Shown here: in pieces, positions 1 to 64,000 of the stretch
Layout of the letters: every line of letters starts with the position of its first letter
Position numbering within the stretch: the first letter of the stretch is position 1
Source of the DNA: Pseudoxanthomonas sp. F37
Lineage (GTDB): Bacteria > Pseudomonadota > Gammaproteobacteria > Xanthomonadales > Xanthomonadaceae
Assembly: GCF_022965755.1 (NCBI RefSeq)
Contig: NZ_CP095187.1
Location: forward strand, 496,001 to 560,000
Length of the DNA stretch: 64,000 nt
Reading direction: 5' to 3'
Notes under the pieces: generated by a model
What the model was told of the DNA's origin: nothing
What the model saw: the letters and a program-made list of their open reading frames with translations, nothing else
Databases searched by the model: none
Translations under genes and position numbers: made by a program

Positions 1-2
1 CG

Positions 3-1001
3 GTAGTGGTGGCCTGGCGTGGCGAGCGCTCGGTGGTGTGCGCGGCGTCCTATGAGGCCCGTGTCTTCGGCGTGCGCTCGGCGATGCCGGCCGTGCGCGC
101 GGAGCGGCTGTGTCCGCAGGCGGTGTTCGTGCCGCCGGACTTCGCGCGCTACAAGGCGGTGTCGCGGCAGGTGCGCGAGATCTTCCTGCGGCATACGGAT
201 CTGGTGGAACCGCTGTCGCTGGACGAGGCCTATCTGGACGTCACCGCATCGAAGTCCGGCCTGCCGACCGCCACGGCGGTGGCCGAAACGATCCGTGCGC
301 AGATCCGCGAGGAGACGCAGTTGACCGCCTCGGCCGGCGTGGCGCCGAACAAGTTCCTGGCCAAGATCGCATCGGACTGGCGCAAGCCCGATGGGCAATT
401 CGTGCTGCGTCCGCACCAGGTGGAGGCCTTCCTGACGCCCTTGCCGGTGGAGCGCATTCCGGGCGTGGGCAAGGTGATGCAGGGCAGGTTGAATGCGGCC
501 GGCATCCACACCGTCGGCGACCTGCGCGGCTTCCAGCAGCGCGATCTGGAACAGCGCTTCGGCAGCTTCGGTGGCAGCCTGTACCGGCGCGCGCGCGGCA
601 TCGACGAGCGCCCGGTGGAGCCGGACCAGCCGGTGCAGTCCATCTCGTCGGAGGACACCTTCGCCACCGACCTGCCGCTGTCCGAACTGGAGCCGCACAT
701 CATCCGCATCGCGGAAAAAGCATGGCAGGCCAGCCGCAAGACCGAGCGCGTGGGCCGCACCGTGGTGCTGAAGCTGAAGACCGCGCAGTTCCGCATCCTG
801 ACCCGCAGCTTCACGCCGGAAGCGCCGCCGGCCTCGGCCCAGGAGTTCATCGACATCGCGCTGGCCCTGCGCGAGCGCGTGGACCTGCCGGCCTGGACCC
901 GCTACCGGCTGGTGGGGGTGGGGCTGTCGGGCTTCCGCGACCGCGACGAGGTGGCGGCGCAGCCGGGGCTGTTCGACGGGCCGGAGCTGGCTGCCGGTTG
1001 A
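3..1001 (+). CDS. dinB: DNA polymerase IV (Y-family), 5'-truncated by window edge
   Basis: Y-family translesion DNA polymerase, which copies damaged or misaligned template with low fidelity. The frame is open at the window edge, so the first roughly 35 residues with the first catalytic Asp are missing. What remains shows the palm motif SYEARVFGVRSAMP, the second catalytic block SLDEAYLDVT, the helix-hairpin-helix stretch IPGVGKVMQGRL and the C-terminal little-finger domain ending at LAAG. About 332 residues are visible, which with the missing part matches the usual length of about 360. No operon partner is visible: the next gene has its own operator and promoter region. Confidence 0.95.
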   Translation, partial: VVVAWRGERSVVCAASYEARVFGVRSAMPAVRAERLCPQAVFVPPDFARYKAVSRQVREIFLRHTDLVEPLSLDEAYLDVTASKSGLPTATAVAETIRAQIREETQLTASAGVAPNKFLAKIASDWRKPDGQFVLRPHQVEAFLTPLPVERIPGVGKVMQGRLNAAGIHTVGDLRGFQQRDLEQRFGSFGGSLYRRARGIDERPVEPDQPVQSISSEDTFATDLPLSELEPHIIRIAEKAWQASRKTERVGRTVVLKLKTAQFRILTRSFTPEAPPASAQEFIDIALALRERVDLPAWTRYRLVGVGLSGFRDRDEVAAQPGLFDGPELAAG

Positions 1002-1027
1002 ACGGAGCAGGGGGCGGGGGTTGGAAT

Positions 1028-1059
1028 AGACACACTCAAGATATATCTTGAGTGTGTCT
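1028..1059. promoter_or_regulatory. Perfect 32-bp palindrome, probable PadR/YqjI operator
   Basis: The half-site AGACACACTCAAGATA is followed at once by its exact reverse complement, with no spacer and no mismatch. It ends 21 bp before the ATG of the PadR-family regulator at 1081. It is AT-richer than its surroundings. PadR proteins usually bind such dyads in their own promoters, so autoregulation is the natural inference. Confidence 0.8.
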
Positions 1060-1080
1060 GAATAATCCTATGGAATCGCC

Positions 1081-1680
1081 ATGTCTCCTCTGACCTCTCC
1101 CCATGGCCGTGGCGGACGCCACGGCCATCCCGGCTACGGCCATCCCGGCGCGGAAGGCGAGGGCCCCGCCCGCGGCCGTCGTGGCCGCATGTTCGACCAG
1201 GGACAGCTGAAGCTGCTGGTCCTGCATGTTCTGGACGCCCAGCCCAGCCACGGCTATGAAGTGATCCGGGCGATCGCCGACCTTGCCGGTGGCGATTACA
1301 GTCCCAGCCCCGGCACGGTGTACCCCACCCTGACCTGGCTGGAGGACATGGGCCTGGCCGAGGCGCTCGCCCAGGACGGTGGGCGCCGCCAGTACCGCAT
1401 CACTTCCGAGGGACGCGTGCAACTGCAGTCGCGGCGCGAGCACCTCGATGCGTTGTTGCTGCGCCTGCGCGAAGGGCGCCGGCATGCGCTCGCGCGGCGC
1501 GCGCCCGAGATCGAGCGCGCCATGGAAAACCTGAAGACCGCGCTGCGCCTGCGCTTCACCGACGGCACGCCCGATGCCGAGGCGCTGCACCGCATTGCCG
1601 CCGTCATCGACCACGCAGCCGTGGAGATCGGGCGCGATGCGGGCGGCAGCGCGCGCGCGGCCGCGGAGCAACTGCCATGA
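1081..1680 (+). CDS. PadR-family regulator, YqjI-like, with His/Gly-rich N-terminus
   Basis: 199-aa transcription repressor. Residues 1-40 are rich in Gly, His and Arg (HGRGGRHGHPGYGHPG), as in E. coli YqjI, where this tail binds nickel. The PadR winged helix follows (QLKLLVLHVLDAQPSHGYEVIRAI, then GTVYPTLTWLEDMGL), and the C-terminal part (ERAMENLKTALRLR, IAAVIDHAAVEI) also matches YqjI. It overlaps the next gene by ATGA, so the two are co-translated. The perfect palindrome just upstream suggests autoregulation. In E. coli YqjI represses the ferric reductase gene yqjH; no yqjH is present here. Metal response is inferred from the His-rich tail. Confidence 0.88.
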   Translation: MSPLTSPHGRGGRHGHPGYGHPGAEGEGPARGRRGRMFDQGQLKLLVLHVLDAQPSHGYEVIRAIADLAGGDYSPSPGTVYPTLTWLEDMGLAEALAQDGGRRQYRITSEGRVQLQSRREHLDALLLRLREGRRHALARRAPEIERAMENLKTALRLRFTDGTPDAEALHRIAAVIDHAAVEIGRDAGGSARAAAEQLP

Positions 1681-1988
1681 AGCAGCATCGCTATCGCGTC
1701 ACCCTCGAACACCTGGCCGACGCCAAAGGCGCACCGTCCACCTACGACGCACCGCTGCGCTTCGAGGTGGGCAACCACGACGACGTGTTCGCCATCGTCG
1801 AACGCATGCGCACGCGCGCGGACCTGGCGCCCGAGGCCGCCACCGCCCTGGCCGTCGGCCTGAAGCTCTTCAGCGAAGTCATGCTCGAGAACCGGGGTCA
1901 TCCCTTGTTCGCCGAGTTCGCCCCGCACTTCCGCGACTTCATGAAGACGCTCAAGCAAGGCCCCGCGGCGCCCGCCGCGAACGCCTGA
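1677..1988 (+). CDS. DUF3861 family protein, PadR operon partner
   Basis: 103-aa soluble protein that I recognise as DUF3861 (KQHRYRVTLEHLADAKG at the start, then FEVGNHDDVFAIVERMR). The function of the family is unknown. There is no signal peptide, membrane segment or cysteine. It starts inside the stop codon of the PadR gene (ATGA), so its expression is tied to that regulator. It ends just before a bidirectional terminator shared with the convergent btuB-like gene. The pairing with a YqjI-like repressor suggests a metal-homeostasis role, but nothing in the sequence proves it. Confidence 0.75.
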   Translation: MKQHRYRVTLEHLADAKGAPSTYDAPLRFEVGNHDDVFAIVERMRTRADLAPEAATALAVGLKLFSEVMLENRGHPLFAEFAPHFRDFMKTLKQGPAAPAANA

Positions 1989-1992
1989 AAAA

Positions 1993-2017
1993 AAGCCCGG
2001 CGATGCCGGGCTTCTTT
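1993..2017. terminator. Bidirectional rho-independent terminator
   Basis: Stem AAGCCCGGC / GCCGGGCTT with a 3-nt loop, a run of seven A on the left and CTTTG on the right. It lies between the convergent ends of the DUF3861 gene and the BtuB-type receptor gene and can serve both. Confidence 0.85.
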
Positions 2018-2036
2018 GTCGTGCGCCGACGCCGCC

Positions 2037-3908
2037 TCACTCGGCAGGCTGGTAGCGCAGGCTCAGGCCGTAGGTGCGGCCGGCCTGGTTGTACCAGGCG
2101 ACGGTCTCGTAGTCGCGGTCGAACACGTTGCCTACCTTTGCCTGCAGGGTCCATGCGGGTGCGATCGCGTATTCCAGACGCAGGTCCAGCGTGCTGTAGC
2201 CGCCCAGCCGGTCGGTATTGGCCAGGTTGTCGTAGCGCTCGCCCGCGGCGTTGAACGTCACCCCGGTGCGGAAGTCGCCGAATGCCCGATCCACGTCGAT
2301 GCGCGCCGTGTTGCGCGGACGGCGCGCCAGCAGGTTGTCGTGGTTGATGCCCGCCGAGCGGTTGCGCGGATCGGTATGGCTCAGCTGGGTGGTGATGTCG
2401 AAACCGGCCAAGGTGAAGTCGACGGTGAACTCGGCGCCGCGGATGCGCGCCTCGTCGATGTTGTTGGGCAGGAAGATCGCCGCGTCGTAGGAAATCAGCT
2501 GGTCCACCTTGTTCTGGTAGACGTTGAAGGTCCAGTTCCAGTCGTCCCCGTACTGCGCGATGCCGAGGTTGACGCTCTCGGATTCTTCCGGCTTCAGGCT
2601 CGGATTGCCGAAGAACGGGTAGTACAGGTCGTTGAAGCTCGGCGCCTTGAAGCCGGTGGCCACGCTGGCGGTCAGCTTCAGTCCATTGCCGAAGCCGAAC
2701 CCGTAGCCCAGGCTGCCGGTGGTGTGGTTGCCGAACTGCTCGTTGTCGTCGTTGCGGACGCTGGCCTGCAGCTGGTGCGCGCCGAAGCGGCCCTGGTATT
2801 CGACGAAGCCGGCCAGGTTGTCGCGCTGGGTGACGTCGAACAGCGTGTCGCTTTCCACCCTGTCGTCCTGCCAGTCGATGCCGGCGGTCAGCAGTTGGCT
2901 GGCGGCGACCAGGAAGTCGCCCTGTGCCGAGGCCACGTAACGGCGGGTCTGGAAATAGCCGGACTGCACGTGGTCGTGGAAGTCGTCGGACTTGTCGTCG
3001 TTGCGGCCCAGGCTGAGCAGCAGGTTGAGCTTCTCGCTGGGCGCATAGCGCAGCTTGGTGCCCAGCACCTGCTGCACGGTCTCGGAGCGGTTGGTGTAGC
3101 TGCCGTCGAACTCGCTCTTGCCGTCGGCGCGCAGCGCATTGGCCTCCAGCGTCAACGTGTCGGTGAACGCGTAACCGCCGCGCAGGTTGGCCGAGGTGTT
3201 GCGGTAGCCGTCGCGGTCGGGTTCGTCGGTGAAGCAGCCGGCGCCGAAATCGAACGGGATGCTGGGATCCGGGCCGCGCCCACGGCAGGCGTTGAAGCCA
3301 TCCGTGCGCGTGTACGCCACATCGGCGCCGAACCAGCCGCGCCCGATGCCCCCGCCGATACCGGCGCTGGCTTCGCGGGTGCTGTCGCTGCCCACGCCGA
3401 TGCGGAAGTTCGGCCGTACCTTGCCGGTGTTGCGGCGGGTGAACACCTGGATCACGCCGCCGATGGCTTCCGATCCCCACAGGCTCGAGCGCGGGCCGCG
3501 CACGATCTCGACGCGGTCGATCTGGTCGATCGGCAGGTCCTGCAGCGCCGGCAGGCCGGCGGTCGCCGAGCCCATGCGCACGCCGTCCACCAGTACCAGC
3601 ACGTGGTCGGATTCGGCGCCGCGCAGGTTGAGCGTGGTGATCTTGCCGGCGCCGCCCTGGTTGGCGATCGAGATGCCCGCGCGGCCCTGCAGCAGTTCGC
3701 CCAGCGAGCGCGCCTGGCTGCGCTGGATCGCGTCGCGGCCGATCACCTGCGCGGGCACCAGGCTGTCTTCGACGGCGACCTCGGTACGCGTGCCGGAGAC
3801 GACGACTTCGTCAAGATCGGTGGCCTGCTGTGCCTGCACCGCGAACGGCAGTGCCATCGCGACCGCGAGGGCCAACAGGGAAGGGGAGGAAAAGGTACGG
3901 CTCTGCAT
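2037..3908 (-). CDS. btuB: TonB-dependent vitamin B12 receptor (BtuB-type)
   Basis: Outer-membrane receptor for cobalamin or related corrinoids, energised by TonB-ExbBD. The ATG at 3908 gives 623 aa with a signal peptide (LLALAVAMALPFAVQAQQA). A TonB box follows (DLDEVVVSGTRTE), then the plug domain (SLGELLQGRAGISI, VLVLVDGVRM, IDRVEIVRGPRSSLWGSEAIGGVI) and a 22-strand barrel ending in the aromatic-rich GLSLRYQPAE. BtuB is usually about 600-620 aa. The frame stays open upstream to 4190, but that part crosses the riboswitch and is not coding. The cobalamin riboswitch upstream fixes the substrate class and predicts repression by B12. Confidence 0.92.
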   Translation of the reverse strand: MQSRTFSSPSLLALAVAMALPFAVQAQQATDLDEVVVSGTRTEVAVEDSLVPAQVIGRDAIQRSQARSLGELLQGRAGISIANQGGAGKITTLNLRGAESDHVLVLVDGVRMGSATAGLPALQDLPIDQIDRVEIVRGPRSSLWGSEAIGGVIQVFTRRNTGKVRPNFRIGVGSDSTREASAGIGGGIGRGWFGADVAYTRTDGFNACRGRGPDPSIPFDFGAGCFTDEPDRDGYRNTSANLRGGYAFTDTLTLEANALRADGKSEFDGSYTNRSETVQQVLGTKLRYAPSEKLNLLLSLGRNDDKSDDFHDHVQSGYFQTRRYVASAQGDFLVAASQLLTAGIDWQDDRVESDTLFDVTQRDNLAGFVEYQGRFGAHQLQASVRNDDNEQFGNHTTGSLGYGFGFGNGLKLTASVATGFKAPSFNDLYYPFFGNPSLKPEESESVNLGIAQYGDDWNWTFNVYQNKVDQLISYDAAIFLPNNIDEARIRGAEFTVDFTLAGFDITTQLSHTDPRNRSAGINHDNLLARRPRNTARIDVDRAFGDFRTGVTFNAAGERYDNLANTDRLGGYSTLDLRLEYAIAPAWTLQAKVGNVFDRDYETVAWYNQAGRTYGLSLRYQPAE

Positions 3909-4037
3909 CGGAACTGCTCCATCGCGCGCGCCGCGCGCATTGTTCGGCGTGGAGTCGCGATGGAAAGGAATGCGGAGCGGACAGCGCAGGCGAAGCGGCG
4001 CGGCACGCCGCGACGCCCTCCGCATCGCAACCAGTGG

Positions 4038-4228
4038 ACTTCCAGGCCGGTCTCCGGGCTTGCGAGCGAGTGCAGGGCACTCCGCCGGGGCGCCTTCCCA
4101 TGCGTCCTGGACGCACAGTGGCCGATGCCGCGGCTTTCTTCGCCTACCGTTGCGGGGGCAGCGCCGGAATGACGCCGCGAGGCGGTTCACCGGCTTCCCG
4201 TTTCAACCCGGCACGAGGCGCGGGTCAC
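4038..4228 (-). promoter_or_regulatory. Cobalamin riboswitch upstream of btuB
   Basis: Read on the minus strand, the sequence has the ordered conserved blocks of a cobalamin riboswitch: GGGAAGCCGGTGAA, then GCTGCCCCCGCAACGGTA (the B12 box core), then GCCACTG, GGGAAGGCG, and the closing AAGCCCGGAGACCGGCC. It ends about 130 nt before the btuB start. When B12 is bound the element would block ribosome access or stop transcription. The expression platform lies in the GC-rich stretch 3909-4037. Confidence 0.95.
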
Positions 4229-4300
4229 CTGAAAGCGCGCGCAGTATACGCGGGACGAAGCGCTTCGCGCGCGCAGACGTGTCCATGCCGGAGATCTTTT

Positions 4301-4742
4301 GCAGGCGCGGGCCCTGCCCGCGAAGCCTGCCGGAGAATCCTCTGTAGGAGCGGGCCATGCCCGCGATATCCGCCGGGAGATCTCTTGTAGGAGCGGGCTA
4401 TGCCCGCGATATCCGCCGGGAGATCTTTTGTAGGAGCGGGCCATGCCCGCGATGCTTTCCCCCGAAATGCCCCGTTGCAGAAGCGAGCCGTCTCGCGTCG
4501 GTTCCAGCCGGGTGCAGCGCGAAGGGCATCGCGCCCATGTACCCCGTTGGAGCACGAAGGGCGCTCCCACAGGCGGGAGCGGGCCCTGCCCGCGATGTCC
4601 GCGGGAAGATCTTTTGTAGGAGCGGGCCATGCCCGCGATGCTTTCAGTCGGGCGCAGCGCGAGGGGTATCGCGCCATGTACCCCGTTGGGGCACGAAGGG
4701 CGCTCCTACAGGCAGGAGCGGGCCATGCCTGCGATGTCCGCC
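4301..4742. repeat. Array of seven REP-like GTAGGAGCGGGCCATGCCCGCGAT elements
   Basis: This gene-free spacer holds copies of a hairpin element (core GAGCGGGCCATGCCCGC) at about 4301-4323, 4343-4367, 4386-4410, 4429-4453, 4564-4595, 4615-4639 and 4702-4735. Most are followed by CCGCCGGGAGATC. A second repeat of about 56 bp (containing TGTACCCCGTTGG and CACGAAGGGCGCTCC) occurs at 4511-4567 and 4651-4706, so the array looks partly duplicated as a larger unit. Such elements are common in intergenic DNA of Xanthomonadaceae. Each core can fold into a stem. Confidence 0.9.
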
Positions 4743-4746
4743 GGGA

Positions 4747-5115
4747 TCAGTCGTCGCCGCGCGAGTCGAACAGGTTCAGCGAAGGGCCCGCGTCCTCTTC
4801 CTGCTCGGTGTGGGTGGTGGTCACCGGTCCGGCCGCCGGGCGGCCACGCGGTGGGGGCAGCAGCGCGGCGGCGGCATCGTAGGCCACCAGCAGTTCGCCG
4901 CGACGGGCCTCAGGCAGCTGCTGCCAATGGCAGTCCAGCAGGGCGCCTTCCAGCGCATAGAGCAGATTCAGGCTGGGACGGAACCCCGCCCGCTTGACCC
5001 GGATGAAGGCTTCCACCGCGCCCACCGACTCCAGATCCTCCTGCGTGCGCAGGCCGACCTGGCGGAGCCAGGCGGCGGACTTGGGGCCGATGTTGCGCAG
5101 CTTGGTGCCTGTCAT
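4747..5115 (-). CDS. TfoX/Sxy C-terminal-domain protein
   Basis: 122-aa protein made of the TfoX_C helical domain (LRNIGPKSAAWLRQVGLRT, VGAVEAFIRVKR, LNLLYALEGALLDCHW) plus an acidic tail (HTEQEEDAGPSLNLFDSRGDD). Full-length TfoX/Sxy proteins, which induce competence genes, have an additional N-terminal domain that is absent here. Stand-alone TfoX_C proteins are common and of unknown role. The start overlaps the stop of the upstream sulfoxide-reductase gene by ATGA, so the two are translationally coupled. Confidence 0.82.
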   Translation of the reverse strand: MTGTKLRNIGPKSAAWLRQVGLRTQEDLESVGAVEAFIRVKRAGFRPSLNLLYALEGALLDCHWQQLPEARRGELLVAYDAAAALLPPPRGRPAAGPVTTTHTEQEEDAGPSLNLFDSRGDD

Positions 5116-5597
5116 GTCAACGAATCCAGAAAAATGGCGGCGATGCGTTCCATGCCCGCCTGGTCGTCGGCATCGAAGCGCGCCAGGCGCGGGCTGTCGA
5201 GGTCGAGCACGCCGACCAGGTCATCCCCCTTCACCAGCGGGACCACCAGTTCCGAGCGCGATGCGGAATCGCAGGCGATGTGGCCGGGGAAGGCGTCCAC
5301 GTCGTCCACGCGCTGGGTCTGGCGGGTGCGTGCGGCGGCTCCGCAGACCCCCTTGTCCAACGGGATCCGCACGCAGGCTGGTAAGCCTTGGAACGGACCG
5401 ACCACCAATTCCCGGCCATCGAAGAAGTAGAAGCCCACCCAGTTGAAGTCGGGCAGGGCGTGGTAGATCAGCGCGGCAAGGTTGGCGGCATTGGCAATCC
5501 GGTCCGGTTCGCCGGCCAACAGGGCGCGGGCCTGCTCGGCCAGCTGTGCGTATTGTTCCGGCTTGCTGCCGGTGAGCGTCTGGTGGGCGAATGACAT
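5112..5597 (-). CDS. msrC: Free methionine-(R)-sulfoxide reductase (GAF-type)
   Basis: 161-aa GAF-domain enzyme that reduces free L-methionine-(R)-sulfoxide in the cytoplasm, repairing oxidised methionine. All three cysteines used by fRMsr are visible at about residues 75 (LPACVRI), 85 (KGVCGAA) and 109 (GHIACDS), with the flanking motifs NWVGFYF and GVLDLDSP. The ATG at 5597 gives the family's normal length of about 160; the frame is open further upstream, but that part overlaps the bioD promoter. Its divergent neighbour is bioD, and it is coupled to the TfoX_C gene downstream. Confidence 0.92.
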   Translation of the reverse strand: MSFAHQTLTGSKPEQYAQLAEQARALLAGEPDRIANAANLAALIYHALPDFNWVGFYFFDGRELVVGPFQGLPACVRIPLDKGVCGAAARTRQTQRVDDVDAFPGHIACDSASRSELVVPLVKGDDLVGVLDLDSPRLARFDADDQAGMERIAAIFLDSLT

Positions 5598-5648
5598 GCC
5601 ATCGATTCTACTCCGCGCGTCCGGCGACGGCCCGCTATCATTCCTCGC

Positions 5649-5717
5649 ATGAGCACACAGGATCCACGGGGCGCGACCGCGGCGCGCGACGGCACCGAAA
5701 CCGACCCGGAAGCGTGA
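5649..5717 (+). CDS. Possible 22-aa leader ORF before bioD
   Basis: An ATG at 5649 opens a 22-codon frame (starting MSTQDPRGATAARDG) whose TGA overlaps the bioD ATG (TGATG). The arrangement would allow coupled translation. No clear ribosome-binding site was seen and the peptide matches nothing I recognise, so it may be chance. Confidence 0.2.
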   Translation: MSTQDPRGATAARDGTETDPEA

Positions 5718-6397
5718 TGGAGCGGGCACTGGACAGGCTGTTCGTCACCGGGACGGACACCGGGGTGGGCAAGACCGTGGCCAGCGCGGCGCTGCTGCAT
5801 GCATTCCGCGCGCGCGGAATGCGCGCCGTGGGCATGAAACCGGTCGCCAGCGGCTGCGAGCGAACCCCCGAAGGCTGGCGCAACGAGGACGCGCTGGCCC
5901 TGCAGGCCGCCAGCGATCCGCTGCCGCCCTACGACGACGTCAATCCCTACGCGCTGCCCGCACCGCTGGCGCCGGAGATCGCCGCGCGCGATGCCGGCGT
6001 GGACGTGCAACTGGGCGCCCTGGTGTCCGCCTTCGAGCGCCTGCATCCGCTGGCCGACATGGTGCTGGTGGAAGGCGTCGGCGGCTGGGCCGCACCGCTG
6101 ACCGCCACCCTCGACCAGCGCCACCTGGTGCAGGAACTGCGGCTGCCGGTGGTGCTGGTGGTGGGCATGCGGCTGGGCTGCATCAACCATGCGCGGCTCA
6201 GCGCGCGCGCCATCCAGGAAGACGGCGCACGCCTGGTGGGCTGGATCGCCAACGAGGTGGACGCTGCCATGCAACGCCGCGACGAGAACTTCGCGCTGCT
6301 TTGCGCGCGCATGCCCGTGCCCTGTTGGGGGCGCTTGCCGCATGCGCCGGACATCGACGGCAGGCAGCTGGGCCGGCACATCGCGATTCCGCTGTAA
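5717..6397 (+). CDS. bioD: Dethiobiotin synthetase
   Basis: ATP-dependent enzyme closing the ureido ring of dethiobiotin from 7,8-diaminopelargonate and CO2, the penultimate step of biotin synthesis. The 226-aa product has the P-loop TGTDTGVGKT at residues 11-20, the substrate motif MKPVASGC, the DMVLVEGVGGWAAPL block and the GCINHARLSARAI helix. The normal family length is about 225. The ATG at 5717 sits in a TGATG overlap with a small upstream frame. No other bio gene is present in the window. Confidence 0.95.
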   Translation: MERALDRLFVTGTDTGVGKTVASAALLHAFRARGMRAVGMKPVASGCERTPEGWRNEDALALQAASDPLPPYDDVNPYALPAPLAPEIAARDAGVDVQLGALVSAFERLHPLADMVLVEGVGGWAAPLTATLDQRHLVQELRLPVVLVVGMRLGCINHARLSARAIQEDGARLVGWIANEVDAAMQRRDENFALLCARMPVPCWGRLPHAPDIDGRQLGRHIAIPL

Positions 6398-6454
6398 CAG
6401 GGCCTCCAGGCCCGACAGCCGCCACGGACCCTCGGGGAGGGTGCTGCGCGCAAC

Positions 6455-6482
6455 AAAAAACCCGGCAGCGTGAGCTGCCGGG
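6455..6482 (-). terminator. Rho-independent terminator of the phasin gene
   Basis: On the minus strand the stem CCCGGCAGC / GCTGCCGGG has a 4-nt loop and is followed by six T. It lies about 54 nt past the phasin stop codon. Confidence 0.85.
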
Positions 6483-6535
6483 TCGGGTGTGCGCGGAGGG
6501 AGGGGAGGGCCGCGCAGTAACCGGTAGAAGCGGGC

Positions 6536-6928
6536 TTACTTGGCCTTCGCGGCCTTGGTCGCCTTGGCCACCGAGGCCTGGACGCTGTCGGTCGCGCTCT
6601 CGAACTGGCTCTTCACCAGCTGGCCGAAGGCTTCGCCGGTCTTCAGGCTCAGGCCGAACACTTCCTGGCTGGCGGCGACGACGCGCTCGGCGTTGTCCTT
6701 GGCCACCTGCAGGCCCTTCGGCCACAGGTTCTTGTAACCGTCGAGGTCGCGGGTCTCGGCCAGCTCGCCGAAGAAGGCGGTGGTGGCGTCGATGTTCTTC
6801 TCGAACGTCTTCAGCTGCACGCCGAACACGGTCTCGGCGCTTTCCAGGGCCAGACGGTTGGCGCGCGAGGCGGCCGCAGCGAACTGGTGCGTGAACTGGC
6901 TGAAGCTTTCGTTGAATTGCGCGTTCAT
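6536..6928 (-). CDS. Phasin family protein
   Basis: 130-aa, Ala-rich, almost entirely helical protein of the phasin type (MNAQFNESFSQFTHQFAAAASRAN at the start, LKTFEKNIDATTAFFGELAE in the middle, a KATKAAKAK tail). Phasins coat polyhydroxyalkanoate granules and can also act in stress responses. No PHA synthase lies nearby, so the link to granules is inferred from the family only. A good SD (AGGAGCACGCC) precedes the ATG at 6928, and a strong terminator follows. It is transcribed alone. Confidence 0.85.
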   Translation of the reverse strand: MNAQFNESFSQFTHQFAAAASRANRLALESAETVFGVQLKTFEKNIDATTAFFGELAETRDLDGYKNLWPKGLQVAKDNAERVVAASQEVFGLSLKTGEAFGQLVKSQFESATDSVQASVAKATKAAKAK

Positions 6929-7084
6929 GGCGTGCTCCTGAAAGGGGAATCCCGTTTGTTGCGTCGCAGCATAGACGTGCCCATGTTGCAATGCAATAAC
7001 CGCCGTATGGAAATCCGACGAACGGTCAGGAGCCGTTACAAATCAAACGCTTGTAACAGGTGGTATGAAACCGGTTACATCCTC

Positions 7085-7441
7085 TCAGGGACCGGTATAG
7101 CGGCAACCCGAGGTGCAGGTTTCGTGCACCACGATGGCGCTCAGCAACGGCAGCAACGGCTTGGCCTGGTCCCAGATCCACTTCGCCAGCTGCTCGCTGG
7201 TCGGGTTTTCCAGGCCGGGGATGTCGTTGAGGTAATGGTGGTCCAGCCGCTCGTAGATGGGCTTGAAGGCCGCCTTCACGTCGGCGAAGTCCATCACCCA
7301 GCCGGCCTGCGGATCGACAGGACCGGACAGGTGCAGTTCGATGCGGAACGAATGCCCGTGCAGGCGCGCGCACTTGTGGCCTTCCGGCACGTGCGGCAGG
7401 CGGTGGGCGGCTTCGACGGTGAAGACCTTGAAGATGTCCAT
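7085..7441 (-). CDS. queD: 6-carboxy-5,6,7,8-tetrahydropterin synthase
   Basis: 118-aa enzyme converting 7,8-dihydroneopterin triphosphate to carboxytetrahydropterin, the second step of queuosine (7-deazaguanine) synthesis. Zinc ligands are His13, His28 and His30 (EAAHRLP, RLHGHSF) and the catalytic Cys is Cys24. The motifs [18 protein letters not shown] and [11 protein letters not shown] and the closing [11 protein letters not shown] are typical. Length is normal. The gene appears monocistronic, with rhlE upstream on the same strand 63 bp away. Confidence 0.95.
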
Positions 7442-7504
7442 GCGGCGGTTCCTGGAACGGGGAGGCGCGCGGCACCTGCACAGGTGCCGCGCGCACGGTA
7501 CAGC

Positions 7505-8866
7505 TTAGCGGGCCGGGCGCGACTGGCCCTGGCGGGGCCCGCCGGAGCGGCCGCCGTCACGGCGCTGGCCGGTGTGCTTCTTCGGCCCGGCGTGCGCATG
7601 CCGCGGCGCGTCGCCGTGCGGACGGCGTGCGTGCTTCTGCGGACCGTTGCGGCGCGGGGTGCGCTCGCCGCCCGGCAGCTCGGCCTTGCCCGGCGCGCTG
7701 TTGCCCCAGCGGATCGGCGTCTGCGGCTCGAAGCCGGGCACGTCGCGCAGGTCCATGTCGCGGTTGAGCAGGCGGACGATGGCGCGCAGGTACTTGGCTT
7801 CGTCCTGCGCCACCAGCGAGATCGCCTGGCCGGTCGAGCCGTTGCGGCCGGTGCGGCCGATGCGGTGCACGTAGTCCTCGGCCACCATCGGCAGGTCGAA
7901 GTTGATCACCTGCGGCAACTGGTCGATGTCGATGCCGCGCGCGGCGATGTCGGTGGCGACCAGCACGTTGATGCGGCCGGCCTTGAAGTCGCTGAGCGCG
8001 CGCTGGCGGGCGCCCTGCGACTTGTTGCCGTGGATCGCCGCGGTCTTGATGCCGCTCTTCTCCAGGAACGTCGCCAGCTTGTCGCTGCCGTGCTTGGTGC
8101 GGGCGAACACCAGCGTCTGCAGGCGGCTGTCCTGCGCCAGCAGGTGCAGCAGCAGGTCGCGCTTGCGGCTGCCGTCCACCGGGTGCACGCGGTGGGTGAT
8201 GGTCTCGGCCACGGTGTTGCGCGGGGTCACCTGGATCTGTTTCGGATCGCGCATGAACTCCAGCGCCAGCTCGCGGATCGGGTCGGCGAAGGTGGCCGAG
8301 AACAGCATGGTCTGGCGGTTCTGGCGCGGCAGCTTGGCCAGGATGCGCTTGATCGACGGCAGGAAGCCCATGTCGAGCATGCGGTCGGCTTCGTCCAGCA
8401 CCAGGATCTCGATGCCCGACAGGTCCACGCTGCGGCGCTCGAGGTGGTCGATCAGGCGGCCCGGGCAGGCGATCACCAGGTCCACGCCACGGCGCAGCGC
8501 GTCCAGCTGGTTGCCCATGCCGACGCCGCCATAGATGGTGGTGCTGGGAATGCGCAGGTACTTGCCGTAGCCGCGCAGGCTGTCGTGCACCTGCACGGCC
8601 AGTTCGCGGGTGGGGGTCAATACCAGCGCGCGCGGCCTGCGCGGGGCGCCGCGCTGCACTTCCTGCGGGGTGGTGGCCAGGTACTGGATCAGCGGCAGGC
8701 CGAACGCGGCGGTCTTGCCGGTGCCGGTCTGCGCGCCGGCCAGCAGGTCGTGGCCTTCCAGGGCCAGCGGAATGGCCTGTTCCTGGATGGGGGTGGGCTG
8801 GGTGTAGCCCTGTTCGTCCAGCGCGCGCAGCAGGGCGGGCGCAAGGCCAAGGGTTTCAAACGTCAT
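7505..8866 (-). CDS. rhlE: DEAD-box RNA helicase, RhlE type
   Basis: 453-aa ATP-dependent RNA helicase. The Q motif (YTQPTPIQEQAIP), motif I (AQTGTGKT), Ia (PTRELAVQV), II (DEAD at VLDEADRMLDMG), III (SAT), IV-V (LVATDIAARGIDI) and VI (HRIGRTGRNG) are all present in order. A basic, Gly/His/Arg-rich tail (residues about 380-453, with KHARRPHGDAPRHAH) would bind RNA without strict specificity. Its role is ribosome assembly or RNA turnover, often cold-related. The ATG at 8866 is set by the Q-motif spacing; the frame is open to 9034, but that part is not conserved. Confidence 0.93.
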   Translation of the reverse strand: MTFETLGLAPALLRALDEQGYTQPTPIQEQAIPLALEGHDLLAGAQTGTGKTAAFGLPLIQYLATTPQEVQRGAPRRPRALVLTPTRELAVQVHDSLRGYGKYLRIPSTTIYGGVGMGNQLDALRRGVDLVIACPGRLIDHLERRSVDLSGIEILVLDEADRMLDMGFLPSIKRILAKLPRQNRQTMLFSATFADPIRELALEFMRDPKQIQVTPRNTVAETITHRVHPVDGSRKRDLLLHLLAQDSRLQTLVFARTKHGSDKLATFLEKSGIKTAAIHGNKSQGARQRALSDFKAGRINVLVATDIAARGIDIDQLPQVINFDLPMVAEDYVHRIGRTGRNGSTGQAISLVAQDEAKYLRAIVRLLNRDMDLRDVPGFEPQTPIRWGNSAPGKAELPGGERTPRRNGPQKHARRPHGDAPRHAHAGPKKHTGQRRDGGRSGGPRQGQSRPAR

Positions 8867-9265
8867 GGGTGAGGCTCCAATGGCGGCCGACCGGACGCGC
8901 GCGCCGCGCCACACGGGGATGTGGCGGCGCATGCACGCGGGATGCGGGACTGGCCGTGACTCGAAGCGTTCCCTGAAACCGCGCTGCGAGAAGGGGTGCG
9001 GCGGCGCCAAAACGGCGCGACCGAGCTTGCGCAACGAAAGAAGTCGGAGCGGGGCGGGCGCGGGAAGCCAGAGCGGATTCCCGGCGCCGGCGGACCATCG
9101 GGGAAACGAACGGCCGCAGGCAAGCGGCGGGCACTTTAACCGAATCCGGGCCTGAATGGGGGAACGGCGCCTGAAAGCCCCCGGTCCGCGACCGATTGTC
9201 GCAGCCGGTAATTATGTGACGCGGGGGCGTATCATGGCCGCCGAAGACCCACGTAGCCGACCGCC
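8867..9265. other. Divergent intergenic region between rhlE and fnr
   Basis: About 400 bp with no credible gene. It must hold the rhlE leader and the fnr promoter. A small AT-rich patch (GGTAATTATGTGACG) lies about 60 bp before fnr. No FNR box, repeat or convincing terminator was seen. Confidence 0.5.
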
Positions 9266-10030
9266 ATGAGCCTTCGCATCCTCCGCCAGAACGACGCCCC
9301 GGTGCCCGCCGTGCCCGGCGATGGCGTGGTGTGCCAGGTCGCGCGCGGCTGCAGTGGCTGCCTGGTCCGGCACCTGGCCGTGTGCGCCGCCCTGCCGGTG
9401 GAGAAGGCGCATGCGATGGAATCGCTGGCCGACGACGTCCGCCTGGTGGCCGGGGAGCCGCTGGTGCGCGAAGGCGAAGCCCGGCGCGGCGTATTCACCG
9501 TGACCAAGGGCGCGCTGCGCCGCATCCGCCTGCTGCCCGACGGGCGCCGCCTGGTGGCCGGCTTCCTGATGCCGGGCGACTTCATCGGTTTCTCGGGCAC
9601 CTCGCACTACAAGCACACCATCGAAGCCATCACCGACAGCACCCTGTGCGAGTTCTCGATGGCCGACATGCGCGGCCTGTGCCACGACCACCCGCAACTG
9701 GAGCGCGAACTGCTGGAACGCGCCTGCGTGGAACTGGACGCCACCCGTGGCAACCTGATGGCGCTGGCCCGCCTGAATCCGATGGAGCGGCTGGCCGGCT
9801 TCCTGGTGGACATGGCGCAGCGCCGCCGCCGCCAGGGCCAGGACGATACCGAAGTCATCCTGCCGATGACGCGCACCGACATCGCCGACTACCTGGGCCT
9901 GACCGTGGAAACGGTCAGCCGCAGCTTCACCCGCCTGCGCCAGGAAGGCAGCATCGCTACCGACGACCCGCACCACGTGCGCCTGCTCAACCGCAAGCGC
10001 CTGGACGCCTTGGCCGAAGCGCGGGCCTGA
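9266..10030 (+). CDS. fnr: FNR-type oxygen-sensing transcription regulator
   Basis: 254-aa Crp/Fnr regulator. The N-terminal cysteines Cys23, Cys29, Cys32 and Cys40 plus Cys128 (STLCEFSM) match the FNR [4Fe-4S] ligand pattern, although the Cys32-Cys40 gap is longer than in E. coli FNR. A cyclic-nucleotide-like barrel (residues about 55-140), a dimer helix and a winged helix follow. The recognition helix TVETVSRSF keeps the Glu, Ser and Arg that read TTGAT in FNR. It would activate transcription when oxygen is low. It sits next to cydDC and the cco genes, and a perfect TTGAT-N4-ATCAA site lies before ccoN. Confidence 0.93.
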   Translation: MSLRILRQNDAPVPAVPGDGVVCQVARGCSGCLVRHLAVCAALPVEKAHAMESLADDVRLVAGEPLVREGEARRGVFTVTKGALRRIRLLPDGRRLVAGFLMPGDFIGFSGTSHYKHTIEAITDSTLCEFSMADMRGLCHDHPQLERELLERACVELDATRGNLMALARLNPMERLAGFLVDMAQRRRRQGQDDTEVILPMTRTDIADYLGLTVETVSRSFTRLRQEGSIATDDPHHVRLLNRKRLDALAEARA

Positions 10031-10042
10031 GGCTCCGCTTTC

Positions 10043-10181
10043 TGTGGAGCGACGTGAGTCGCGACCGCAGGCTTGGACAGCACGGATGGGTGATCGGAAA
10101 GCGCCGCCTCCGTCGAGTTTTTTCACCAGATGGCGCGCGAGTGCTTCATTGCTACGGTCGCGACTTACGTTGCTCCTGCAA
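10043..10181. repeat. Inverted pair of GGAGCGACGT-AGTCGCGACC repeats (REPIN-like)
   Basis: The element GGAGCGACGTGAGTCGCGACCGCA (about 10046-10069) recurs inverted as GCTACGGTCGCGACTTACGTTGCTCC (about 10151-10176). The pair flanks about 80 bp between fnr and the 3' end of cydC. Each copy is itself a short hairpin. This is the typical layout of a REP doublet in Xanthomonadaceae and could stabilise or end the converging transcripts. Confidence 0.75.
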
Positions 10182-10193
10182 GGAGCGGGGCGC

Positions 10194-11867
10194 TCATTCT
10201 TTGATCAGCTTCCCGTCCCGCAACCGATAGCGCGTGTCCACCACGCCATCCGGCAGCGCCGCGTGGCTGATGATCAGCACGCTGCGCCCCCGGGTTACCG
10301 CCGCCAGGTCGCGCATCAGCGCATCGGCGGTATCCTGGTCCAGGCCTTCGGTCGGTTCGTCCAGCAGCAACAGCGGCGCATCGCGCAGCAGGGCGCGCGC
10401 CAGCGCCAGGCGGCGCGCCTGGCCGGCCGACAATGTGGCCCCGTTCTCGCCGACCCAGGTGTCCAGGCCGGAATCGCGGAAGCGCGCATCCAGCTTCACC
10501 TGCGCCAGTGCCTGCCACAGGCGCGCGTCGTCGGCATGGGGATCGCCCAGCCGCAGGTTCTCGCGCACGCTGCCGGAGAACACCGGCGCGTCCTGCGGCA
10601 GCCAGGCGATGCGGGCGTGCCACGGTGCCGCATCCAGTGTGCGCAGGTCGTCGCCGGCGAAAGACACCCGGCCGGACTGCGGTGCGCGCAGTCCCAGTAC
10701 GAGCGCCAGCAGCGACGACTTGCCCTCGCCGCTGTCGCCGGCCACCAGCACGCGTTCGCCGGGCGCGATGCGCAGCTGGGCGCCGTCGAGCACGCGCCGC
10801 GCCGTGCCCGGCCAGGCGAACACGATGTCCTGCAGTTCCAGCGCGCCGCCGGGCGCCGGCAGCCGCGTGCCGGCGGCACCGCCCGCCGCCGACGGTGCAT
10901 CCACCACCTGCTGCAGCCGCTGCGCCGCCACCGTGGCCGCGCGCCAGGCCTGCCACGCGGGCCCGATGGCGGAGCAGGCTTCCAGCACCGCGAGCGTCAT
11001 GAAGAACAGGCCACCGGCCGCCGCGGCGCCGATGCGTCCGGCATGCACGGCGGCCAGCAGCACCCACAGCATCGTCGGCAGCGTGAACGCGGCCACCAGC
11101 GCCTGGGCGAGCGTCGCCAGGGCGAGCCGCTGCTTGCGCCGCTCCTCCCAGCGCGCGACCTCGCGGCTGCGTGCGTCCAGCGCGGCCAGCCAGGCCGCGG
11201 TCGCATCCATCGCCACCAGGTCCGGCTGGCCTTCGATGCCTTCCTGCACGGTGGCGCGCAGGCGGGTGCGGGCCTCCGCACGCTCGCTTTCGAGAGCGGC
11301 GACGCTGCGTGCCGCCAGCCAGGGCGCCAGCGCGGCGATCGATGCCAGCGCCACCAGCAGCACGCTGCCGGCCAGCGGCAGCACGGTCATCGTCACCGCC
11401 GTCGCGAGCAGGCCCAGCGACAGCAGCGCGAGCAGCGGCCCGATGGCGCGCACCAGCAGGCCGTCGATCGCCTCGATGTCCGCCATCAGCCGCGCCATCA
11501 GTTCGCCGACCCGGAACCGGCCCAGCCCCAGCGGTGCCAGCGGCAGCGCCCGCGCGAAGAACCAGGCGCGCAGGTCGCGCGCGATGCGCAGGGTCACGTC
11601 GTGGCCCAGCAGTTTCTCGCCGTAGCGCGACAGGATGCGCACGAAGGTCAGGGCGCGGATGCCCGCCGAAGGCCCGAAGAAGTTGAAGCCGGCCGCGGCG
11701 CTGCCGGCCAGGGCCGCCGCGGTGAGGAAGTGTCCGGACAGCCCCAGCAGTGCGGTGCCCGCCAGCAGGGTGGACAGCAGCAAGCCGACCGACAGGACGA
11801 TGCGCAGGCGGTGGCGCGCCAGCACCTCGCGCAGCGGGGTGTCGTCGCTGTCGCGGTGTGCCTTCAT
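10194..11867 (-). CDS. cydC: Heterodimeric thiol exporter CydDC, subunit CydC
   Basis: 557-aa ABC half-transporter with an N-terminal six-helix membrane domain (residues about 20-300) and a C-terminal ATPase: Walker A GDSGEGKSS, signature LSAGQARR, Walker B LLLLDEP, H-loop IISHAA. With CydD it exports cysteine and glutathione to the periplasm, which is needed to assemble cytochrome bd. Its ATG overlaps the cydD stop by ATGA. The signature is LSAGQ rather than LSGGQ, a common variant in CydC. It is the last gene of the long cco-cyd minus-strand cluster. Confidence 0.93.
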   Translation of the reverse strand: MKAHRDSDDTPLREVLARHRLRIVLSVGLLLSTLLAGTALLGLSGHFLTAAALAGSAAAGFNFFGPSAGIRALTFVRILSRYGEKLLGHDVTLRIARDLRAWFFARALPLAPLGLGRFRVGELMARLMADIEAIDGLLVRAIGPLLALLSLGLLATAVTMTVLPLAGSVLLVALASIAALAPWLAARSVAALESERAEARTRLRATVQEGIEGQPDLVAMDATAAWLAALDARSREVARWEERRKQRLALATLAQALVAAFTLPTMLWVLLAAVHAGRIGAAAAGGLFFMTLAVLEACSAIGPAWQAWRAATVAAQRLQQVVDAPSAAGGAAGTRLPAPGGALELQDIVFAWPGTARRVLDGAQLRIAPGERVLVAGDSGEGKSSLLALVLGLRAPQSGRVSFAGDDLRTLDAAPWHARIAWLPQDAPVFSGSVRENLRLGDPHADDARLWQALAQVKLDARFRDSGLDTWVGENGATLSAGQARRLALARALLRDAPLLLLDEPTEGLDQDTADALMRDLAAVTRGRSVLIISHAALPDGVVDTRYRLRDGKLIKE

Positions 11868-13576
11868 CGTCCGTCCCCCGGCATGGACAGGCGGCCGCCC
11901 TGGAGCCGCCAGGTCTGCGCCATCGCCGCCTGTGCGGCCGGGCTGTGGGTCGCCATCAGCACGCTGCGGCCGCGCGCGAACGTCAGGATCGCCCGCAGCA
12001 CCGCCGCTTCGGTGTCGGGGTCGAGAAAGGCGGTGGGCTCGTCGAGCAGCAGCAGGTCGGGGTCGCGCAGGAACACGCGCGCCAGCGCCACCCGGCGCGC
12101 CTCGCCGCCGGACAGCCCCAGGCCGCGTTCGCCGATCACCGTGTCCAGGCCTTCGGGCAGGCGGGATGCGAAGCGCAGCACCTGCGCGGCCTCGGCCGCC
12201 TGTTGCAGTAGCGCATCGCTGGCGTCGGGTTTGGCCATGCGCAGGTTGTCGCGCAGGCTGCCGGCGAACAGGAACGGGCGCTGCGGCGCATAGCCCACGC
12301 GCAGGCCGGGCGCGCGCTGCAGGGTGCCCGCGTGGACCGGCAGCCAGCCGGCCAACGCTTCCAGCAGCGTGCTCTTGCCGTCGCCGCTGGCGCCGACCAG
12401 CGCCACATGCTGGCCGCGATGCAGGTCCAGCGTGATGCCGGACAGTACATCGCGCGTGGCGGCGGGATGGCGCAGCGCGGCATCGCGCACGCGGACGAGC
12501 GGCGCTGCGGCTGTGGGGGGTGTTCCCATGCCGGCGTCGTTCGACATGGCGGGTGGCGCTGCGTCCAGCACCAGCGCGATCTCGTCCATCGCCGCCAGTG
12601 CCGCGGCGCGCTCGTGGTAGTGCGTTGCCAGGCGCCGCAGCGGCGCGTAGAACTCCGGCGCCAGCAGCAGGCAGAACACGCCCATGCCCAGGGTCAGCGG
12701 CGCCGCACGCAGGTCGAGCATGCCCAGGTAGGTCAGGCCCAGGTAGAGCGCGATCATCGCCACGCTGAGCGAGGCGAAGAATTCCAGCACCGCCGACGAC
12801 AGGAAGGCGATGCGCAGCACGCGCAGGCTGCGCACGCGCAGTTCCTCGGCCGCCGCGCGGATGCCGTGCAGATCCGATGCCCCGCGCCCGTACAGGCGGA
12901 TCAGCCCCAGCCCGCGCAGGCGGTCGGCGAAATGCCCGCCCATGCGCGTGAGCGCCTGCAGCTGGCGCTGGCTGGCGGCCTGCGCGCCCCAGCCGACCAG
13001 CATCATGAAGACCGGCACCAGCGGCAGGGTCAGCAGCAGCACCAGGCCGACGGTACGGTCCACCCAGAACACCGCCGGCAGGATCGCCAACGGCACGCCC
13101 ACCACTTCCGCCCGCAGGGGCACGAAACCGCCGAAATAGCCTTCCAGCGCGTCCACGTGCGCGCCCATGCGTTCGGCCAGCGCGCCGCTCTGCTGCGTGC
13201 GCACCCAGACCGGCCCGCGGGCGACCAGACCACGCGCGATGCGCGCGCGCACGTCGATGCGGATGCGTTCCACGGCGCGGTCGGCGAGCCGGCGGCCCGC
13301 CCATGCCAGGCCTGCGCGCAGCAGCAGGGTCGCCAGCAGCGCGCCGAGCAGCGGCAGCAGCGCGGCGGGCGGGGCGGCCTCTACGAACGCGCGCTGCAGG
13401 CACAGTGCGATCAGCGCCGCCTGCGGCAACACCAGCACACCGCCAGCCACGCCCAGCGCACCGGCAGCGCGCAGGGGTGCGCGCGCGACCGCACCCAATG
13501 CCTGCAGGCGCGCCTTCGCCGTGGTCCCGGCGGGCGCGTCCGTCACGCTTCCGCTCACGTCGGCAGCGGCTGGCAT
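11864..13576 (-). CDS. cydD: Heterodimeric thiol exporter CydDC, subunit CydD
   Basis: 570-aa ABC half-transporter. The membrane domain spans residues about 30-320; the ATPase domain has Walker A GASGDGKST, signature LSGGEARR, Walker B LLLLDEPTAFLD and H-loop ATHSPA. It works with CydC in cytochrome bd biogenesis. The start is uncertain: the ATG at 13576 overlaps the previous gene by 22 bp, while a GTG at 13558 would give the GTGA-type overlap seen across this operon. The protein is complete either way. Confidence 0.92.
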   Translation of the reverse strand: MPAAADVSGSVTDAPAGTTAKARLQALGAVARAPLRAAGALGVAGGVLVLPQAALIALCLQRAFVEAAPPAALLPLLGALLATLLLRAGLAWAGRRLADRAVERIRIDVRARIARGLVARGPVWVRTQQSGALAERMGAHVDALEGYFGGFVPLRAEVVGVPLAILPAVFWVDRTVGLVLLLTLPLVPVFMMLVGWGAQAASQRQLQALTRMGGHFADRLRGLGLIRLYGRGASDLHGIRAAAEELRVRSLRVLRIAFLSSAVLEFFASLSVAMIALYLGLTYLGMLDLRAAPLTLGMGVFCLLLAPEFYAPLRRLATHYHERAAALAAMDEIALVLDAAPPAMSNDAGMGTPPTAAAPLVRVRDAALRHPAATRDVLSGITLDLHRGQHVALVGASGDGKSTLLEALAGWLPVHAGTLQRAPGLRVGYAPQRPFLFAGSLRDNLRMAKPDASDALLQQAAEAAQVLRFASRLPEGLDTVIGERGLGLSGGEARRVALARVFLRDPDLLLLDEPTAFLDPDTEAAVLRAILTFARGRSVLMATHSPAAQAAMAQTWRLQGGRLSMPGDGR

Positions 13577-14280
13577 CCCAGCGCCGCCAGCACGCCATGC
13601 AGCGCGGGATGCTGCATCAGCCACGGCGAGGCGATCGTCAGCAGCCCGGCCGCCAGCACGAACACCGCGGCGGCGCGCCGCACCGACGTGCGCTGCCAGT
13701 GCCGGCCCAGGCGCGCGCCGGACCAGGTCAGGGTCACCATCATCGGCAGCGTGCCCAGGCCGAACATCGCCATCGTCAGCGCGGCATCGCGTGCATTGGC
13801 CTGCAACCAGGCCACCGTCAGCAGGCTCAGGCTCAGGCCGCACGGCAGCCAGCCCCACAGCGCGCCGGCCATCAGCCGCCGTGGCACGGTATCGGCCGGC
13901 AGCACGCGCGCATGCAGCGGACGCAGCACCTGCCACACCTTCGCCCCGGGACGGGCCAGGAAGTCCAGCCGGCCGCGCTGGTCGAGCAGGCGCAGCGCCA
14001 GCACCACCAGCGCCAAGCCCACGCCCACGCGCATGGCGAGCACGGCGTTCTGGTGCCGCGCCAGCGACAGCAGGCCGCCACCGAAGGCGCCCACCAGCGC
14101 GCCCGCCAGCGCGTAGCCGGCCACGCGTCCGAGATTGAGCTGCAGCGCGCTGCCCCAGCCCGGGCGGGACGACATGGCGGAAAAGCCGGTGGCAATCCCG
14201 CCGCACATCACGGCGCAGTGCGTGCTGCCCACCAGGCCGGCCAGCAGCGCGGCCAGCAGCACCGGAACATCAGGCCCCAT
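13555..14280 (-). CDS. Sulfite-exporter TauE/SafE-family (DsbD_2-like) membrane protein of the cco cluster
   Basis: 241-aa protein with about six membrane helices. It carries paired Cys motifs at the start of each half: THCAVMCGG near residue 20 and LWGWLPCGLSLS near residue 150. Such proteins sit in many ccoGHIS clusters and resemble the transmembrane domain of DsbD/CcdA and UreH proteins. A role in handling copper or thiol electrons during cbb3 assembly is likely but not proven. It overlaps ccoS by 11 bp upstream and cydD downstream, and so bridges the cbb3 maturation genes and cydDC. Confidence 0.82.
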   Translation of the reverse strand: MGPDVPVLLAALLAGLVGSTHCAVMCGGIATGFSAMSSRPGWGSALQLNLGRVAGYALAGALVGAFGGGLLSLARHQNAVLAMRVGVGLALVVLALRLLDQRGRLDFLARPGAKVWQVLRPLHARVLPADTVPRRLMAGALWGWLPCGLSLSLLTVAWLQANARDAALTMAMFGLGTLPMMVTLTWSGARLGRHWQRTSVRRAAAVFVLAAGLLTIASPWLMQHPALHGVLAALGCQPLPT

Positions 14281-14464
14281 CGTCGCCTTCGCGGAGCGCG
14301 GGCGCGGGCGGCGTGGACGGGCGCGGCGGTGCGTCGTCCAGGATGTCCAGCGCCGGGGTGTCCAGGTCGTCGAACTGGCCCTTGCGCACCGCCCACGCGA
14401 ACGCGGCGATGGCCAGGCCCAGCAGGATCAGGCTGATCGGCAACAGCATCAGCAGGATGTTCAT
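14270..14464 (-). CDS. ccoS: cbb3-type oxidase maturation protein CcoS
   Basis: 64-aa protein with one N-terminal membrane helix (MNILLMLLPISLILLGLAI) followed by the family motif FAWAVRKGQFDDLDTPALDILDD. CcoS is needed to insert cofactors into cbb3 oxidase. The start overlaps the ccoI stop by ATGA and the end overlaps the TauE/SafE-like gene. Confidence 0.93.
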   Translation of the reverse strand: MNILLMLLPISLILLGLAIAAFAWAVRKGQFDDLDTPALDILDDAPPRPSTPPAPALREGDDGA

Positions 14465-16836
14465 GCCGCCATCTCCGTGGAGGTGCGCGCCAGCCGCAGC
14501 GCATTGAGGGTGACCACCAGCGAGGATACCGCCATGCCCAGCGCCGCGATCCACGGCGTGACCATGCCCGCCGCCGCCAGCGGTACCGCCAGCAGGTTGT
14601 AGCCGGCCGACCAGGCCAGGTTCTGCTTCACCAGCCGGCGCGACAGCCGCGCCACGCGCACGGCGTCGGCGATGCGCAGCAGCGAGGGGCCGGTGGCGAC
14701 CAGGTCCGCCGCCTGCTGCGCCAGCGGCGCGCCTTCGCCCATCGCGATGGACACGTCGGCGCCCGCCAGCACCGGCGCATCGTTCAGGCCATCGCCGACC
14801 ATGGCGACGATGCGGCCTTCGGCCTGCAACCGGCGCACGGCCGCCAGCTTGTCCTCCGGCGACTGCCGGGCGTGCGCGGACGCGATGCCCAGCGCATGCG
14901 CGAGCCGGCGGACCGCGCCCTCGCCATCGCCACTGGCCAAGTGGATGGCCAGCCCCTGGCCGCGCAGCGCCGCGATCGTCGCGGCGGCGTCGTCGCGCGG
15001 CCTCTCGGTCAGGGTGAAGCGGGCCACGCCCCGCGCGCCGTCGCCCAGCCACAGGGTGCCGTCGTCCTCGCGCCCGGCCGCCCAGTCGCCGCGTCCGAAG
15101 CGCCAGTGGCGCCCGTCGATGTCGCCTTCCACGCCCAGGCCCGGCCGTGCCACCACGGCCTGCGCCGGGGCATGCGGGGCGATGTCGGCGAATGCCGCGG
15201 CGATGGGATGGCCGCTGTCCTTTTCCAGCGCGGCGACGATGCCGCTGGCGGCGTCCGCATCCAGGCCGTCGAACACCTCCACCGCGACGCAGGCAGGCCG
15301 GCCGTCGCTGAGCGTGCCGGTCTTGTCGAACACCACGTCGGTCGCGCGCGCCAGCGTGTCCAGCGCCTCGGGCCGCGTGGCCAGCACGCCGCAGCGCGCC
15401 AGCGCGCCATGCGCGGCGGCGAGCACCGCCGGTACCGACAGCGACAGCGCGCAGGGGCAGCTGATCACCAGCAACGCGAGCGTCACTTCGAACGCGCGCT
15501 CGGGCTGGTACATCCGCCAGCCGGCGTAGACGCAGGCGGCCAGCACCAGCAGCGACAGCACGAAGTGGCGGCCCACGCGGTCGGCCAGCTGCGCCATCGG
15601 CGGGCGGTGGCCCTGCGCGCGGTCGACCAGTTCGGCCAGCTGCGACAGCCGCGTGCCGGTACCGGTGGCGGTGACGCGCACGCGGGCCGGACGTTCGCGG
15701 CAGGTCGTGCCGGCGTAGACGGTGTCGCCGGCGTGGCGGCGCACGGGCCGGGATTCGCCGGTCAGCAGCGCTTCCTCGAAATCGGCCGCGCCGTCCAGCA
15801 GCACGCCGTCGGCCGGCACGCCTTCGCCGGCGGACACGCAGACCACGTCGTCCACCCGCAGCGCGGACGGCGGCACCGACTCGCGCGTGCCGTCGTCGCC
15901 CTCGCGGATCGCGAACACCGGCTGCGCACGCGCCAGCGCGTCCACCTGCGCGGTGGCCACGTTGCGCGCGCGCTGTTCCAGCATGCGCGCCGCCAGCAGC
16001 AGGAACACGAACATCACCGCCGCGTCGTACCAGACATGGGTGCCGCCGCGGATCGTCTCGACCAGGCTGGCGAAGTAGGCCAGCAGGGTGGAGCCGGCGA
16101 TCAGCGTGTCCATGCCCACGTGGCGCGCGCGCAGTTCGCGCGCCATGCCGGCCAGGAAGGGCCAGCCGCTGTAGAACACCACCGGCGTACTGACCAGGAA
16201 GGTCAGCCAGCGGAACATGTCGCGCGTGGGCACCGGCATGGTGGCATCGACGTCCAGGTACAGCGCCTCGGCCAGCATCATCGCCTGCAGCGACCCCAGC
16301 CCGGCCACGCCCAGGCGCAGCAGCCAGCGGCGGCGATCGGAAAGCCGCTTCTGTTCGCGCGCATCGCCGGTGGCGAGGTAGGGCCGGTAGCCCAGCATCG
16401 CCAGCCGCTGCAACAGGGCCGACAGCTTGGTGCGCGCGGGATCCCACGCGATGCGGATGCGGCCGGTGACGGCGTTGGCGGTGGTGTCGAGCACGCCGGT
16501 CTCGCGGGCGAGGGCGCGGTCGATCAGCCAGGCGCAGGCGGCGCAGCGCATGCCGTCGGTGAGCAGCACGATCTCGCGTCCGCCTTCGACGGCGCGGCTG
16601 TGCTGGTCCAGCAGTTCGCTGCGGTCCCAGCTTTCCAGGTCCAGGCGGTCGGCCTGCACGCGGTTGGCGTTGGCGCTGCGCAGCCGGTAGTAGCTGCCCA
16701 GGTCCGCCTCCTCGATCCAGGCCGCGGCCGCGGCGCAGCCGCTGCAGCAGAACGCGCGCCCGCCGGCGTCGACGCGGTGGGCGGCATCGGCGACCGGCTC
16801 ACCGCAGTGGTGGCAAGGCACCACGGGCATGTCCAT
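14461..16836 (-). CDS. ccoI: Copper-translocating P-type ATPase for cbb3 oxidase assembly
   Basis: 791-aa P1B ATPase (FixI/CcoI, CopA2 type) that moves Cu(I) outward for the CcoN active site. In order: an N-terminal Cys-rich domain (CHHCGEPV, FCCSGCAAAA), a heavy-metal domain (GMRCAACAWL), the translocation motif SCPCALSLSVP, the phosphorylation site FDKTGTLSDG, the SGHPIA nucleotide motif and the hinge MVGDGLNDAPVL. The first Met (16836) is followed by another two codons later. It is 7 bp downstream of ccoH and overlaps ccoS by ATGA. Confidence 0.95.
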   Translation of the reverse strand: MDMPVVPCHHCGEPVADAAHRVDAGGRAFCCSGCAAAAAWIEEADLGSYYRLRSANANRVQADRLDLESWDRSELLDQHSRAVEGGREIVLLTDGMRCAACAWLIDRALARETGVLDTTANAVTGRIRIAWDPARTKLSALLQRLAMLGYRPYLATGDAREQKRLSDRRRWLLRLGVAGLGSLQAMMLAEALYLDVDATMPVPTRDMFRWLTFLVSTPVVFYSGWPFLAGMARELRARHVGMDTLIAGSTLLAYFASLVETIRGGTHVWYDAAVMFVFLLLAARMLEQRARNVATAQVDALARAQPVFAIREGDDGTRESVPPSALRVDDVVCVSAGEGVPADGVLLDGAADFEEALLTGESRPVRRHAGDTVYAGTTCRERPARVRVTATGTGTRLSQLAELVDRAQGHRPPMAQLADRVGRHFVLSLLVLAACVYAGWRMYQPERAFEVTLALLVISCPCALSLSVPAVLAAAHGALARCGVLATRPEALDTLARATDVVFDKTGTLSDGRPACVAVEVFDGLDADAASGIVAALEKDSGHPIAAAFADIAPHAPAQAVVARPGLGVEGDIDGRHWRFGRGDWAAGREDDGTLWLGDGARGVARFTLTERPRDDAAATIAALRGQGLAIHLASGDGEGAVRRLAHALGIASAHARQSPEDKLAAVRRLQAEGRIVAMVGDGLNDAPVLAGADVSIAMGEGAPLAQQAADLVATGPSLLRIADAVRVARLSRRLVKQNLAWSAGYNLLAVPLAAAGMVTPWIAALGMAVSSLVVTLNALRLARTSTEMAA

Positions 16837-16843
16837 GCCGGAC

Positions 16844-17365
16844 TCAGCCGCCCCCGTGCGCGGGGGCCAGCCGCACCGCCCGCGTGTCCTTCTGCAGGCG
16901 TCCGCGGATGCGCCACAGGCCGTCCTGCGTGGCGAGCTGGACGTTCCAGTCGTGGGACGTGTCGATCTGCGCCGGCGCGGTCCAGCCCGCGGTATCGCGG
17001 GCCAGGGTCAGGGTGGTGTCCTTCGCCGCCTCGGTGGGGTGGGCCAGGGTCAGCACCAGCGGCGAGGTGCCGGCGAATTCGCCCGTCACCGGCACCAGTT
17101 CCACATGGTCGGCGCGGACCTGCACGATGGCGCTGAGCCTGCGCGCGGCAGCGGCTTCGTCCGGGCCCAGGTCGGTGGTCTGGATCTGCGAGACGCGGTC
17201 CACCTTGTCCATCACCGCGTCCGCGCTGCCGGAGCGCACCGACACCACCACCAGTCCCACGCCGGCCACGATGGAGGCCAGCGGGATGCCCAGTACCACC
17301 CACATCATGGGCTCCTTCCAGAACGGGCGCTTGCGGTCGCTGGCGGGGGAGGCGTTCGACGTCAT
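16844..17365 (-). CDS. ccoH: FixH/CcoH family cbb3 assembly protein
   Basis: 173-aa protein with one membrane helix (WVVLGIPLASIVAGVGLVVV) and a periplasmic beta domain. The family hallmark KEPMMWVVLGIPL near residue 18 is present. CcoH helps stabilise the cbb3 assembly intermediate. Its ATG overlaps the ccoG stop (ATGA), so the two are coupled; ccoI follows after 7 bp. Confidence 0.92.
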   Translation of the reverse strand: MTSNASPASDRKRPFWKEPMMWVVLGIPLASIVAGVGLVVVSVRSGSADAVMDKVDRVSQIQTTDLGPDEAAAARRLSAIVQVRADHVELVPVTGEFAGTSPLVLTLAHPTEAAKDTTLTLARDTAGWTAPAQIDTSHDWNVQLATQDGLWRIRGRLQKDTRAVRLAPAHGGG

Positions 17366-18949
17366 GGCGTGGGTCCGAAGTAGCTGGTGTCGACGGTCTT
17401 CTCGTTGCCGCCCTCGGTGGCGGCGACGGTCAGCGTGACCGCATGGCGGCCGGTGACCGTGGCCGGGGCGGTGGCGACCACCGGCAGCGAGAGCACCTGC
17501 TCGGGCTCGGCGGTCACCGTCATCTCGCCCCCGCGCAGGACGATGCCGGGCGTGGGCGAGGCCAGGGTGACGCGGTAGTGTCGCGTCTGCTGGTCCTTGT
17601 TGATCAGTTTGAGGGTGTAGCTGTTCTCGACCTGGCCGCCGGCGACTTCACGGTACAGCGCGTTGCGGTCGCGCAACACCTCGGCGATCAGGTCGCTGCG
17701 ATGGGTCACGCCCCAGGCCCAGCCGGCCACCAGCGCCAGCAGCAGGCCGCCGTAGACGAACACGCGCGGGCGCAGCACGCGCGACGGTTTGCCGTCGAGG
17801 GCGTTCTGCGTGGTGTAGCGGATCAGGCCCTGCGGGTAGCCCATCTTGCCCATGACGTCGTTGCAGGCGTCGATGCAGGCGCCGCAGGCGATGCACTCGT
17901 ACTGCAGGCCGTTGCGGATGTCGATGCCGGTGGGGCAGACCTGCACGCAGATCGTGCAGTCGATGCAGTCGCCCAGTTCCTCGGGCGCGAACTTCGGCAG
18001 CGGCGCCACTTCGCCCAGGTCGCCGTCCCAGGTGATGGTGCCCTTGGCGTGCGCGGCCTGGCTGGCGGCCGACGGGTGCTTGCCCGCGCGGAACACGTAG
18101 TCGTAGGCCGTCTCCTTGGCCAGCAGACCGCGTGCGCGCTCCAGCACGCTGCCCAGGCCGCGCTTGCGCGGGCCGCGCGGCTCGCCGCGCAACGGGTCGT
18201 AGGCGATGATCAGGGTGTTGCGGTCGAACATGGCGCTCTGGAAGCGCGCGTACGGGCACATGTACTTGCACACCTGTTCGCGCAGGAAGCCGGCGAAGCC
18301 CCATGTGGCCAGCGCATAGAACAGCACCCAGAACGTTTCCCATCCGCCCCAGGCGAACGGCCACAGGCGCGCGCCCAGGTCCAGGATGGGGGTGAAGAAG
18401 CCGACGAAGGTGAAGCCCGTCCACAGCGCGAACACCGCCCACAGCACGTGCTTGCCGCCCTTGCGCAGCAGCTTGTTGGCGCTCCACGGCGCCGCGTCCA
18501 GCTTGATGCGCGCGCTGCGGTCGCCCTCGGTCCAGCGTTCCATCCACAGGAACACTTCCGTCCACACCGTCTGCGGGCAGGCATAACCGCACCACAGCCG
18601 TCCGGCCAGCGAGGTGAAGAAGAACAGTGCCATCGCCGCGATGATCAGCAGCATGGCCAGGAACAGGAAATCCTGCGGCCAGAAGACCAGCCCGAACACG
18701 TAGAACTTGCGCGCCGGCAGGTCGAACAGCACCGCCTGGCGGCCGTCCCATTTCACCCACGGGAACACGTAGTACATGCCCAGCAGCCACCACACCGCCG
18801 CCACGCGCAGGCGGTTGAGCGTGCCGGCGACGTCGCGCGGATAGACCTTGCGTTCGCTGACGTAGAAGGAATTTCCCTGCGCATCGACGACGTCCAGCGG
18901 AATGCGGCGCCTGGTCGAATCGGAGGGGGGAGGGGGCTGGCGTGGACAT
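17362..18949 (-). CDS. ccoG: cbb3 oxidase accessory protein CcoG (4Fe-4S), with apparent frameshift near the start
   Basis: Polyferredoxin-like membrane protein that reduces Cu(II) for cbb3 assembly. The body has several membrane helices, an ACPQTVW motif, and two cluster motifs (CIDCTICVQVCPTG and CIACGACIDACN), then a C-terminal periplasmic FixG domain. The conserved N-terminus (RIPLDVVDAQGNSFYV, YPRDVAGTLNRLR) is in the same frame as the body, but that frame has no ATG, GTG or TTG before it, only a stop at about 18975. The natural start, ATG at 18949 (MSTPAPSP), is one base out. Removing one C from a C6 run (plus-strand G 18925-18930) joins them into 528 aa. Without that, the first usable start is GTG at 18804. 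Confidence 0.85.
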
Positions 18950-19069
18950 GGAGGGCTCTGTCTTGGCTGGCGTCATGCTCGCGCCACGGGCGTGCGCGAG
19001 GGAGCGACGGTTTGTCGCAGGTGCGTGCTTCCGGCGCGCGCTGGCAGCCGGAGGACGCTGCGGGCGCGC

Positions 19070-19366
19070 TCAGTCCGGCGGCAGCGCGCGGTTGAAGCGG
19101 CTGGCGGGACGCAGCAGGATCCAGGTGAACAGGCTGCTGGCCGCCGTGGCCAGCCAGAACATGAAGAAACCCAGCGTGTAGCCGAATTCGCGGCTGATCG
19201 CCAGGTCAGGGAAGGTCATGTCGCGCAGCGTCAGCGGGTCGACGAAGGCGAAGAACACCATCGTCGCCACGCCGGCCGCGAAGAAGCTGGGCCACAGCAC
19301 CGCCCCGACGCGCTGCGCGAGCGGCCGGGGCGGGTGGTCGAGACGGGGCTCGGTGAAGTCGGTCAT
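19070..19366 (-). CDS. Uncharacterised 98-aa two-helix membrane protein between ccoP and ccoG
   Basis: Small protein ([21 protein letters not shown] at the start) with two likely membrane helices, [22 protein letters not shown] (about 20-42) and [20 protein letters not shown] (about 60-80), and a basic end ([15 protein letters not shown]). I do not recognise a named family. It overlaps the ccoP stop by ATGA and precedes ccoG by about 100 bp, so it is expressed with the oxidase. A role as an extra subunit or assembly factor of cbb3 is an inference from position only. Confidence 0.8.
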
Positions 19367-20298
19367 TGCGCCGCGCCGGCCACCTGCGCCTGCTTGTGCG
19401 ACAGCGACCAGACGTACGACGCCACCAGCCGCGCGCGCGTCTCGCCCAGCAGCTCGCGGTGCGCGGGCATCACGCCATGGCGACCCTGGGTGATCGTGGT
19501 ACGCATGCTCTCCTTGCTGTTGCCGTAGAGCCAGTAGTCGTCGGTCAGGTCGGGCGCACCCAGTTCCTGGTTGCCCTTGCCGTCCACGCCGTGGCAGGCC
19601 ACGCAGAGGCCATCGTACAGCGGCTTGCCCTGGGCCGCCATGAAGTTGTTCTTCATGCCTTCCTCGGGGTTGTTCAGCACGTTGACGTAGGCGATCACGT
19701 AGTCCACGGCATTGGCGCCCCCCATGTTGGTCAGCGCGGTGCCCCATTCGGGCATCACGCCCTCGCGACCGTCCAGCACCGTCTGCAGCACCAGGTCCGG
19801 AGTACCGCCCCAATGCCAGATGTCGTCGGTCAGGTTGGGGTAGCCGGTGGCGCCCTGGCCGGACGAGCCGTGGCAGGTGGCGCAGGTGTTGTTGAAGATG
19901 GAACGTCCCAACGCCTGCGCCTTCGGGTCCTTGGCCAGCTGGTCGATCGGCTTGCCGGCGAACGGTGCGAACGTCGCCTCCAGTTTCTTGTCCTCCAGCG
20001 CCTTCTGCTGGTCGTGCTCGCCGGTGGAGGTCCACTTCGCGTAGCCGGGAATGACGCCCAGCCCGCCGTACCAGGCGATGTAGCCGATGCTGAAGAAGAT
20101 GGTGATGTAGAACAGGTTGATCCACCACTTCGGCAGCGGCTTGTTGTACTCGGTGAGGTCGCCGTCCCACACGTGCGAGGTGTCTTCCGGCGCGGGATCG
20201 CCGGGACGGCGGCGGCTGGTCCACCACAGCAGCCACACGCAGCCCAGGATGTTCAGTACGACCAGCGCGACGATGAATCCGATCCAACCAGCGCTCAT
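19363..20298 (-). CDS. ccoP: cbb3-type cytochrome c oxidase diheme subunit III
   Basis: 311-aa membrane-anchored diheme cytochrome c feeding electrons to CcoO/CcoN. Two N-terminal helices ([19 protein letters not shown] and [19 protein letters not shown]) match the longer CcoP type. Heme motifs are CATCH at residues 139-143 and CVACH at about 233, with axial-Met regions GVMPEWG and GVMPAHR. Its ATG overlaps the ccoQ stop (ATGA), and it overlaps the 98-aa gene downstream. Confidence 0.96.
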
Positions 20299-20435
20299 GG
20301 GTTCTTCTCCCCTTCCTCACCCAGCGGCAGGCGCGCCGCATCCTCGAAATCGGCCTTGCGGCGCGGGCTCCACGCCCACACCCAGCCGGCCAGGAACAAC
20401 ACCAGCAATACCCCCGTGACGATGCCCGATACCAT
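20295..20435 (-). CDS. ccoQ: cbb3-type oxidase subunit CcoQ
   Basis: 46-aa single-helix protein ([18 protein letters not shown], then the typical [15 protein letters not shown]). CcoQ stabilises CcoP binding in the complex. The ATG at 20435 follows the G-rich GAGGGGGGC, which can act as its ribosome-binding site and is also the run at which the ccoO frame appears broken. The stop overlaps the ccoP start by ATGA. Confidence 0.93.
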
Positions 20436-20438
20436 GGC

Positions 20439-21058
20439 TCAGCCCCCCTCGGCGCGGCCTTGCCCAGCCCTTGCAGGTAGGCGACCACGGCGTCCAGTTC
20501 GGTCTTGCCTTCCACGTCGGTGGCGGCGCTGGAGATCTCGGCCTCGCTGTACGGGTGGCCCAGGGTCTTCAGCGACTTCATGCGCGCGGCGACTTCGGCG
20601 CCGTCCACCGTGGCCTTCTGCAGCCAGGGGAAGGCGGGCATGTTCGATTCCGGCACCACGTCGCGCGGGTTGACCAGGTGCACGCGGTGCCAGTCGTCGG
20701 AGTAGCGTCCGCCCACGCGGGCCAGGTCCGGCCCGGTGCGCTTGCTGCCCCACTGGAACGGGCGGTCGTAGACCGATTCGCCGGCCAGCGAGTAGTGACC
20801 GTAGCGTTCGGATTCGAAGCGCAGCGTGCGCACCATCTGCGAGTGGCAGTTGTAGCAGCCCTCGCGCACGTAGATGTCGCGGCCCGCCAGCTCCAGCGCG
20901 GGGTAGGGCTTGACGCCTTCCAGCGGCTTGATCGCCTCGGCCTGGAACATCAGCGGCACGATCTCCGCCAGTCCGCCGAAGGACACCGCCACCGCGATCA
21001 GCACCGCCATCAGGCCGACGTTCTTCTCGATCTTCTCGTGGGAATTTCCGTTGCTCAT
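20439..21058 (-). CDS. ccoO: cbb3-type oxidase monoheme subunit II, with apparent frameshift at its 3' end
   Basis: Membrane-bound monoheme cytochrome c, passing electrons from CcoP to CcoN. It has an N-terminal helix ([22 protein letters not shown]), the heme motif CYNCH at 68-72, and the family blocks [16 protein letters not shown] and MPAFPWL. The frame does not stop where the domain ends ([18 protein letters not shown]) but stays open for 1.4 kb across ccoQ and ccoP. Adding one G to the G6 run (plus-strand C 20443-20448) gives a TGA at 20439-20441, 3 nt before ccoQ, and a 206-aa protein of normal size. Confidence 0.88.
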
Positions 21059-21069
21059 CTCGTCGGTCC

Positions 21070-22509
21070 TCAGGCGCGGGCTTGCGAGGCGTCGGGCGCC
21101 ATGATCGGCTGCGCCGCGGTGGACTTGGCGCCCTGCAGGGTCTTCACCATGTTCCAGGCCATCAGGAACATGCCGCTCAGCACCAGCAGGCCGCCCGCCA
21201 GGCGGAACAGATAGTAGGGATAGGTGGCGTTGAGCGCCTCGACGAAGCTGTAGGTCAGCGTGCCGTCGGCGTTGGTGGCGCGCCACATCAGGCCCTGCAT
21301 CACGCCGGCGATCCACATGGAGGCGATGTAGAACACCACGCCGATGGTGTGCAGCCAGAAGTGGGTGTCGATGGCCTTCACCGAGTGCATCTGCTCGCGG
21401 CCGACCAGCTTGGGCAGCAGCGCGTAGACCGCGCCCACCGAGATCATCGCCACCCAGCCCAGCGCGCCGGAATGCACGTGGCCGATGGTCCAGTCGGTGT
21501 AGTGGCTCAGCGAGTTGACCGTCTTGATCGACATCATGGGACCTTCGAAGGTCGACATCATGTAGAACGACAGCGAGACGATCAGGAACTTCAGGATCGG
21601 GTCGGTGCGCAGCTTATGCCACACGCCCGACAGGGTCATGATGCCGTTGATGGCGCCGCCCCAGCTGGGGGCCAGCAGGATCAGCGAGAACACCATGCCC
21701 AGGCTCTGCGCCCAGTCCGGCAGCGCGGTGTAGTGCAGGTGGTGCGGGCCGGCCCACATGTACACCGCGATCAGCGCCCAGAAGTGCACGATGGACAGGC
21801 GGTAGGAGTAGATCGGACGGCCTGCCTGCTTGGGCACGAAGTAGTACATGATGCCCAGGAAGCCCGCGGTCAGGAAGAAGCCCACCGCGTTGTGGCCGTA
21901 CCACCACTGCACCATCGCATCGACCGCGCCGCTGTACACCGGATAGGAATGCAGCAGGCCGGTGGGCAGCGCCAGGCTGTTGACGATGTGCAGCAGGGCC
22001 ACGGCGATGATGAACGAGCCGTAGAACCAGTTCGCCACGTAGATGTGCTTGACCTTGCGCTTGGCGATGGTGCCGAAGAACAGCACGCCGTAGGCCACCC
22101 ACACCACCGCGATCAGCACGTCGATGGGCCAGATCAGCTCGGCGTACTCCTTGCCCTGGGTCAGGCCCAGCGGCAGGGTCACGGCCGCCAGCAGGATCAC
22201 CAGCTGCCAGCCCCAGAACACGAACGCCGCCAGCTTGTCCGAGATCAGCCGTGCATGGCTGGTCCGCTGCACCACGTGCAGGCTGGTGGCGAACAGCGCG
22301 CAGCCGCCGAAGGCGAAGATCACTGCATTGGTGTGCAGCGGGCGCAGGCGCCCGTAGCTCAGCCACGGCAGGTCGAAGTTCAATGCCGGCCAGTACAGCT
22401 GGGCGGCGATCAGCACGCCCACGGCCATCCCCACGATGCCCCAGATCACGGTCATCACCGCGAACTGGCGCACCACCTTGTCGTTATAAGTCCCCTGGAC
22501 GCCTTGCAT
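21070..22509 (-). CDS. ccoN: cbb3-type cytochrome c oxidase catalytic subunit I
   Basis: 479-aa heme-copper oxidase core with twelve membrane helices, reducing O2 at very low oxygen. Heme and copper ligands lie in [33 protein letters not shown] (Cu-B His with the Tyr of cbb3 enzymes), [13 protein letters not shown] and [14 protein letters not shown]. The ATG at 22509 follows AGGAGAGGCCGC and gives the typical CcoN length. It is the first gene of the cco cluster. A perfect FNR box is centred 63-64 bp upstream of the ATG, consistent with anaerobic activation. Confidence 0.97.
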
Positions 22510-22565
22510 GCGGCCTCTCCTAGTTTTCCACGGCGGGATTCTCGGCCCCGGGCACCGGGGCCGCA

Positions 22566-22579
22566 TTGATTCTGATCAA
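22566..22579. promoter_or_regulatory. Perfect FNR/ANR box between ccoN and cydA
   Basis: TTGATTCTGATCAA matches the FNR consensus TTGAT-N4-ATCAA at every defined base. It is centred about 63 bp before the ccoN ATG and about 142 bp before the cydA ATG in the 205-bp divergent region, so it fits ccoN activation directly and could also serve cydA. An FNR protein with a matching recognition helix is encoded at 9266. Confidence 0.9.
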
Positions 22580-22714
22580 AGCTCCCGCCAGGGTCCCCGG
22601 CGGAAGGCGTGCAAGGATGGAGGATAGACCGTGCACGGCGGGTGCGACAGATGGTCGCCCCCCTGGCGCCGACGGGCGGGTCTAGAATGCCCGGCAGGTC
22701 CCAGGAGCTCCCCC

Positions 22715-24283
22715 ATGCCCGACATGACCGTCGTCGAACTGTCCCGCCTGCAGTTCGCGCTCACCGCGATGTACCACTTCCTGTTCGTGCCGCTGACGCT
22801 GGGGCTGTCCTTCCTGATCGCCATCATGGAAAGCGTCTACGTGATGACGGGGCGCGACATCTGGCGGCGCATGACCCTGTTCTGGGGCATGCTGTTCGGC
22901 ATCAACTTCGCCATGGGCGTGGCGACCGGCATCGTGATGGAGTTCCAGTTCGGCACCAACTGGTCCTACTACAGTCACTACGTCGGCGACATCTTCGGTG
23001 CGCCGCTGGCCATCGAAGGCCTGATGGCGTTCTTCCTGGAAGCGACCTTCATCGGCCTGTTCTTCTTCGGCTGGGACAGGCTGAGCAAGGTGCAGCACCT
23101 GGTGGTCACCTGGCTGGTGGCGCTGGGGTCCAACTTCTCGGCGCTGTGGATCCTGGTGGCCAACGGCTGGATGCAGAATCCGGTGGGCGCGGTCTTCAAT
23201 CCCGAGACCATGCGCATGGAGATCACCGACTTCATGGCGGTGATCTTCAACCCGGTGGCGCAGGCCAAGTTCGTCCACACGGTGTCGGCCGGCTATGTCA
23301 CCGGCGCGATGTTCGTGATGGCGATCAGCGCGTTCTACCTGCTGCGGGGCCGCAACATCGACTTCGCCAAGCGCTCGATGGCGGTGGCCGCCAGCTTCGG
23401 CCTGGCGGCGGCCCTGTCCGTCGTGGTGCTGGGCGACGAGAGCGGTTACGCCACCAGCGAGCATCAGAAGATGAAGCTGGCCGCCATCGAGGCCATGTGG
23501 GAGACCGAGCCCGCGCCGGCCGGCTTCAACGCCTTCGCCATCCCGGACCAGGAAAACCGGACCAACCACTACGCCCTGCACATCCCCTACGTGATGGGGC
23601 TGATCGGCACGCGCTCGTTCAACACCGAGATGCCGGGCATCCTGGAACTGGTGGAGCGCGCCGAGGGCCGCATCCGCAACGGCCTGCTGGGCTACGAAGC
23701 GCTGCAGAGGCTGCGCGCCGACCGCAACGACGGCACCGCGCGGGTGGTCTTCGAGGCCCATTGGCGCGATATCGGCCACGCGCTGCTGCTCAAGCGCTAC
23801 CGCGAGGACATCGGCAACGCGACCGAGGCGCAGATCGCGCAGGCCGCGCACGACACCATCCCGCACGTGGCGCCGCTGTTCTGGAGCTTCCGCCTGATGG
23901 TCGGGCTGGGCTTCTACTTCATCGCCTTCTTCGCGCTGGCCTTCTGGCTGGCCAGCCGGCAGCAGCTGGACCGGTACCGCGGGTTCCTCAAGCTGGCGTT
24001 CTGGAGCCTGCCGCTGCCGTGGGTGGCGATCGAGGCCGGCTGGCTGATCGCCGAATACGGGCGCCAGCCTTGGATCATCGATGGCGTGCTGCCGACCTTC
24101 CTGGCCGCGTCCGGGCTGAAGCTGCACCAGATCATGATCACCCTCAGCGGCTTCGTGCTGATCTACACGGTGCTGGCCATCGTCGAGGTCTGGCTGATGC
24201 GCAGGCTGATCCTGAAGGGCCCCGAGCACCTGGCCGCCCCGGCGCCCGACGCCCCCCCGCCGCAACCGGCCCTGGCAGGCTGA
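22715..24283 (+). CDS. cydA: Cytochrome bd ubiquinol oxidase subunit I
   Basis: 522-aa quinol oxidase subunit carrying hemes b558, b595 and d. Recognisable blocks are [23 protein letters not shown] with the N-terminal heme His, [19 protein letters not shown], the periplasmic Q-loop region after FVMAIS, and [15 protein letters not shown] (GRQPW motif). The ATG at 22715 has AGGAG 8 nt upstream. It starts an operon with cydB and cydX. This oxidase does not pump protons but has high oxygen affinity and resists nitric oxide and cyanide. Confidence 0.97.
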
Positions 24284-24296
24284 AGGGAGACCGCGC

Positions 24297-25442
24297 ATGG
24301 ACACCATTCCTCTGGACTACGCCACCCTGCGGCTGATCTGGTGGCTGCTGCTGGGCATCCTGCTGATCGGCTTCGCGGTGATGGACGGCTTCGACCTGGG
24401 AGTGGCCACGCTGCTGCCCGCGGTGGCCCGCACCGACGAGGAGCGGCGCATCGTGCTGAACGTCATCGGGCCGGTGTGGGAGGGCAACCAGGTCTGGCTG
24501 ATCCTGGGCGGCGGCGCGATCTTCGCGGCGTTCCCGCCGCTGTACGCGGTCAGTTTCTCGGGCTTCTACATCGCGATGTTCCTGATCCTGGTGGCGCTGA
24601 TCCTGCGGCCGGTCGGCTTCAAGTTCCGCAGCAAGGTGCCCGATCCGCGCTGGCGGGCGGTATGGGACTGGGCGCTGTTCGCCAGCGGGCTGGTGCCTTC
24701 GCTGGTGTTCGGCGTGGCGATGGGCAACGTGCTGCTGGGCGTGCCGTTCCACTTCGACGACACCTTGCGGGTGTACTACGAAGGCGGCCTGTTCGGCCTG
24801 CTGACGCCGTTCGCGCTGCTGTGCGGGCTGGTGAGCGTGGCGATGCTGCTGATGCACGGGGCGGGCATGCTGGCGATGAAGACCTCCGGCGCGTTGGCCG
24901 AACGCGCGCGACGCTACGGCAGCATCGCGGCTGTTGCGACGGCGGTGCTGTTCGTGGCCGGCGGCATCTGGGTCGCGCGCATCGATGGGTACGCGCTGCA
25001 GGTCGCCATGGACACCGCCGGTCCGTCGAATCCGCTCGCCAAGCTCGCCGTGGCCAAGCCCGGTGCGTGGATGGACAACTACGCGCGCTGGCCGATCACC
25101 TGGCTGCTGCCGGCCGTGGGCGTGGCGGGCGCGCTGCTGAGCGCGTTGCTGCTGCGCATCGGCCGCGCGGGGCTGGCGTTCCTGGCGTCGTCGGCCAGCA
25201 TCATCGGCATCATCCTGACCGAAGGCGTGGCGACGTTCCCGTTCCTGCTGCCCTCGTCCACGCAGGCCGGCTCCAGCCTGACCCTGTGGGACGCCTCGTC
25301 CAGCCACATGACGCTGTTCATCATGCTGCTGGCCACGGCCTTCTTCCTGCCCATCGTCCTGCTGTACACCGGCTGGGTCTTCCGCGTGTTGCGCGGCAAG
25401 GTCGACGGCGAGGGCATGGGACGCAACCACAACGCCTACTGA
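24297..25442 (+). CDS. cydB: Cytochrome bd ubiquinol oxidase subunit II
   Basis: 381-aa membrane partner of CydA. The opening motif [31 protein letters not shown], the block [25 protein letters not shown], and the C-terminal [27 protein letters not shown] are characteristic. It begins 13 bp after cydA with AAGGGAGA as ribosome-binding site and is followed by cydX after 12 bp. Confidence 0.97.
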
Positions 25443-25454
25443 GGAGAGCCCCGC

Positions 25455-25577
25455 ATGTGGTATTTCAGCTGGATCCTGGGCGCCGGCCTGGCCGCGAGCT
25501 TCGCCATCCTCAACGGCATGTGGTACGAGATGCGGGAGGCGGATCGGGACGCCGCGCAAAGGGAGCCGCGCCCGTAG
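25455..25577 (+). CDS. cydX: Cytochrome bd small subunit CydX
   Basis: 40-aa protein beginning MWYFSWILGAGLAASFAILN, then GMWYEMREADRD: one membrane helix and the conserved WYFSWILG opening of CydX/CbdX. It stabilises the hemes of the CydAB complex. GAGGAG lies 9-14 nt before the ATG. It closes the cydABX operon. It is too short for most gene-length cut-offs. Confidence 0.93.
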   Translation: MWYFSWILGAGLAASFAILNGMWYEMREADRDAAQREPRP

Positions 25578-25793
25578 GGCGGGTGGGGCAACGCGTGTTC
25601 CGATCCATGGCGCGCGAGCGGGCGGCCGATGGGGTGCGACAACGGAAGCAGGGAAGCCGATGAATGTGCGCGTGAACCTCAAGGGCGTCCCCCGTACGTG
25701 TGGTGAGCGAGACGCCGAGGGTCAGCCGCCGGTGCGCATGGGGCAGCTCGATCACGGGCTCGGCCCCTGCATCGGCTTCGCTGCTGCCGAACC

Positions 25794-27482
25794 TTACTCG
25801 GGGCGGTGGCGGCGCCCGCGTGCCGGAACGGTGATGTTCCTGGCCAGCACGGTGGCATCGTTGGCCAGCTTCCGCTGGAAGCGAGCCGCACGCTCGGGCG
25901 GGAGGACGGCACCGGCCGCTCTGCCCGCATTCGCAAGCCATCGCAGACCGGCGTAGCCGGTGGGCCCGAGATGGGCAGGGATGTCCTGCAAGAGTCGCCT
26001 GGGGTCCCAGTTGATCCCCTCTTCGGGGCGGATCCTGCCCATGGGTTTGTATTGCACCACGTACTTGTCGAGCATGGCTCGCAGGCATGCTTCCTTCTGG
26101 CGGTTGTACGCGTTCTCCAACTGGAGCTCGGCGCAAGCGAAGCCCACGACGATGGAGGGTGAGCAGACGATATCGGTGGCTACGTTGCCGGTGATCGAGC
26201 CGTCGCGGACGCTGCAGGTCACCACCACGTCGAAGTTGCCGCCGGGGTTGTCCGCGAAGATGTCCAGCCGGTCGGCTCGAGCATCGAAGCGCAGCGTCAC
26301 CGGCCGGTTGGCGGTGGAAGCGGTGCGGCCCGCGAAGGTCTCCACGTCCAGGTGCAGGGTGATCGTGCCGGAGCCGGAGACGGGCGTGGCGTTGATGCGC
26401 CAGCTGGAAACAGGAATCGCATAGCGCTGTGTATCCAGCGTGATCCGCGCCCGCTCATCCAGGCCGTAGACGCGCCACGCGTACTCGCGATCTTCCAGGC
26501 AGCACGCGGCGAACTCGGGGCACCCGACCTGGTCGTCTGCCTCGAGCCGGAACGTACCGTCCGCCAGGGGTTGCCGACGAAGTTCGTGCACGCGCACGCG
26601 CAGCCTGGCTTTGTAGTCGTGATCCATCGGGATGATGGTCGCGCGATGCGTGTTCGACCAGTACGACTGCACGCGGCAACCGTTCACGAACGCGGTCTGT
26701 TGCGTGCCGGGAGCGGCTGCCGTGCCGCCCGAAAAGCCCGCGTCGGACACCTCGTTGGTGGCCGTGTCGTTCTCGGTATGCCATCCATCCGACTCCGGAT
26801 CGGTCAGCATCTCGGCGATTTCATGGCTCATGACCCACATCATTTCCTGCCGGTCGGCATTGGGGGCGATCCACCCGGCCCAGAACCGGTCCTCGTCGGG
26901 TTCGTCGAAGATGAAGTCCCAGTCGTAGCCCGAGCGGTGGGCGCCGAGCGCATCGCCCGAGCGCAGGACGAATCCGTCCGGCATCACGACGATGTAGATG
27001 ATGCGCGGCCCTTCGTCGGGGTCCGGGAACACATCGTCGTCGATCAGGTCGTCGATCAGGTCGACGGTTGCGCGGCCTATCTCCTTGATGTCCGCCACCG
27101 ACATCGGCGGCCCCGGCTCGGTCGCAATGAGCGAGCCGCGCCACACAGGGCGGGCGATGCCGTACTGAGCGAGATGATCGAAGTAGGGGCTGTCGAGCAT
27201 CGCCACGGTGGCGGCTTCGATGGCCCCGCGTGCGGAGGCGCCTGCGTTCGTCCACCAGCTGCCCCAGAACACCAGTTGCACAGGATGTCCGCCGGGGGCG
27301 CCCGCGGTGGCGCCACCGTGGTAGCTGAAGCTCGATCCATCCAGCGTGTTGTCGGCAAAGATCAATACGTTGCCGGCGGGACGGGCCCACACGCCCTGTG
27401 CGGAGCGATCGTCCTTCTGGTAGGTGTAGAGCAGGACTCCAGTGTCGATCGCCTTGGTGGCGACCAGGCGCGGGCTGGGCAT
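25794..27482 (-). CDS. Uncharacterised protein with HEIAE (putative zinc-protease-like) motif
   Basis: 562-aa protein, start ATG at 27482 with AAGGAA upstream. There is no signal peptide. Residues about 60-300 contain VQLVFWGSWWTNAGAS, IIYIVVMPDGF and then MWVMSHEIAEMLTDPESDGWH with a later NEVSD and GCRVQSYWSN. The HEIAE-TDP arrangement resembles a zinc-binding metallopeptidase-like site, of the sort seen in phosphate-induced (EXORDIUM-like) proteins. The next part looks like a beta-sandwich (TITLHLDVETFAGRT); the C-terminal 130 residues have clustered cysteines and no recognised domain. It is transcribed alone and converges on cydX. Function unknown. Confidence 0.78.
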   Translation of the reverse strand: MPSPRLVATKAIDTGVLLYTYQKDDRSAQGVWARPAGNVLIFADNTLDGSSFSYHGGATAGAPGGHPVQLVFWGSWWTNAGASARGAIEAATVAMLDSPYFDHLAQYGIARPVWRGSLIATEPGPPMSVADIKEIGRATVDLIDDLIDDDVFPDPDEGPRIIYIVVMPDGFVLRSGDALGAHRSGYDWDFIFDEPDEDRFWAGWIAPNADRQEMMWVMSHEIAEMLTDPESDGWHTENDTATNEVSDAGFSGGTAAAPGTQQTAFVNGCRVQSYWSNTHRATIIPMDHDYKARLRVRVHELRRQPLADGTFRLEADDQVGCPEFAACCLEDREYAWRVYGLDERARITLDTQRYAIPVSSWRINATPVSGSGTITLHLDVETFAGRTASTANRPVTLRFDARADRLDIFADNPGGNFDVVVTCSVRDGSITGNVATDIVCSPSIVVGFACAELQLENAYNRQKEACLRAMLDKYVVQYKPMGRIRPEEGINWDPRRLLQDIPAHLGPTGYAGLRWLANAGRAAGAVLPPERAARFQRKLANDATVLARNITVPARGRRHRPE

Positions 27483-27661
27483 GGGGCGTTCCTTGCTGCC
27501 TGTCGGATGCAGGAAACAACGCGGCTGCCCCGATCCGTGGGTCACCGCTCGTCGGTCGTCATGCGAAGCCCGCCTGGATCGGACTGGCGACCGATGCCGT
27601 CGTCAGGGGCGGCGGGAAGCAGGTTGGGTGCGATGCGCTCGATGCCTGCTCCAGGAGGCAC

Positions 27662-27687
27662 AAAAAAGCCCCGGCATGTGCCGGGGC
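27662..27687 (-). terminator. Rho-independent terminator after the TonB receptor
   Basis: On the minus strand the stem GCCCCGGC / GCCGGGGC has a 4-nt loop and is followed by six T. It lies about 32 nt past the receptor stop codon and ends the sulfotransferase-receptor unit. Confidence 0.88.
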
Positions 27688-27718
27688 TCTGCTTGTTTCA
27701 CCAATCCCTCGACCCGCC

Positions 27719-30196
27719 TCAGAACTCCTGCGAGAACCGCAGGCCGATGGTGCGCGGCTGGGTCACCACCGTATAGACCTGGCCGTTCGGGTACTCCGGC
27801 ACCACGCCGGCGGCGCCGCAGACCGATTCGGCGCACTGGGTGAACCGGTTCAGTTCGCCGCGTTCGTCGAACAGGTTGTTGACGTACACGTCCACCTTCC
27901 AGTCGTTGCGGCGGTAGCCGGCCGACACGTCCACCGTGGTGTAGGCATCCAGGTCGCCAAGGATCTCGCGTTCGGCCAGGCGCAGGTCGGACTTGCGGTC
28001 GCCTACGTGCACCACCGCGCCCTGCAGGAAGGCTTCGCCGCCCGCCACGTCGAAGGTGTAGCGCGCGGTCAGGTTGCCCTTCATCTTCGGCGTGACCGGC
28101 AGCTGCGTGCCCTCCGGCGCCTCGGGGTCGGCGCACTCGGTGACCGGGTTGCCGTCGTCGTCGGTGAAGCCGCAGTAGTTCTCGGTCAGCTCCGCGTCGT
28201 AGAACGCGGCGCCGGCGGTCAGCTGCAGGTTGTAGGTGGCCGCGAACGCCAGCGAGAACTCGGCGCCGTTGATGCGCGCCTGGTTGGCGTTCTTGATCTC
28301 GGTCAGGCCGTTGGCGCCCAGGATGGAGAACTGGAAGTCCTCCCAGTCCTGGCGGAACACCGAACCGTTGAACGACAGCCGGTTGTCCAGCCAGGTGGTC
28401 TTCCAGCCGAACTCGTAGTTGGTCAGGTAGTCCGACAGGTACGGCGGCAGCGTGCCGCGGCGGTTGATGCCGCCCGGACGGAAGCCCTCCGACCAGGTGC
28501 CGTAGATCATCTTGCTGGGGTCGATGCGCCAGGTCAGGTTGAAGCGGCCGATGTGGCCGTTCTCCTTCACCCGCTTGTCGAAGAAGCTGCAGGGGGCGCC
28601 GTTGAAGGTGGGCGCGCCGTCCGGGCAGGCCGCCTCGCCGTAGCTGGACACCCAGCCCCAGTCGGCGAACCCGAAGAAGCCCTTCAGGCTGTTGTCCACC
28701 TCGAACCAGCGCGCGCCGGCGGTGGCGGTCAGGTCCTCGGTGATGTCGAAGCTGAGCTCGCCGAACACCGCCTTGTCCTTGTCCTGGCGCAGCTGCTTGG
28801 TCAGCCAGATCGTGTCCGGCCAGCCCGTGACCGACTGCACCGGCGACAGGCCGTCGATCTTGTAGCGCTGCTCGATGTCGTGTTCCTGGTCCTGCATGAA
28901 CACGCCGGCGACGAAGCGGAAGCGGTTCTCGGTGGGCGAGGCGATGCGCAGCTCGTGGCTGGTCTTCTTGTAGCCGTCCACGCCCTGGATGTACTGCGAG
29001 GGATTGACCAGCGAGCCGGGCGCGCAGGTGAAGGTGTCCGGATCGAAGTCGGAGCAGGTGTAGGCGCCGTAGGCCGCCAGCGTGTCGTACCAGAAGGCGT
29101 AGTCGTTGTAGTCCTGTTCCACGTCGACGTCGCGGTCCAGGCGGGCGAACGCGTAGGTCAGGTCGAAGTTGCCGATCCTGCCTTCCACCGTCAGCGCGGC
29201 CTGCCACCAACGGTCGTCCGAGGTCTCCGGGTAGAAGTGGGTCAGCGCCAGTTCCCCCACCTGCGGGTCCACGGCAAAACCGCCTTCGGACTTCTGCTGC
29301 TGGCCCATGAGGGTCGGGGTGATCGACCAGTTGTCGTCCAGGTCCACCTTCAGCGCCAGGCGCGCGCCGGTGGTGTCGACCTCGTTGTAGTCCTTCCTGG
29401 CGCGGCCGGCGTTGTCGATGGTGCCGTTGCCGCCGGAGTCGGCGTCCCACGACGGGAACGTGCGCGTGCCGTACACGTTGTCGATATAGCCGGCGTCGTG
29501 CTTGTTCCAGGCGACCAGGCGGATGGCCGCGCGCTCGCTCATGGGCAGGTTGAGGAAGCCTTCGGCGACGTGGCCGATGCCGCCGTGGCTGACGCTGTTG
29601 AGCTCCAGCCCGTAGCCGGCGGCGAAGCCGGTGGGGTCGGGTTTGTTGGTGATGATGCGCAGCGTGCCGGCCTGCGAGCTGGCGCCGTACAGCGTGCCCT
29701 GCGGGCCGGCCAGCGACTCGACGCGGTCGATGTCGTAGATGTGGATGTCCAGCGGGCCCTGGATGGTGGTGACCGGCTGTTCGTCCAGGTAAACGCCCAC
29801 GCTGGGCAGCGAGCCGGAGTGGTTGCCGTCGCCACCGCTGGCCACGCCGCGCATGTAGATCTGCGCGAAGCCCGGGCCCGCGGACTGGTACGACACGCTG
29901 GGCAGGTACTTCACGTAGTCGTCGAAGTCGGTGACGTTGAGGTTCTTCAGCTGTTCCGTGCCCAGCACCTGGATGCTGATCGGAACTTCCTGCAGGTTCT
30001 CCACGCGCTTCTGCGCGGTCACCGTGACGGTGTCCAGGGTGGCTGCGCTGCGTTCGCCCTCGGCCGGCGGCGTGGCGGGCGCGTCCTGGGCCAGGGCGGT
30101 GGCCCCGAACGCCAGGTAGATCGCGGCGGTCAACGGGAACTTCGCCAGGGTCGACGGATCGCGCCGCCCCGGCTTTCTTCTGCTGCGGTTACTCAT
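27719..30196 (-). CDS. TonB-dependent outer-membrane receptor, second gene of the sulfotransferase operon
   Basis: 825-aa receptor. The ATG at 30196 follows GAGAGAGGTG; a signal peptide (FPLTAAIYLAFGATALAQDA), a TonB-box-like segment (ATLDTVTVTAQKR), a plug (VPISIQVLG, IYMRGVASGG, VGVYLDEQPVTT, DRVESLAGPQGTLYGASSQAGTLRIITN) and a barrel ending in IGLRFSQEF follow. The plug style is that of the large receptor family of sphingomonads and xanthomonads whose ligands are mostly not siderophores. It lies 28 bp behind the TPR-sulfotransferase gene and opposite a catabolic operon, so it probably takes up that operon's substrate. A four-cysteine external loop (CSDFDPDTFTC, CPDGAPTFNGAPC) is visible. 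Confidence 0.92.
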   Translation of the reverse strand: MSNRSRRKPGRRDPSTLAKFPLTAAIYLAFGATALAQDAPATPPAEGERSAATLDTVTVTAQKRVENLQEVPISIQVLGTEQLKNLNVTDFDDYVKYLPSVSYQSAGPGFAQIYMRGVASGGDGNHSGSLPSVGVYLDEQPVTTIQGPLDIHIYDIDRVESLAGPQGTLYGASSQAGTLRIITNKPDPTGFAAGYGLELNSVSHGGIGHVAEGFLNLPMSERAAIRLVAWNKHDAGYIDNVYGTRTFPSWDADSGGNGTIDNAGRARKDYNEVDTTGARLALKVDLDDNWSITPTLMGQQQKSEGGFAVDPQVGELALTHFYPETSDDRWWQAALTVEGRIGNFDLTYAFARLDRDVDVEQDYNDYAFWYDTLAAYGAYTCSDFDPDTFTCAPGSLVNPSQYIQGVDGYKKTSHELRIASPTENRFRFVAGVFMQDQEHDIEQRYKIDGLSPVQSVTGWPDTIWLTKQLRQDKDKAVFGELSFDITEDLTATAGARWFEVDNSLKGFFGFADWGWVSSYGEAACPDGAPTFNGAPCSFFDKRVKENGHIGRFNLTWRIDPSKMIYGTWSEGFRPGGINRRGTLPPYLSDYLTNYEFGWKTTWLDNRLSFNGSVFRQDWEDFQFSILGANGLTEIKNANQARINGAEFSLAFAATYNLQLTAGAAFYDAELTENYCGFTDDDGNPVTECADPEAPEGTQLPVTPKMKGNLTARYTFDVAGGEAFLQGAVVHVGDRKSDLRLAEREILGDLDAYTTVDVSAGYRRNDWKVDVYVNNLFDERGELNRFTQCAESVCGAAGVVPEYPNGQVYTVVTQPRTIGLRFSQEF

Positions 30197-30224
30197 CCAG
30201 CTCACCTCTCTCCAGTGATGACGG

Positions 30225-32267
30225 TCAATCGGGAATGGAACTGCCTGCCATGAAGTCGGGAACCGCCGGATAGGCGCCCAGGACGGGTCCCAACGCCACC
30301 TTCAGCGGTTCCAGCCACGGTTCGTAATGCCGCCAGTGATCCATGCCTTCGCGGTAGATCGGCTGGCGGACCTGCTCGGAACTGGCGGTGCGTACCGGCC
30401 GCGCGTTCTCGAAGAAGCGCAGGCAGCCGTCCTCGAACGGCAGCCCGCAGTAGGCCAGCAGGCGGCGCACTTCGGATTCGGTGTCGTCCACCAGCTGTTC
30501 GTAGATGACCCGGTGCACGCGCCCGGGCAGCACGTCGTCGTAATGCGCCATCAGCGCCACGTAATCGTGGTAGTAGCGGCCGATGTCCTCCAGCGAATAG
30601 CTGAAACCCTGGCCGCGCGCGAAGTGCTGCTTGTAGCCGGAGAAGCAGCAGGCCAGCGGGTGGCGCCGCGCGTCGATGATCTTCGCCTTGGGCAGCATCA
30701 GGTGGATCAGGCCGGTGTGGGCGAAGTTGTTCGGCATCTTGTCGATGAAGAACGGGCGGCCGGACTTGCGGTGGATGCGGGTCGACCGGAGGTAGCGCTC
30801 GCCGAGCGCGCGCAGGGCGTCGCCGTCCAGCGCCGCCAGCAGGTCGTGGTAGGTGTCGGCGCCGCGTGCCCGCGCCTGCTCGCGCAGTTCGCGGGTGATG
30901 GACGTGATGTCGGGGAGCTCCATCGTGCCTTCCACGGCGGAGTGGCTGGACAGGATCTGTTCCAGCAGCGTGGAGCCGGCACGGGGCATGCCGACGATGA
31001 AGATGGGGTCGGGCGCATCGCAGCCCAGGCCGGCGCGTTGCGCGAAGAACGCCGCGCTGTGCGCGCCGCGCAGCCGGCGCACGCGCGCACGGGTGTCGTC
31101 GGCGCTGTAGCCCAGCTGCGCGCTGCGCAGCGTGTTGCCGTCGCGGTAGTGCGCGAACGACGCCGCGTAGTCGCCGGCGTCCTCCAGGGCCTTGCCCAGC
31201 GCGAAGTCCAGATGCAGGCGGTCGTCCTCAGGAAGATCGGCGCGCGCGCGCTGCGCACGCATCAACGCCATGTCGTCATCGCTGAAGCGGAAGGTCTTCA
31301 GGTTGGCCAGGCTCCACCACACTTCGCCGAAGCCCGGCTGCAGCGAAAGCGCGCGGCGGTAGGCCTCGATCGCGCGTGCGGCGTGGCCGGCCGTCTTCAA
31401 TGCATGGCCATAGCTCATCCAGATCCTGGCCTGCTGCGGGTACGAGGCCAGCACGCGCTCGTACAGCGCCAGCGCGGGTTCGTAGTCGCCGATGCGGCAC
31501 AGCACCACCGCCTTGAGGTTCAGGTGCGCCGGATTGTCCGGCTCGTGCGCCAGCAGGTGGTCGATCTGCCGCAGGGCGTGCTCGGGCCGGTTGGCCCGGT
31601 GCAGCACCAGCGCGTAGTTCTGCCGGGCGGGCAGGAAGTCCGGCGCCAGTTCCACGCAGCGGGCGAGCAGGGATTCGGCGTCCTCGCCGCGCCCCACGCG
31701 CGCGGCGACTTCGGCCAGCATGCGGATGGCGGCCACGTCGGTGGGCACGCGCTTGAGGTGCGCGCGCAGCAGGGCTTCCGCCTCGGGAATGCGGTTGTCG
31801 GCCAGGGCGGCGGCGGCCTGCATCAGTCCGGGATCGCGCGTGGCGTGGCGGGTGTGTTCCAGATAGGCCTTCGCCGCGCCGTCGCCATCCCCCATCGCGG
31901 ACAGGTGGTCGCCGAGTTCGCGCCACGCCTGTGGCAGGTCCGGCTTCAGCGCCAGCGCACGGCGCAGGGCCGGTACCGCGTCGCCGCCGCGTCCGGCGCG
32001 GCCGAGCGTCAGGCCATGCTCCAGATGGGCCAGTGGCCACTGCGGGTGTTCGCGGACCAGGGGTTCCAGCACATCGAGTGCGTGCGACATCTGCCCGCGC
32101 ACACGGTGCGAGGCGGCCAGCACCAGCCGTGCCATCGGATGCGGGCCGACCACGCGGATGATCTCGTTGGCCTGCTGTGCGGCCATCGCAGGATCGGTGG
32201 CCAGCAGGTGGCGCGCATGGTCCAGCGCGGTCTGCAGCGTGCCGCTCGGGCTGGCGACCGCGTTCAT
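30225..32267 (-). CDS. TPR-repeat sulfotransferase
   Basis: 680-aa fusion. Residues about 1-370 are tetratricopeptide repeats (for example LEHGLTLGRAGRGGDAVPALRRAL, NLKAVVLCRIGDYEPALALYERVL). The rest is a PAPS-dependent sulfotransferase: 5'-phosphosulfate loop IFIVGMPRAGSTLLEQIL and 3'-phosphate motif DARRHPLACCFSGYKQHF, with YEQLVDDTESEVRRLL further on. No signal peptide, so it is probably cytoplasmic. The family is widespread beside TonB receptors in proteobacteria, with substrate unknown (protein tyrosine or carbohydrate have been suggested). It is the first gene of the minus-strand operon and faces the Rieske operon across a 338-bp gap. Confidence 0.88.
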   Translation of the reverse strand: MNAVASPSGTLQTALDHARHLLATDPAMAAQQANEIIRVVGPHPMARLVLAASHRVRGQMSHALDVLEPLVREHPQWPLAHLEHGLTLGRAGRGGDAVPALRRALALKPDLPQAWRELGDHLSAMGDGDGAAKAYLEHTRHATRDPGLMQAAAALADNRIPEAEALLRAHLKRVPTDVAAIRMLAEVAARVGRGEDAESLLARCVELAPDFLPARQNYALVLHRANRPEHALRQIDHLLAHEPDNPAHLNLKAVVLCRIGDYEPALALYERVLASYPQQARIWMSYGHALKTAGHAARAIEAYRRALSLQPGFGEVWWSLANLKTFRFSDDDMALMRAQRARADLPEDDRLHLDFALGKALEDAGDYAASFAHYRDGNTLRSAQLGYSADDTRARVRRLRGAHSAAFFAQRAGLGCDAPDPIFIVGMPRAGSTLLEQILSSHSAVEGTMELPDITSITRELREQARARGADTYHDLLAALDGDALRALGERYLRSTRIHRKSGRPFFIDKMPNNFAHTGLIHLMLPKAKIIDARRHPLACCFSGYKQHFARGQGFSYSLEDIGRYYHDYVALMAHYDDVLPGRVHRVIYEQLVDDTESEVRRLLAYCGLPFEDGCLRFFENARPVRTASSEQVRQPIYREGMDHWRHYEPWLEPLKVALGPVLGAYPAVPDFMAGSSIPD

Positions 32268-32605
32268 GCACCGTCTCCGTGCAGGAGGACGGTGATGCAT
32301 CCGCAGTCGGCCATCGGTCGAGCCAATCGGGTATCCCGGTGTGGTGGTGTATCCCTCGCCTCCAATCTATAGGCGAACCGGGGGCGCTGGATAGAGCACG
32401 AACACGCTGGAAAGCGCGCCTTTTTGCTGCGCGAAAAGTAATTCGCCTTTCGCATGCGGCATCTGCACCGTGCGGGTGCGCGGTGTCCGGGATGGCGGCA
32501 CATGATGGTGCGGCAGGGGGACTGTGCCGGCCCCCCGTCCACCGCTTAGGCTTGGCGCATGCCCGGCGGCAGCAAGGCCGGGCGACACCTCCCGACGGGA
32601 ACGCC
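32268..32605. promoter_or_regulatory. Divergent promoter region with inverted repeat at 32431-32453
   Basis: 338 bp without a gene between the sulfotransferase and Rieske genes. It contains GCGAAAAG-N7-CCTTTCGC (one mismatch between the arms) in a locally AT-richer patch (CTGCGCGAAAAGTAATTCG). This is the best candidate for an operator governing both divergent units. No regulator gene lies inside the cluster. Confidence 0.45.
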
Positions 32606-33661
32606 ATGCCGGACACCGCCTCGCCCTTGCCCCTCGACCGCGCCCGGGCGTTGCCCGCCCGCTACTACGCCGGCGAGGCCATGCTCGCGATGGAGCAGGG
32701 CGCGGTCTTCCACCGCAGCTGGCAACTGGTGGCGCACCAGGGGCAACTGGCCGAACCGGGCGACCATATCGTCGAATACGTCGCCGGCGTGCCCGTGCTG
32801 GTGGTGCGCGGCCAGGATGGCGTGCTGCGCGCCTTCCCCAACGTATGCCGCCATCGCGCGGGCCCGCTCGCGCTGTGCAACGGCAAGGGCGCCCGCGCAC
32901 TGCACTGCAAGTACCACGGCTGGACCTACACCCTGGAAGGCCAGCTGCGCAGTGCGCCGGAGATGCAGGGCGCGGCGGACTTCGACATGGCCGACATCCG
33001 CCTGCCGCCGCTGCGCGTGCACGCATGGCAGGGGCTGGTGTTCGTCGCCGTGCACGAAGATGCGCCGCCGTTCGAGGCGGTATATGGCGGCATCGCCGAG
33101 CGCATCGCGCCCATCGACCTGGCCGCGATGCGCTTCCACCGCCGCGACCGCTACGACATCGCGTGCAACTGGAAGGTCTACGTGGACAACTTCCTGGAGG
33201 GCTACCACCTGCCGCACGTGCACCCCGGGCTGTCGAAGGTGCTCGATTACCGCGCGTACGACACCCAGCTGTTCCCCTGGCATTCGCTGCAGCACTCGCC
33301 GCTGCGCAACAGCGGCGACATCTACGGCGATGGCGATGCCTTCTACTATTTCGTCTATCCCAACGTGATGCTCAACATCATGCCGGGCCGGCTGCAGACC
33401 AACCGCATCCTGCCGCTGGGGCCGGACCGCTGCCGGGTGGAGTTCGACTACTACTACGCGCAAGACGACGCGGCCCTGGCCCGCATCGCCAACGACCAGG
33501 CCTTCAGCGACGAAGTGCAGGACGAGGACATCCGCATCTGCGAGGCGGTGCAGCGCGGCCTGGCCTCCGGCTTCTACCAGGCAGGCCGGCTGTGCCCGAA
33601 GCGCGAAAGCGGCGTCTGGCACTTCCACAACCTGTTGAGGGCGGCCTATGGCGATGCGTGA
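32606..33661 (+). CDS. Rieske non-heme iron oxygenase, alpha subunit
   Basis: 351-aa single-component-type oxygenase. The Rieske [2Fe-2S] ligands are Cys81, His83, Cys101 and His104 (VCRHRAG, LHCKYHGW). The mononuclear iron site is NWKVYVDNFLEGYHLPHVHPG with His201 and His206, and a downstream DEDIRICEAVQRG supplies the carboxylate region. Family relatives of this size demethylate quaternary or methylated amines (glycine betaine, stachydrine, carnitine). No ferredoxin reductase is encoded nearby, so electrons must come from elsewhere. The ATG at 32606 has GACGGGA upstream. It overlaps the amidohydrolase gene by 14 bp. Confidence 0.9.
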   Translation: MPDTASPLPLDRARALPARYYAGEAMLAMEQGAVFHRSWQLVAHQGQLAEPGDHIVEYVAGVPVLVVRGQDGVLRAFPNVCRHRAGPLALCNGKGARALHCKYHGWTYTLEGQLRSAPEMQGAADFDMADIRLPPLRVHAWQGLVFVAVHEDAPPFEAVYGGIAERIAPIDLAAMRFHRRDRYDIACNWKVYVDNFLEGYHLPHVHPGLSKVLDYRAYDTQLFPWHSLQHSPLRNSGDIYGDGDAFYYFVYPNVMLNIMPGRLQTNRILPLGPDRCRVEFDYYYAQDDAALARIANDQAFSDEVQDEDIRICEAVQRGLASGFYQAGRLCPKRESGVWHFHNLLRAAYGDA

Positions 33662-34937
33662 CCGGGTCCTGCCCGCACTGCTGCTGGCCGCCGTCGCACT
33701 GCCGGCCGCGGCCCAGGATCTGCTGATCCGGGCAGGCCACGTCCTGGACGTGGAAACGGGCCGGATGCTGGCCGCGCACGACATCCTGGTGCGCGAGGGA
33801 CGGATCGTTTCCATTACCCCGCCCGCCGAAGCCGCCGGTCCCGGCCTGCGGACGCTGGACTGGTCGGCGCTGATCGTCGTGCCCGGCCTGATGGACATGC
33901 ACACGCACCTGGCCGACGAGGGACCGTACGGCGATCCAGCGACACCGCTGAGGAGCAACGCCGCGCGCGATGCCCTTATCGGTGCGCGCAATGCGCGGGC
34001 CACCCTGCAGGCCGGCTTCACCACCGTGCGCGATGTCGGGGTCTACCGCGGCTTCGCCGACGTGCAGCTGCGCGATGCGATCAACGCCGGGCGGGTGCCC
34101 GGGCCGCGCATGTTCGTCGCCGGTGCCTACGTCACCGTCACCGGCGGTGGCGGCGAGATCACCGGATTGCCTGCGGGGACCGAGGTGCCGGACACCTTCC
34201 GTCGCGGCATCGCGGACAACGAGGCCGAGGTCCGCCGGCGCGTGGACGAGATCCTGGACAACGGCGCCGATTTCATCAAGCTGATCGCCACCGGCGCCGT
34301 GCTCGCCGACGGCACCGAGCCGGGGCAGTCCGAGTACACCGAGGCCGAGATCCGCGCGGCGGTCGAACAGGCCGAGGCTCGCGGCAGCTTCGTCGCCGCG
34401 CATGCGCACGGGGCCGAAGGCATCAAGCGTGCCGTGCGTGCCGGTGCGCGCTCGATCGAGCACGGCTCGTTGATGGACGACGAGGCGATCGCGCTGATGA
34501 AGCGGCACGGCACCTGGCTGGTCGCCGACATCTACAACGGCGACTACATCGACAGCGTCGGCCGGCGCGATGGCTGGTCCGCCGAGAGCCTGCGCAAGAA
34601 CCTGGACACGACCGATGCGCAGCGCGAGGGCTTCCGCAAGGCCGTCGCCGCCGGCGTCGACATCGCCTACGGCACCGACAGCGGCGTCTACCCGCATGGC
34701 GACAACGCGCGCCAGTTCGCCTACATGGTCCGCCACGGCATGACGCCGCTGCAGGCCATCCGCGCGGCGACGCTGGAGTCGGCGCGCCTGCTGCGCAGGG
34801 AAAAGGAGCTGGGCTCCATCGCACCGGGCAAGGCCGCCGATCTGGTCGCCCTGGCCTGCGACCCACTGGCCGACATCGCCTGCCTGCAGCAGATCCGCGG
34901 CGTGCTGAAGGCCGGCGTGCCGGTCGCGCGGGACTGA
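33648..34937 (+). CDS. Periplasmic metal-dependent amidohydrolase (imidazolonepropionase/prolidase-like)
   Basis: 429-aa amidohydrolase-superfamily enzyme with a signal peptide (RVLPALLLAAVALPAAAQ). Metal-site motifs in order: MDMHTHL, FIKLIATGAV (carboxylated Lys), VAAHAHG, RSIEHGS and AYGTDSG, with a C-terminal LGSIAPGKAADLVAL strand. Relatives from Caulobacter and marine bacteria cleave dipeptides or N-acyl amino acids with Pro, Arg or Lys at the C-terminus. It probably releases an amino acid in the periplasm for the permease encoded 6 bp downstream. An ATG at 33654 is an equally possible start. Confidence 0.88.
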   Translation: MAMRDRVLPALLLAAVALPAAAQDLLIRAGHVLDVETGRMLAAHDILVREGRIVSITPPAEAAGPGLRTLDWSALIVVPGLMDMHTHLADEGPYGDPATPLRSNAARDALIGARNARATLQAGFTTVRDVGVYRGFADVQLRDAINAGRVPGPRMFVAGAYVTVTGGGGEITGLPAGTEVPDTFRRGIADNEAEVRRRVDEILDNGADFIKLIATGAVLADGTEPGQSEYTEAEIRAAVEQAEARGSFVAAHAHGAEGIKRAVRAGARSIEHGSLMDDEAIALMKRHGTWLVADIYNGDYIDSVGRRDGWSAESLRKNLDTTDAQREGFRKAVAAGVDIAYGTDSGVYPHGDNARQFAYMVRHGMTPLQAIRAATLESARLLRREKELGSIAPGKAADLVALACDPLADIACLQQIRGVLKAGVPVARD

Positions 34938-34943
34938 TCCGGC

Positions 34944-36257
34944 ATGCCGCCGCGCGACGGCAGGAAGATCGGCTTCTGGACCTGCACCGCGCTGGTGGTG
35001 GGCAACACCATCGGCATGGGCATCTTCGTGCTGCCGGCATCGCTGGCGCCGCTGGGCTACAACGCGCTGCTGGGCTGGGGCATCACCGTACTCGGTTGCC
35101 TCGCGCTGGCGCGCGTGCTGGCGCGGCTGGCGCGCCTGCTGCCGCAGGCCGACGGACCGTATGGCTACGTGCAGGCGACGCTGGGTGGCCTGCCGGCCTA
35201 CGCGGTGCTGTGGTCGTACTGGGTATCGAACTGGATCACGCTCGCCGCGCTCGCCACCGGCGTGGTCGGCTACGCGGCGGCGATCTTCCCGGCGCTGGCG
35301 CGCGTGCCGGCCGCCGTGCTGAGCCTGTGCACGCTGTGGCTGTTCGTGGGCATCAACCTGTTCGGGGTGCGCAGCGGCGGCCGCGTCCAGGTGGCGACCA
35401 CGGTGATGAAACTGCTGCCGATGCTGGCCGTGGCCGTTCTGGGCGCATGGACGCTGGTGGACTCGCCGGCATCGTTCGGCGCGCATCCGCCTGCCAGGCC
35501 GGTCAGCCTGGGCGATGCGATGGCGGCATCCACGCTGGCGTTGTTCGCGATGCTGGGCATCGAGTCGGCGACCATCCCCGCCGCGAAGGTCGAGGACCCC
35601 GGGCGCACCATACCCCGCGCCACGCTGATCGGGACCTTCATCACCGCCGCCATCTACCTGGTGGTGTCCGCCGTGCCGTTGCTGTTGCTGCCACACGCGG
35701 AACTGGCCGGGTCCAGCGCGCCGTTCGCGCTGGTGATGGAGCGTTTCGCCGGCGAAGGAACCGGGCGCTGGATCGCGTTGTTCGTCCTTGTCAGCGGCCT
35801 GGGCGCATTGAATGGCTGGACGCTGCTGAGCGGCGAGATGATGCGCACCATGGCCGACAACGGCACGATGCCGAAGGTGTTCGCACGGGCCAATCGATTC
35901 GGCGCGCCCACCGGCGCCCTGGTGCTGACGGCCCTGCTGGCCAGTGCCATGGTGTTGATGAACTACAGCGAGTCCGCGGTGGCGGGCTTCACCTTCCTCA
36001 GCACGGTGGTGACGGCCGCCAACCTGCCGCTGTACCTGGGCTGCTCGCTCGCCCTCGGCGTGCTGTGGTGGCGCGGCCGGCGCGACACCGGGCGCGACCT
36101 GCTGGTGGCGGCCGTGCTGGGCGCGGCCTATACGGTGTTCGCCTTCATCGGCATGGGCGCGCAGCCGTTCTGGCTGGCGCTGGCGCTGATGGCCGCCGGC
36201 CTGCCGTCGTACTTCCTGCTGCGCCGTCGCCACGGCCGGGTCGTGCAGGATGCGTGA
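34944..36257 (+). CDS. APC-family amino acid permease
   Basis: 437-aa inner-membrane transporter with about twelve helices. The opening GFWTCTALVVGNTIGMGIFVLPASLAPLG carries the substrate-binding glycine-rich break of the first helix; FAMLGIESATIPAAKVEDPGRTIPRAT is the typical APC helix-6 region. It is of the YjeH/arginine-agmatine-antiporter-like group. Its position between a periplasmic amidohydrolase and a demethylase suggests import of the hydrolysed amino acid or amine. It overlaps the next gene by 8 bp. Confidence 0.9.
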   Translation: MPPRDGRKIGFWTCTALVVGNTIGMGIFVLPASLAPLGYNALLGWGITVLGCLALARVLARLARLLPQADGPYGYVQATLGGLPAYAVLWSYWVSNWITLAALATGVVGYAAAIFPALARVPAAVLSLCTLWLFVGINLFGVRSGGRVQVATTVMKLLPMLAVAVLGAWTLVDSPASFGAHPPARPVSLGDAMAASTLALFAMLGIESATIPAAKVEDPGRTIPRATLIGTFITAAIYLVVSAVPLLLLPHAELAGSSAPFALVMERFAGEGTGRWIALFVLVSGLGALNGWTLLSGEMMRTMADNGTMPKVFARANRFGAPTGALVLTALLASAMVLMNYSESAVAGFTFLSTVVTAANLPLYLGCSLALGVLWWRGRRDTGRDLLVAAVLGAAYTVFAFIGMGAQPFWLALALMAAGLPSYFLLRRRHGRVVQDA

Positions 36258-38316
36258 CCCGCGCTACGACATCCTGTTCGAGCCGGTGCGCATCGGGCCG
36301 GTGACGACGAAGAACCGCTTCTTCCAGGTGCCGCACTGCAACGGCATGGGCCATGCGATGCCGCTGGCGCACGCGGCCATGCGCGAGGTGAAGGCCGAGG
36401 GCGGTTGGGGCGTGATCGCGACGGAGGAGTGCGAGATCCACCCCAGCAGCGACCTCACGCCGTACGTCGAGGCGCGCCTGTGGGACGACCGCGACATCCC
36501 CGCGCTCGCGCTGATGTGCGAGAAGGTGCACGCGCACGGCGCGCTGGCGGCGCTGGAGCTGTCGCACAACGGGCCGACGGCCTCCAACCTGTATTCACGC
36601 GAAGTGCTGCTGGCGCCGTCGCACCAGCCGTCCAAGTACGGCTATCCCTCGCAGGCGCGCGCGATGGACCTGCACGACATCGCCGAGTACCGCCGCTGGC
36701 ACCGCGAAGCCGCGGTGCGCGGCATGCAGGCGGGCATGGACATCATCTATGTCTACGCCGCGCACGACCTGTCGCTGCCCATGCACTTCCTGCAGAGGCG
36801 CCGCAACCAGCGCAGCGACGCCTACGGCGGCAGCCTCGAGAACCGCGTGCGCCTGTTGCGCGAGGTGCTGCAGGACACGCGCGAGGCGGTCGGCCATCGC
36901 TGCGCCGTGGCGCTGCGCTTCGCCACGGAGGAACTGCTGGGGCCGGGTGGCGTGGAGCGGGCCGAAGCGCAGGACATCGTCGGCATGCTGGCCGAGCTGC
37001 CCGACCTGTGGGACGTCAACCTCGCCGCCTGGTACAACGATTCGGTGCCCTCGCGCTTCGCCCGCGAAGGCGCCCAGGAACCCTTCATCGATTTCGTCCG
37101 CAGGGCGACCACCAAGCCGGTGGTCGGCGTGGGCCGTTTCACCTCGCCCGACACCATGGTCTCGCAGATCCGCCGCGGCGTGATCGACCTGATAGGCGCC
37201 GCGCGGCCGTCCATCGCCGACCCGTACCTGCCGCGCAAGATCGAGGAAGGCCGGGTCGACGACATCCGCGAATGCATCGGCTGCAATATCTGCGTCTCCG
37301 GCGACATGACGATCTCGCCGATCCGCTGCACGCAGAACCCGAGCATGGGCGAGGAATGGCGCAAGGGCTGGCATCCGGAGCGGATCGCGCCCAAGGCAAG
37401 CGACGCCCGCGTGCTGGTGGTCGGTGGCGGGCCGGCCGGCCTGGAAGCGGCGCGCGCACTGGGCCAGCGCGGCTACGAAGTCCACCTGGCCGAAGCCCGG
37501 CGCGAACTGGGCGGGCGGGTGACGCGCGAGGCGCGCCTGCCGGGGCTGGCCGAATGGGCACGCGTGCGCGACTGGCGGCTCGGACAGATCGGCAAGCTGG
37601 CCAACGTCAGCACCTACCTCGACTCCGCGCTCACGGCGCAGGACGTGCTCGATTTCGGCGCCGACCATGTGGTCGTCGCCACCGGCTGCCATTGGCGGCG
37701 GGACGGCTTCGGGCGCAGCCATGGGCTGGGCATCGCCGACTTCGCCGACAACCCGCGGGTGTTCACCCCGGACGACCTGATGGACGGGCGCTGGCCCGAG
37801 GGCCGCGTGGTGGTCTACGACGACGACTACTTCTATACCGCCAGCGTCGCCGCCGAGGCGCTGCGCCTGCGCGGGTGCGAGGTCACCTGGCTTACGCCGG
37901 ACGACACCGTGGCCTCGTGGAGCGCGAACACCCTGGATTACCGCCACATCCAGTGGCGGATGGCCGAGTTCGGGGTGACGCAGTGCGTCTCGCACATGAT
38001 CGCCGGCTACACGGGCAGCGCGCTCGCGCTGGAGCAGGTGTGGAGCGGCGCGGCTTCGTCGCTGGCGTGCGACGCGGTCGTGGTGGTCACGGCCCGCCTG
38101 CCCGACGATGCGCTCTTCCAGGCGTTGAAGGCACGCGAGGCGGAATGGGCGGATGCGGGCATCCGCAGCGTGTCCTGCATCGGCGATGCGCTGGCGCCGG
38201 GGCTGATCGCGCACGCGGTATATGCCGGCCACCGGTACGCGCAGGAACTGGATGCCCCGAAGCACGACGGGGTGCCGTTCAAGCGCCACTTCCATCACGA
38301 CACGCCGATGGCATGA
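36250..38316 (+). CDS. Trimethylamine-dehydrogenase-like flavoprotein (probable N-demethylase)
   Basis: 688-aa protein of the TMADH / dimethylglycine-demethylase (DgcA) / N-methylproline-demethylase (HpbA) family. An N-terminal FMN TIM barrel starts DPRYDILFEPVRIGP. The Cys that holds 6-S-cysteinyl-FMN in TMADH is kept (VPHCNGMG, Cys30). The 4Fe-4S motif is CIGCNICVSGDMTISPIRC, and the C-terminal NAD/FAD-type fold begins ARVLVVGGGPAGLEAARAL. From memory of TMADH, Tyr60 appears replaced (ATEECEI) and the Trp after the cluster is missing, so the substrate is probably not trimethylamine. It ends 3 bp from the convergent GH43 gene. Confidence 0.88.
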   Translation: MRDPRYDILFEPVRIGPVTTKNRFFQVPHCNGMGHAMPLAHAAMREVKAEGGWGVIATEECEIHPSSDLTPYVEARLWDDRDIPALALMCEKVHAHGALAALELSHNGPTASNLYSREVLLAPSHQPSKYGYPSQARAMDLHDIAEYRRWHREAAVRGMQAGMDIIYVYAAHDLSLPMHFLQRRRNQRSDAYGGSLENRVRLLREVLQDTREAVGHRCAVALRFATEELLGPGGVERAEAQDIVGMLAELPDLWDVNLAAWYNDSVPSRFAREGAQEPFIDFVRRATTKPVVGVGRFTSPDTMVSQIRRGVIDLIGAARPSIADPYLPRKIEEGRVDDIRECIGCNICVSGDMTISPIRCTQNPSMGEEWRKGWHPERIAPKASDARVLVVGGGPAGLEAARALGQRGYEVHLAEARRELGGRVTREARLPGLAEWARVRDWRLGQIGKLANVSTYLDSALTAQDVLDFGADHVVVATGCHWRRDGFGRSHGLGIADFADNPRVFTPDDLMDGRWPEGRVVVYDDDYFYTASVAAEALRLRGCEVTWLTPDDTVASWSANTLDYRHIQWRMAEFGVTQCVSHMIAGYTGSALALEQVWSGAASSLACDAVVVVTARLPDDALFQALKAREAEWADAGIRSVSCIGDALAPGLIAHAVYAGHRYAQELDAPKHDGVPFKRHFHHDTPMA

Positions 38317-38319
38317 TGC

Positions 38320-39930
38320 TCAGGCCAGGGCGCGGTAACGGAAGTCGCTGAACTCCACCGCGCCCGGGCCGGCGCTGTACAACGCCACCCGCAGGCTGAG
38401 GAAGCCGCCGAACACGTTGTGGTGCAGGCCGGAGACTTCCATCCGCGTGTCCAGGCGCTTCCAGGTGCGGCCCCCGTCGTGCGAGTGGTGCCAGGTCACC
38501 ACGTGGTGGTCATAGGTCAGGCGGATACGCACGCGCCGGGTCGGCAGGGCTTGTCGCGCCCACGCCTGCTCCTCCGCGTACTGGAACACGCGCAGTCCAT
38601 CCGCCGCGAAGCCCAGGCCGACGAAAGCCTTCGGGCTGTAGAACAGCAGCAGGCCGCCTTCGCCGCCCTCGACCAGGGTCAGCGTGACCTCGGCCTGGTA
38701 GGCGCGGTCGCCGACGATGCAGGCCAGGGGGCTGGCATCGGCAGGTGAACGGCCTGCGCCGGCCAGGCGGAGGGACTTGGCGCCATAGCGCACCCGTCGC
38801 ATCTCGTCCGGTCGCGGCGCGTGGAAGGCCCACTGCGTGCCGAGGCGGTCGCTGGAGAAATCGTCCGACAGCGCGGCGCCCGCGCTCCCCGCCCTGCCGC
38901 CGCGCGGCACCGGCAACGGCGCCGACAGATCGCCGCCGCGCGCACGGAACCAGCCATCGTCCGTCCATTCGATCGGCTCCAGCAGCGTCTGCCGGCCGAG
39001 CGTGCGATAGCCGTTCTCGTAGCCGTGGTAGACCATCCAGCTGTCGCCGGCCGGCCCCTCGACCAGGGTCGCGTGGCCGCGCGACCACCAGGGCTCGGCA
39101 TCGCTCAGCGTGCGCACCAGCGGATTGTGCGGGCAGTGCTCCCATGGCCCGTGGATCGAGCGCGAGCGCGCGGCGATCACCATGTGGCCGGTGACGGGGC
39201 CGGCGGTACCGCCGACGGCGGTGACCAGGTAGAACCAGTCGCCGCGCCGCGTCAGCTTGGGCCCTTCGGGCGCGAAGTTCTCGGTGATCCATGCATCCGG
39301 ATAGCGCCAGGGCCTGTAGGCGTTTTCGAGCGCGCCATCGGTCGCCAGGCCGTCATCGGTCAGGCGCACCTTGCGGATGCCGTTGACGAACAGGTAGCGC
39401 CGGCCGTCCTCGCCGACCGCATGGCCGGGGTCGATGCAGCCATCGATGTGCAGGTCCACCGGCGCGCTCCACGGTCCGCGGATGTCATCGGCCCAGATCG
39501 CGTGGATCTTCCACGCCTGGTCCTTCGCCAGCGCCGGCAGATAGATGAAATAGCGGTCGCCGTGCTTGCAGAGGTCGGGCGCCCACACCGTGCCCACGTG
39601 CGTGCGCAGCGCGGGGCCGAGCGGCGTCCAGGCCAGCAGGTCGGTCGAATGCCAAATCACCAGGCCGGGGTAGGCATCGAACGACGAGAACGTCATGTAG
39701 TAGTCGTCGCCGTCCTTGAGGATCGTGGGGTCGGGGCGATCGCCGGCGACGATGGGGTTGAGATAGGTGCCCTCGCCGAGGTCGGCCTTGCGCTGGCCCT
39801 CGACGCCGGTGGCGTGCGCCGGCAGCCCGGGCGCACACGGCGTGGACGCGACGGCGCGCGAGGACAGCGGCCAGCTGGCCAGGCCGGCGAGTCCGGCCTT
39901 GAACAGTGCGCGGCGCGAGGTGCCTGGCAT
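38320..39930 (-). CDS. GH43 family glycosidase with Tat-like signal
   Basis: 536-aa secreted enzyme. An SRRALFKAGLAGLASW twin-arginine-like signal opens the protein. The five-bladed GH43 propeller has the catalytic base in DRPDPTILKDGDDYYM, the pKa Asp in HIDGCIDPGHAVGE and the acid Glu in TENFAPEGPKL. A C-terminal beta-sandwich (residues about 360-536, LSDDFSSDRLGTQWAFH) resembles DUF1349/GH43_C2. The likely activity is beta-xylosidase or alpha-L-arabinofuranosidase on plant oligosaccharides. It is the last gene of the galactonate operon. Confidence 0.87.
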   Translation of the reverse strand: MPGTSRRALFKAGLAGLASWPLSSRAVASTPCAPGLPAHATGVEGQRKADLGEGTYLNPIVAGDRPDPTILKDGDDYYMTFSSFDAYPGLVIWHSTDLLAWTPLGPALRTHVGTVWAPDLCKHGDRYFIYLPALAKDQAWKIHAIWADDIRGPWSAPVDLHIDGCIDPGHAVGEDGRRYLFVNGIRKVRLTDDGLATDGALENAYRPWRYPDAWITENFAPEGPKLTRRGDWFYLVTAVGGTAGPVTGHMVIAARSRSIHGPWEHCPHNPLVRTLSDAEPWWSRGHATLVEGPAGDSWMVYHGYENGYRTLGRQTLLEPIEWTDDGWFRARGGDLSAPLPVPRGGRAGSAGAALSDDFSSDRLGTQWAFHAPRPDEMRRVRYGAKSLRLAGAGRSPADASPLACIVGDRAYQAEVTLTLVEGGEGGLLLFYSPKAFVGLGFAADGLRVFQYAEEQAWARQALPTRRVRIRLTYDHHVVTWHHSHDGGRTWKRLDTRMEVSGLHHNVFGGFLSLRVALYSAGPGAVEFSDFRYRALA

Positions 39931-39951
39931 GCGGACTCCGTGATCGCGCGG

Positions 39952-41625
39952 TCAGCGACGGACGGCGTAGAGGCCGAACGTATTGCCGATGAAGCCGCCC
40001 GCGGTCTCTACGCTCAGCAGGCTGGCATCCAGGCCGGTGGCGACGGTCTTCCAATCGCCGGCCGTCAGCGCGTACGACGCCTCCAGGCGCGGACCGTCGA
40101 CGCGGAAGCGCAGCGACACCGGGCCGTGGCCTTCATCCAGCGGAATGCGCGCCAGGCGATCGCCTTCCTTCGCCCCCTCGCGGCCGCTGCGCCGGTACAG
40201 CGACACCGCCAGCCCGCGCGCATCGCGTTCGACGCCCAGCACGTAGTGGCCGTATTCGTTCTGCAGCAGCACCAGTCCCGCCAGTTCGCCGGTGGCGGGC
40301 TCGAACGATGCGAGCGTGGTTTCCAGCGTGGCCGCGTGGTGCTGCAGCCGATGGGCGATGTAGGCCGGCTGGCCCGGCGCCGTACCGAAGGCGCCCAGCG
40401 GCATCGCGCCCGGGGTGATGGTCAGGCCGTTGCTGCCGGTGGCGTACCAGCGGCGCTGCGGCGGATGCAGTGTCATCCACGCCGGCGGCAGCGTGGGCGC
40501 GTCGAACCGCTCGGTCCACGTCATCGGTCCACTGGTCGGCAGCGGTTGCGGATTGCGCGGCAGGTCCGGACGCTTGGCGACCATCGGCACGCGTTCGCCG
40601 CGCGGCAGGATCACCGGCCAGCCGTCCTTCCAGGTGACCGGCAGCAGGAAGGTCTCGCGGCCCAGGTTGTACTGGTTGCCGCGGTACGGGCGGGTGGCCA
40701 GGAACACCGCCCACCACGTGCCGTCCTTGAGCTCCACGAACTGCGCATGGCCGGTGGAAGTAACGGGGTCGGTGCGCTTCGGGTCGAGGTCGCGCTGGGT
40801 CAACGCGGGGTTCGACGGGGACGGCTGGTAGGGGCCGGCGAGCGCGCGGCTTCGCCACACCATCTGCGCATGCTGTTCGCCGGTGCCGCCCTCGGCGGCG
40901 GTCAGGTAGTACCAGCCGTCGTGCTTGAAGATGTGGGGGCCTTCGACGTGTTCGGGATTCGTCGCCGGATCGGCGCCGCCATCCACCAGCAGGATGCGCG
41001 GGCCGACGCGTTCGCGCGTGCCGAAGTCGAAGCGCTGCAACCAGATGGCGCGATGGCCATCGTAGCGGCGCTGTCCGTCCGGCACGTCGTTGTGCACCAC
41101 CCACGCGCTGCCGTCGTCGTCGAAGAACAGCGACGGGTCGATGCCGCTGATGCCCAGCCAGATCGGGTCCGACCACGGGCCCGCGGGATGGCTGGCCGTC
41201 ACCACGAAGTTGCCACGGTCGCAGTAGAAGCAGGTGTTGGCGATGTAGAAGGTGCCATCGTGGTGGGCGAGGGTGGCGGCGAACAGGCCGCGGGTCAGTT
41301 CTTCCTTCTCGCCGTAGTTGATCTGCGAGGGACGATGGATCGCGTTGCCGACCTGATTCCATGACACCAGATCGGTGCTGTGGAAGACCGGCAGGCCGGG
41401 GAAGTAGCCGAACGTGGAGGTCACCAGGTAGAAGTCGTCGCCGACGCGGATCGCGGACGGGTCTGGGTAGAAGCCCGCCACGACCGGATTGCGGTACTCA
41501 TCCGCGCCCACCGGCGGGCCGCCATCGTCGCCGTGGTAGCGCACTTCGCTGAAGACCGCATCGCCGGCCCATGCGGGGCCGGTCATCAACCACGCCGCCA
41601 GTATCCACGCGCAGTGCTTCAGCAT
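39952..41625 (-). CDS. GH43 family beta-xylosidase/alpha-L-arabinofuranosidase (GH43_12-like)
   Basis: 557-aa secreted enzyme (signal MLKHCAWILAAWLMTGPAWA). The GH43 catalytic residues lie in YPDPSAIRVGDDFYLVTSTF (base), GISGIDPSLFFDDDG (pKa modulator) and HVEGPHIFKHDGWYYL (acid), followed by a C-terminal sandwich domain. The wide YFPGLPVFHSTDLVSW motif is typical of subfamily 12 enzymes acting on xylo- and arabino-oligosaccharides. It lies 11 bp after dgoK and 21 bp before the second GH43 gene. GH43 enzymes of this sort accompany xyloglucan loci in Xanthomonas. Confidence 0.88.
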   Translation of the reverse strand: MLKHCAWILAAWLMTGPAWAGDAVFSEVRYHGDDGGPPVGADEYRNPVVAGFYPDPSAIRVGDDFYLVTSTFGYFPGLPVFHSTDLVSWNQVGNAIHRPSQINYGEKEELTRGLFAATLAHHDGTFYIANTCFYCDRGNFVVTASHPAGPWSDPIWLGISGIDPSLFFDDDGSAWVVHNDVPDGQRRYDGHRAIWLQRFDFGTRERVGPRILLVDGGADPATNPEHVEGPHIFKHDGWYYLTAAEGGTGEQHAQMVWRSRALAGPYQPSPSNPALTQRDLDPKRTDPVTSTGHAQFVELKDGTWWAVFLATRPYRGNQYNLGRETFLLPVTWKDGWPVILPRGERVPMVAKRPDLPRNPQPLPTSGPMTWTERFDAPTLPPAWMTLHPPQRRWYATGSNGLTITPGAMPLGAFGTAPGQPAYIAHRLQHHAATLETTLASFEPATGELAGLVLLQNEYGHYVLGVERDARGLAVSLYRRSGREGAKEGDRLARIPLDEGHGPVSLRFRVDGPRLEASYALTAGDWKTVATGLDASLLSVETAGGFIGNTFGLYAVRR

Positions 41626-41636
41626 CCGGTCTTCCT

Positions 41637-42545
41637 CTAGTAGGGGGCGGTCGCGATCCGCCGGGTCCACAGCGCGTGCAGGCCGCGCGCGGACAGGTCT
41701 TCGGGATGGCGCTGCACGCCGACGCCCAGGGTCGTCAGTGCGTGCGCGTAGGAGGCCAGCAAACGGTCGTTGCCGATCAGGTGCACCTGCGCCGGGCGCG
41801 GTGCATGCGAGAGCAGACCCGATGCCCGCAGTTCGTGGCCGATCAGCAGGCCGGAGAGATACGAGGGCAATGCCGCTTCGGCGAACTGCTGGAACAGGCC
41901 CGTGGTGCGCACGCCGAACAGGTGATGGAGCAGGCCGCCGGCATCGGCGCTGCGCTTCAGGCCGGCGTCGAAGGCGTAGCCATCGAAGCGCACGTCGCCG
42001 CCCGGCATCAGCCGGCCGAGGATGCTGTGCTGGCGCAGCAGCGCGAACAGCTCGCCGGTCATCGCGGTGGCGATGCGGTGCACCTGCCCATCGCGCACCG
42101 TGACCCACTTGCTGTGGGTGCCCGGCAGGCAGACCACATGCGCCCCGCCGGGCAGGGCATCGAGCAGCGCCGCCAGCTGCGTTTCTTCGCCGCGCATCAC
42201 GTCGGGCACGCTGTCCGAGGCGATGTCGCGCAGGCCCGGTACCAGCCAGAGTGCGCGGCCATCGAAGCCCGGCGGCTGGAAGCGCTGCATGCCCAGGGCC
42301 AGCGCATGGTTGCCGGCCGGGCAGGACAGGTAGGGCATCTCGTGCCATCCGCCGCGTCCGCCCACCATGCCGCACAGCAGGATGTCGGTATCGTCCCAGC
42401 CGGCGATTTCCTGCGCGAGCACATCGCCGAAGCGGCCCGCGCACGCCAGCACGCCCTGGTCGCTGCGGCGGCGCTCCCGCACCTGGCCGTCGTCGGCCAT
42501 CCGGTACAGGCGCAGGCTGCTGGTACCCCAGTCGACGGCGATCAT
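41637..42545 (-). CDS. dgoK: 2-dehydro-3-deoxygalactonokinase
   Basis: 302-aa sugar-acid kinase phosphorylating 2-keto-3-deoxygalactonate at C6. Motifs: MIAVDWGTSSLRLYR (phosphate loop), ILLCGMVGGRGGWHEMPYL, VCLPGTHSKWV and MTGELFALLRQHSILG, all family hallmarks. The length of about 300 is normal. Its ATG overlaps the stop of the lactonase gene (ATGA). It acts between dgoD and dgoA in the pathway. Confidence 0.94.
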   Translation of the reverse strand: MIAVDWGTSSLRLYRMADDGQVRERRRSDQGVLACAGRFGDVLAQEIAGWDDTDILLCGMVGGRGGWHEMPYLSCPAGNHALALGMQRFQPPGFDGRALWLVPGLRDIASDSVPDVMRGEETQLAALLDALPGGAHVVCLPGTHSKWVTVRDGQVHRIATAMTGELFALLRQHSILGRLMPGGDVRFDGYAFDAGLKRSADAGGLLHHLFGVRTTGLFQQFAEAALPSYLSGLLIGHELRASGLLSHAPRPAQVHLIGNDRLLASYAHALTTLGVGVQRHPEDLSARGLHALWTRRIATAPY

Positions 42546-43441
42546 GGCAGGCGTACCCGGTCCGTGGCGCGCGCCAGTGCGCGCCCGGTGCGATACGCGA
42601 ACACACCGCCCGACATCGGCGCGGCGGCCAGCGAGCCCGCGTCCAGCCCGACCCGCGCGCTGGTGATGTACAGCGTGTCCTCGCGCAGGATGCAGCACGA
42701 AGGTTGCGGCGACGGTACCTTCACGATGCGTTCGATGCGGCCATCCGGCAGGTAGCGCACGACGCGCCCGGCGCCCCATTGCGCATTCCAGACGGCGCCT
42801 TCGTCATCGACGATAGAACCGTCCGGCTCCGCGCCGGGCAGATCGAGGTCGACGAAGGTGGCGATGTCCGACACCGTCGCGGTCGCCGCGTCGTAGCGGC
42901 AATGCAGGATGCGCGGCGTCACCGAGTCGCAGAAATACAGGCGCGTGCCGGTGGCGTCGAAGCAGATCGAGTTCGGGATGGCGGCGCGCGGAAGCGCGAG
43001 TTCGCGCAGGCCATGCGCCGCGGTGTACTGGTGGAAGCGGCCCGCCGGACGCCGGTCGGCGTGTTCGCTCTTGGTGCCGAACACGAAGCCGCCGTGGCGA
43101 TCCGCGCGGCCGTCGTTGACACGGGTCATCGCGTCGCCGGCCTCCACGTCGGCCAGCTTTTGCAGCGCCAGTCCGCGCGCGGACAGCTGCGCCTCCACAT
43201 CGCTGGCGTACAGCCCCTTCGCCAGGCCCAGCAGCAGGCGCCCGTCCTGGCCCAGCGCGAGGCAGCCCAGCGGGGCGGGCAGCGACCAGGTGTGCGTGTG
43301 GCCGCTGTCGGGGTCGTGCCGCCACAGCTCGGCGGCCAGGATGTCGGTCCAGTACAGCACGCGCCGGCGGTCGCACCACAGGATGCCTTCGCCCAGCGCG
43401 CAGCGGCTGTCGACGGCCAGGGTCGCCAGCGCCGCGGTCAT
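42542..43441 (-). CDS. SMP-30/gluconolactonase family sugar lactonase
   Basis: 299-aa six-bladed propeller lactonase. The metal ligands sit in LGEGILWCDRRR (Glu), the AIPNSICFDATGTRLYFCDS block (Asn) and AEPDGSIVDDEGAVWNAQWGAG (Asp). By context it opens the lactone made by a sugar dehydrogenase, giving galactonate (or arabinonate) for DgoD. It lies 4 bp after dgoD and overlaps dgoK by ATGA. Confidence 0.88.
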   Translation of the reverse strand: MTAALATLAVDSRCALGEGILWCDRRRVLYWTDILAAELWRHDPDSGHTHTWSLPAPLGCLALGQDGRLLLGLAKGLYASDVEAQLSARGLALQKLADVEAGDAMTRVNDGRADRHGGFVFGTKSEHADRRPAGRFHQYTAAHGLRELALPRAAIPNSICFDATGTRLYFCDSVTPRILHCRYDAATATVSDIATFVDLDLPGAEPDGSIVDDEGAVWNAQWGAGRVVRYLPDGRIERIVKVPSPQPSCCILREDTLYITSARVGLDAGSLAAAPMSGGVFAYRTGRALARATDRVRLP

Positions 43442-43445
43442 GGCA

Positions 43446-44597
43446 TCACCACTCGGCCACGCTGCCATCGGCATGCCGCCACACGGGGTTGCGCCAGCGC
43501 GGCGGCTGCCGGTGCGCTTCCAGCAAACGGTCCTCGTCGATCTCCACGCCCAGTCCGGGTTTGGGCAGTGCGGCGATGCTGCCGGTGCCGTCGCAGCGGA
43601 AATCCTCCTTGTTGAGCACGTAGTCCAGCAGGTCCGCGCCGGTGTTGTAGTGGATGCCGATGCTCTGTTCCTGCAGCATCGCGTTGTGCGACACGAAGTC
43701 CACCTGCAGGCACGCGGCCAGCGCGACCGGCCCCAGCGGGCAGTGCGGCGCCAGCGCCACGTCGTGCGCCTCGGCCATCGCCGCGATCTTCACGCACTCG
43801 GTGATGCCGCCGGCATGCGACAAGTCGGGCTGCAGGATCGCCAGGCCGCCTGCCGCCAGCACCGGCTTGAACTCGGCGCGCGAATACATGCGTTCGCCGG
43901 CGGCCAGCGGGATCGAGGTCGCATCGGACAGCGGGCGGTAGTACTCCCACTGCTCGGGCAGCACCGGCTCTTCGACGAACAGCGGCTTGAACGGCGCCAG
44001 TTCGCGCAGCAGCACGCGCGCCATCGGCGCGCTGACGCGGCCGTGGAAGTCGATGCCGAAGTCGACGCGGTCGCCCATCGCGTCGCGGATGGCGGCGACC
44101 TTGGCCACCGCCGCGTCGATCGCGCGCGGGCTGTCGATCAGCTTCAGTTCCTCGGTGCCGTTGAACTTGAACGTATCGAAGCCCTGGGCCTGGTAGCGCT
44201 GCATCTGCGCGACGATGTCGGCCGGACGGTCACCGCCGACCCAGCGATAGGTCTTCATGCGCTCGCGCACGCGGCCGCCGAGCAACTGGTAGACGGGCAC
44301 CCCCAGCGCCTTGCCCTTGATGTCCCACAGCGCCTGGTCGATGCCGGCGATCGCGCTCATCAGGATGGCGCCACCCCGGTAGAAGCCGCCGCGATACAGC
44401 ACCTGCCACAGGTCGTTGATGCGCGCCGGGTCTTGGCCGACCAGGTAGTCCGCCAGTTCGTGCACCGCCGCCTCCACGGTGCTGGCGCGGCCTTCGATGA
44501 CCGGCTCGCCCCAGCCGGTCACGCCCTCGTCGGTCTCCACCTTGAGGAAGAGCCAGCGCGGTGCGGCGTGGAAGGTGCTGACGCGGACGATCTTCAT
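43446..44597 (-). CDS. dgoD: D-galactonate dehydratase
   Basis: 383-aa enolase-superfamily enzyme turning D-galactonate into 2-keto-3-deoxygalactonate. It follows E. coli DgoD almost block for block: [39 protein letters not shown], the [10 protein letters not shown] and [11 protein letters not shown] metal ligands, AAGERMYSR, and [13 protein letters not shown] with APHCPLGP. Length is normal. Its ATG overlaps the dgoA stop by 4 bp. Confidence 0.96.
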
Positions 44598-45217
44598 GCA
44601 GCGTGGTCCAGGTAGGCCTGGCGGAAGCGCCGCGCGTGCTGGCGCGTGCGCTCGACCGGCTGGCCAGGCGTGTAAAGTTCGCCGCCGATGCCGGCGCCCT
44701 GGCAGCCGGCCGAGAGGTAGCCGGAGAGGGTGTCGGGCGTGACGCCGCCGACGGCGAAGAGGGGAACCGGCGGCAGCACGCTGCGCAGGGCGCGCACCAT
44801 GGCCGGTCCGTAGACGGATGCAGGGAACAGCTTGAGCATCTGCGCGCCGGCATCGAGCGCGTCGAAGGCCTCGCTTGCCGTCGCGACACCGGCGGCGACC
44901 TGCAGGCCGCGTTCGACGGCGTGCCGGATCACCGGCGGGCGCGTGTTCGGGGTGACCATCAGGCGTCCGCCGGCGGCGACCAGCGCGTCCACGTCCGCCG
45001 TCGTCAGCACGGTGCCGGCGCCGATCATCGCCCGTCCGCCGAACGCGTCCGCGGCGATGCGCACGCTGCGCGCCCAGTCCGGCGAATTGGCCGGGATCTC
45101 GATCGCGTCGTAGCCTTCCTCCACCAGCGCAGCCACGTGCGCGGGCACGTCGTCCGGCGTGATGCCGCGCAGGATCGCGATCAGCGGCAGGGAGAAGGGA
45201 AGGGCGGGCGCGTCCAT
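44594..45217 (-). CDS. dgoA: 2-dehydro-3-deoxy-6-phosphogalactonate aldolase
   Basis: 207-aa class I aldolase cleaving KDPGal to pyruvate and glyceraldehyde-3-phosphate. Motifs [39 protein letters not shown]-type strand (here [11 protein letters not shown]), [10 protein letters not shown] and [12 protein letters not shown] with the Schiff-base Lys are typical. It is shorter than DgoA fusions with the dehydratase. It lies 5 bp after the SDR gene and overlaps dgoD. Confidence 0.95.
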
Positions 45218-45222
45218 GCGGA

Positions 45223-45963
45223 TCAGTCGTGGTAGACCTGCGAGCGGCCACCGTCGATGGTGATGTCGGTGGCGTTGATGAAGCGGGCTTCGTCGCTGGC
45301 GAGGAACAGCGCGGTGTAGGCGACTTCCTCGGGCGTCCCGATGCGTTTGGGCGGCAACAGCTCGGTCTGGCGCTCGCGCGTTCCCGGCTCGCGCGCGAAC
45401 CAGGCTTCGACGCGGGGCACCAGGATCAGGCCAGGCGAGATCGAGTTCACCCGGATGCCGCGTGCGGCGTATTCGATGCCCAGCGCGCGGGTGAGCCCCA
45501 CCAGCCCATGCTTGGCCACCGGATACGGGAAGCAGCCGGCGATGATCCTGTGCCCGTGCACCGAGGCGATGTTGACGATGCTGCCCGCGCCCTGCGCCTG
45601 CATCGCCGGCAGCACGGCACGGCAGAGGTGCCAGGCGCCCTTGAGGTTGAGCGCCAGGCAGCGCTCCCAGTCCTCGTCGGACAGGGTGAGCGGATCGGAG
45701 AACACATCGGCGCCGGCATTGTTGACGAGCGCATCGATGCGGCCGTGCGCGGCCAGCACCGCCTGCACGGCGGCGTCCACCGCGCCGGCATCGGTGATGT
45801 CGGCGATGCGGTGCTGCACGCCGTCGTCGGCGATGGGGGCGGCCTGCTTGTCCAAGCCGACCACCGTGGCGCCCTCACGTGCGAACAGCCGGGCCGTGGC
45901 CGCGCCGATGCCGCTGGCGGCACCGGTGACCAGCGCGACCTTGCCGGACAGGCGGCCGCTCAC
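45223..45963 (-). CDS. Short-chain dehydrogenase, probable galactose/aldose 1-dehydrogenase
   Basis: 246-aa SDR with the NAD(P) motif [21 protein letters not shown], the catalytic Ser in NIASVHG and YPVAKHG (Tyr-x3-Lys, with Val-Ala between), and a closing [10 protein letters not shown]. The start is a GTG at 45963 (GTG-AGC, product [12 protein letters not shown]), overlapping the stop of a 26-aa ORF by GTGA. As first enzyme of a galactonate operon it would oxidise D-galactose (or L-arabinose/fucose) to the lactone. Substrate is inferred from context. Confidence 0.87.
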
Positions 45964-46040
45964 GGGAGCCGGATTCCGTCTGGCGTGGGCGCGACGATGG
46001 CGCCGGCACGCGAGGTGCCGTCGGACTGCGGTGTCGCCAT
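45960..46040 (-). CDS. Short 26-aa ORF with strong ribosome-binding site, coupled to the SDR gene
   Basis: ATG at 46040 is preceded by GGGAGGAGG at good spacing, the best SD in this operon. The 26-residue product (MATPQSDGTSRAGAIVAPTP at the start) matches nothing known to me. Its TGA overlaps the GTG of the SDR gene, so ribosomes ending here would restart on the SDR. It may be a leader peptide, the remnant of a gene, or the true SDR N-terminus if a base is wrong. Confidence 0.45.
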   Translation of the reverse strand: MATPQSDGTSRAGAIVAPTPDGIRLP

Positions 46041-46159
46041 GGGGCCCTCCTCCCGGCGGTGATCGGATGCGGGGTTTCCCCGTGGCGGACCGGTGCCGGC
46101 CGTCCTGGGGCCTCCCCTCGCGGATGGTCCGGCATCGCCGCCGACCCGCATTTGAAGCG

Positions 46160-46221
46160 TGGCATAGCCTCGCGTGGGCATCTATGTACGACAAATGAAA
46201 TTTTTGTCATAGGCTATTCCA
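46160..46221. promoter_or_regulatory. Nested inverted repeats, candidate LysR operator
   Basis: Outer arms TGGCATAGCC (46160-46169) and GGCTATTCCA (46212-46221) are inverted copies with one mismatch. Inside is GACAAA-N7-TTTGTC (46190-46208) in the most AT-rich stretch of the region. It lies between the divergent LysR gene and the galactonate operon, where a LysR regulator is expected to bind. Confidence 0.55.
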
Positions 46222-46252
46222 CGCACGAATAGCTCGTGTCCCGGAGGCGACC

Positions 46253-47251
46253 ATGGTCCACCCCACCACCGGCTGGTTCGGCGCCACGCGCCTGAAGACC
46301 CGCCACCTGTCCCTGTTGCTGCATCTGTACGAACAGCGCTCGGTCCTGCGCGCGGCCGAGGCCGCCAACATGACCCAGCCGGCCGCGTCCAAGCTGCTGG
46401 CGGAGATGGAGCACCTGCTCGGCGTGCCCCTGTTCGAGCGCCACGCCCGTGGCGTGGAGCCCACCTGGTACGGGCAGGTCCTGATCCGGCGCGCCCGCTC
46501 CGCGCTGTCGGAGATCGGCCGCGCCCACGACGAGATCGCCGCGTTGCGCAGCGGACGCATGGGCCAGGCCGCCATCGGTACCGTGGTGAATCCGGGGACC
46601 ACGCTGGTGCCGCAGGCGGTGGCGGCGGTGAAGCGCGATTTCCCCGACATCCTGATCAAGGTCGAGATGGACTACAGCCGTCCCCTGGTGGCCAAACTGC
46701 TGGATGGCCAGCTGGACATCGTGGTCGGCCGCATCATGGGCCCGGAAGGCGCGGGCGAGCTGGATTTCGAGCCGCTGGCCGACGAGCCGCATGCGGTCAT
46801 CGTGCGCGCGGGCCATCCGCTGACCCGGCGCCCGCGCATCACCCACGCCGACCTGTCCGACTACGGATGGATCATGCCGCCGGCCGCCAGCGTGCTGCGT
46901 TCGCGCCTGGACGCGGTGTTCCTCGAGCACGGCCAGCCGCCGCCGCAGAACATCGTGGAAACCGCGTCGCTGCCGGTGATCATCCACCTGCTGCGGCACA
47001 GCGACCTGCTGACCGCGCTGCCGGCCGAATCGGTCGGGCCGTACCTGCAGACCGGGCAGATGTGCGTGCTGCCGATCGAGCTGGGCGTGCGCATGGAGTT
47101 CTTCGGCATCATCCGCCGCCGCGACCAGTTGCTGTCGCCGGGCGCGGAACGCGTGCTCGAGGCGCTGCGGACCACCGCCCGGCGCCTCTACACCGGCCTG
47201 GAGTCCTCCCCGGCAGGCGCGGTGCCGCCTGCGGGTGATGGCGGCGCCTGA
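46253..47251 (+). CDS. LysR-family transcription regulator of the sugar operon(s)
   Basis: 332-aa regulator. The N-terminal winged helix contains HLSLLLHLYEQRSVLRAAEAANMTQPAASKLLAEMEHLLGVPLF; the two-lobed effector domain spans residues about 95-310 (QAAIGTVVNPGTTLVPQAV, LDIVVGRI). The ATG at 46253 follows CCGGAGGCG. It is of the sugar-responsive group that includes Azospirillum GbpR. It lies between the divergent galactonate/GH43 operon and the xyloglucan locus, so it may control one or both. Confidence 0.88.
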   Translation: MVHPTTGWFGATRLKTRHLSLLLHLYEQRSVLRAAEAANMTQPAASKLLAEMEHLLGVPLFERHARGVEPTWYGQVLIRRARSALSEIGRAHDEIAALRSGRMGQAAIGTVVNPGTTLVPQAVAAVKRDFPDILIKVEMDYSRPLVAKLLDGQLDIVVGRIMGPEGAGELDFEPLADEPHAVIVRAGHPLTRRPRITHADLSDYGWIMPPAASVLRSRLDAVFLEHGQPPPQNIVETASLPVIIHLLRHSDLLTALPAESVGPYLQTGQMCVLPIELGVRMEFFGIIRRRDQLLSPGAERVLEALRTTARRLYTGLESSPAGAVPPAGDGGA

Positions 47252-47298
47252 ACATCCAGACCTATTCGGGTTCGATATAGCTTGCGATCAATATTTCA

Positions 47299-47328
47299 TT
47301 GGTACGGCATGTCAGCGCCGCCTATGCT
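47299..47328 (+). promoter_or_regulatory. Candidate sigma-70 promoter of the xyloglucan receptor gene
   Basis: TTGGTA and TATGCT are separated by 18 bp in the AT-richer part of the 299-bp gap before the TonB receptor gene. The predicted transcript would have a long leader (about 215 nt), in which I saw no riboswitch. Confidence 0.4.
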
Positions 47329-47550
47329 CCCGCCGCAGTCACAGGAAGGCGGTCCCAAGGCCGCCAGGTGATCGCCGGGCACCGGCCGCGAGGCTCCGGG
47401 TACCGGCACGCCCCACGGGAAAGACCGAAACACCGATGACCGCGGCCGGGGGGCGCAGTCGTCACCGCTTCATTCCGGCCAGGGTGCGCGAACACGTCCC
47501 GGCAGGACCACAACTCAATCGTTTGCCATGTGTCCTGGGAGGGAACATCC

Positions 47551-50498
47551 ATGTCAACGCGTCAGCGCCGCATCGCGGCCGGCCACCGTGCGGGCCGTTC
47601 CGCCGGCCGCCACCTGCAACCCACCGTCCTCGCGCTCGGCATCGCACTGCTGCTGTCGGCGCCTGCGTTCGCGCAGGAAGCCACGACCGGGACGAAAGAA
47701 GGCGATGCGACCACCGAACTCGATGCGGTCGTGGTGACCGGCATCCGCGGTTCCGTCTACCGGGCGCAGGACATCAAGCGCGACGCCGACACGTTCGTCG
47801 ACTCGGTCACCGCGCTGGATATCGGCGCCCTGCCCGACCGCAGCGTCACCGAGACGCTGTCGCGCATTCCCGGCGTGACCATCGACCGCTTCCTGACGGT
47901 CGGCGATCCGGAGCATTTCTCCGCCGAAGGCGGCGGCGTGCAGGTGCGCGGCCTCACCCAGGTGCGTTCCGAGTTGAACGGTCGCGACAGCTTTTCCGCC
48001 TCCGGCGGCCGCAGCCTTAGCTTCGCGGACGTGCCCGCCGAGCTGATGGCCGGCGTGGACGTGTACAAGAACCAGAAGGCCGACATGATCGAAGGCGGCC
48101 TGGGCGGCACCGTCGACCTGCGCACCTTCATGCCGTTCGACATCGACGGCAGCCGGTTCGGCATGTCGTTCAGCGCCAACCGCGGCGACTTCGCCGAACA
48201 GGTCAAGCCGGCCGGCTCGGTGCTCTTCAGCAACCGCTGGGACACCGACGCGGGCGAGTTCGGCATCCTGGTCAACCTGGCGCATTCCGAACTGGCCACC
48301 CGCACCGATGGCATGTTCGTGCGGCCGTTCTTCAACACCGCTAACTCCGACCTGGACAACGACGGCACCAACGAGAGCCTGTGGCTGCCCCGCGGCGCGG
48401 ACTGGCGCACGCTGGAGTACGAGCGCGAGCGCCAGGGCGCGTACGTGGCGCTGCAATGGCGGCCGAACGACAACCTGGAGCTGTTCGCCACCGCCTTCCA
48501 GAGCAAGTACGACGAGCTCTGGTACGAAGACGCGATCTTCGTCTCCAACGATCCGCTGCAGGTGCGCGTGGATGCCAGCCAGCCGTACGAGCTGGACGGC
48601 GATGTCTTCGTCTCGGGCCGCCTGCGTTCGAACGGCGACATTCCGATGGGCACGGACATCCGCGCCTCGCACCGCAAGTCCGACACCACCGACTATTCGT
48701 TCGGCCTGAAGTGGTTCTTCAGCGACCGTACCGAGTTCTCCACCGACCTGCAGTACATCAAGGCCAATACCGAGGCGCTGGATTCCACCGTGTCGCTGGG
48801 CCTCAACGTGCCCTACATCGACATCGACCTGGGCCATGGCGTGCCGCGCATCGGCGTGGACAACCAGTTCACCACCAACCCCGCGAACTACTACTGGGGG
48901 TTCACGATGGACCACCAGGACGACAACACGGCCGATGAGATCGCCTGGCGCGCGGACCTGAAGCACCGCTTCGACAGCAGTTTCGTCGACTCGGTGAAGT
49001 TCGGCGTGCGCGTCACCGACCGCGATGCGCACAGCATCGACACCGGCTACGACTGGCAGCCGGTCTTCCAGCCGTGGATGCAGGGATGGGCATTGCCTGG
49101 CGGCGCGCTGCCGGGGCTGGACCTGAACGGCACGGTCAACTCCAGCCTGACCAACCTGATGACGTTCGACAATTTCTACCGGGGGGTGCCGCGACGCCCG
49201 GAGCGTTCTACTCGCCGGTGCTGGCCACCGCGCTCAACTTCCCCAACAGCTACCTGGACATCCACGGTGCGGCGACTCCGTACTACAGCTGCTGCTACGG
49301 CCAGATCACCCCGCGCAACCTGGCCGACCCGCAATGGGGCAACGTGCAGAACGAGCGCACCTACGCCGCCTACGCGATGCTGAACTTCGCGATGGACCAG
49401 GCGCGCATCGACGGCAACGTCGGCGTGCGCGTGGTGCGCACCGAGAACAGTGCGAAGGGCTACCTGGTGTATCCGAACAATGCGTTCGCGCCGTACCTGG
49501 GTACGGGCCAGTCGGAACCCATCTCCGCGGAGAACTCGTACACCGACGTGCTGCCCAGCGCGAACGTGAAGTGGGAGCCGGCGGACAACTGGATCGTCCG
49601 CTTCGCCGCGTCCAAGGCCATCGCGCGCCCCGCCTTCAGCGACATGCAGGCTTACCAGGTGCTCAGCGTGGCCGTCCGCGACGGCGTCAATCCGGAGCCG
49701 GGCGACCAACTGGGTCCGGAGGACCTGGAACTCACCGGCAGTTCCACGGACAACCCGTACCTGACGCCGATGAAGGCCAACCAGTTCGACCTGTCGCTGG
49801 AGTGGTACTTCGCACCGGAAAGCGGCGGCATGGCGTGGGTGAACTTCTTCTACAAGGACATCAAGGACTACTTCCGCCAACAGACCGAACTGCTCGCCTA
49901 CCCGGGCATCGACGGCAACGAGTACGACTATCGCGTGTCGCGGCTGGTGAACGTCGGCAAGGCGAAGATCCAGGGCGCGGAAATCGGCTGGAACCAGTTC
50001 TTCGACTTCCTGCCCGCGCCGTTCGACGGGTTCGGCATGTCCGCCAACTACACCTACATCGACAGCTCCACGAAGATCCCGGCCTCTTCCAACGCGGTGC
50101 CCGTCGATACCGACGGATCGCTGTTCGACGACCTGCCGGCCGACGGCCTGTCGAAGAACTCCTACAACGTGGCGGCGTTCTACGAAAAGGGGCCGTGGCA
50201 GGTGCGCCTGGCCTACAACTGGCGCAGCGAATACCTGCTGTCGGTCGGCCCGAACGGCTACAACGGCGGCGACGGCGGCATCCCGTGGAAGCTGCCGGTG
50301 TACAGCGACAGCTTCGGCCAGCTGGATGGGTCGATCTTCTACAAGTTCTCGGACAACGTGCAGTTCGGTCTTGAGATGAACAACCTCAACAACGCCGAGC
50401 AGCGCACGCTGATGGACCAGAACGGCGCCGGCAAGCGCACCACGTCGTGGTACGTCAACGACCGCCGTTACGCCGCGACGCTCCGCTTCACGTTCTGA
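47551..50498 (+). CDS. TonB-dependent receptor of the xyloglucan locus, with apparent frameshift
   Basis: Outer-membrane receptor, 982 aa when joined. The ATG at 47551 follows GGGAGGGAA; the signal peptide ends LLLSAPAFAQEA; a TonB box and plug follow (LDAVVVTGIRGSVYRAQDIKR, DVPAELMAGVDVYKNQKADMIEGGLGGTVDLRT), as in the Caulobacter-type receptors for plant oligosaccharides. At 49182-49187 a G6 run breaks the frame: the first part ends LMTFDNFYRG and the barrel resumes GAATPGAFYSPVLATAL one base out. Adding one G restores a single protein ending YAATLRFTF. As first gene of the locus it should import xyloglucan oligosaccharides. Confidence 0.88.
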
Positions 50499-50508
50499 TG
50501 CAGCCCGC

Positions 50509-50535
50509 GGAACGGCCGGTACTGCCGGCCGTTCC
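50509..50535 (+). terminator. Strong hairpin between receptor and GH74 genes, no T-run
   Basis: GGAACGGCCGG and CCGGCCGTTCC form a perfect 11-bp stem with loop TACTG, 10 nt after the receptor stop. Only TT follows, so it is a poor terminator. More likely it shields the receptor mRNA from 3' decay or lets part of the transcripts end before the enzyme genes. Confidence 0.5.
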
Positions 50536-50616
50536 TTCGATGGACCGGCGCCTGCCCGCTGCGGCGCCCGAGGTGTGCTCCTGCCGGCGCACCGCTGTTC
50601 CCCGACAGGAGATTCC

Positions 50617-52815
50617 GTGCCCACGCTCCGCCTGACCCTTGCGCTGTTCGCTTTCCTGCTGGTGCCCGGCGCGGCGGCGAAGGACGACGTGGCCGGCTAC
50701 CGCTGGCGCAATGTCGCCATCGGCGGCGGGGGCTTCGTCAGCGGCCTGGTGTTCCATCCGCACGAGAAGGGCCTGCTGTACGCGCGCACCGACATCGGCG
50801 GTGCGTACCGCTGGCAGCCGCGCGAGCAGCGCTGGCTGCCGCTGATGGACTGGATGGGTTACGCGGACAACGGGCGCTTCGGCGTGGAGAGCCTGGCGCT
50901 GGATCCGTCCGATCCTGACCGTCTCTACCTGGCCGTCGGCACGTATCTGCACGAGCGTGGACAGGAGGGCGCGATCCTGCGCTCCACGGATCGCGGGGCC
51001 ACGTTCCAGCGGACGCCGCTGCCGTTCAAGTTCGGCGGCAACGAACAGGGGCGCGGCAACGGCGAACGGCTTGCCGTGGACCCGAACGATGGCCGCGTGC
51101 TGCTGTTCGGCACGCGTGCCGACGGCCTGTGGCGCAGCGACGACGCCGGGGCGACGTGGCGCGAAGCCACCGGGTTTCCCGCCATCGCCAAGGCGCGGTC
51201 GGCCTGGGCGATGGGCTGGCGCGAGCTGCGCCCGGTCGGCATCGCATTCGTGGTGTTCGATCCGGCCGACGGCGCGAAAGGCACACCGACAAGAACGGTC
51301 TACGCCGGCGTCTCGACGAACGAAACCAGCCTGTTCCGTTCGCGCGATGGCGGCGTGACCTGGCAGGCCGTGCCCGGCCAGCCGGTCGGCCTGCGGCCCA
51401 GCCACATGGTGCGCGACGCGCGCGGGCGCTGGCTGCTGAGCTACGGCGACGAGCCGGGCCCGAACAACATGGCCGATGGCGCCGTGTGGCGCTTCGACCC
51501 CGCGGGCGATCGCTGGGAAGACATCACGCCGGTGCGCCGCTCCAGGGCCGATGCCGGCTTCGGCTGGGGCGCGGTGGCGGTGGATGCGGCCAATCCCGAC
51601 ATCATCATCGCCAGCACGTTCCGCCGCTACCAGCCGCACGACGACCTCTATCGCAGCCTGGATGGCGGGCGCACGTGGACGGCGCTGTTCCCGCGTTCGC
51701 AGTTCGATCATTCCCCCGCGCCGTGGACCGCCGACGCCAAGCCGCACTGGATGGCCGACATCGAGATCGATCCGTTCGATCCCGACCGCATGCTGTTCGT
51801 GACGGGCTATGGCGTATGGGCGTCCTCCAATGCGCGCGCCTTCGACGGGGGCGCAGACCTGCAGTGGCGCTTCGAACAGGCCGGGTTCGAGGAAACCGTG
51901 CCGCTGGCGCTGGCCAGTCCGCCGCAGGGCGCGCACCTGGTGAGCGGCCTGGGCGATGTCGATGGCTTCGTCCACGACGATCTGGACGTTTCGCAGCCGC
52001 GCTTCGCCGGCGTCCGCTTCTCCAACACCGAGAGCCTGGCCTTCGCCGGCCGCGCGCCGCAGGTGATGGTGCGCACGGGGTACTTCCACAACCGGCCGGA
52101 GGGCGCGGTGCGCGGCGCATGGTCCAAGGACGGCGGGCGCACGTGGACGGCCTTCGCGAGCGAGCCGCCGGATGGCGAGGGAGCGGGACAGATCACGCTC
52201 GCGGCCGATGGCAAGCGTGCGATCTGGCACCCGCGCAACGGCGGGCACCATTGGATCACCGCCGACATGGGCGGGCGCTGGCAACAGGTGAAAGGCCTGC
52301 CGAAGACCGCGGTGGTGGAGGCCGACCGGGTCGATGAAGGCATCTATTACGGCTTCGATGCGATCAGCGGCAAGCTCTATGTCAGCGGAAACGGCGGGGT
52401 CGCCTTCGAGGAAGTGCGCGCGCCGGTGGGCGGGATAGGCGATTGGTATCGCGCCGAGATCCGGCCGCATCCGGAGAAGACGGGCGAGGCCTGGATCGCC
52501 GCCTCGTGGCGCGGCCTGCTGCATCTCGCGCCCGGCAGGCTGGAGCGCGTGCCCGGCGTGGACAATGTCATGTCCGTGGGCCTGGGCAGGCCGGCGAAGG
52601 ACGGCGACGTGCCGGTGCTGTTCGTGTTCGGCGAAGTGCGCGGGCAGCGTGGCCTGTTCCGCTCGGACGACGCCGGGCGACGCTGGCGCCGCATCGACGA
52701 TGACGCACTGCGATTCGGCGGCATCATCCGCCATGTGACGGGCGACCCCCGCCTGCATGGTCGCGTCTACTTCGGCACCGAAGGGCGCGGCATCTGGTAC
52801 GGAGATCCACCATGA
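50617..52815 (+). CDS. GH74 xyloglucanase (secreted endo-beta-1,4-glucanase)
   Basis: 732-aa enzyme starting at a GTG with AGGAG 6 nt upstream. Signal peptide LTLALFAFLLVPGAAA. The two seven-bladed propellers of GH74 appear as repeated Asp-box-like strands (LRSTDRGATFQR, WRSDDAGATWRE, FRSRDGGVTWQA, YRSLDGGRTWTA, FRSDDAGRRWRR). The N-terminal YARTDIGGAYRW holds the conserved catalytic-base Asp region. It cuts the glucan backbone of xyloglucan. It overlaps the esterase gene by 4 bp. Confidence 0.93.
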   Translation: MPTLRLTLALFAFLLVPGAAAKDDVAGYRWRNVAIGGGGFVSGLVFHPHEKGLLYARTDIGGAYRWQPREQRWLPLMDWMGYADNGRFGVESLALDPSDPDRLYLAVGTYLHERGQEGAILRSTDRGATFQRTPLPFKFGGNEQGRGNGERLAVDPNDGRVLLFGTRADGLWRSDDAGATWREATGFPAIAKARSAWAMGWRELRPVGIAFVVFDPADGAKGTPTRTVYAGVSTNETSLFRSRDGGVTWQAVPGQPVGLRPSHMVRDARGRWLLSYGDEPGPNNMADGAVWRFDPAGDRWEDITPVRRSRADAGFGWGAVAVDAANPDIIIASTFRRYQPHDDLYRSLDGGRTWTALFPRSQFDHSPAPWTADAKPHWMADIEIDPFDPDRMLFVTGYGVWASSNARAFDGGADLQWRFEQAGFEETVPLALASPPQGAHLVSGLGDVDGFVHDDLDVSQPRFAGVRFSNTESLAFAGRAPQVMVRTGYFHNRPEGAVRGAWSKDGGRTWTAFASEPPDGEGAGQITLAADGKRAIWHPRNGGHHWITADMGGRWQQVKGLPKTAVVEADRVDEGIYYGFDAISGKLYVSGNGGVAFEEVRAPVGGIGDWYRAEIRPHPEKTGEAWIAASWRGLLHLAPGRLERVPGVDNVMSVGLGRPAKDGDVPVLFVFGEVRGQRGLFRSDDAGRRWRRIDDDALRFGGIIRHVTGDPRLHGRVYFGTEGRGIWYGDPP

Positions 52816-54719
52816 TACGAGCGGTTCCGCTGTTGCTTGGCCTGTTGGCCGTCCCCGCCGCGCAGGCGGTCGAACTGCCGCGCATCTTCGCCGACGGCAT
52901 GGTCGTGCAGCGCGACCAGCCGGTGCGCGTCTGGGGCGAGGCCGCGCCCGGCGCACGCGTGCGCGTGACCTTCGCCGGCCGCGAGGCCACGGCGCAGGCC
53001 GGTGCCGACGGACGCTGGTCGCTGGCGTTGCCCGCGCAGACCGCGGGCGGTCCGCATGTGATGCGGATCGACGACGGCACGCAGCCGCGCATACTGGACG
53101 ACGTCCTGGTCGGCGACGTGTGGCTGGCCAGTGGCCAGTCGAACATGGAATGGCCCATCGCGCAGTCGGCGGACCCGCAGGTCGAAGCCGCGCGCGCGAC
53201 CGACCCGCAGATCCGTCATTTCAAGATCCCCAAATCGTGGTCCGGCGAACCGCAGGCGCAGCTGGAGGGCGGCGAATGGGTGGCGTCGTCGCCGCAGGCG
53301 GCGCCGAAGTTTTCCGCCGTCGCGCATTTCTTCGCGCGCGAGCTGCGCAAGGTCACCGGCGTGCCGATCGGCATCATCGACAGCACCTGGGGCGGCAGCC
53401 GGATCGAAGCCTGGATGGATGCGCCCTCGCAGGGCGTGGATGCCACGGCATTGCGGGCGCAGGCCGAGCGACTGCGCGACGCCGACACGCGCGCGCTGCA
53501 GCAGACGCGCGCCAATCTGGCGCGCTGGACCTCGTGGCCGGCCGATGACACCGGCTGGGAGAAGCGTGACCTCGATACCCGCGACTGGGTGCCCATCGCG
53601 GTGCCTTCGTTGTGGGAAAAGACGGGCTGGAACGGTCTGGACGGCGTGGCCTGGTACCGCGCCACCTTCACGCTGAGCGCGGAGGAAGCCGCGGCCGGCG
53701 CGACGCTGGGGGTAGGGCGCATCGACGATTCCGACGTCACCTGGGTCAATGGCGTGCAGGTGGGCGAAACCCGCATGCAGTACAACCAGCCGCGTCGTTA
53801 CCGCATACCCGCGTCGGCGCTGCGCGCCGGCGTGAACCAGGTGGCGGTGCGGGTGTCGGACTTCGGCGGCGGCGGCGGCATCCAGGGCGAGCCGGCCGAG
53901 GTGTTCGTGCAGCCGGCGGGTGGCGATGCGCGTGCGTTGGCCGGCTGGTCGTTCCGCCCGGCCAACGTGACCGTGGCGCTGGTCGACGACAAGAACCAGC
54001 ACCCAACGCTGCTCTACAACCGGATGATCCATCCGCTGCAGCCGTATGCCATCCGCGGCGTGATCTGGTACCAGGGCGAATCGAACGCGAACACGGTGGC
54101 GGAGGCGCTCAAGTACCGCACGCAGTTCCCGACGCTGATCCAGCAATGGCGTCGCCAGTGGCAGGCGCCCGGGTTGCCGTTCCTGTGGGTGCAGCTGGCG
54201 AACTTCTCTTCCGGCGTCGACCAGGGCGATACGAGCCCGTGGGCGGTGCTGCGCGAATCGCAGTCGGCCACGCTGTCGTTGCCGGCCACGGCGCAGGTGG
54301 TGACCATCGACATCGGCAATCCGACCGACATCCATCCGCTCAACAAGCAGGATGTCGGCAAGCGGCTCGCGCTGGCGGCGCGGCATGTCGCGTACGGCGA
54401 ATCGCTGGTCTACAGCGGGCCGGTCCATACGCAGGCGCAGTTCTCGGCCGGCGCCGCGACCCTCACCTTCGATGGGGGTGGCAGCGCGCTCGCCGTGCGC
54501 GGAGGCGGCACCCGCGTGCACGGCTTCGCGCTGGCAGGTGCCGATCGCGTCTTCCATCCGGCGGAAGCCTCGCTCGTCGATGGTCGGGTCGTCGTGCGCA
54601 GCGACGCAGTGAAGATGCCCGTGGCCGTGCGCTACGGCTGGTCCGACAACCCGGCCGACGCCAACCTGATCAACGCGGCGGGCTTGCCCGCTTCGCCTTT
54701 CCGTACCGATGCGTGGTGA
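52812..54719 (+). CDS. SGNH acetyl esterase of the xyloglucan locus (sialate O-acetylesterase-like, CE20-type)
   Basis: 635-aa secreted esterase (signal IRAVPLLLGLLAVPAAQA). The SGNH nucleophile is Ser110 in VWLASGQSNMEWP; other blocks are IGIIDSTWGGSRIEAWM and GVIWYQGESNANT. Between them (residues about 245-345) a jelly-roll insert (TWVNGVQVGETRMQYNQPRRYRIP) resembles a GH2-type sugar-binding domain, as in the CE20 enzymes of Xanthomonas xyloglucan loci. It would remove acetyl groups from galactose side chains. It overlaps the flanking genes. Confidence 0.88.
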   Translation: MIRAVPLLLGLLAVPAAQAVELPRIFADGMVVQRDQPVRVWGEAAPGARVRVTFAGREATAQAGADGRWSLALPAQTAGGPHVMRIDDGTQPRILDDVLVGDVWLASGQSNMEWPIAQSADPQVEAARATDPQIRHFKIPKSWSGEPQAQLEGGEWVASSPQAAPKFSAVAHFFARELRKVTGVPIGIIDSTWGGSRIEAWMDAPSQGVDATALRAQAERLRDADTRALQQTRANLARWTSWPADDTGWEKRDLDTRDWVPIAVPSLWEKTGWNGLDGVAWYRATFTLSAEEAAAGATLGVGRIDDSDVTWVNGVQVGETRMQYNQPRRYRIPASALRAGVNQVAVRVSDFGGGGGIQGEPAEVFVQPAGGDARALAGWSFRPANVTVALVDDKNQHPTLLYNRMIHPLQPYAIRGVIWYQGESNANTVAEALKYRTQFPTLIQQWRRQWQAPGLPFLWVQLANFSSGVDQGDTSPWAVLRESQSATLSLPATAQVVTIDIGNPTDIHPLNKQDVGKRLALAARHVAYGESLVYSGPVHTQAQFSAGAATLTFDGGGSALAVRGGGTRVHGFALAGADRVFHPAEASLVDGRVVVRSDAVKMPVAVRYGWSDNPADANLINAAGLPASPFRTDAW

Positions 54720-54726
54720 CCCCCGG

Positions 54727-56400
54727 ATGCCCTCGATGATGCCCCGTCGCCTGTTGCTGCTGTCGCTCGTCGCGCTGCTCGGCCTGGCCGCCTGCCAACC
54801 CGCCGAAAGAGGCGACGCGCCGGCCACGGCGAAGGGCGACGGCGCGGCCGATGCCTCCGGCGCCAGGCCTATCCCGCAGATCGTCAGCAAGGACGGCCGC
54901 CATGCATTGATGGTGGATGGCGCGCCGTTCCTCATCCTCGGCGCGCAGGTGAACAACTCCAGCAACTGGCCGCAGGCCCTGGACGAGGTCTGGCCCGCCA
55001 TCGACGTGGTCAAGCCGAACACGGTGATGGTGCCGGTGGCCTGGGAGCAGGTCGAAGCAAAGGAGGGCACGTTCGATTTCTCCTTCGTCGATGTGCTGCT
55101 GAAGCAGGCGCGCGAGAAGGACGTGCGCCTGATCCTGCTGTGGTTCGCCACCTGGAAGAACAACAGCCCGAACTACGCGCCGGACTGGGTCAAGCTGGAC
55201 AACACCCGCTTCCCGCGCGTCGTGACCGCCGACGGCCGCACGCTCAATTCGCTGTCGCCGCACGCACAGGCCACGCTGGACGCCGACCGCAAGGCGTTCG
55301 TCGCCCTGATGACGCACCTCAAGGCCGCCGACCCGCAGCGCACCGTCATCATGGTGCAGCCGCAGAACGAACCCGGCACCTACGGCAGCGTGCGCGACTT
55401 CTCGCCGCTGGCGCAGAAGGTATTCGAAGGACCGGTGCCGGACGCCCTGCTGAAGAAGCTCGGCAAGTCGCCGGGCACATGGCGCGAGGTGTTCGGCGCC
55501 GACGCGGACGAGTATTTCCACGCCTGGCATATCGCCCACTACATCGACCAGGTGGCCGAAGCGGGCAAGGCGGTCTATCCGCTGCCGATGTACGTCAATG
55601 CCGCGCTGCGCGGGCCGTTCAATCCCGGCCAGCCCGGGCAGTACGCCAGCGGTGGACCGACCGACAACGTGCTGGACGTGTACAAGGCCGCCGCGCCGCA
55701 TATCGACCTGCTGGCGCCGGACATCTACATGCCGGAGTACACGCACTACACCACGGTGCTGGACCGCTACGCGCGCCCCGACAATCCGCTGTTCGTCGCC
55801 GAGACCGGCAACCGCGAGGAATACGCGCGCTATTTCTTCTCCGCGCTGGGCGAACAGGCCATCGGCTGGTCGCCGTTCGGCATCGACTACTCGCGCTATT
55901 CCAATTGGCCGCTCGGCGCCAAGCACATGGACGAGAAGACGCTGGCCACGTTTGCGCTGAACTACGCCATCGTGAAGCCGGCGGCGCGCGTGATCGCGCA
56001 GGCCAGCCTGGACGGCAAGGTGCGCGGCACCGCCGAGCAGCCCGGCCAGGCGGTGCAGACGGTGAAGATCGACGACCGCTGGAACATGGTGGTCACCTAC
56101 GGCGTGCCGCAGTTCTGGTTCCAGGGCGAACCCCCCGGCAATCCCGAGCCGATCGGCCGCGCGCTGGTGGTGCAGTTGGGGCCGGATGAATTCCTGGTGG
56201 CCGGCGCGCACGCGCGCATCAACATCACCGCCGCCGATCCGGCCGTCGCCGCGCGGCAGATCTACGACTACGTCGACGAGGGCACCTACGTCGACGGCAA
56301 GTGGGTCTTCCGCCGGCGCTGGAATGGCGACCAGACCGACTACGGCCTGAACTTCTCCAGCGTCCCGCAGTTGCTGCGGGTGAAGCTGGCCACCTACTGA
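54727..56400 (+). CDS. GH35 beta-galactosidase, lipoprotein
   Basis: 557-aa exo-enzyme removing the terminal beta-galactose from xyloglucan side chains. A lipoprotein signal ends LVALLGLAAC, so it is membrane-anchored. The TIM barrel carries the acid/base Glu in MVQPQNEPGTYG and the nucleophile Glu in LFVAETGNREEYAR; the C-terminal part matches the DUF5597-type domain of Cellvibrio Bgl35A-like proteins. ATGs at 54709, 54727, 54736 and 54739 are all possible; 54727 avoids overlap with the esterase and keeps a normal signal. Confidence 0.92.
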   Translation: MPSMMPRRLLLLSLVALLGLAACQPAERGDAPATAKGDGAADASGARPIPQIVSKDGRHALMVDGAPFLILGAQVNNSSNWPQALDEVWPAIDVVKPNTVMVPVAWEQVEAKEGTFDFSFVDVLLKQAREKDVRLILLWFATWKNNSPNYAPDWVKLDNTRFPRVVTADGRTLNSLSPHAQATLDADRKAFVALMTHLKAADPQRTVIMVQPQNEPGTYGSVRDFSPLAQKVFEGPVPDALLKKLGKSPGTWREVFGADADEYFHAWHIAHYIDQVAEAGKAVYPLPMYVNAALRGPFNPGQPGQYASGGPTDNVLDVYKAAAPHIDLLAPDIYMPEYTHYTTVLDRYARPDNPLFVAETGNREEYARYFFSALGEQAIGWSPFGIDYSRYSNWPLGAKHMDEKTLATFALNYAIVKPAARVIAQASLDGKVRGTAEQPGQAVQTVKIDDRWNMVVTYGVPQFWFQGEPPGNPEPIGRALVVQLGPDEFLVAGAHARINITAADPAVAARQIYDYVDEGTYVDGKWVFRRRWNGDQTDYGLNFSSVPQLLRVKLATY

Positions 56401-56467
56401 TCGATCCGTGGGCCGGCGTGCCGGTCCCAGAACCCGGGTGTCCACGCGCCCGAACGAGGAGCAAGCG

Positions 56468-59302
56468 ATGGGTTACTTGAAGACGTTGACGGTGCCGCTG
56501 CTGGCCCTGGCCGCGGCGGGCGCCAACGCCGCGGGGCAGGGCGCCGTGGAAAAGATCGACCATGGCGTGATCGTGCGGCCGGCCGATCCCGCCGCCGCCG
56601 ACGTGAAGGTCGAAGCGGTCGCGCCGGGCATCCTGCGGGTGATGGCCAACCCCGATGGCGACTTCGCGCGCACGCCCAGCCTGATGCGCGCGAAGACCGG
56701 CGCGCCGCCGGCGGTGGAGGTGGGCGAAGCCGGCGGGCAGGTGACGCTCGCCACGCAGGGCATCTCGGCCAAGGTCGATGCGCGCACCGGCCAGGTCAGC
56801 TTCTTCGACGCCGCCGGCAAGCCGTTGCTGGCCGAGCGCGCTCGCACGTTCACGCCGACGAAGGTCGAGGGCAGGGACTACTACAGCATCCGCCAGCGCT
56901 TCGCGTCGTCCGATGACGAAGCCTTCTACGGTACCGGCCTGCACCAGCAGGGCTGGATGAACCTGAAGGGCCGCGATGTCGAACTGCTCCAGCACAACAT
57001 CGACAAGGCGATTCCCTACCTGGTCTCCACGCGCCACTACGGCCTCCTGTGGGACAGCAATGCGATCACCCGCTACGGCGACCCGCGCGGCCTGCAGCCG
57101 CTGGGCGCATCGCTGGACCTGTTCGACGCCCAGGGCAAGCCGGGCGCGCTGACCGCGCGCTACACCGTCAACGGCAGGCAGGTGGTCGAGCGCCGCGAAA
57201 GCGAGGTGAACTACCAGTACATCAAGGACCTGGCGAACTTCCCGGCCGCGGGCAAGAACCTGGCCCAGGGCGGGCGCAGCGACGTGGTGTGGGAAGGCGA
57301 GATCGCCGCCCGCAGCGACGGGCGCCACACCTTCTCGCTGTACAACAGCGAGTACGCCAAGCTCTACATCGACGGCAAGCAGGTGCTCGACCGCTGGCGC
57401 CAGAACTGGAACCCGTGGCACCACGAGTTCGCGCTGGAGATGAAGGCCGGCCAGCGCCACCGGGTGAAGCTGGTGTGGGACCGCATCGAGCCGGCCTACA
57501 TCGCGCTGCTGCATCGCGATCCGCTGCCGGCCGATGAAGCGAAGGACCTGTCCATCTGGTCCGAGGCCGCACAGGCCATCGACTACTACGTGGTCGCCGG
57601 GGACGACGCCGACCAGGTGCTGGCCGGCTATCGCACGCTGACCGGCAAGGCCGTGCTGCTGCCGAAGTGGTCGTACGGTTTCTGGCAGAGCCGCGAACGC
57701 TACAAGACCCAGGCCGAACTGACCGGCGCGCTGGACGAGTACCGCAAGCGCAAGCTGCCGATCGACGCCATCGTGCTGGACTGGTCGTACTGGCCGGAGG
57801 ACGCCTGGGGTTCGCACGATTTCGATGCGAAGAATTTCCCCGACCCGGACGGCATGGTCCAGCACGTGCACGACCAGCATGCGCAGATCATGATCTCGGT
57901 GTGGCCCAAGTTCTACCCGACCACCGCCCACTACAAGGAGCTGGACGCCGCCGGCCACATGTACCACCGCAATGTCGAGGTGGGCGAGCTGGACTGGATC
58001 GGCAAGGGCTACCTGAACTCCTTCTACGACCCGTATTCGAAGCAAGCGCAGGACATCTTCTGGCGCCAGGTCAACGGCAAGCTCAACAGCAAGGGGTTCG
58101 ATGCCTGGTGGCTGGATGCCAGCGAACCCGACCTGCACAGCAACATCGACATCGGCGAGCGCAAGGCCCGCACCACGCCCACCGCGCTGGGCCCGTCGAC
58201 GGAGTTCTTCAACTCCTATCCGCTGGTGCACTCGGAAGGCGTCTACCGCGGTTCGCGCGAACAGGACCCGGACAAGCGCGTCTTCATCCTCTCGCGCGCG
58301 TTCTTCGCGGGCCAGCAGCGCGCCGGCGCGGCGCTCTGGAGCGGCGACATCGTGCCGCGCTGGGACGACCTGCGCGAGCAGATCTCCGGCCTGGTCAACG
58401 CCTCGATGGCGGGCGCGCCCAACGTCAGCTTCGACATCGGCGGCTTCTCGCCGGAGAAGCGCTACGAGAACCAGGACCCGGCGCACCTGGCCGAGTGGCG
58501 CGAACTGAGCCTGCGCTGGTTCCAGTACGGTGCATTCGTGCCGATCTTCCGCCTGCATGGCCAGTTCCCGTACCGGGAAATCTGGGAGATCGCGCCGGAA
58601 GGCACGCCGCACTACGACAGCTTCGTCCATTACCTGAAGCTGCGCTACACGCTGCTGCCGTACATCTACACGCTGGCCGGCGACACGTATCACCAGGACG
58701 GCACCCTGCTGCGCACGCTGGCGATGGACTTCCCGTCCGACCCGAAGGTGCGCGACATCGCCGACCAGTACCTGTTCGGCCCGGCGTTCCTGGTCGCACC
58801 GGTGACGGCGTTCAAGGCGACCACGCGCCCGGTCTACCTGCCGGCCGGCACGACGTGGATCGACTTCCAGACCGGCAAGCGCTACGACGGCGGCCAGACG
58901 ATCGAGGCCGCCGCACCGCTGCAGCGCATGCCGTTGTTCGTGCGTGCCGGCGCCATCGTGCCGCGCACGGTGGTGCAGCAGTATGTGGACGAGAAGCCCG
59001 ACGCGCCGCTGACCATCGAGGTCTACACCGGCGCCGACGGCACGTTCTCGCTGTACGAGGACAATGGCCGCAGCTACGGCTACGAGCGCGGCGAATCCAG
59101 CCGCATCCCGCTGGCGTGGGACCAGAAGGCCGGCGAACTGCGCATCGGTGCACGCGAGGGCCGCTATCCTGGCATGCAAGCCACGCGCGAAGTGCGGGTG
59201 CGCTTCATCGACGGTCCGCGCGCCGATGCCGGCACGCTGGAACCGCAGGGCGACGTCAGCGTCCGCTACGACGGCAGGGCGCTGGTGGTGAAGAAGCGCT
59301 GA
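56468..59302 (+). CDS. GH31 alpha-xylosidase with PA14 insert
   Basis: 944-aa secreted enzyme removing non-reducing xylose from xyloglucan oligosaccharides. Signal LTVPLLALAAAGANA. A PA14 domain lies at residues about 220-370 (WEGEIAARSDGRHTFSLYN), as in Cellvibrio Xyl31A. The nucleophile Asp is in WWLDASEPD and the acid/base Asp in LWSGDIVPRWDD; QSRERYKTQAE and IDAIVLDWSYWPE are further GH31 blocks. The ATG at 56468 has GAGGAG 7 nt upstream. It lies 67 bp behind GH35 and 7 bp before GH95. Confidence 0.95.
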   Translation: MGYLKTLTVPLLALAAAGANAAGQGAVEKIDHGVIVRPADPAAADVKVEAVAPGILRVMANPDGDFARTPSLMRAKTGAPPAVEVGEAGGQVTLATQGISAKVDARTGQVSFFDAAGKPLLAERARTFTPTKVEGRDYYSIRQRFASSDDEAFYGTGLHQQGWMNLKGRDVELLQHNIDKAIPYLVSTRHYGLLWDSNAITRYGDPRGLQPLGASLDLFDAQGKPGALTARYTVNGRQVVERRESEVNYQYIKDLANFPAAGKNLAQGGRSDVVWEGEIAARSDGRHTFSLYNSEYAKLYIDGKQVLDRWRQNWNPWHHEFALEMKAGQRHRVKLVWDRIEPAYIALLHRDPLPADEAKDLSIWSEAAQAIDYYVVAGDDADQVLAGYRTLTGKAVLLPKWSYGFWQSRERYKTQAELTGALDEYRKRKLPIDAIVLDWSYWPEDAWGSHDFDAKNFPDPDGMVQHVHDQHAQIMISVWPKFYPTTAHYKELDAAGHMYHRNVEVGELDWIGKGYLNSFYDPYSKQAQDIFWRQVNGKLNSKGFDAWWLDASEPDLHSNIDIGERKARTTPTALGPSTEFFNSYPLVHSEGVYRGSREQDPDKRVFILSRAFFAGQQRAGAALWSGDIVPRWDDLREQISGLVNASMAGAPNVSFDIGGFSPEKRYENQDPAHLAEWRELSLRWFQYGAFVPIFRLHGQFPYREIWEIAPEGTPHYDSFVHYLKLRYTLLPYIYTLAGDTYHQDGTLLRTLAMDFPSDPKVRDIADQYLFGPAFLVAPVTAFKATTRPVYLPAGTTWIDFQTGKRYDGGQTIEAAAPLQRMPLFVRAGAIVPRTVVQQYVDEKPDAPLTIEVYTGADGTFSLYEDNGRSYGYERGESSRIPLAWDQKAGELRIGAREGRYPGMQATREVRVRFIDGPRADAGTLEPQGDVSVRYDGRALVVKKR

Positions 59303-59309
59303 CGGGCCG

Positions 59310-61670
59310 ATGGAGTTCAACCGACGCGACCTGCTGAAAGCGACGGCGGCCGGACTGGCCGCCGCCGCGATCCCGAGCACCCACGTTGCCGAGCCCGCCG
59401 GGGCCGGCAACGCGCTGTCGAGCGGCGACATGACGCTCTGGTACCGCCAGCCGGCACGGGTCTGGGTGGAAGCCCTGCCGGTCGGCAACGGCCGGCTCGG
59501 TGCGATGGTCTTCGGGGGCGTGGCGCACGAGCGCCTGCAGCTCAACGAGGACACGCTGTACGCGGGCGGGCCGTATTCGGCGGTGAATCCGAAAGCGCGG
59601 GAGGGATTGCCGCGGGTGCGCGCGCTGATCTTCGCCGGCCGTTACGCGGAAGCCGCCGCGCTGGCCGACGAAACCCTGATCTCTCGGCCGGCCAAGCAGA
59701 TGGCCTACCAGCCGCTGGGCAACCTGTGGCTGCAGTTCGACCGCCTGGACGGCGTGGCCGACTACCGGCGCGAGCTGGATCTCGATGCCGCCGTCGCGCG
59801 CACCACCTTCCGTGCCGGGGGCGGCGTGCACCGGCGCGAAGTGTTCGTCTCGCCGGTGGACCAGTGCATCGTGGTGCGCTACACCGTCGAAGGCGGCGAT
59901 GCGATGATCGGCCGCGTCCGCACCGGCAACGAGCATGCCACCACCACGCGGGTGGTCGACGGCGGCTGGCATGTCAGTGGCCGCAACCTCGGCAAGCACG
60001 GCATAGAAGGGCGCCTGCGCTTCGCCTTCCGCGTGCAGGTCGCGCACCGCGAGGGCCGGCTGCGGGTGGAGCAGGACCAGATCGCGTTCGATGGCGTGCG
60101 CGAACTGGAGCTGCGCATCGCCGCGGCCACCAGCCATGTGGCCCATGACGATGTCAGCGGCGATCCCGATGCGATCACCGCCGCCCAGCTGGCGCGGGTG
60201 AAGGACAAGGACTTCGACGCCGTGCTGGCGGATCATCTGGCCGAGCACCGCCGTCTGTTCCATCGCGTGCGGCTGGACCTGGGCTGTACCGCGGCCGCCG
60301 ACCTGCCGACCGATGAGCGCATCGCGGCCTTCGCGCAGGGCGACGATCCGGCGCTGGTGTCGCTGTACCACGCCTACGGGCGCTACCTGCTGATCTGCAG
60401 TTCGCGGCCGGGCAGCCAGCCGGCCAATCTGCAGGGCATCTGGAACGACCTGATGGATCCGCCGTGGGAGAGCAAGTACACGGTCAACATCAACACCGAG
60501 ATGAACTACTGGCCGGCCGAGCAGAACGGCCTGGGCGAATGCGTCGAGCCATTGCAGCGCATGCTGGAGGAACTGGCGCAGACGGGGGCCGGCGTGGCGC
60601 GCGACATGTACGGCGCCGGCGGCTGGATGCTCCACAACAACACCGACCTGTGGCGCGCCGCCACGCCGCCGGACGGCGCACGCTGGGCGCTGTGGCCGAC
60701 GGGCGGGGCCTGGCTGCTGCGGACGCTGTGGGATCGTTGGGACTACGGGCGCGATCCGGAGTACCTGAAGCAGGTGTGGCCGCTGTTCAAGGGCGCCGCG
60801 CAGTTCTTCATCGACACGCTGCAGGACGATCCGCACACCGGCCACAAGGTCACCGTGCCCTCGCTGTCGCCGGAGAACGAGCATCCCTTCGGCGCGGCGG
60901 TCTGCGCCGGCCCGACCATGGACGCGCAGATCCTGCGCGATCTGTTCGGCCAGTGCATCGAAGCGGCGCGCGTGCTCGGCGTGGATGCCGGCTTCGCCGC
61001 GCGCCTGGCCGCGCTGAGCGCGCAGCTGCCGCCCAACCGGATAGGCAAGGCCGGACAGCTGCAGGAGTGGCAGCAGGACTGGGACATGCAGGCGCCGGAA
61101 ATCCACCATCGCCACATCTCGCACCTGTACGGCCTGCACCCGAGTGCGCAGATCAACCTGCGCGACACGCCCGGGCTTGCGCGCGCCGCGAAACGCACGC
61201 TGGAGCTGCGTGGCGACGAGGCCACCGGCTGGGGCATCGCATGGCGGCTGAACTTCTGGGCGCGCCTGTGGGAGGGCGAGCACTGCCTGGAGATCCTGCG
61301 CATGCTGCTGGCGCCGCAGCGCAGCTATCCGAACCTGTTCGACGCGCACCCGCCGTTCCAGATCGACGGCAATTTCGGCGGCGCCGCCGGCATCGTCGAG
61401 ATGCTGGTGCAGAGCTGGGGCGGATCGATCTTCCTGTTGCCTGCGCTGCCCTCGTCATGGCGCGACGGAGAACTGGAAGGCGTGCGCGTGCGCAATGCCG
61501 CACGCCTCGACCTCCGCTGGAAGGCGGGACGGCTGGCGCACGCGACCCTGCATTCGGACAAGGGCGGCCGCTACGCATTGGTCCACGCGGGCCAGACACT
61601 CGACGTCGAACTCGCCGCCGGTGCGTCGGCCACGGTGCGGCTGCGCGATGGCGTGCTGGTGCGCGCATGA
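59310..61670 (+). CDS. GH95 alpha-1,2-L-fucosidase, Tat-exported
   Basis: 786-aa enzyme removing terminal fucose from xyloglucan galactose. A twin-arginine signal (NRRDLLKATAAGLAAAAIP) opens it. The N-terminal domain (LPVGNGRLGAMVFGG) and the (alpha/alpha)6 catalytic domain show the GH95 blocks: YTVNINTEMNYWPAEQ (two Asn), LSPENEHPFG (acid Glu), and PFQIDGNFGGAAGI (Asp). Length fits the family. xylB follows after 13 bp, so it belongs to the same operon. Confidence 0.93.
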   Translation: MEFNRRDLLKATAAGLAAAAIPSTHVAEPAGAGNALSSGDMTLWYRQPARVWVEALPVGNGRLGAMVFGGVAHERLQLNEDTLYAGGPYSAVNPKAREGLPRVRALIFAGRYAEAAALADETLISRPAKQMAYQPLGNLWLQFDRLDGVADYRRELDLDAAVARTTFRAGGGVHRREVFVSPVDQCIVVRYTVEGGDAMIGRVRTGNEHATTTRVVDGGWHVSGRNLGKHGIEGRLRFAFRVQVAHREGRLRVEQDQIAFDGVRELELRIAAATSHVAHDDVSGDPDAITAAQLARVKDKDFDAVLADHLAEHRRLFHRVRLDLGCTAAADLPTDERIAAFAQGDDPALVSLYHAYGRYLLICSSRPGSQPANLQGIWNDLMDPPWESKYTVNINTEMNYWPAEQNGLGECVEPLQRMLEELAQTGAGVARDMYGAGGWMLHNNTDLWRAATPPDGARWALWPTGGAWLLRTLWDRWDYGRDPEYLKQVWPLFKGAAQFFIDTLQDDPHTGHKVTVPSLSPENEHPFGAAVCAGPTMDAQILRDLFGQCIEAARVLGVDAGFAARLAALSAQLPPNRIGKAGQLQEWQQDWDMQAPEIHHRHISHLYGLHPSAQINLRDTPGLARAAKRTLELRGDEATGWGIAWRLNFWARLWEGEHCLEILRMLLAPQRSYPNLFDAHPPFQIDGNFGGAAGIVEMLVQSWGGSIFLLPALPSSWRDGELEGVRVRNAARLDLRWKAGRLAHATLHSDKGGRYALVHAGQTLDVELAAGASATVRLRDGVLVRA

Positions 61671-61683
61671 AGAAGGAAGCGGC

Positions 61684-63177
61684 ATGAGTCTGGTGGCTGG
61701 CATCGATGCAGGCACGCAGAGCCTGAAGGTGGTGGTGTACGACCCGGCCGCCCGCGCGCTGGTGGCCATGGCCAGCGCGCCGCTGGAGCTGGCCGGTGGC
61801 CCGGACGGCCGCCGCGAGCAGCACCCGGGCGACTGGGTGGCCGCGATGCAGGGCTGCTTCGCGCGCATCGATCCGGCCGTGCGCGCACGCGTCACCGCGC
61901 TGGCGGTCTCGGGACAGCAGCACGGCTTCGTGCCGGTGGATGCCGAGGGCCAGGTCCTCGCCCCGGCCAAGCTGTGGTGCGACACCAGCACCACGGCCGA
62001 GTGCGCGCAGATCATGGACGCCGTGGGCGGTTCGACCGCGACGATCGCGCTGGCGGGCAACCCCATCCTGGCCGGCTACACCGCCTCCAAGCTGCCGTGG
62101 ACGAAGACCCACCGGCCCGAGGCTTACGCGAAGCTGGCGACCATCCTGCTGCCGCACGACTACCTGAACTTCGTGCTCACCGGCCAGCGCTTCTGCGAGT
62201 GGGGCGATGCCTCCGGCACCGGCTGGCTGGACGTGCGCACGCGCACGTGGTCCCAGGCGCTGCTGCAGGCCACCGATGGCGAGCGCGACCTGGCCGCGTG
62301 CCTGCCGCCGATCGCCGCGCCCGATGCGCTGTTCGACATCGATCCGGCTGCGGCCTCGCAGCTGGGCCTGCCGGCCACGGTGAAGGTCGCCGTGGGCGGC
62401 GGCGACAACATGATGGCGGCCATCGGCACCGGCTGCGTGGAAGAGGGCCGGCTGGCGATGAGCCTGGGCACCTCGGGCACGCTGTTCGCCTACTCGGATA
62501 CCCCGGTGGTCGATCCGGCCGGCACCTGGGCCGCCTTCTGCTCCTCCACCGGCGGCTGGCTGCCGCTGATCTGCACGATGAACTGCACCGTGGCCACCGA
62601 GCAGGTGGCCAAGGCCTTCGGCTTCAGCACGCGCCAGGGCGATGCGCACCTGCAGGCCACCCCGCCGGGGGCGGACGGACTGGTGATGCTGCCCTTCCTC
62701 AACGGCGAGCGCACGCCCGACCTGCCGCAGGGCAAGGGCGTGCTGGCCGGCCTGGACACCACCAACCTGACCGCCGCGCACCTCTACCGCGCCTCGGTGG
62801 AAGGGGCGACCTACAGCCTGAAGTACGGCTTCGATGCCTTCCTGGGCGCGGGCATGGCCTTCGAGCGCATCGTGCTGACCGGCGGGGGCAGCAACAGCGC
62901 GGCCTGGCGGCAACTGGTGGCCGATGTGTTCGGCCTGCCGGTGCAGGTGCCCGTGCAGTCCGAGGGCGCGGCCTTCGGCGCGGCCCTGCAGGCGCTGTGG
63001 GCACGGGACAAGGCACAGGGCGGCCAGGCGTCCATCGCGCAGATCGCCCGTACCCACGTGGCCCTGGACCCGGCCCTGTCCGCCACCCCCGATCCGGCCC
63101 GCACCGCGGCCTATGCCGCCGGCTACCAACGCTTCCTGCGCCACCTCCATGCCGTCACGCCGCTGCAGCGCGGCTGA
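61684..63177 (+). CDS. xylB: Xylulokinase
   Basis: 497-aa FGGY kinase phosphorylating D-xylulose. Motifs: [17 protein letters not shown] (phosphate loop), [12 protein letters not shown] (substrate), the [11 protein letters not shown] segment after [24 protein letters not shown] and [30 protein letters not shown] precedes the ATG. It is placed behind the xylose-releasing enzymes and before xylA. Confidence 0.95.
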
Positions 63178-63218
63178 CCTTCCCTGCACCTCACGCACAA
63201 CCACAGGATCACCGCACC

Positions 63219-64000
63219 ATGAGCACCCAGCCCTTCATCGGCGCCCAGGAATACTTCCCCGGCATCGGCCGCATTCCCTTCGAAGGGCGCGGCTCGGACA
63301 ACCCGCTGGCGTTCAAGGTCTACGACGCGAACAAGACCATCGGCGGCAAGACCATGCAGGAGCACCTGCGCTTTGCGGTCTGCTACTGGCACACGTTCTG
63401 CAACGCCGGCCACGATCCCTTCGGCCCGGGCACGCGCCACTTCCCGTGGGAGGCCGGCTCGCCCATGGCCACGGCCGAGGCCAAGGTCGATGCCGCCTTC
63501 GAGTTCTTCACCAAGCTGGGCGTGCCGTACTGGTGCTTCCACGACATCGACCTGGCCCCCGATGCCGAGGACATCGGCCAGTACGAGAAGAACCTCAAGC
63601 ACATGACCGCCCTGGCCAAGGCGCGCCAGGACGCCACCGGCCTCAAGCTGCTGTGGGGCACGGCCAACCTGTTCTCGCATCCGCGCTACATGAACGGTGC
63701 GGCCACCAACCCGGACTTCGCCGTGGTGGCCCGCGCCGCGGTGCAGGTCAAGGCCGCGCTGGAGGCCACGGTGGAACTGGGCGGTGAGCACTACGTGTTC
63801 TGGGGCGGGCGCGAAGGCTACGCCTCGCTGGTCAACACCGACATGAAGCGCGAGCTCGCCCACCTGGCCCGCTTCCTGACCGTGGCGCGCGACTACGGCC
63901 GCAGCATCGGGCTGAAGGGCAACTTCCTGATCGAGCCCAAGCCGATGGAGCCGATGAGGCACCAGTACGACTTCGACAGCGCCACCGTGGCCGGCTTCCT
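63219..64000 (+). CDS. xylA: Xylose isomerase, 3'-truncated by window edge
   Basis: First 260 residues of the enzyme converting D-xylose to D-xylulose. Visible blocks: [54 protein letters not shown] (catalytic His and Asp), [28 protein letters not shown] and [17 protein letters not shown] (metal Glu and Lys). A weak SD (CACAGGATC) precedes the ATG at 63219. About 180 residues lie beyond the window. It is probably the last or near-last gene of the xyloglucan-xylose unit. Confidence 0.96.

Follow-up and report, generated by a model that had tools for sequence, protein, structure and literature searches.

What joint function do six genes that diverge from one short intergenic region of the Pseudoxanthomonas sp. 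F37 genome serve? They occupy positions 27719 to 38316 of the window, i.e., the 64,000-nucleotide stretch of contig NZ_CP095187.1 analyzed here. The minus strand encodes an 828-aa TonB-dependent outer-membrane receptor (27719..30205; Pfam Plug and TonB_dep_Rec_b-barrel; start codon GTG at 30205 or, alternatively, ATG at 30196), which reached the cut-off of no NCBIfam model, and a 680-aa TPR-repeat protein with a C-terminal sulfotransferase domain (30225..32267; Pfam TPR and Sulfotransfer_3; motif PRAGST). A divergent intergenic region of 338 bp (32268..32605) separates the latter from four tightly packed plus-strand genes, which specify a Rieske non-heme iron oxygenase alpha subunit (351 aa; 32606..33661; Pfam assignment run from 32618; EGYHLPHVH), a secreted amidohydrolase (429 aa; 33648..34937), an APC-family permease (437 aa; 34944..36257; Pfam AA_permease_2), and an iron-sulfur flavoprotein of the trimethylamine dehydrogenase (TMADH)/histamine dehydrogenase type (688 aa; 36250..38316). 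Successive junctions in this set are a 14-bp overlap, a 6-bp gap, and an 8-bp overlap, in agreement with the layout of six genes, divergent region, and packed catabolic genes given by the initial annotation. Searches located the Rieske CxH...CxxH and YHx4H motifs, FMN-Cys30 and the 4Fe-4S cysteines of the flavoprotein, the metal ligands of the amidohydrolase, and the PAPS loop of the sulfotransferase; the catalytic roles that we assign to them are partly presumed.

A genome scan with the flavoprotein retrieved at least 595 stretches, at least 588 of which were relatives, and the best 80 named relatives were kept. Neighboring genes within flanks of at most 10 kb per side were called with a custom codon-usage script instead of a standard gene finder, most families were assigned from similarity to one scanned representative each, and Rieske and aminotransferase matches below 50% identity were excluded. 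Among these best 80 of at least 588 relatives, four or more of the six families occur in 28 loci, three or more in 39, and all six in 4; in 36 loci (some on short contigs) the flavoprotein is unaccompanied by any of the others, and 9 combine TonB, TPR-sulfotransferase, Rieske, APC, and flavoprotein genes with the amidohydrolase missing. Because four or more families recur in 28 of the 80, the gene set is not accidental, and its proposed status as one conserved system, for which the initial annotation had suggested a co-occurrence search, is supported. Linkage in varying subsets extends, among the matches listed, to Rhodanobacter, Dyella, Pseudoxanthomonas, Silanimonas, Arenimonas, Sphingomonas, and others. 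An oligopeptide ABC transporter adjoins the Rieske and flavoprotein genes in one locus (L110). A class-wide search with the Rieske protein was positive in 3 of 274 genomes, one of them that of the window; in the other two, the contigs that carry the match measure 14.7 and 5.9 kb, and the stretch taken contains no further cluster family. The TPR-sulfotransferase, formerly left without an obvious place, travels with the TonB receptor, its gene lying within 400 bp of the receptor gene in 18 of the 19 named loci where it occurs. In word searches of an open-licence library, this pairing was not mentioned, and no description of the locus appeared in the opening parts of abstracts.

The amidohydrolase scored above the curated cut-off of NF051886 (NCBIfam; 507.1 versus 500 bits), carries the metal-ligand motifs HxH, K, H, H, and D, and has the L-arginine carboxypeptidase Cc2672 (3mtw) as its closest solved chain. 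Because NF051886 is named Xaa-Pro dipeptidase, a proline link is conceivable for this enzyme. Its signal-peptide-like start agrees with the periplasmic location formerly ascribed to it. The best NCBIfam score of the permease was to TIGR00905 (basic amino acid/polyamine antiporter), at 258.4 bits and thus below the cut-off of 409, and the protein is related to arginine/agmatine and histidine/histamine antiporters. As judged by these likenesses, the amidohydrolase resembles an arginine carboxypeptidase and the permease is probably of the basic amino acid/polyamine type. The gene set fits the order of events envisaged before, namely, TonB uptake, periplasmic hydrolysis, permease import, and oxidation.

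The flavoprotein had been called TMADH-like, which is correct as to family, but histamine dehydrogenase (3k30 and 6de6) is closer, with 61% identity over the first 372 aligned positions versus 49% over 375 aligned positions for TMADH (1djn). The aromatic bowl of TMADH, which we take to be Tyr60, Trp264, and Trp355, is missing: position 60 is Glu, W261 is retained, and the Trp355 position corresponds to a one-residue gap with no Trp. C30, the 6-S-cysteinyl FMN residue, is present in all 82 aligned homologues, the 4Fe-4S motif in the window reads CIGCNIC...RC, and the pocket acids E60, E74, and D352 are conserved in 78, 80, and 82 of the 82, respectively. Pocket positions were taken from PMC10180351, which proposes Q65, I74, F77, E79, N115, Y181, W267, and D358 as the binding residues of histamine dehydrogenase, and from our own alignment; three of the eight are identical (E, W, and D), I74 and F77 are conservatively replaced, and Q65E, N115T, and Y181L are changed. 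The same source gives histamine, agmatine, putrescine, and 1,3-diaminopropane as substrates. By alignment, the nearest kin of the flavoprotein is histamine dehydrogenase and its predicted pocket is acidic, which would be compatible with both demethylation and the deamination of a basic amine. In Ideonella, the gene directly next to the flavoprotein homologue encodes an aldehyde dehydrogenase, and in S. meliloti a gene for an NAD-dependent succinate-semialdehyde dehydrogenase lies near the homologue.

Cassette exchange among relatives bears on these two chemistries. Six genomes without the flavoprotein locus but with the APC permease retain the amidohydrolase, S9, and S58 genes, and all six encode a GCV_T (folate-demethylase-like) protein and two amine-oxidase-like flavoproteins; four of them also have a GbcA-like Rieske protein, invariably with ECYHC (Cys-x-x-Cys). 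Neither the GCV_T nor the GbcA-like proteins reached the curated cut-off of the model nearest to them. The gene order in a Gemmatimonadaceae locus (L098) is aldehyde dehydrogenase, CoA-transferase, aminotransferase, and flavoprotein, followed by an FAD-oxidoreductase plus GCV_T domain protein, a domain pair as in dimethylglycine/sarcosine dehydrogenases. N-demethylation is favored because relatives swap in a GCV_T protein, accompanied in four of six by the Cys-x-x-Cys GbcA-like Rieske.

Our preferred reading, which we consider about evenly balanced between right and wrong, is that the locus serves the acquisition and catabolism of a peptide-bound, N-methylated basic amino acid. Small peptides would enter the periplasm via the TonB receptor and its TPR-sulfotransferase partner, the secreted Cc2672-like amidohydrolase would, judging from its family, free the C-terminal basic residue (assisted in relatives by S9, S58, and M20 peptidases), and the APC permease would import it. 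The Rieske enzyme and then the histamine-dehydrogenase-like flavoprotein would oxidize the residue, most likely by N-methyl removal, as the cassette exchange suggests. Gene content, motifs, and conserved linkage are established directly; substrate and activities are predictions. The strongest competitor, to which we assign a clearly lower but appreciable probability, involves no methyl group: the flavoprotein would deaminate a peptide- or amide-derived basic amine or diamine after Rieske hydroxylation. The 61% identity to histamine dehydrogenase, the conserved E60, E74, and D352, the substrates reported in PMC10180351, the antiporter kinship of the permease, and the dehydrogenase genes beside the Ideonella and S. 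meliloti homologues all suit such deamination, whereas the substituting GCV_T cassette, with its GbcA-like Rieske in four of six genomes, and the dimethylglycine-dehydrogenase-like neighbor in L098 speak against it.

Chance linkage of two functionally independent modules, one that scavenges peptides and one that oxidizes amines, is unlikely. Two g42 genomes (L044 and L047) do hold the Rieske and flavoprotein genes without these peptidases, and the 36 flavoprotein-only loci point the same way, but the window genes overlap, 28 of the best 80 loci keep at least four families, and either oxidation cassette is accompanied by the same set of peptidase and permease genes.

The Rieske protein had been assigned to the amine-demethylating type. 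CntA (6y8j) is indeed its closest solved chain, and CntA and GbcA are the best-scoring known families, with aromatic dioxygenase models below GbcA. However, the score with the GbcA model NF058607 was 138.7 bits, below the curated 670, and the cluster Rieskes form a separate clade in the tree, with CntA/YeaW and Stc2 outside. The CxH/CxxH motif, the His-His triad, and the acidic bridging residue are all present but common to Rieske oxygenases generally, whereas the Cys-x-x-Cys found beside the mononuclear iron in some Group V (quaternary amine) enzymes (PMC10952381) is absent, EGYHL standing in 33 of 33 cluster Rieskes. No reductase gene lies next to the window Rieske, and the best match to a CntB-like reductase in its own genome was only 27% identical in a search without an internal positive control. 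A known pathway that breaks down some free betaine (glycine betaine, stachydrine, hydroxyproline betaine, or carnitine) and has accidental neighbors, to which the CntA and GbcA scores would lend some weight, is distinctly improbable given the low GbcA score, the missing Cys pair, the separate clade, and the conserved association with peptidases and a permease of basic amino acid type; simple growth on glycine betaine or stachydrine was set aside. The absent Cys pair also counts against our preferred reading, as do the acidic, histamine-dehydrogenase-like pocket of the flavoprotein, the low identity of the best CntB-like match, the below-cut-off scores of the GCV_T and GbcA-like proteins in the alternative cassette, and the flavoprotein-only loci and those lacking the amidohydrolase (36 and 9, respectively, of the best 80 of at least 588).

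In three relatives, the same genes are part of a 16- to 17-gene locus with additional genes for peptidases, two aminotransferases, an aldehyde dehydrogenase, and a 3-oxoadipate-type CoA-transferase/thiolase. The full order, found in all three genomes whose upstream stretch was examined, is TonB, TPR-sulfotransferase, M20-like, PcaF, and PcaR-like on one side and aminotransferase, aldehyde dehydrogenase, CoA-transferase (two genes), aminotransferase, CehA (CehA/PD40, in two of the three), S9, S58 (variably), Rieske, amidohydrolase, APC, and flavoprotein on the other. In relative L199, the thiolase scored 625.7 bits with the PcaF model (curated cut-off, 597; a result for relatives only) and the regulator exceeded the PcaR/PcaU cut-off. 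The CoA-transferase subunits of the relatives scored 23.6 and 34.8 bits against PcaI/PcaJ, below the curated 128.5 and 243.55; subunit A shares 68% identity with a CoA-transferase subunit encoded within a pca operon. The complete window genome gave no match to CoA-transferase A in a search run without an internal positive control, a further point against our preferred reading. As judged from this search, the window's own genome appears to lack this back end, and the strain seems to hold only the steps up to oxidation by the flavoprotein. In the full-locus relatives, the two aminotransferases and aldehyde dehydrogenase would lead to 3-oxoadipate, which the CoA-transferase and PcaF would convert to succinyl-CoA and acetyl-CoA. 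Aromatic ring hydroxylation by the Rieske protein, with degradation to 3-oxoadipate, would use this CoA-transferase and PcaF and suit the HPPD-like gene just past the cassette in three of four g39 loci, but was set aside as very improbable since no ring-cleavage family was found among the neighbor proteins scanned (part of the ORFs), aromatic dioxygenase models scored below GbcA, and aminotransferases and peptidases would be left unexplained.

A C6 3,6-diamino acid of the beta-lysine type fits the 3-oxoadipate back end. On the most far-reaching view, the locus would belong to a previously undescribed catabolic pathway that handles peptide-bound, N-methylated amino acids of beta-lysine-like structure (3,6-diaminohexanoate), ends in 3-oxoadipate, and can employ either of two exchangeable demethylation modules: the Rieske protein with the histamine-dehydrogenase-like flavoprotein, or a GbcA-like Rieske with a folate demethylase and flavoproteins. 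Taken as a whole, this is a tentative proposal that we regard as rather doubtful. A word search of the open-licence library returned no mention of N-methylated beta-lysine, so this substrate guess is without a known natural source. Trimethyllysine, initially a strong candidate, suits the peptidases, the permease, and a demethylation step but does not lead to 3-oxoadipate; in compact loci like that of the window, it is a possible substrate. Carnosine and other beta-alanyl peptides, for which the 3-oxoadipate enzymes would have no step, and 6-aminohexanoate, whose beta-oxidation genes were not recognized in the loci, were rejected.

Collectively, the conserved system, the import logic, and the preference for demethylation survive from the initial interpretation, with the enzyme kinships corrected. 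The locus would represent a testable, conserved nutrient pathway spread in Lysobacteraceae/Rhodanobacteraceae and beyond. It offers a possible role for two orphan groups, the EGYHL Rieske proteins and the Glu60/Asp352 histamine-dehydrogenase-like flavoproteins, and provides a specific catabolic context for a DmpA/BapA-type peptidase, whose natural job is to our knowledge unclear. Were an N-methylated beta-amino acid the substrate, some natural source of it must so far have gone unnoticed.

Betaine demethylation by the Gbc/Dgc, Stc, and Hpb pathways proceeds stepwise with a Rieske enzyme and a TMADH-type flavoprotein. This pairing recurs here, but in the company of a TonB receptor, peptidases, and a permease of basic amino acid type, to which relatives add the 3-oxoadipate back end. 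CntA and Stc2 (Group V) are the closest solved Rieske chains and share the bridging Glu, whereas their Cys-x-x-Cys is lacking from the window protein, which has its own clade and no adjoining reductase gene. The histamine dehydrogenases of Nocardioides simplex (3k30) and Rhizobium (6de6) are homologous to the flavoprotein over the whole length, including FMN-Cys, the 4Fe-4S cysteines, and Tyr-His-Asp, and W261, E74, and D352 are retained, whereas their Q65, N115, and Y181 are replaced by E60, T110, and L174. TMADH belongs to the same family but differs in its bowl, Tyr60 being Glu and the Trp355 position holding no Trp here. Cc2672 is the best solved match to the amidohydrolase, which scores above the NF051886 cut-off, but that model's Xaa-Pro dipeptidase name differs and specificity is predicted. 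Finally, the beta-ketoadipate pathway (CoA-transferase, PcaF, and PcaR) is matched by the PcaF and PcaR/PcaU scores in L199, but CoA-transferase A was not found in the window genome, and in the full loci two aminotransferases and an aldehyde dehydrogenase stand in place of ring-cleavage genes.

All six genes of the 27719-38316 cluster (encoding a TonB receptor, a TPR-sulfotransferase, a Rieske oxygenase, a secreted amidohydrolase, an APC permease, and a TMADH-like flavoprotein) were recovered by ORF, family, and motif scans with the expected motifs in each, and the divergent intergenic gap indeed spans 338 bp, as the initial annotation had stated. Three points of the annotation need correcting. 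Among solved structures, the flavoprotein comes nearest to histamine dehydrogenases (60.8% identical across 372 aligned positions, N-terminal part only), with TMADH behind (48.8% over 375 positions, likewise N-terminal). The top solved match of the Rieske protein is CntA (164 bits), followed by Stc2 and an uncharacterized chain (105 to 110 bits). For the amidohydrolase, the top solved match is Cc2672, which the PDB calls L-Arginine carboxypeptidase, whereas the NCBIfam model whose cut-off it passes is named Xaa-Pro dipeptidase; the names thus conflict on specificity. Cc2672 also accepts C-terminal lysine. Elsewhere in the window, a 583-aa minus-strand ORF (25794-27545) matched no Pfam or NCBIfam model at E up to 0.001, and a minus-strand cobalamin riboswitch (4028-4247; 101.6 bits) lies upstream of a 606-aa ORF (2037-3857).

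The six-gene system is real and conserved. Locus counts were based on the best 80 of at least 588 flavoprotein relatives in named genomes, leaving out Rieske and aminotransferase matches below 50% identity, among them the 27 to 34% identical Rieske proteins of loci L109-L113 and L115. Besides the flavoprotein (80 loci), these loci encode the APC permease (37), Rieske protein (33), amidohydrolase (22), TPR-sulfotransferase (19), and TonB receptor (18), together with S9 (16) and S58 (15) peptidases, CehA/PD40 (10), and an aminotransferase (7). At least three of the six families co-occur in 39 of the 80 and at least four in 28, which bears out the earlier proposal of one system, and all six do so in 4, including two close Pseudoxanthomonas loci (L050 and L051). 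Linkage tracks relatedness of the flavoprotein: three or more families were present in 34/50 loci at ≥75% flavoprotein identity, 5/25 at 60 to 75%, and 0/5 below 60%. Because part of the loci lie on short contigs, linkage counts are lower bounds. The nearest named relatives among the 80 are Pseudoxanthomonas, with 94 to 95% identical flavoproteins in L050-L052. Across 198 family genomes, the window's own included, the flavoprotein is ≥54% identical in 16 and ≥72% identical in 15; some match occurs in 193, reaching 35% at most beyond the 16 among the matches listed. Word searches of titles and abstract starts in the open-licence literature found no paper describing the system. The minus-strand ORFs directly downstream of the flavoprotein (38320-45963) start with a GH43 protein and otherwise look, by eye, like sugar/sugar-acid catabolism; their relatives cluster in L050-L052 only, among the same 80 loci. 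Dongia/Rhodospirillaceae flavoprotein homologues (L109, L112, L113, L108, and L115) neighbor an M81 (MlrC-like) metallopeptidase, an acyl-CoA dehydrogenase, and an MFS transporter (families from a Pfam scan of L112 proteins, extended to the other loci by clustering); a different Rieske protein accompanies all except L108, whose contig is short.

The gene order upstream in three family genomes (G117, G063, and G180) places all six families within a larger catabolic locus. One direction encodes, in all three, the TonB receptor, TPR-sulfotransferase, an M20-like protein, a PcaF-like thiolase, and a PcaR-like regulator; the other encodes an aminotransferase, an aldehyde dehydrogenase, two CoA-transferase subunits, a second aminotransferase, an S9 peptidase, and the Rieske protein, amidohydrolase, APC permease, and flavoprotein. 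A CehA/PD40 gene precedes S9 in G063 and G180; G117 lacks it there. The S58 gene lies on the strand opposite to the Rieske-flavoprotein run, and its product matches first 1b65 (named aminopeptidase; this is DmpA), then D-aminopeptidase, and then beta-peptidyl aminopeptidase.

The system is best read, with about even confidence, as catabolism of an N-methylated basic amino acid derived from peptides. The main rival, less likely, is deamination of an amine in which methyl groups play no part. Judged against histamine dehydrogenase binding residues taken from PMC10180351, the flavoprotein pocket is acidic (E60 kept in 78, E74 in 80, W261 in 80, and D352 in all of 82 homologues from the best 80 of at least 588 loci), which suits a cationic amine but does not separate deamination from demethylation. 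One TGA was reported inside the flavoprotein match of G147 (L018/L047); ORF calling, however, finds 684 aa of uninterrupted frame there, so the stop may sit at the frame end.

The case for N-demethylation rests most strongly on the exchange of cassettes, not on activity. APC matches at E up to 1e-90 occur in 12 of the 198 family genomes, 4 of which carry the flavoprotein locus; the G120 contig stops directly after APC, and in G121 a 46% relative occupies a different setting. The remaining six (G075, G102, G127, G146, G078, and G129) keep S9, S58, amidohydrolase, and APC, lack the flavoprotein locus, and encode a GCV_T protein with two amine-oxidase/CrtO-like flavoproteins. Aldehyde dehydrogenase, CoA-transferase, and first-aminotransferase genes are present in all six, and TPR-sulfotransferase and TonB lie farther upstream in five, the G127 contig ending earlier, inside the thiolase gene. 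Four of the six add a Rieske protein that aligns with the GbcA model along its length (284 bits against a cut-off of 670 in the one protein scanned), each with ECYHC. Against the TMAO demethylase model, the GCV_T protein reaches 285 bits, short of the 1100 cut-off. Among the 80 flavoprotein loci (best of at least 588), GCV_T matches were confined to L098 and L123 (27% identity), and the two extra flavoproteins had no match at E up to 1e-20. In the Gemmatimonadaceae locus L098, the next gene after that for the flavoprotein encodes the domains of dimethylglycine/sarcosine dehydrogenases. A 41 to 42% Rieske relative with the motif DGGYHVPHLH occurs in L184, L185, L187, L188, L194, and L195, near the GCV_T/two-flavoprotein set in the first three; plant choline monooxygenase has a similar motif.

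In a tree built without an aromatic oxygenase and with some long branches, the cluster Rieske proteins form one group (support 100/99) that joins a 58 to 65% identical paralogue (96/97), leaving CntA/YeaW, Stc2, and GbcA-like proteins outside. PMC10952381 describes the Cys pair as confined to some Group V enzymes, so its absence from the cluster proteins is no proof against a quaternary amine. The paralogue occurs in 73 of 198 family genomes (90 with a match, minus 12 cluster-type and 5 whose sole match is a 43% relative). An ACE-like M2 peptidase lies nearby in 6/6 paralogue loci examined within the family (L189, L190, L191, L196, L197, and L198) and a 40% APC relative in 5/6 (not L189), a peptidase-permease-Rieske set that makes a second such module, with a second basic amino acid permease.

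The window seems to hold the front end only, and the product would then have to enter general metabolism. Its host genome, complete in one 3.97-Mb contig, gave no match to the CoA-transferase A subunit; first-aminotransferase matches were 32 to 35% identical over most of the length (partial ones up to 40%), an S58 relative elsewhere reached 46%, and the top match to a CntB-like reductase 27%. By known chemistry, 3,6-diaminohexanoate (beta-lysine) becomes 3-oxoadipate through two transaminations and one aldehyde oxidation. The two aminotransferases and the aldehyde dehydrogenase of the larger loci could carry these out, followed by CoA-transferase and thiolase, so that the back-end genes would account for each step from 3,6-diaminohexanoate onward. 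In the relative's locus L199, the thiolase exceeds the PcaF cut-off (625.7 versus 597) and the regulator that of PcaR/PcaU (294.7 versus 284.75). The CoA-transferase A subunit, the NCBIfam score of which is weak, is 68% identical both to an Azospirillum protein whose gene sits immediately ahead of the beta-subunit, pcaF, pcaD, pcaC, and protocatechuate genes and to an S. meliloti one encoded upstream of pcaF.
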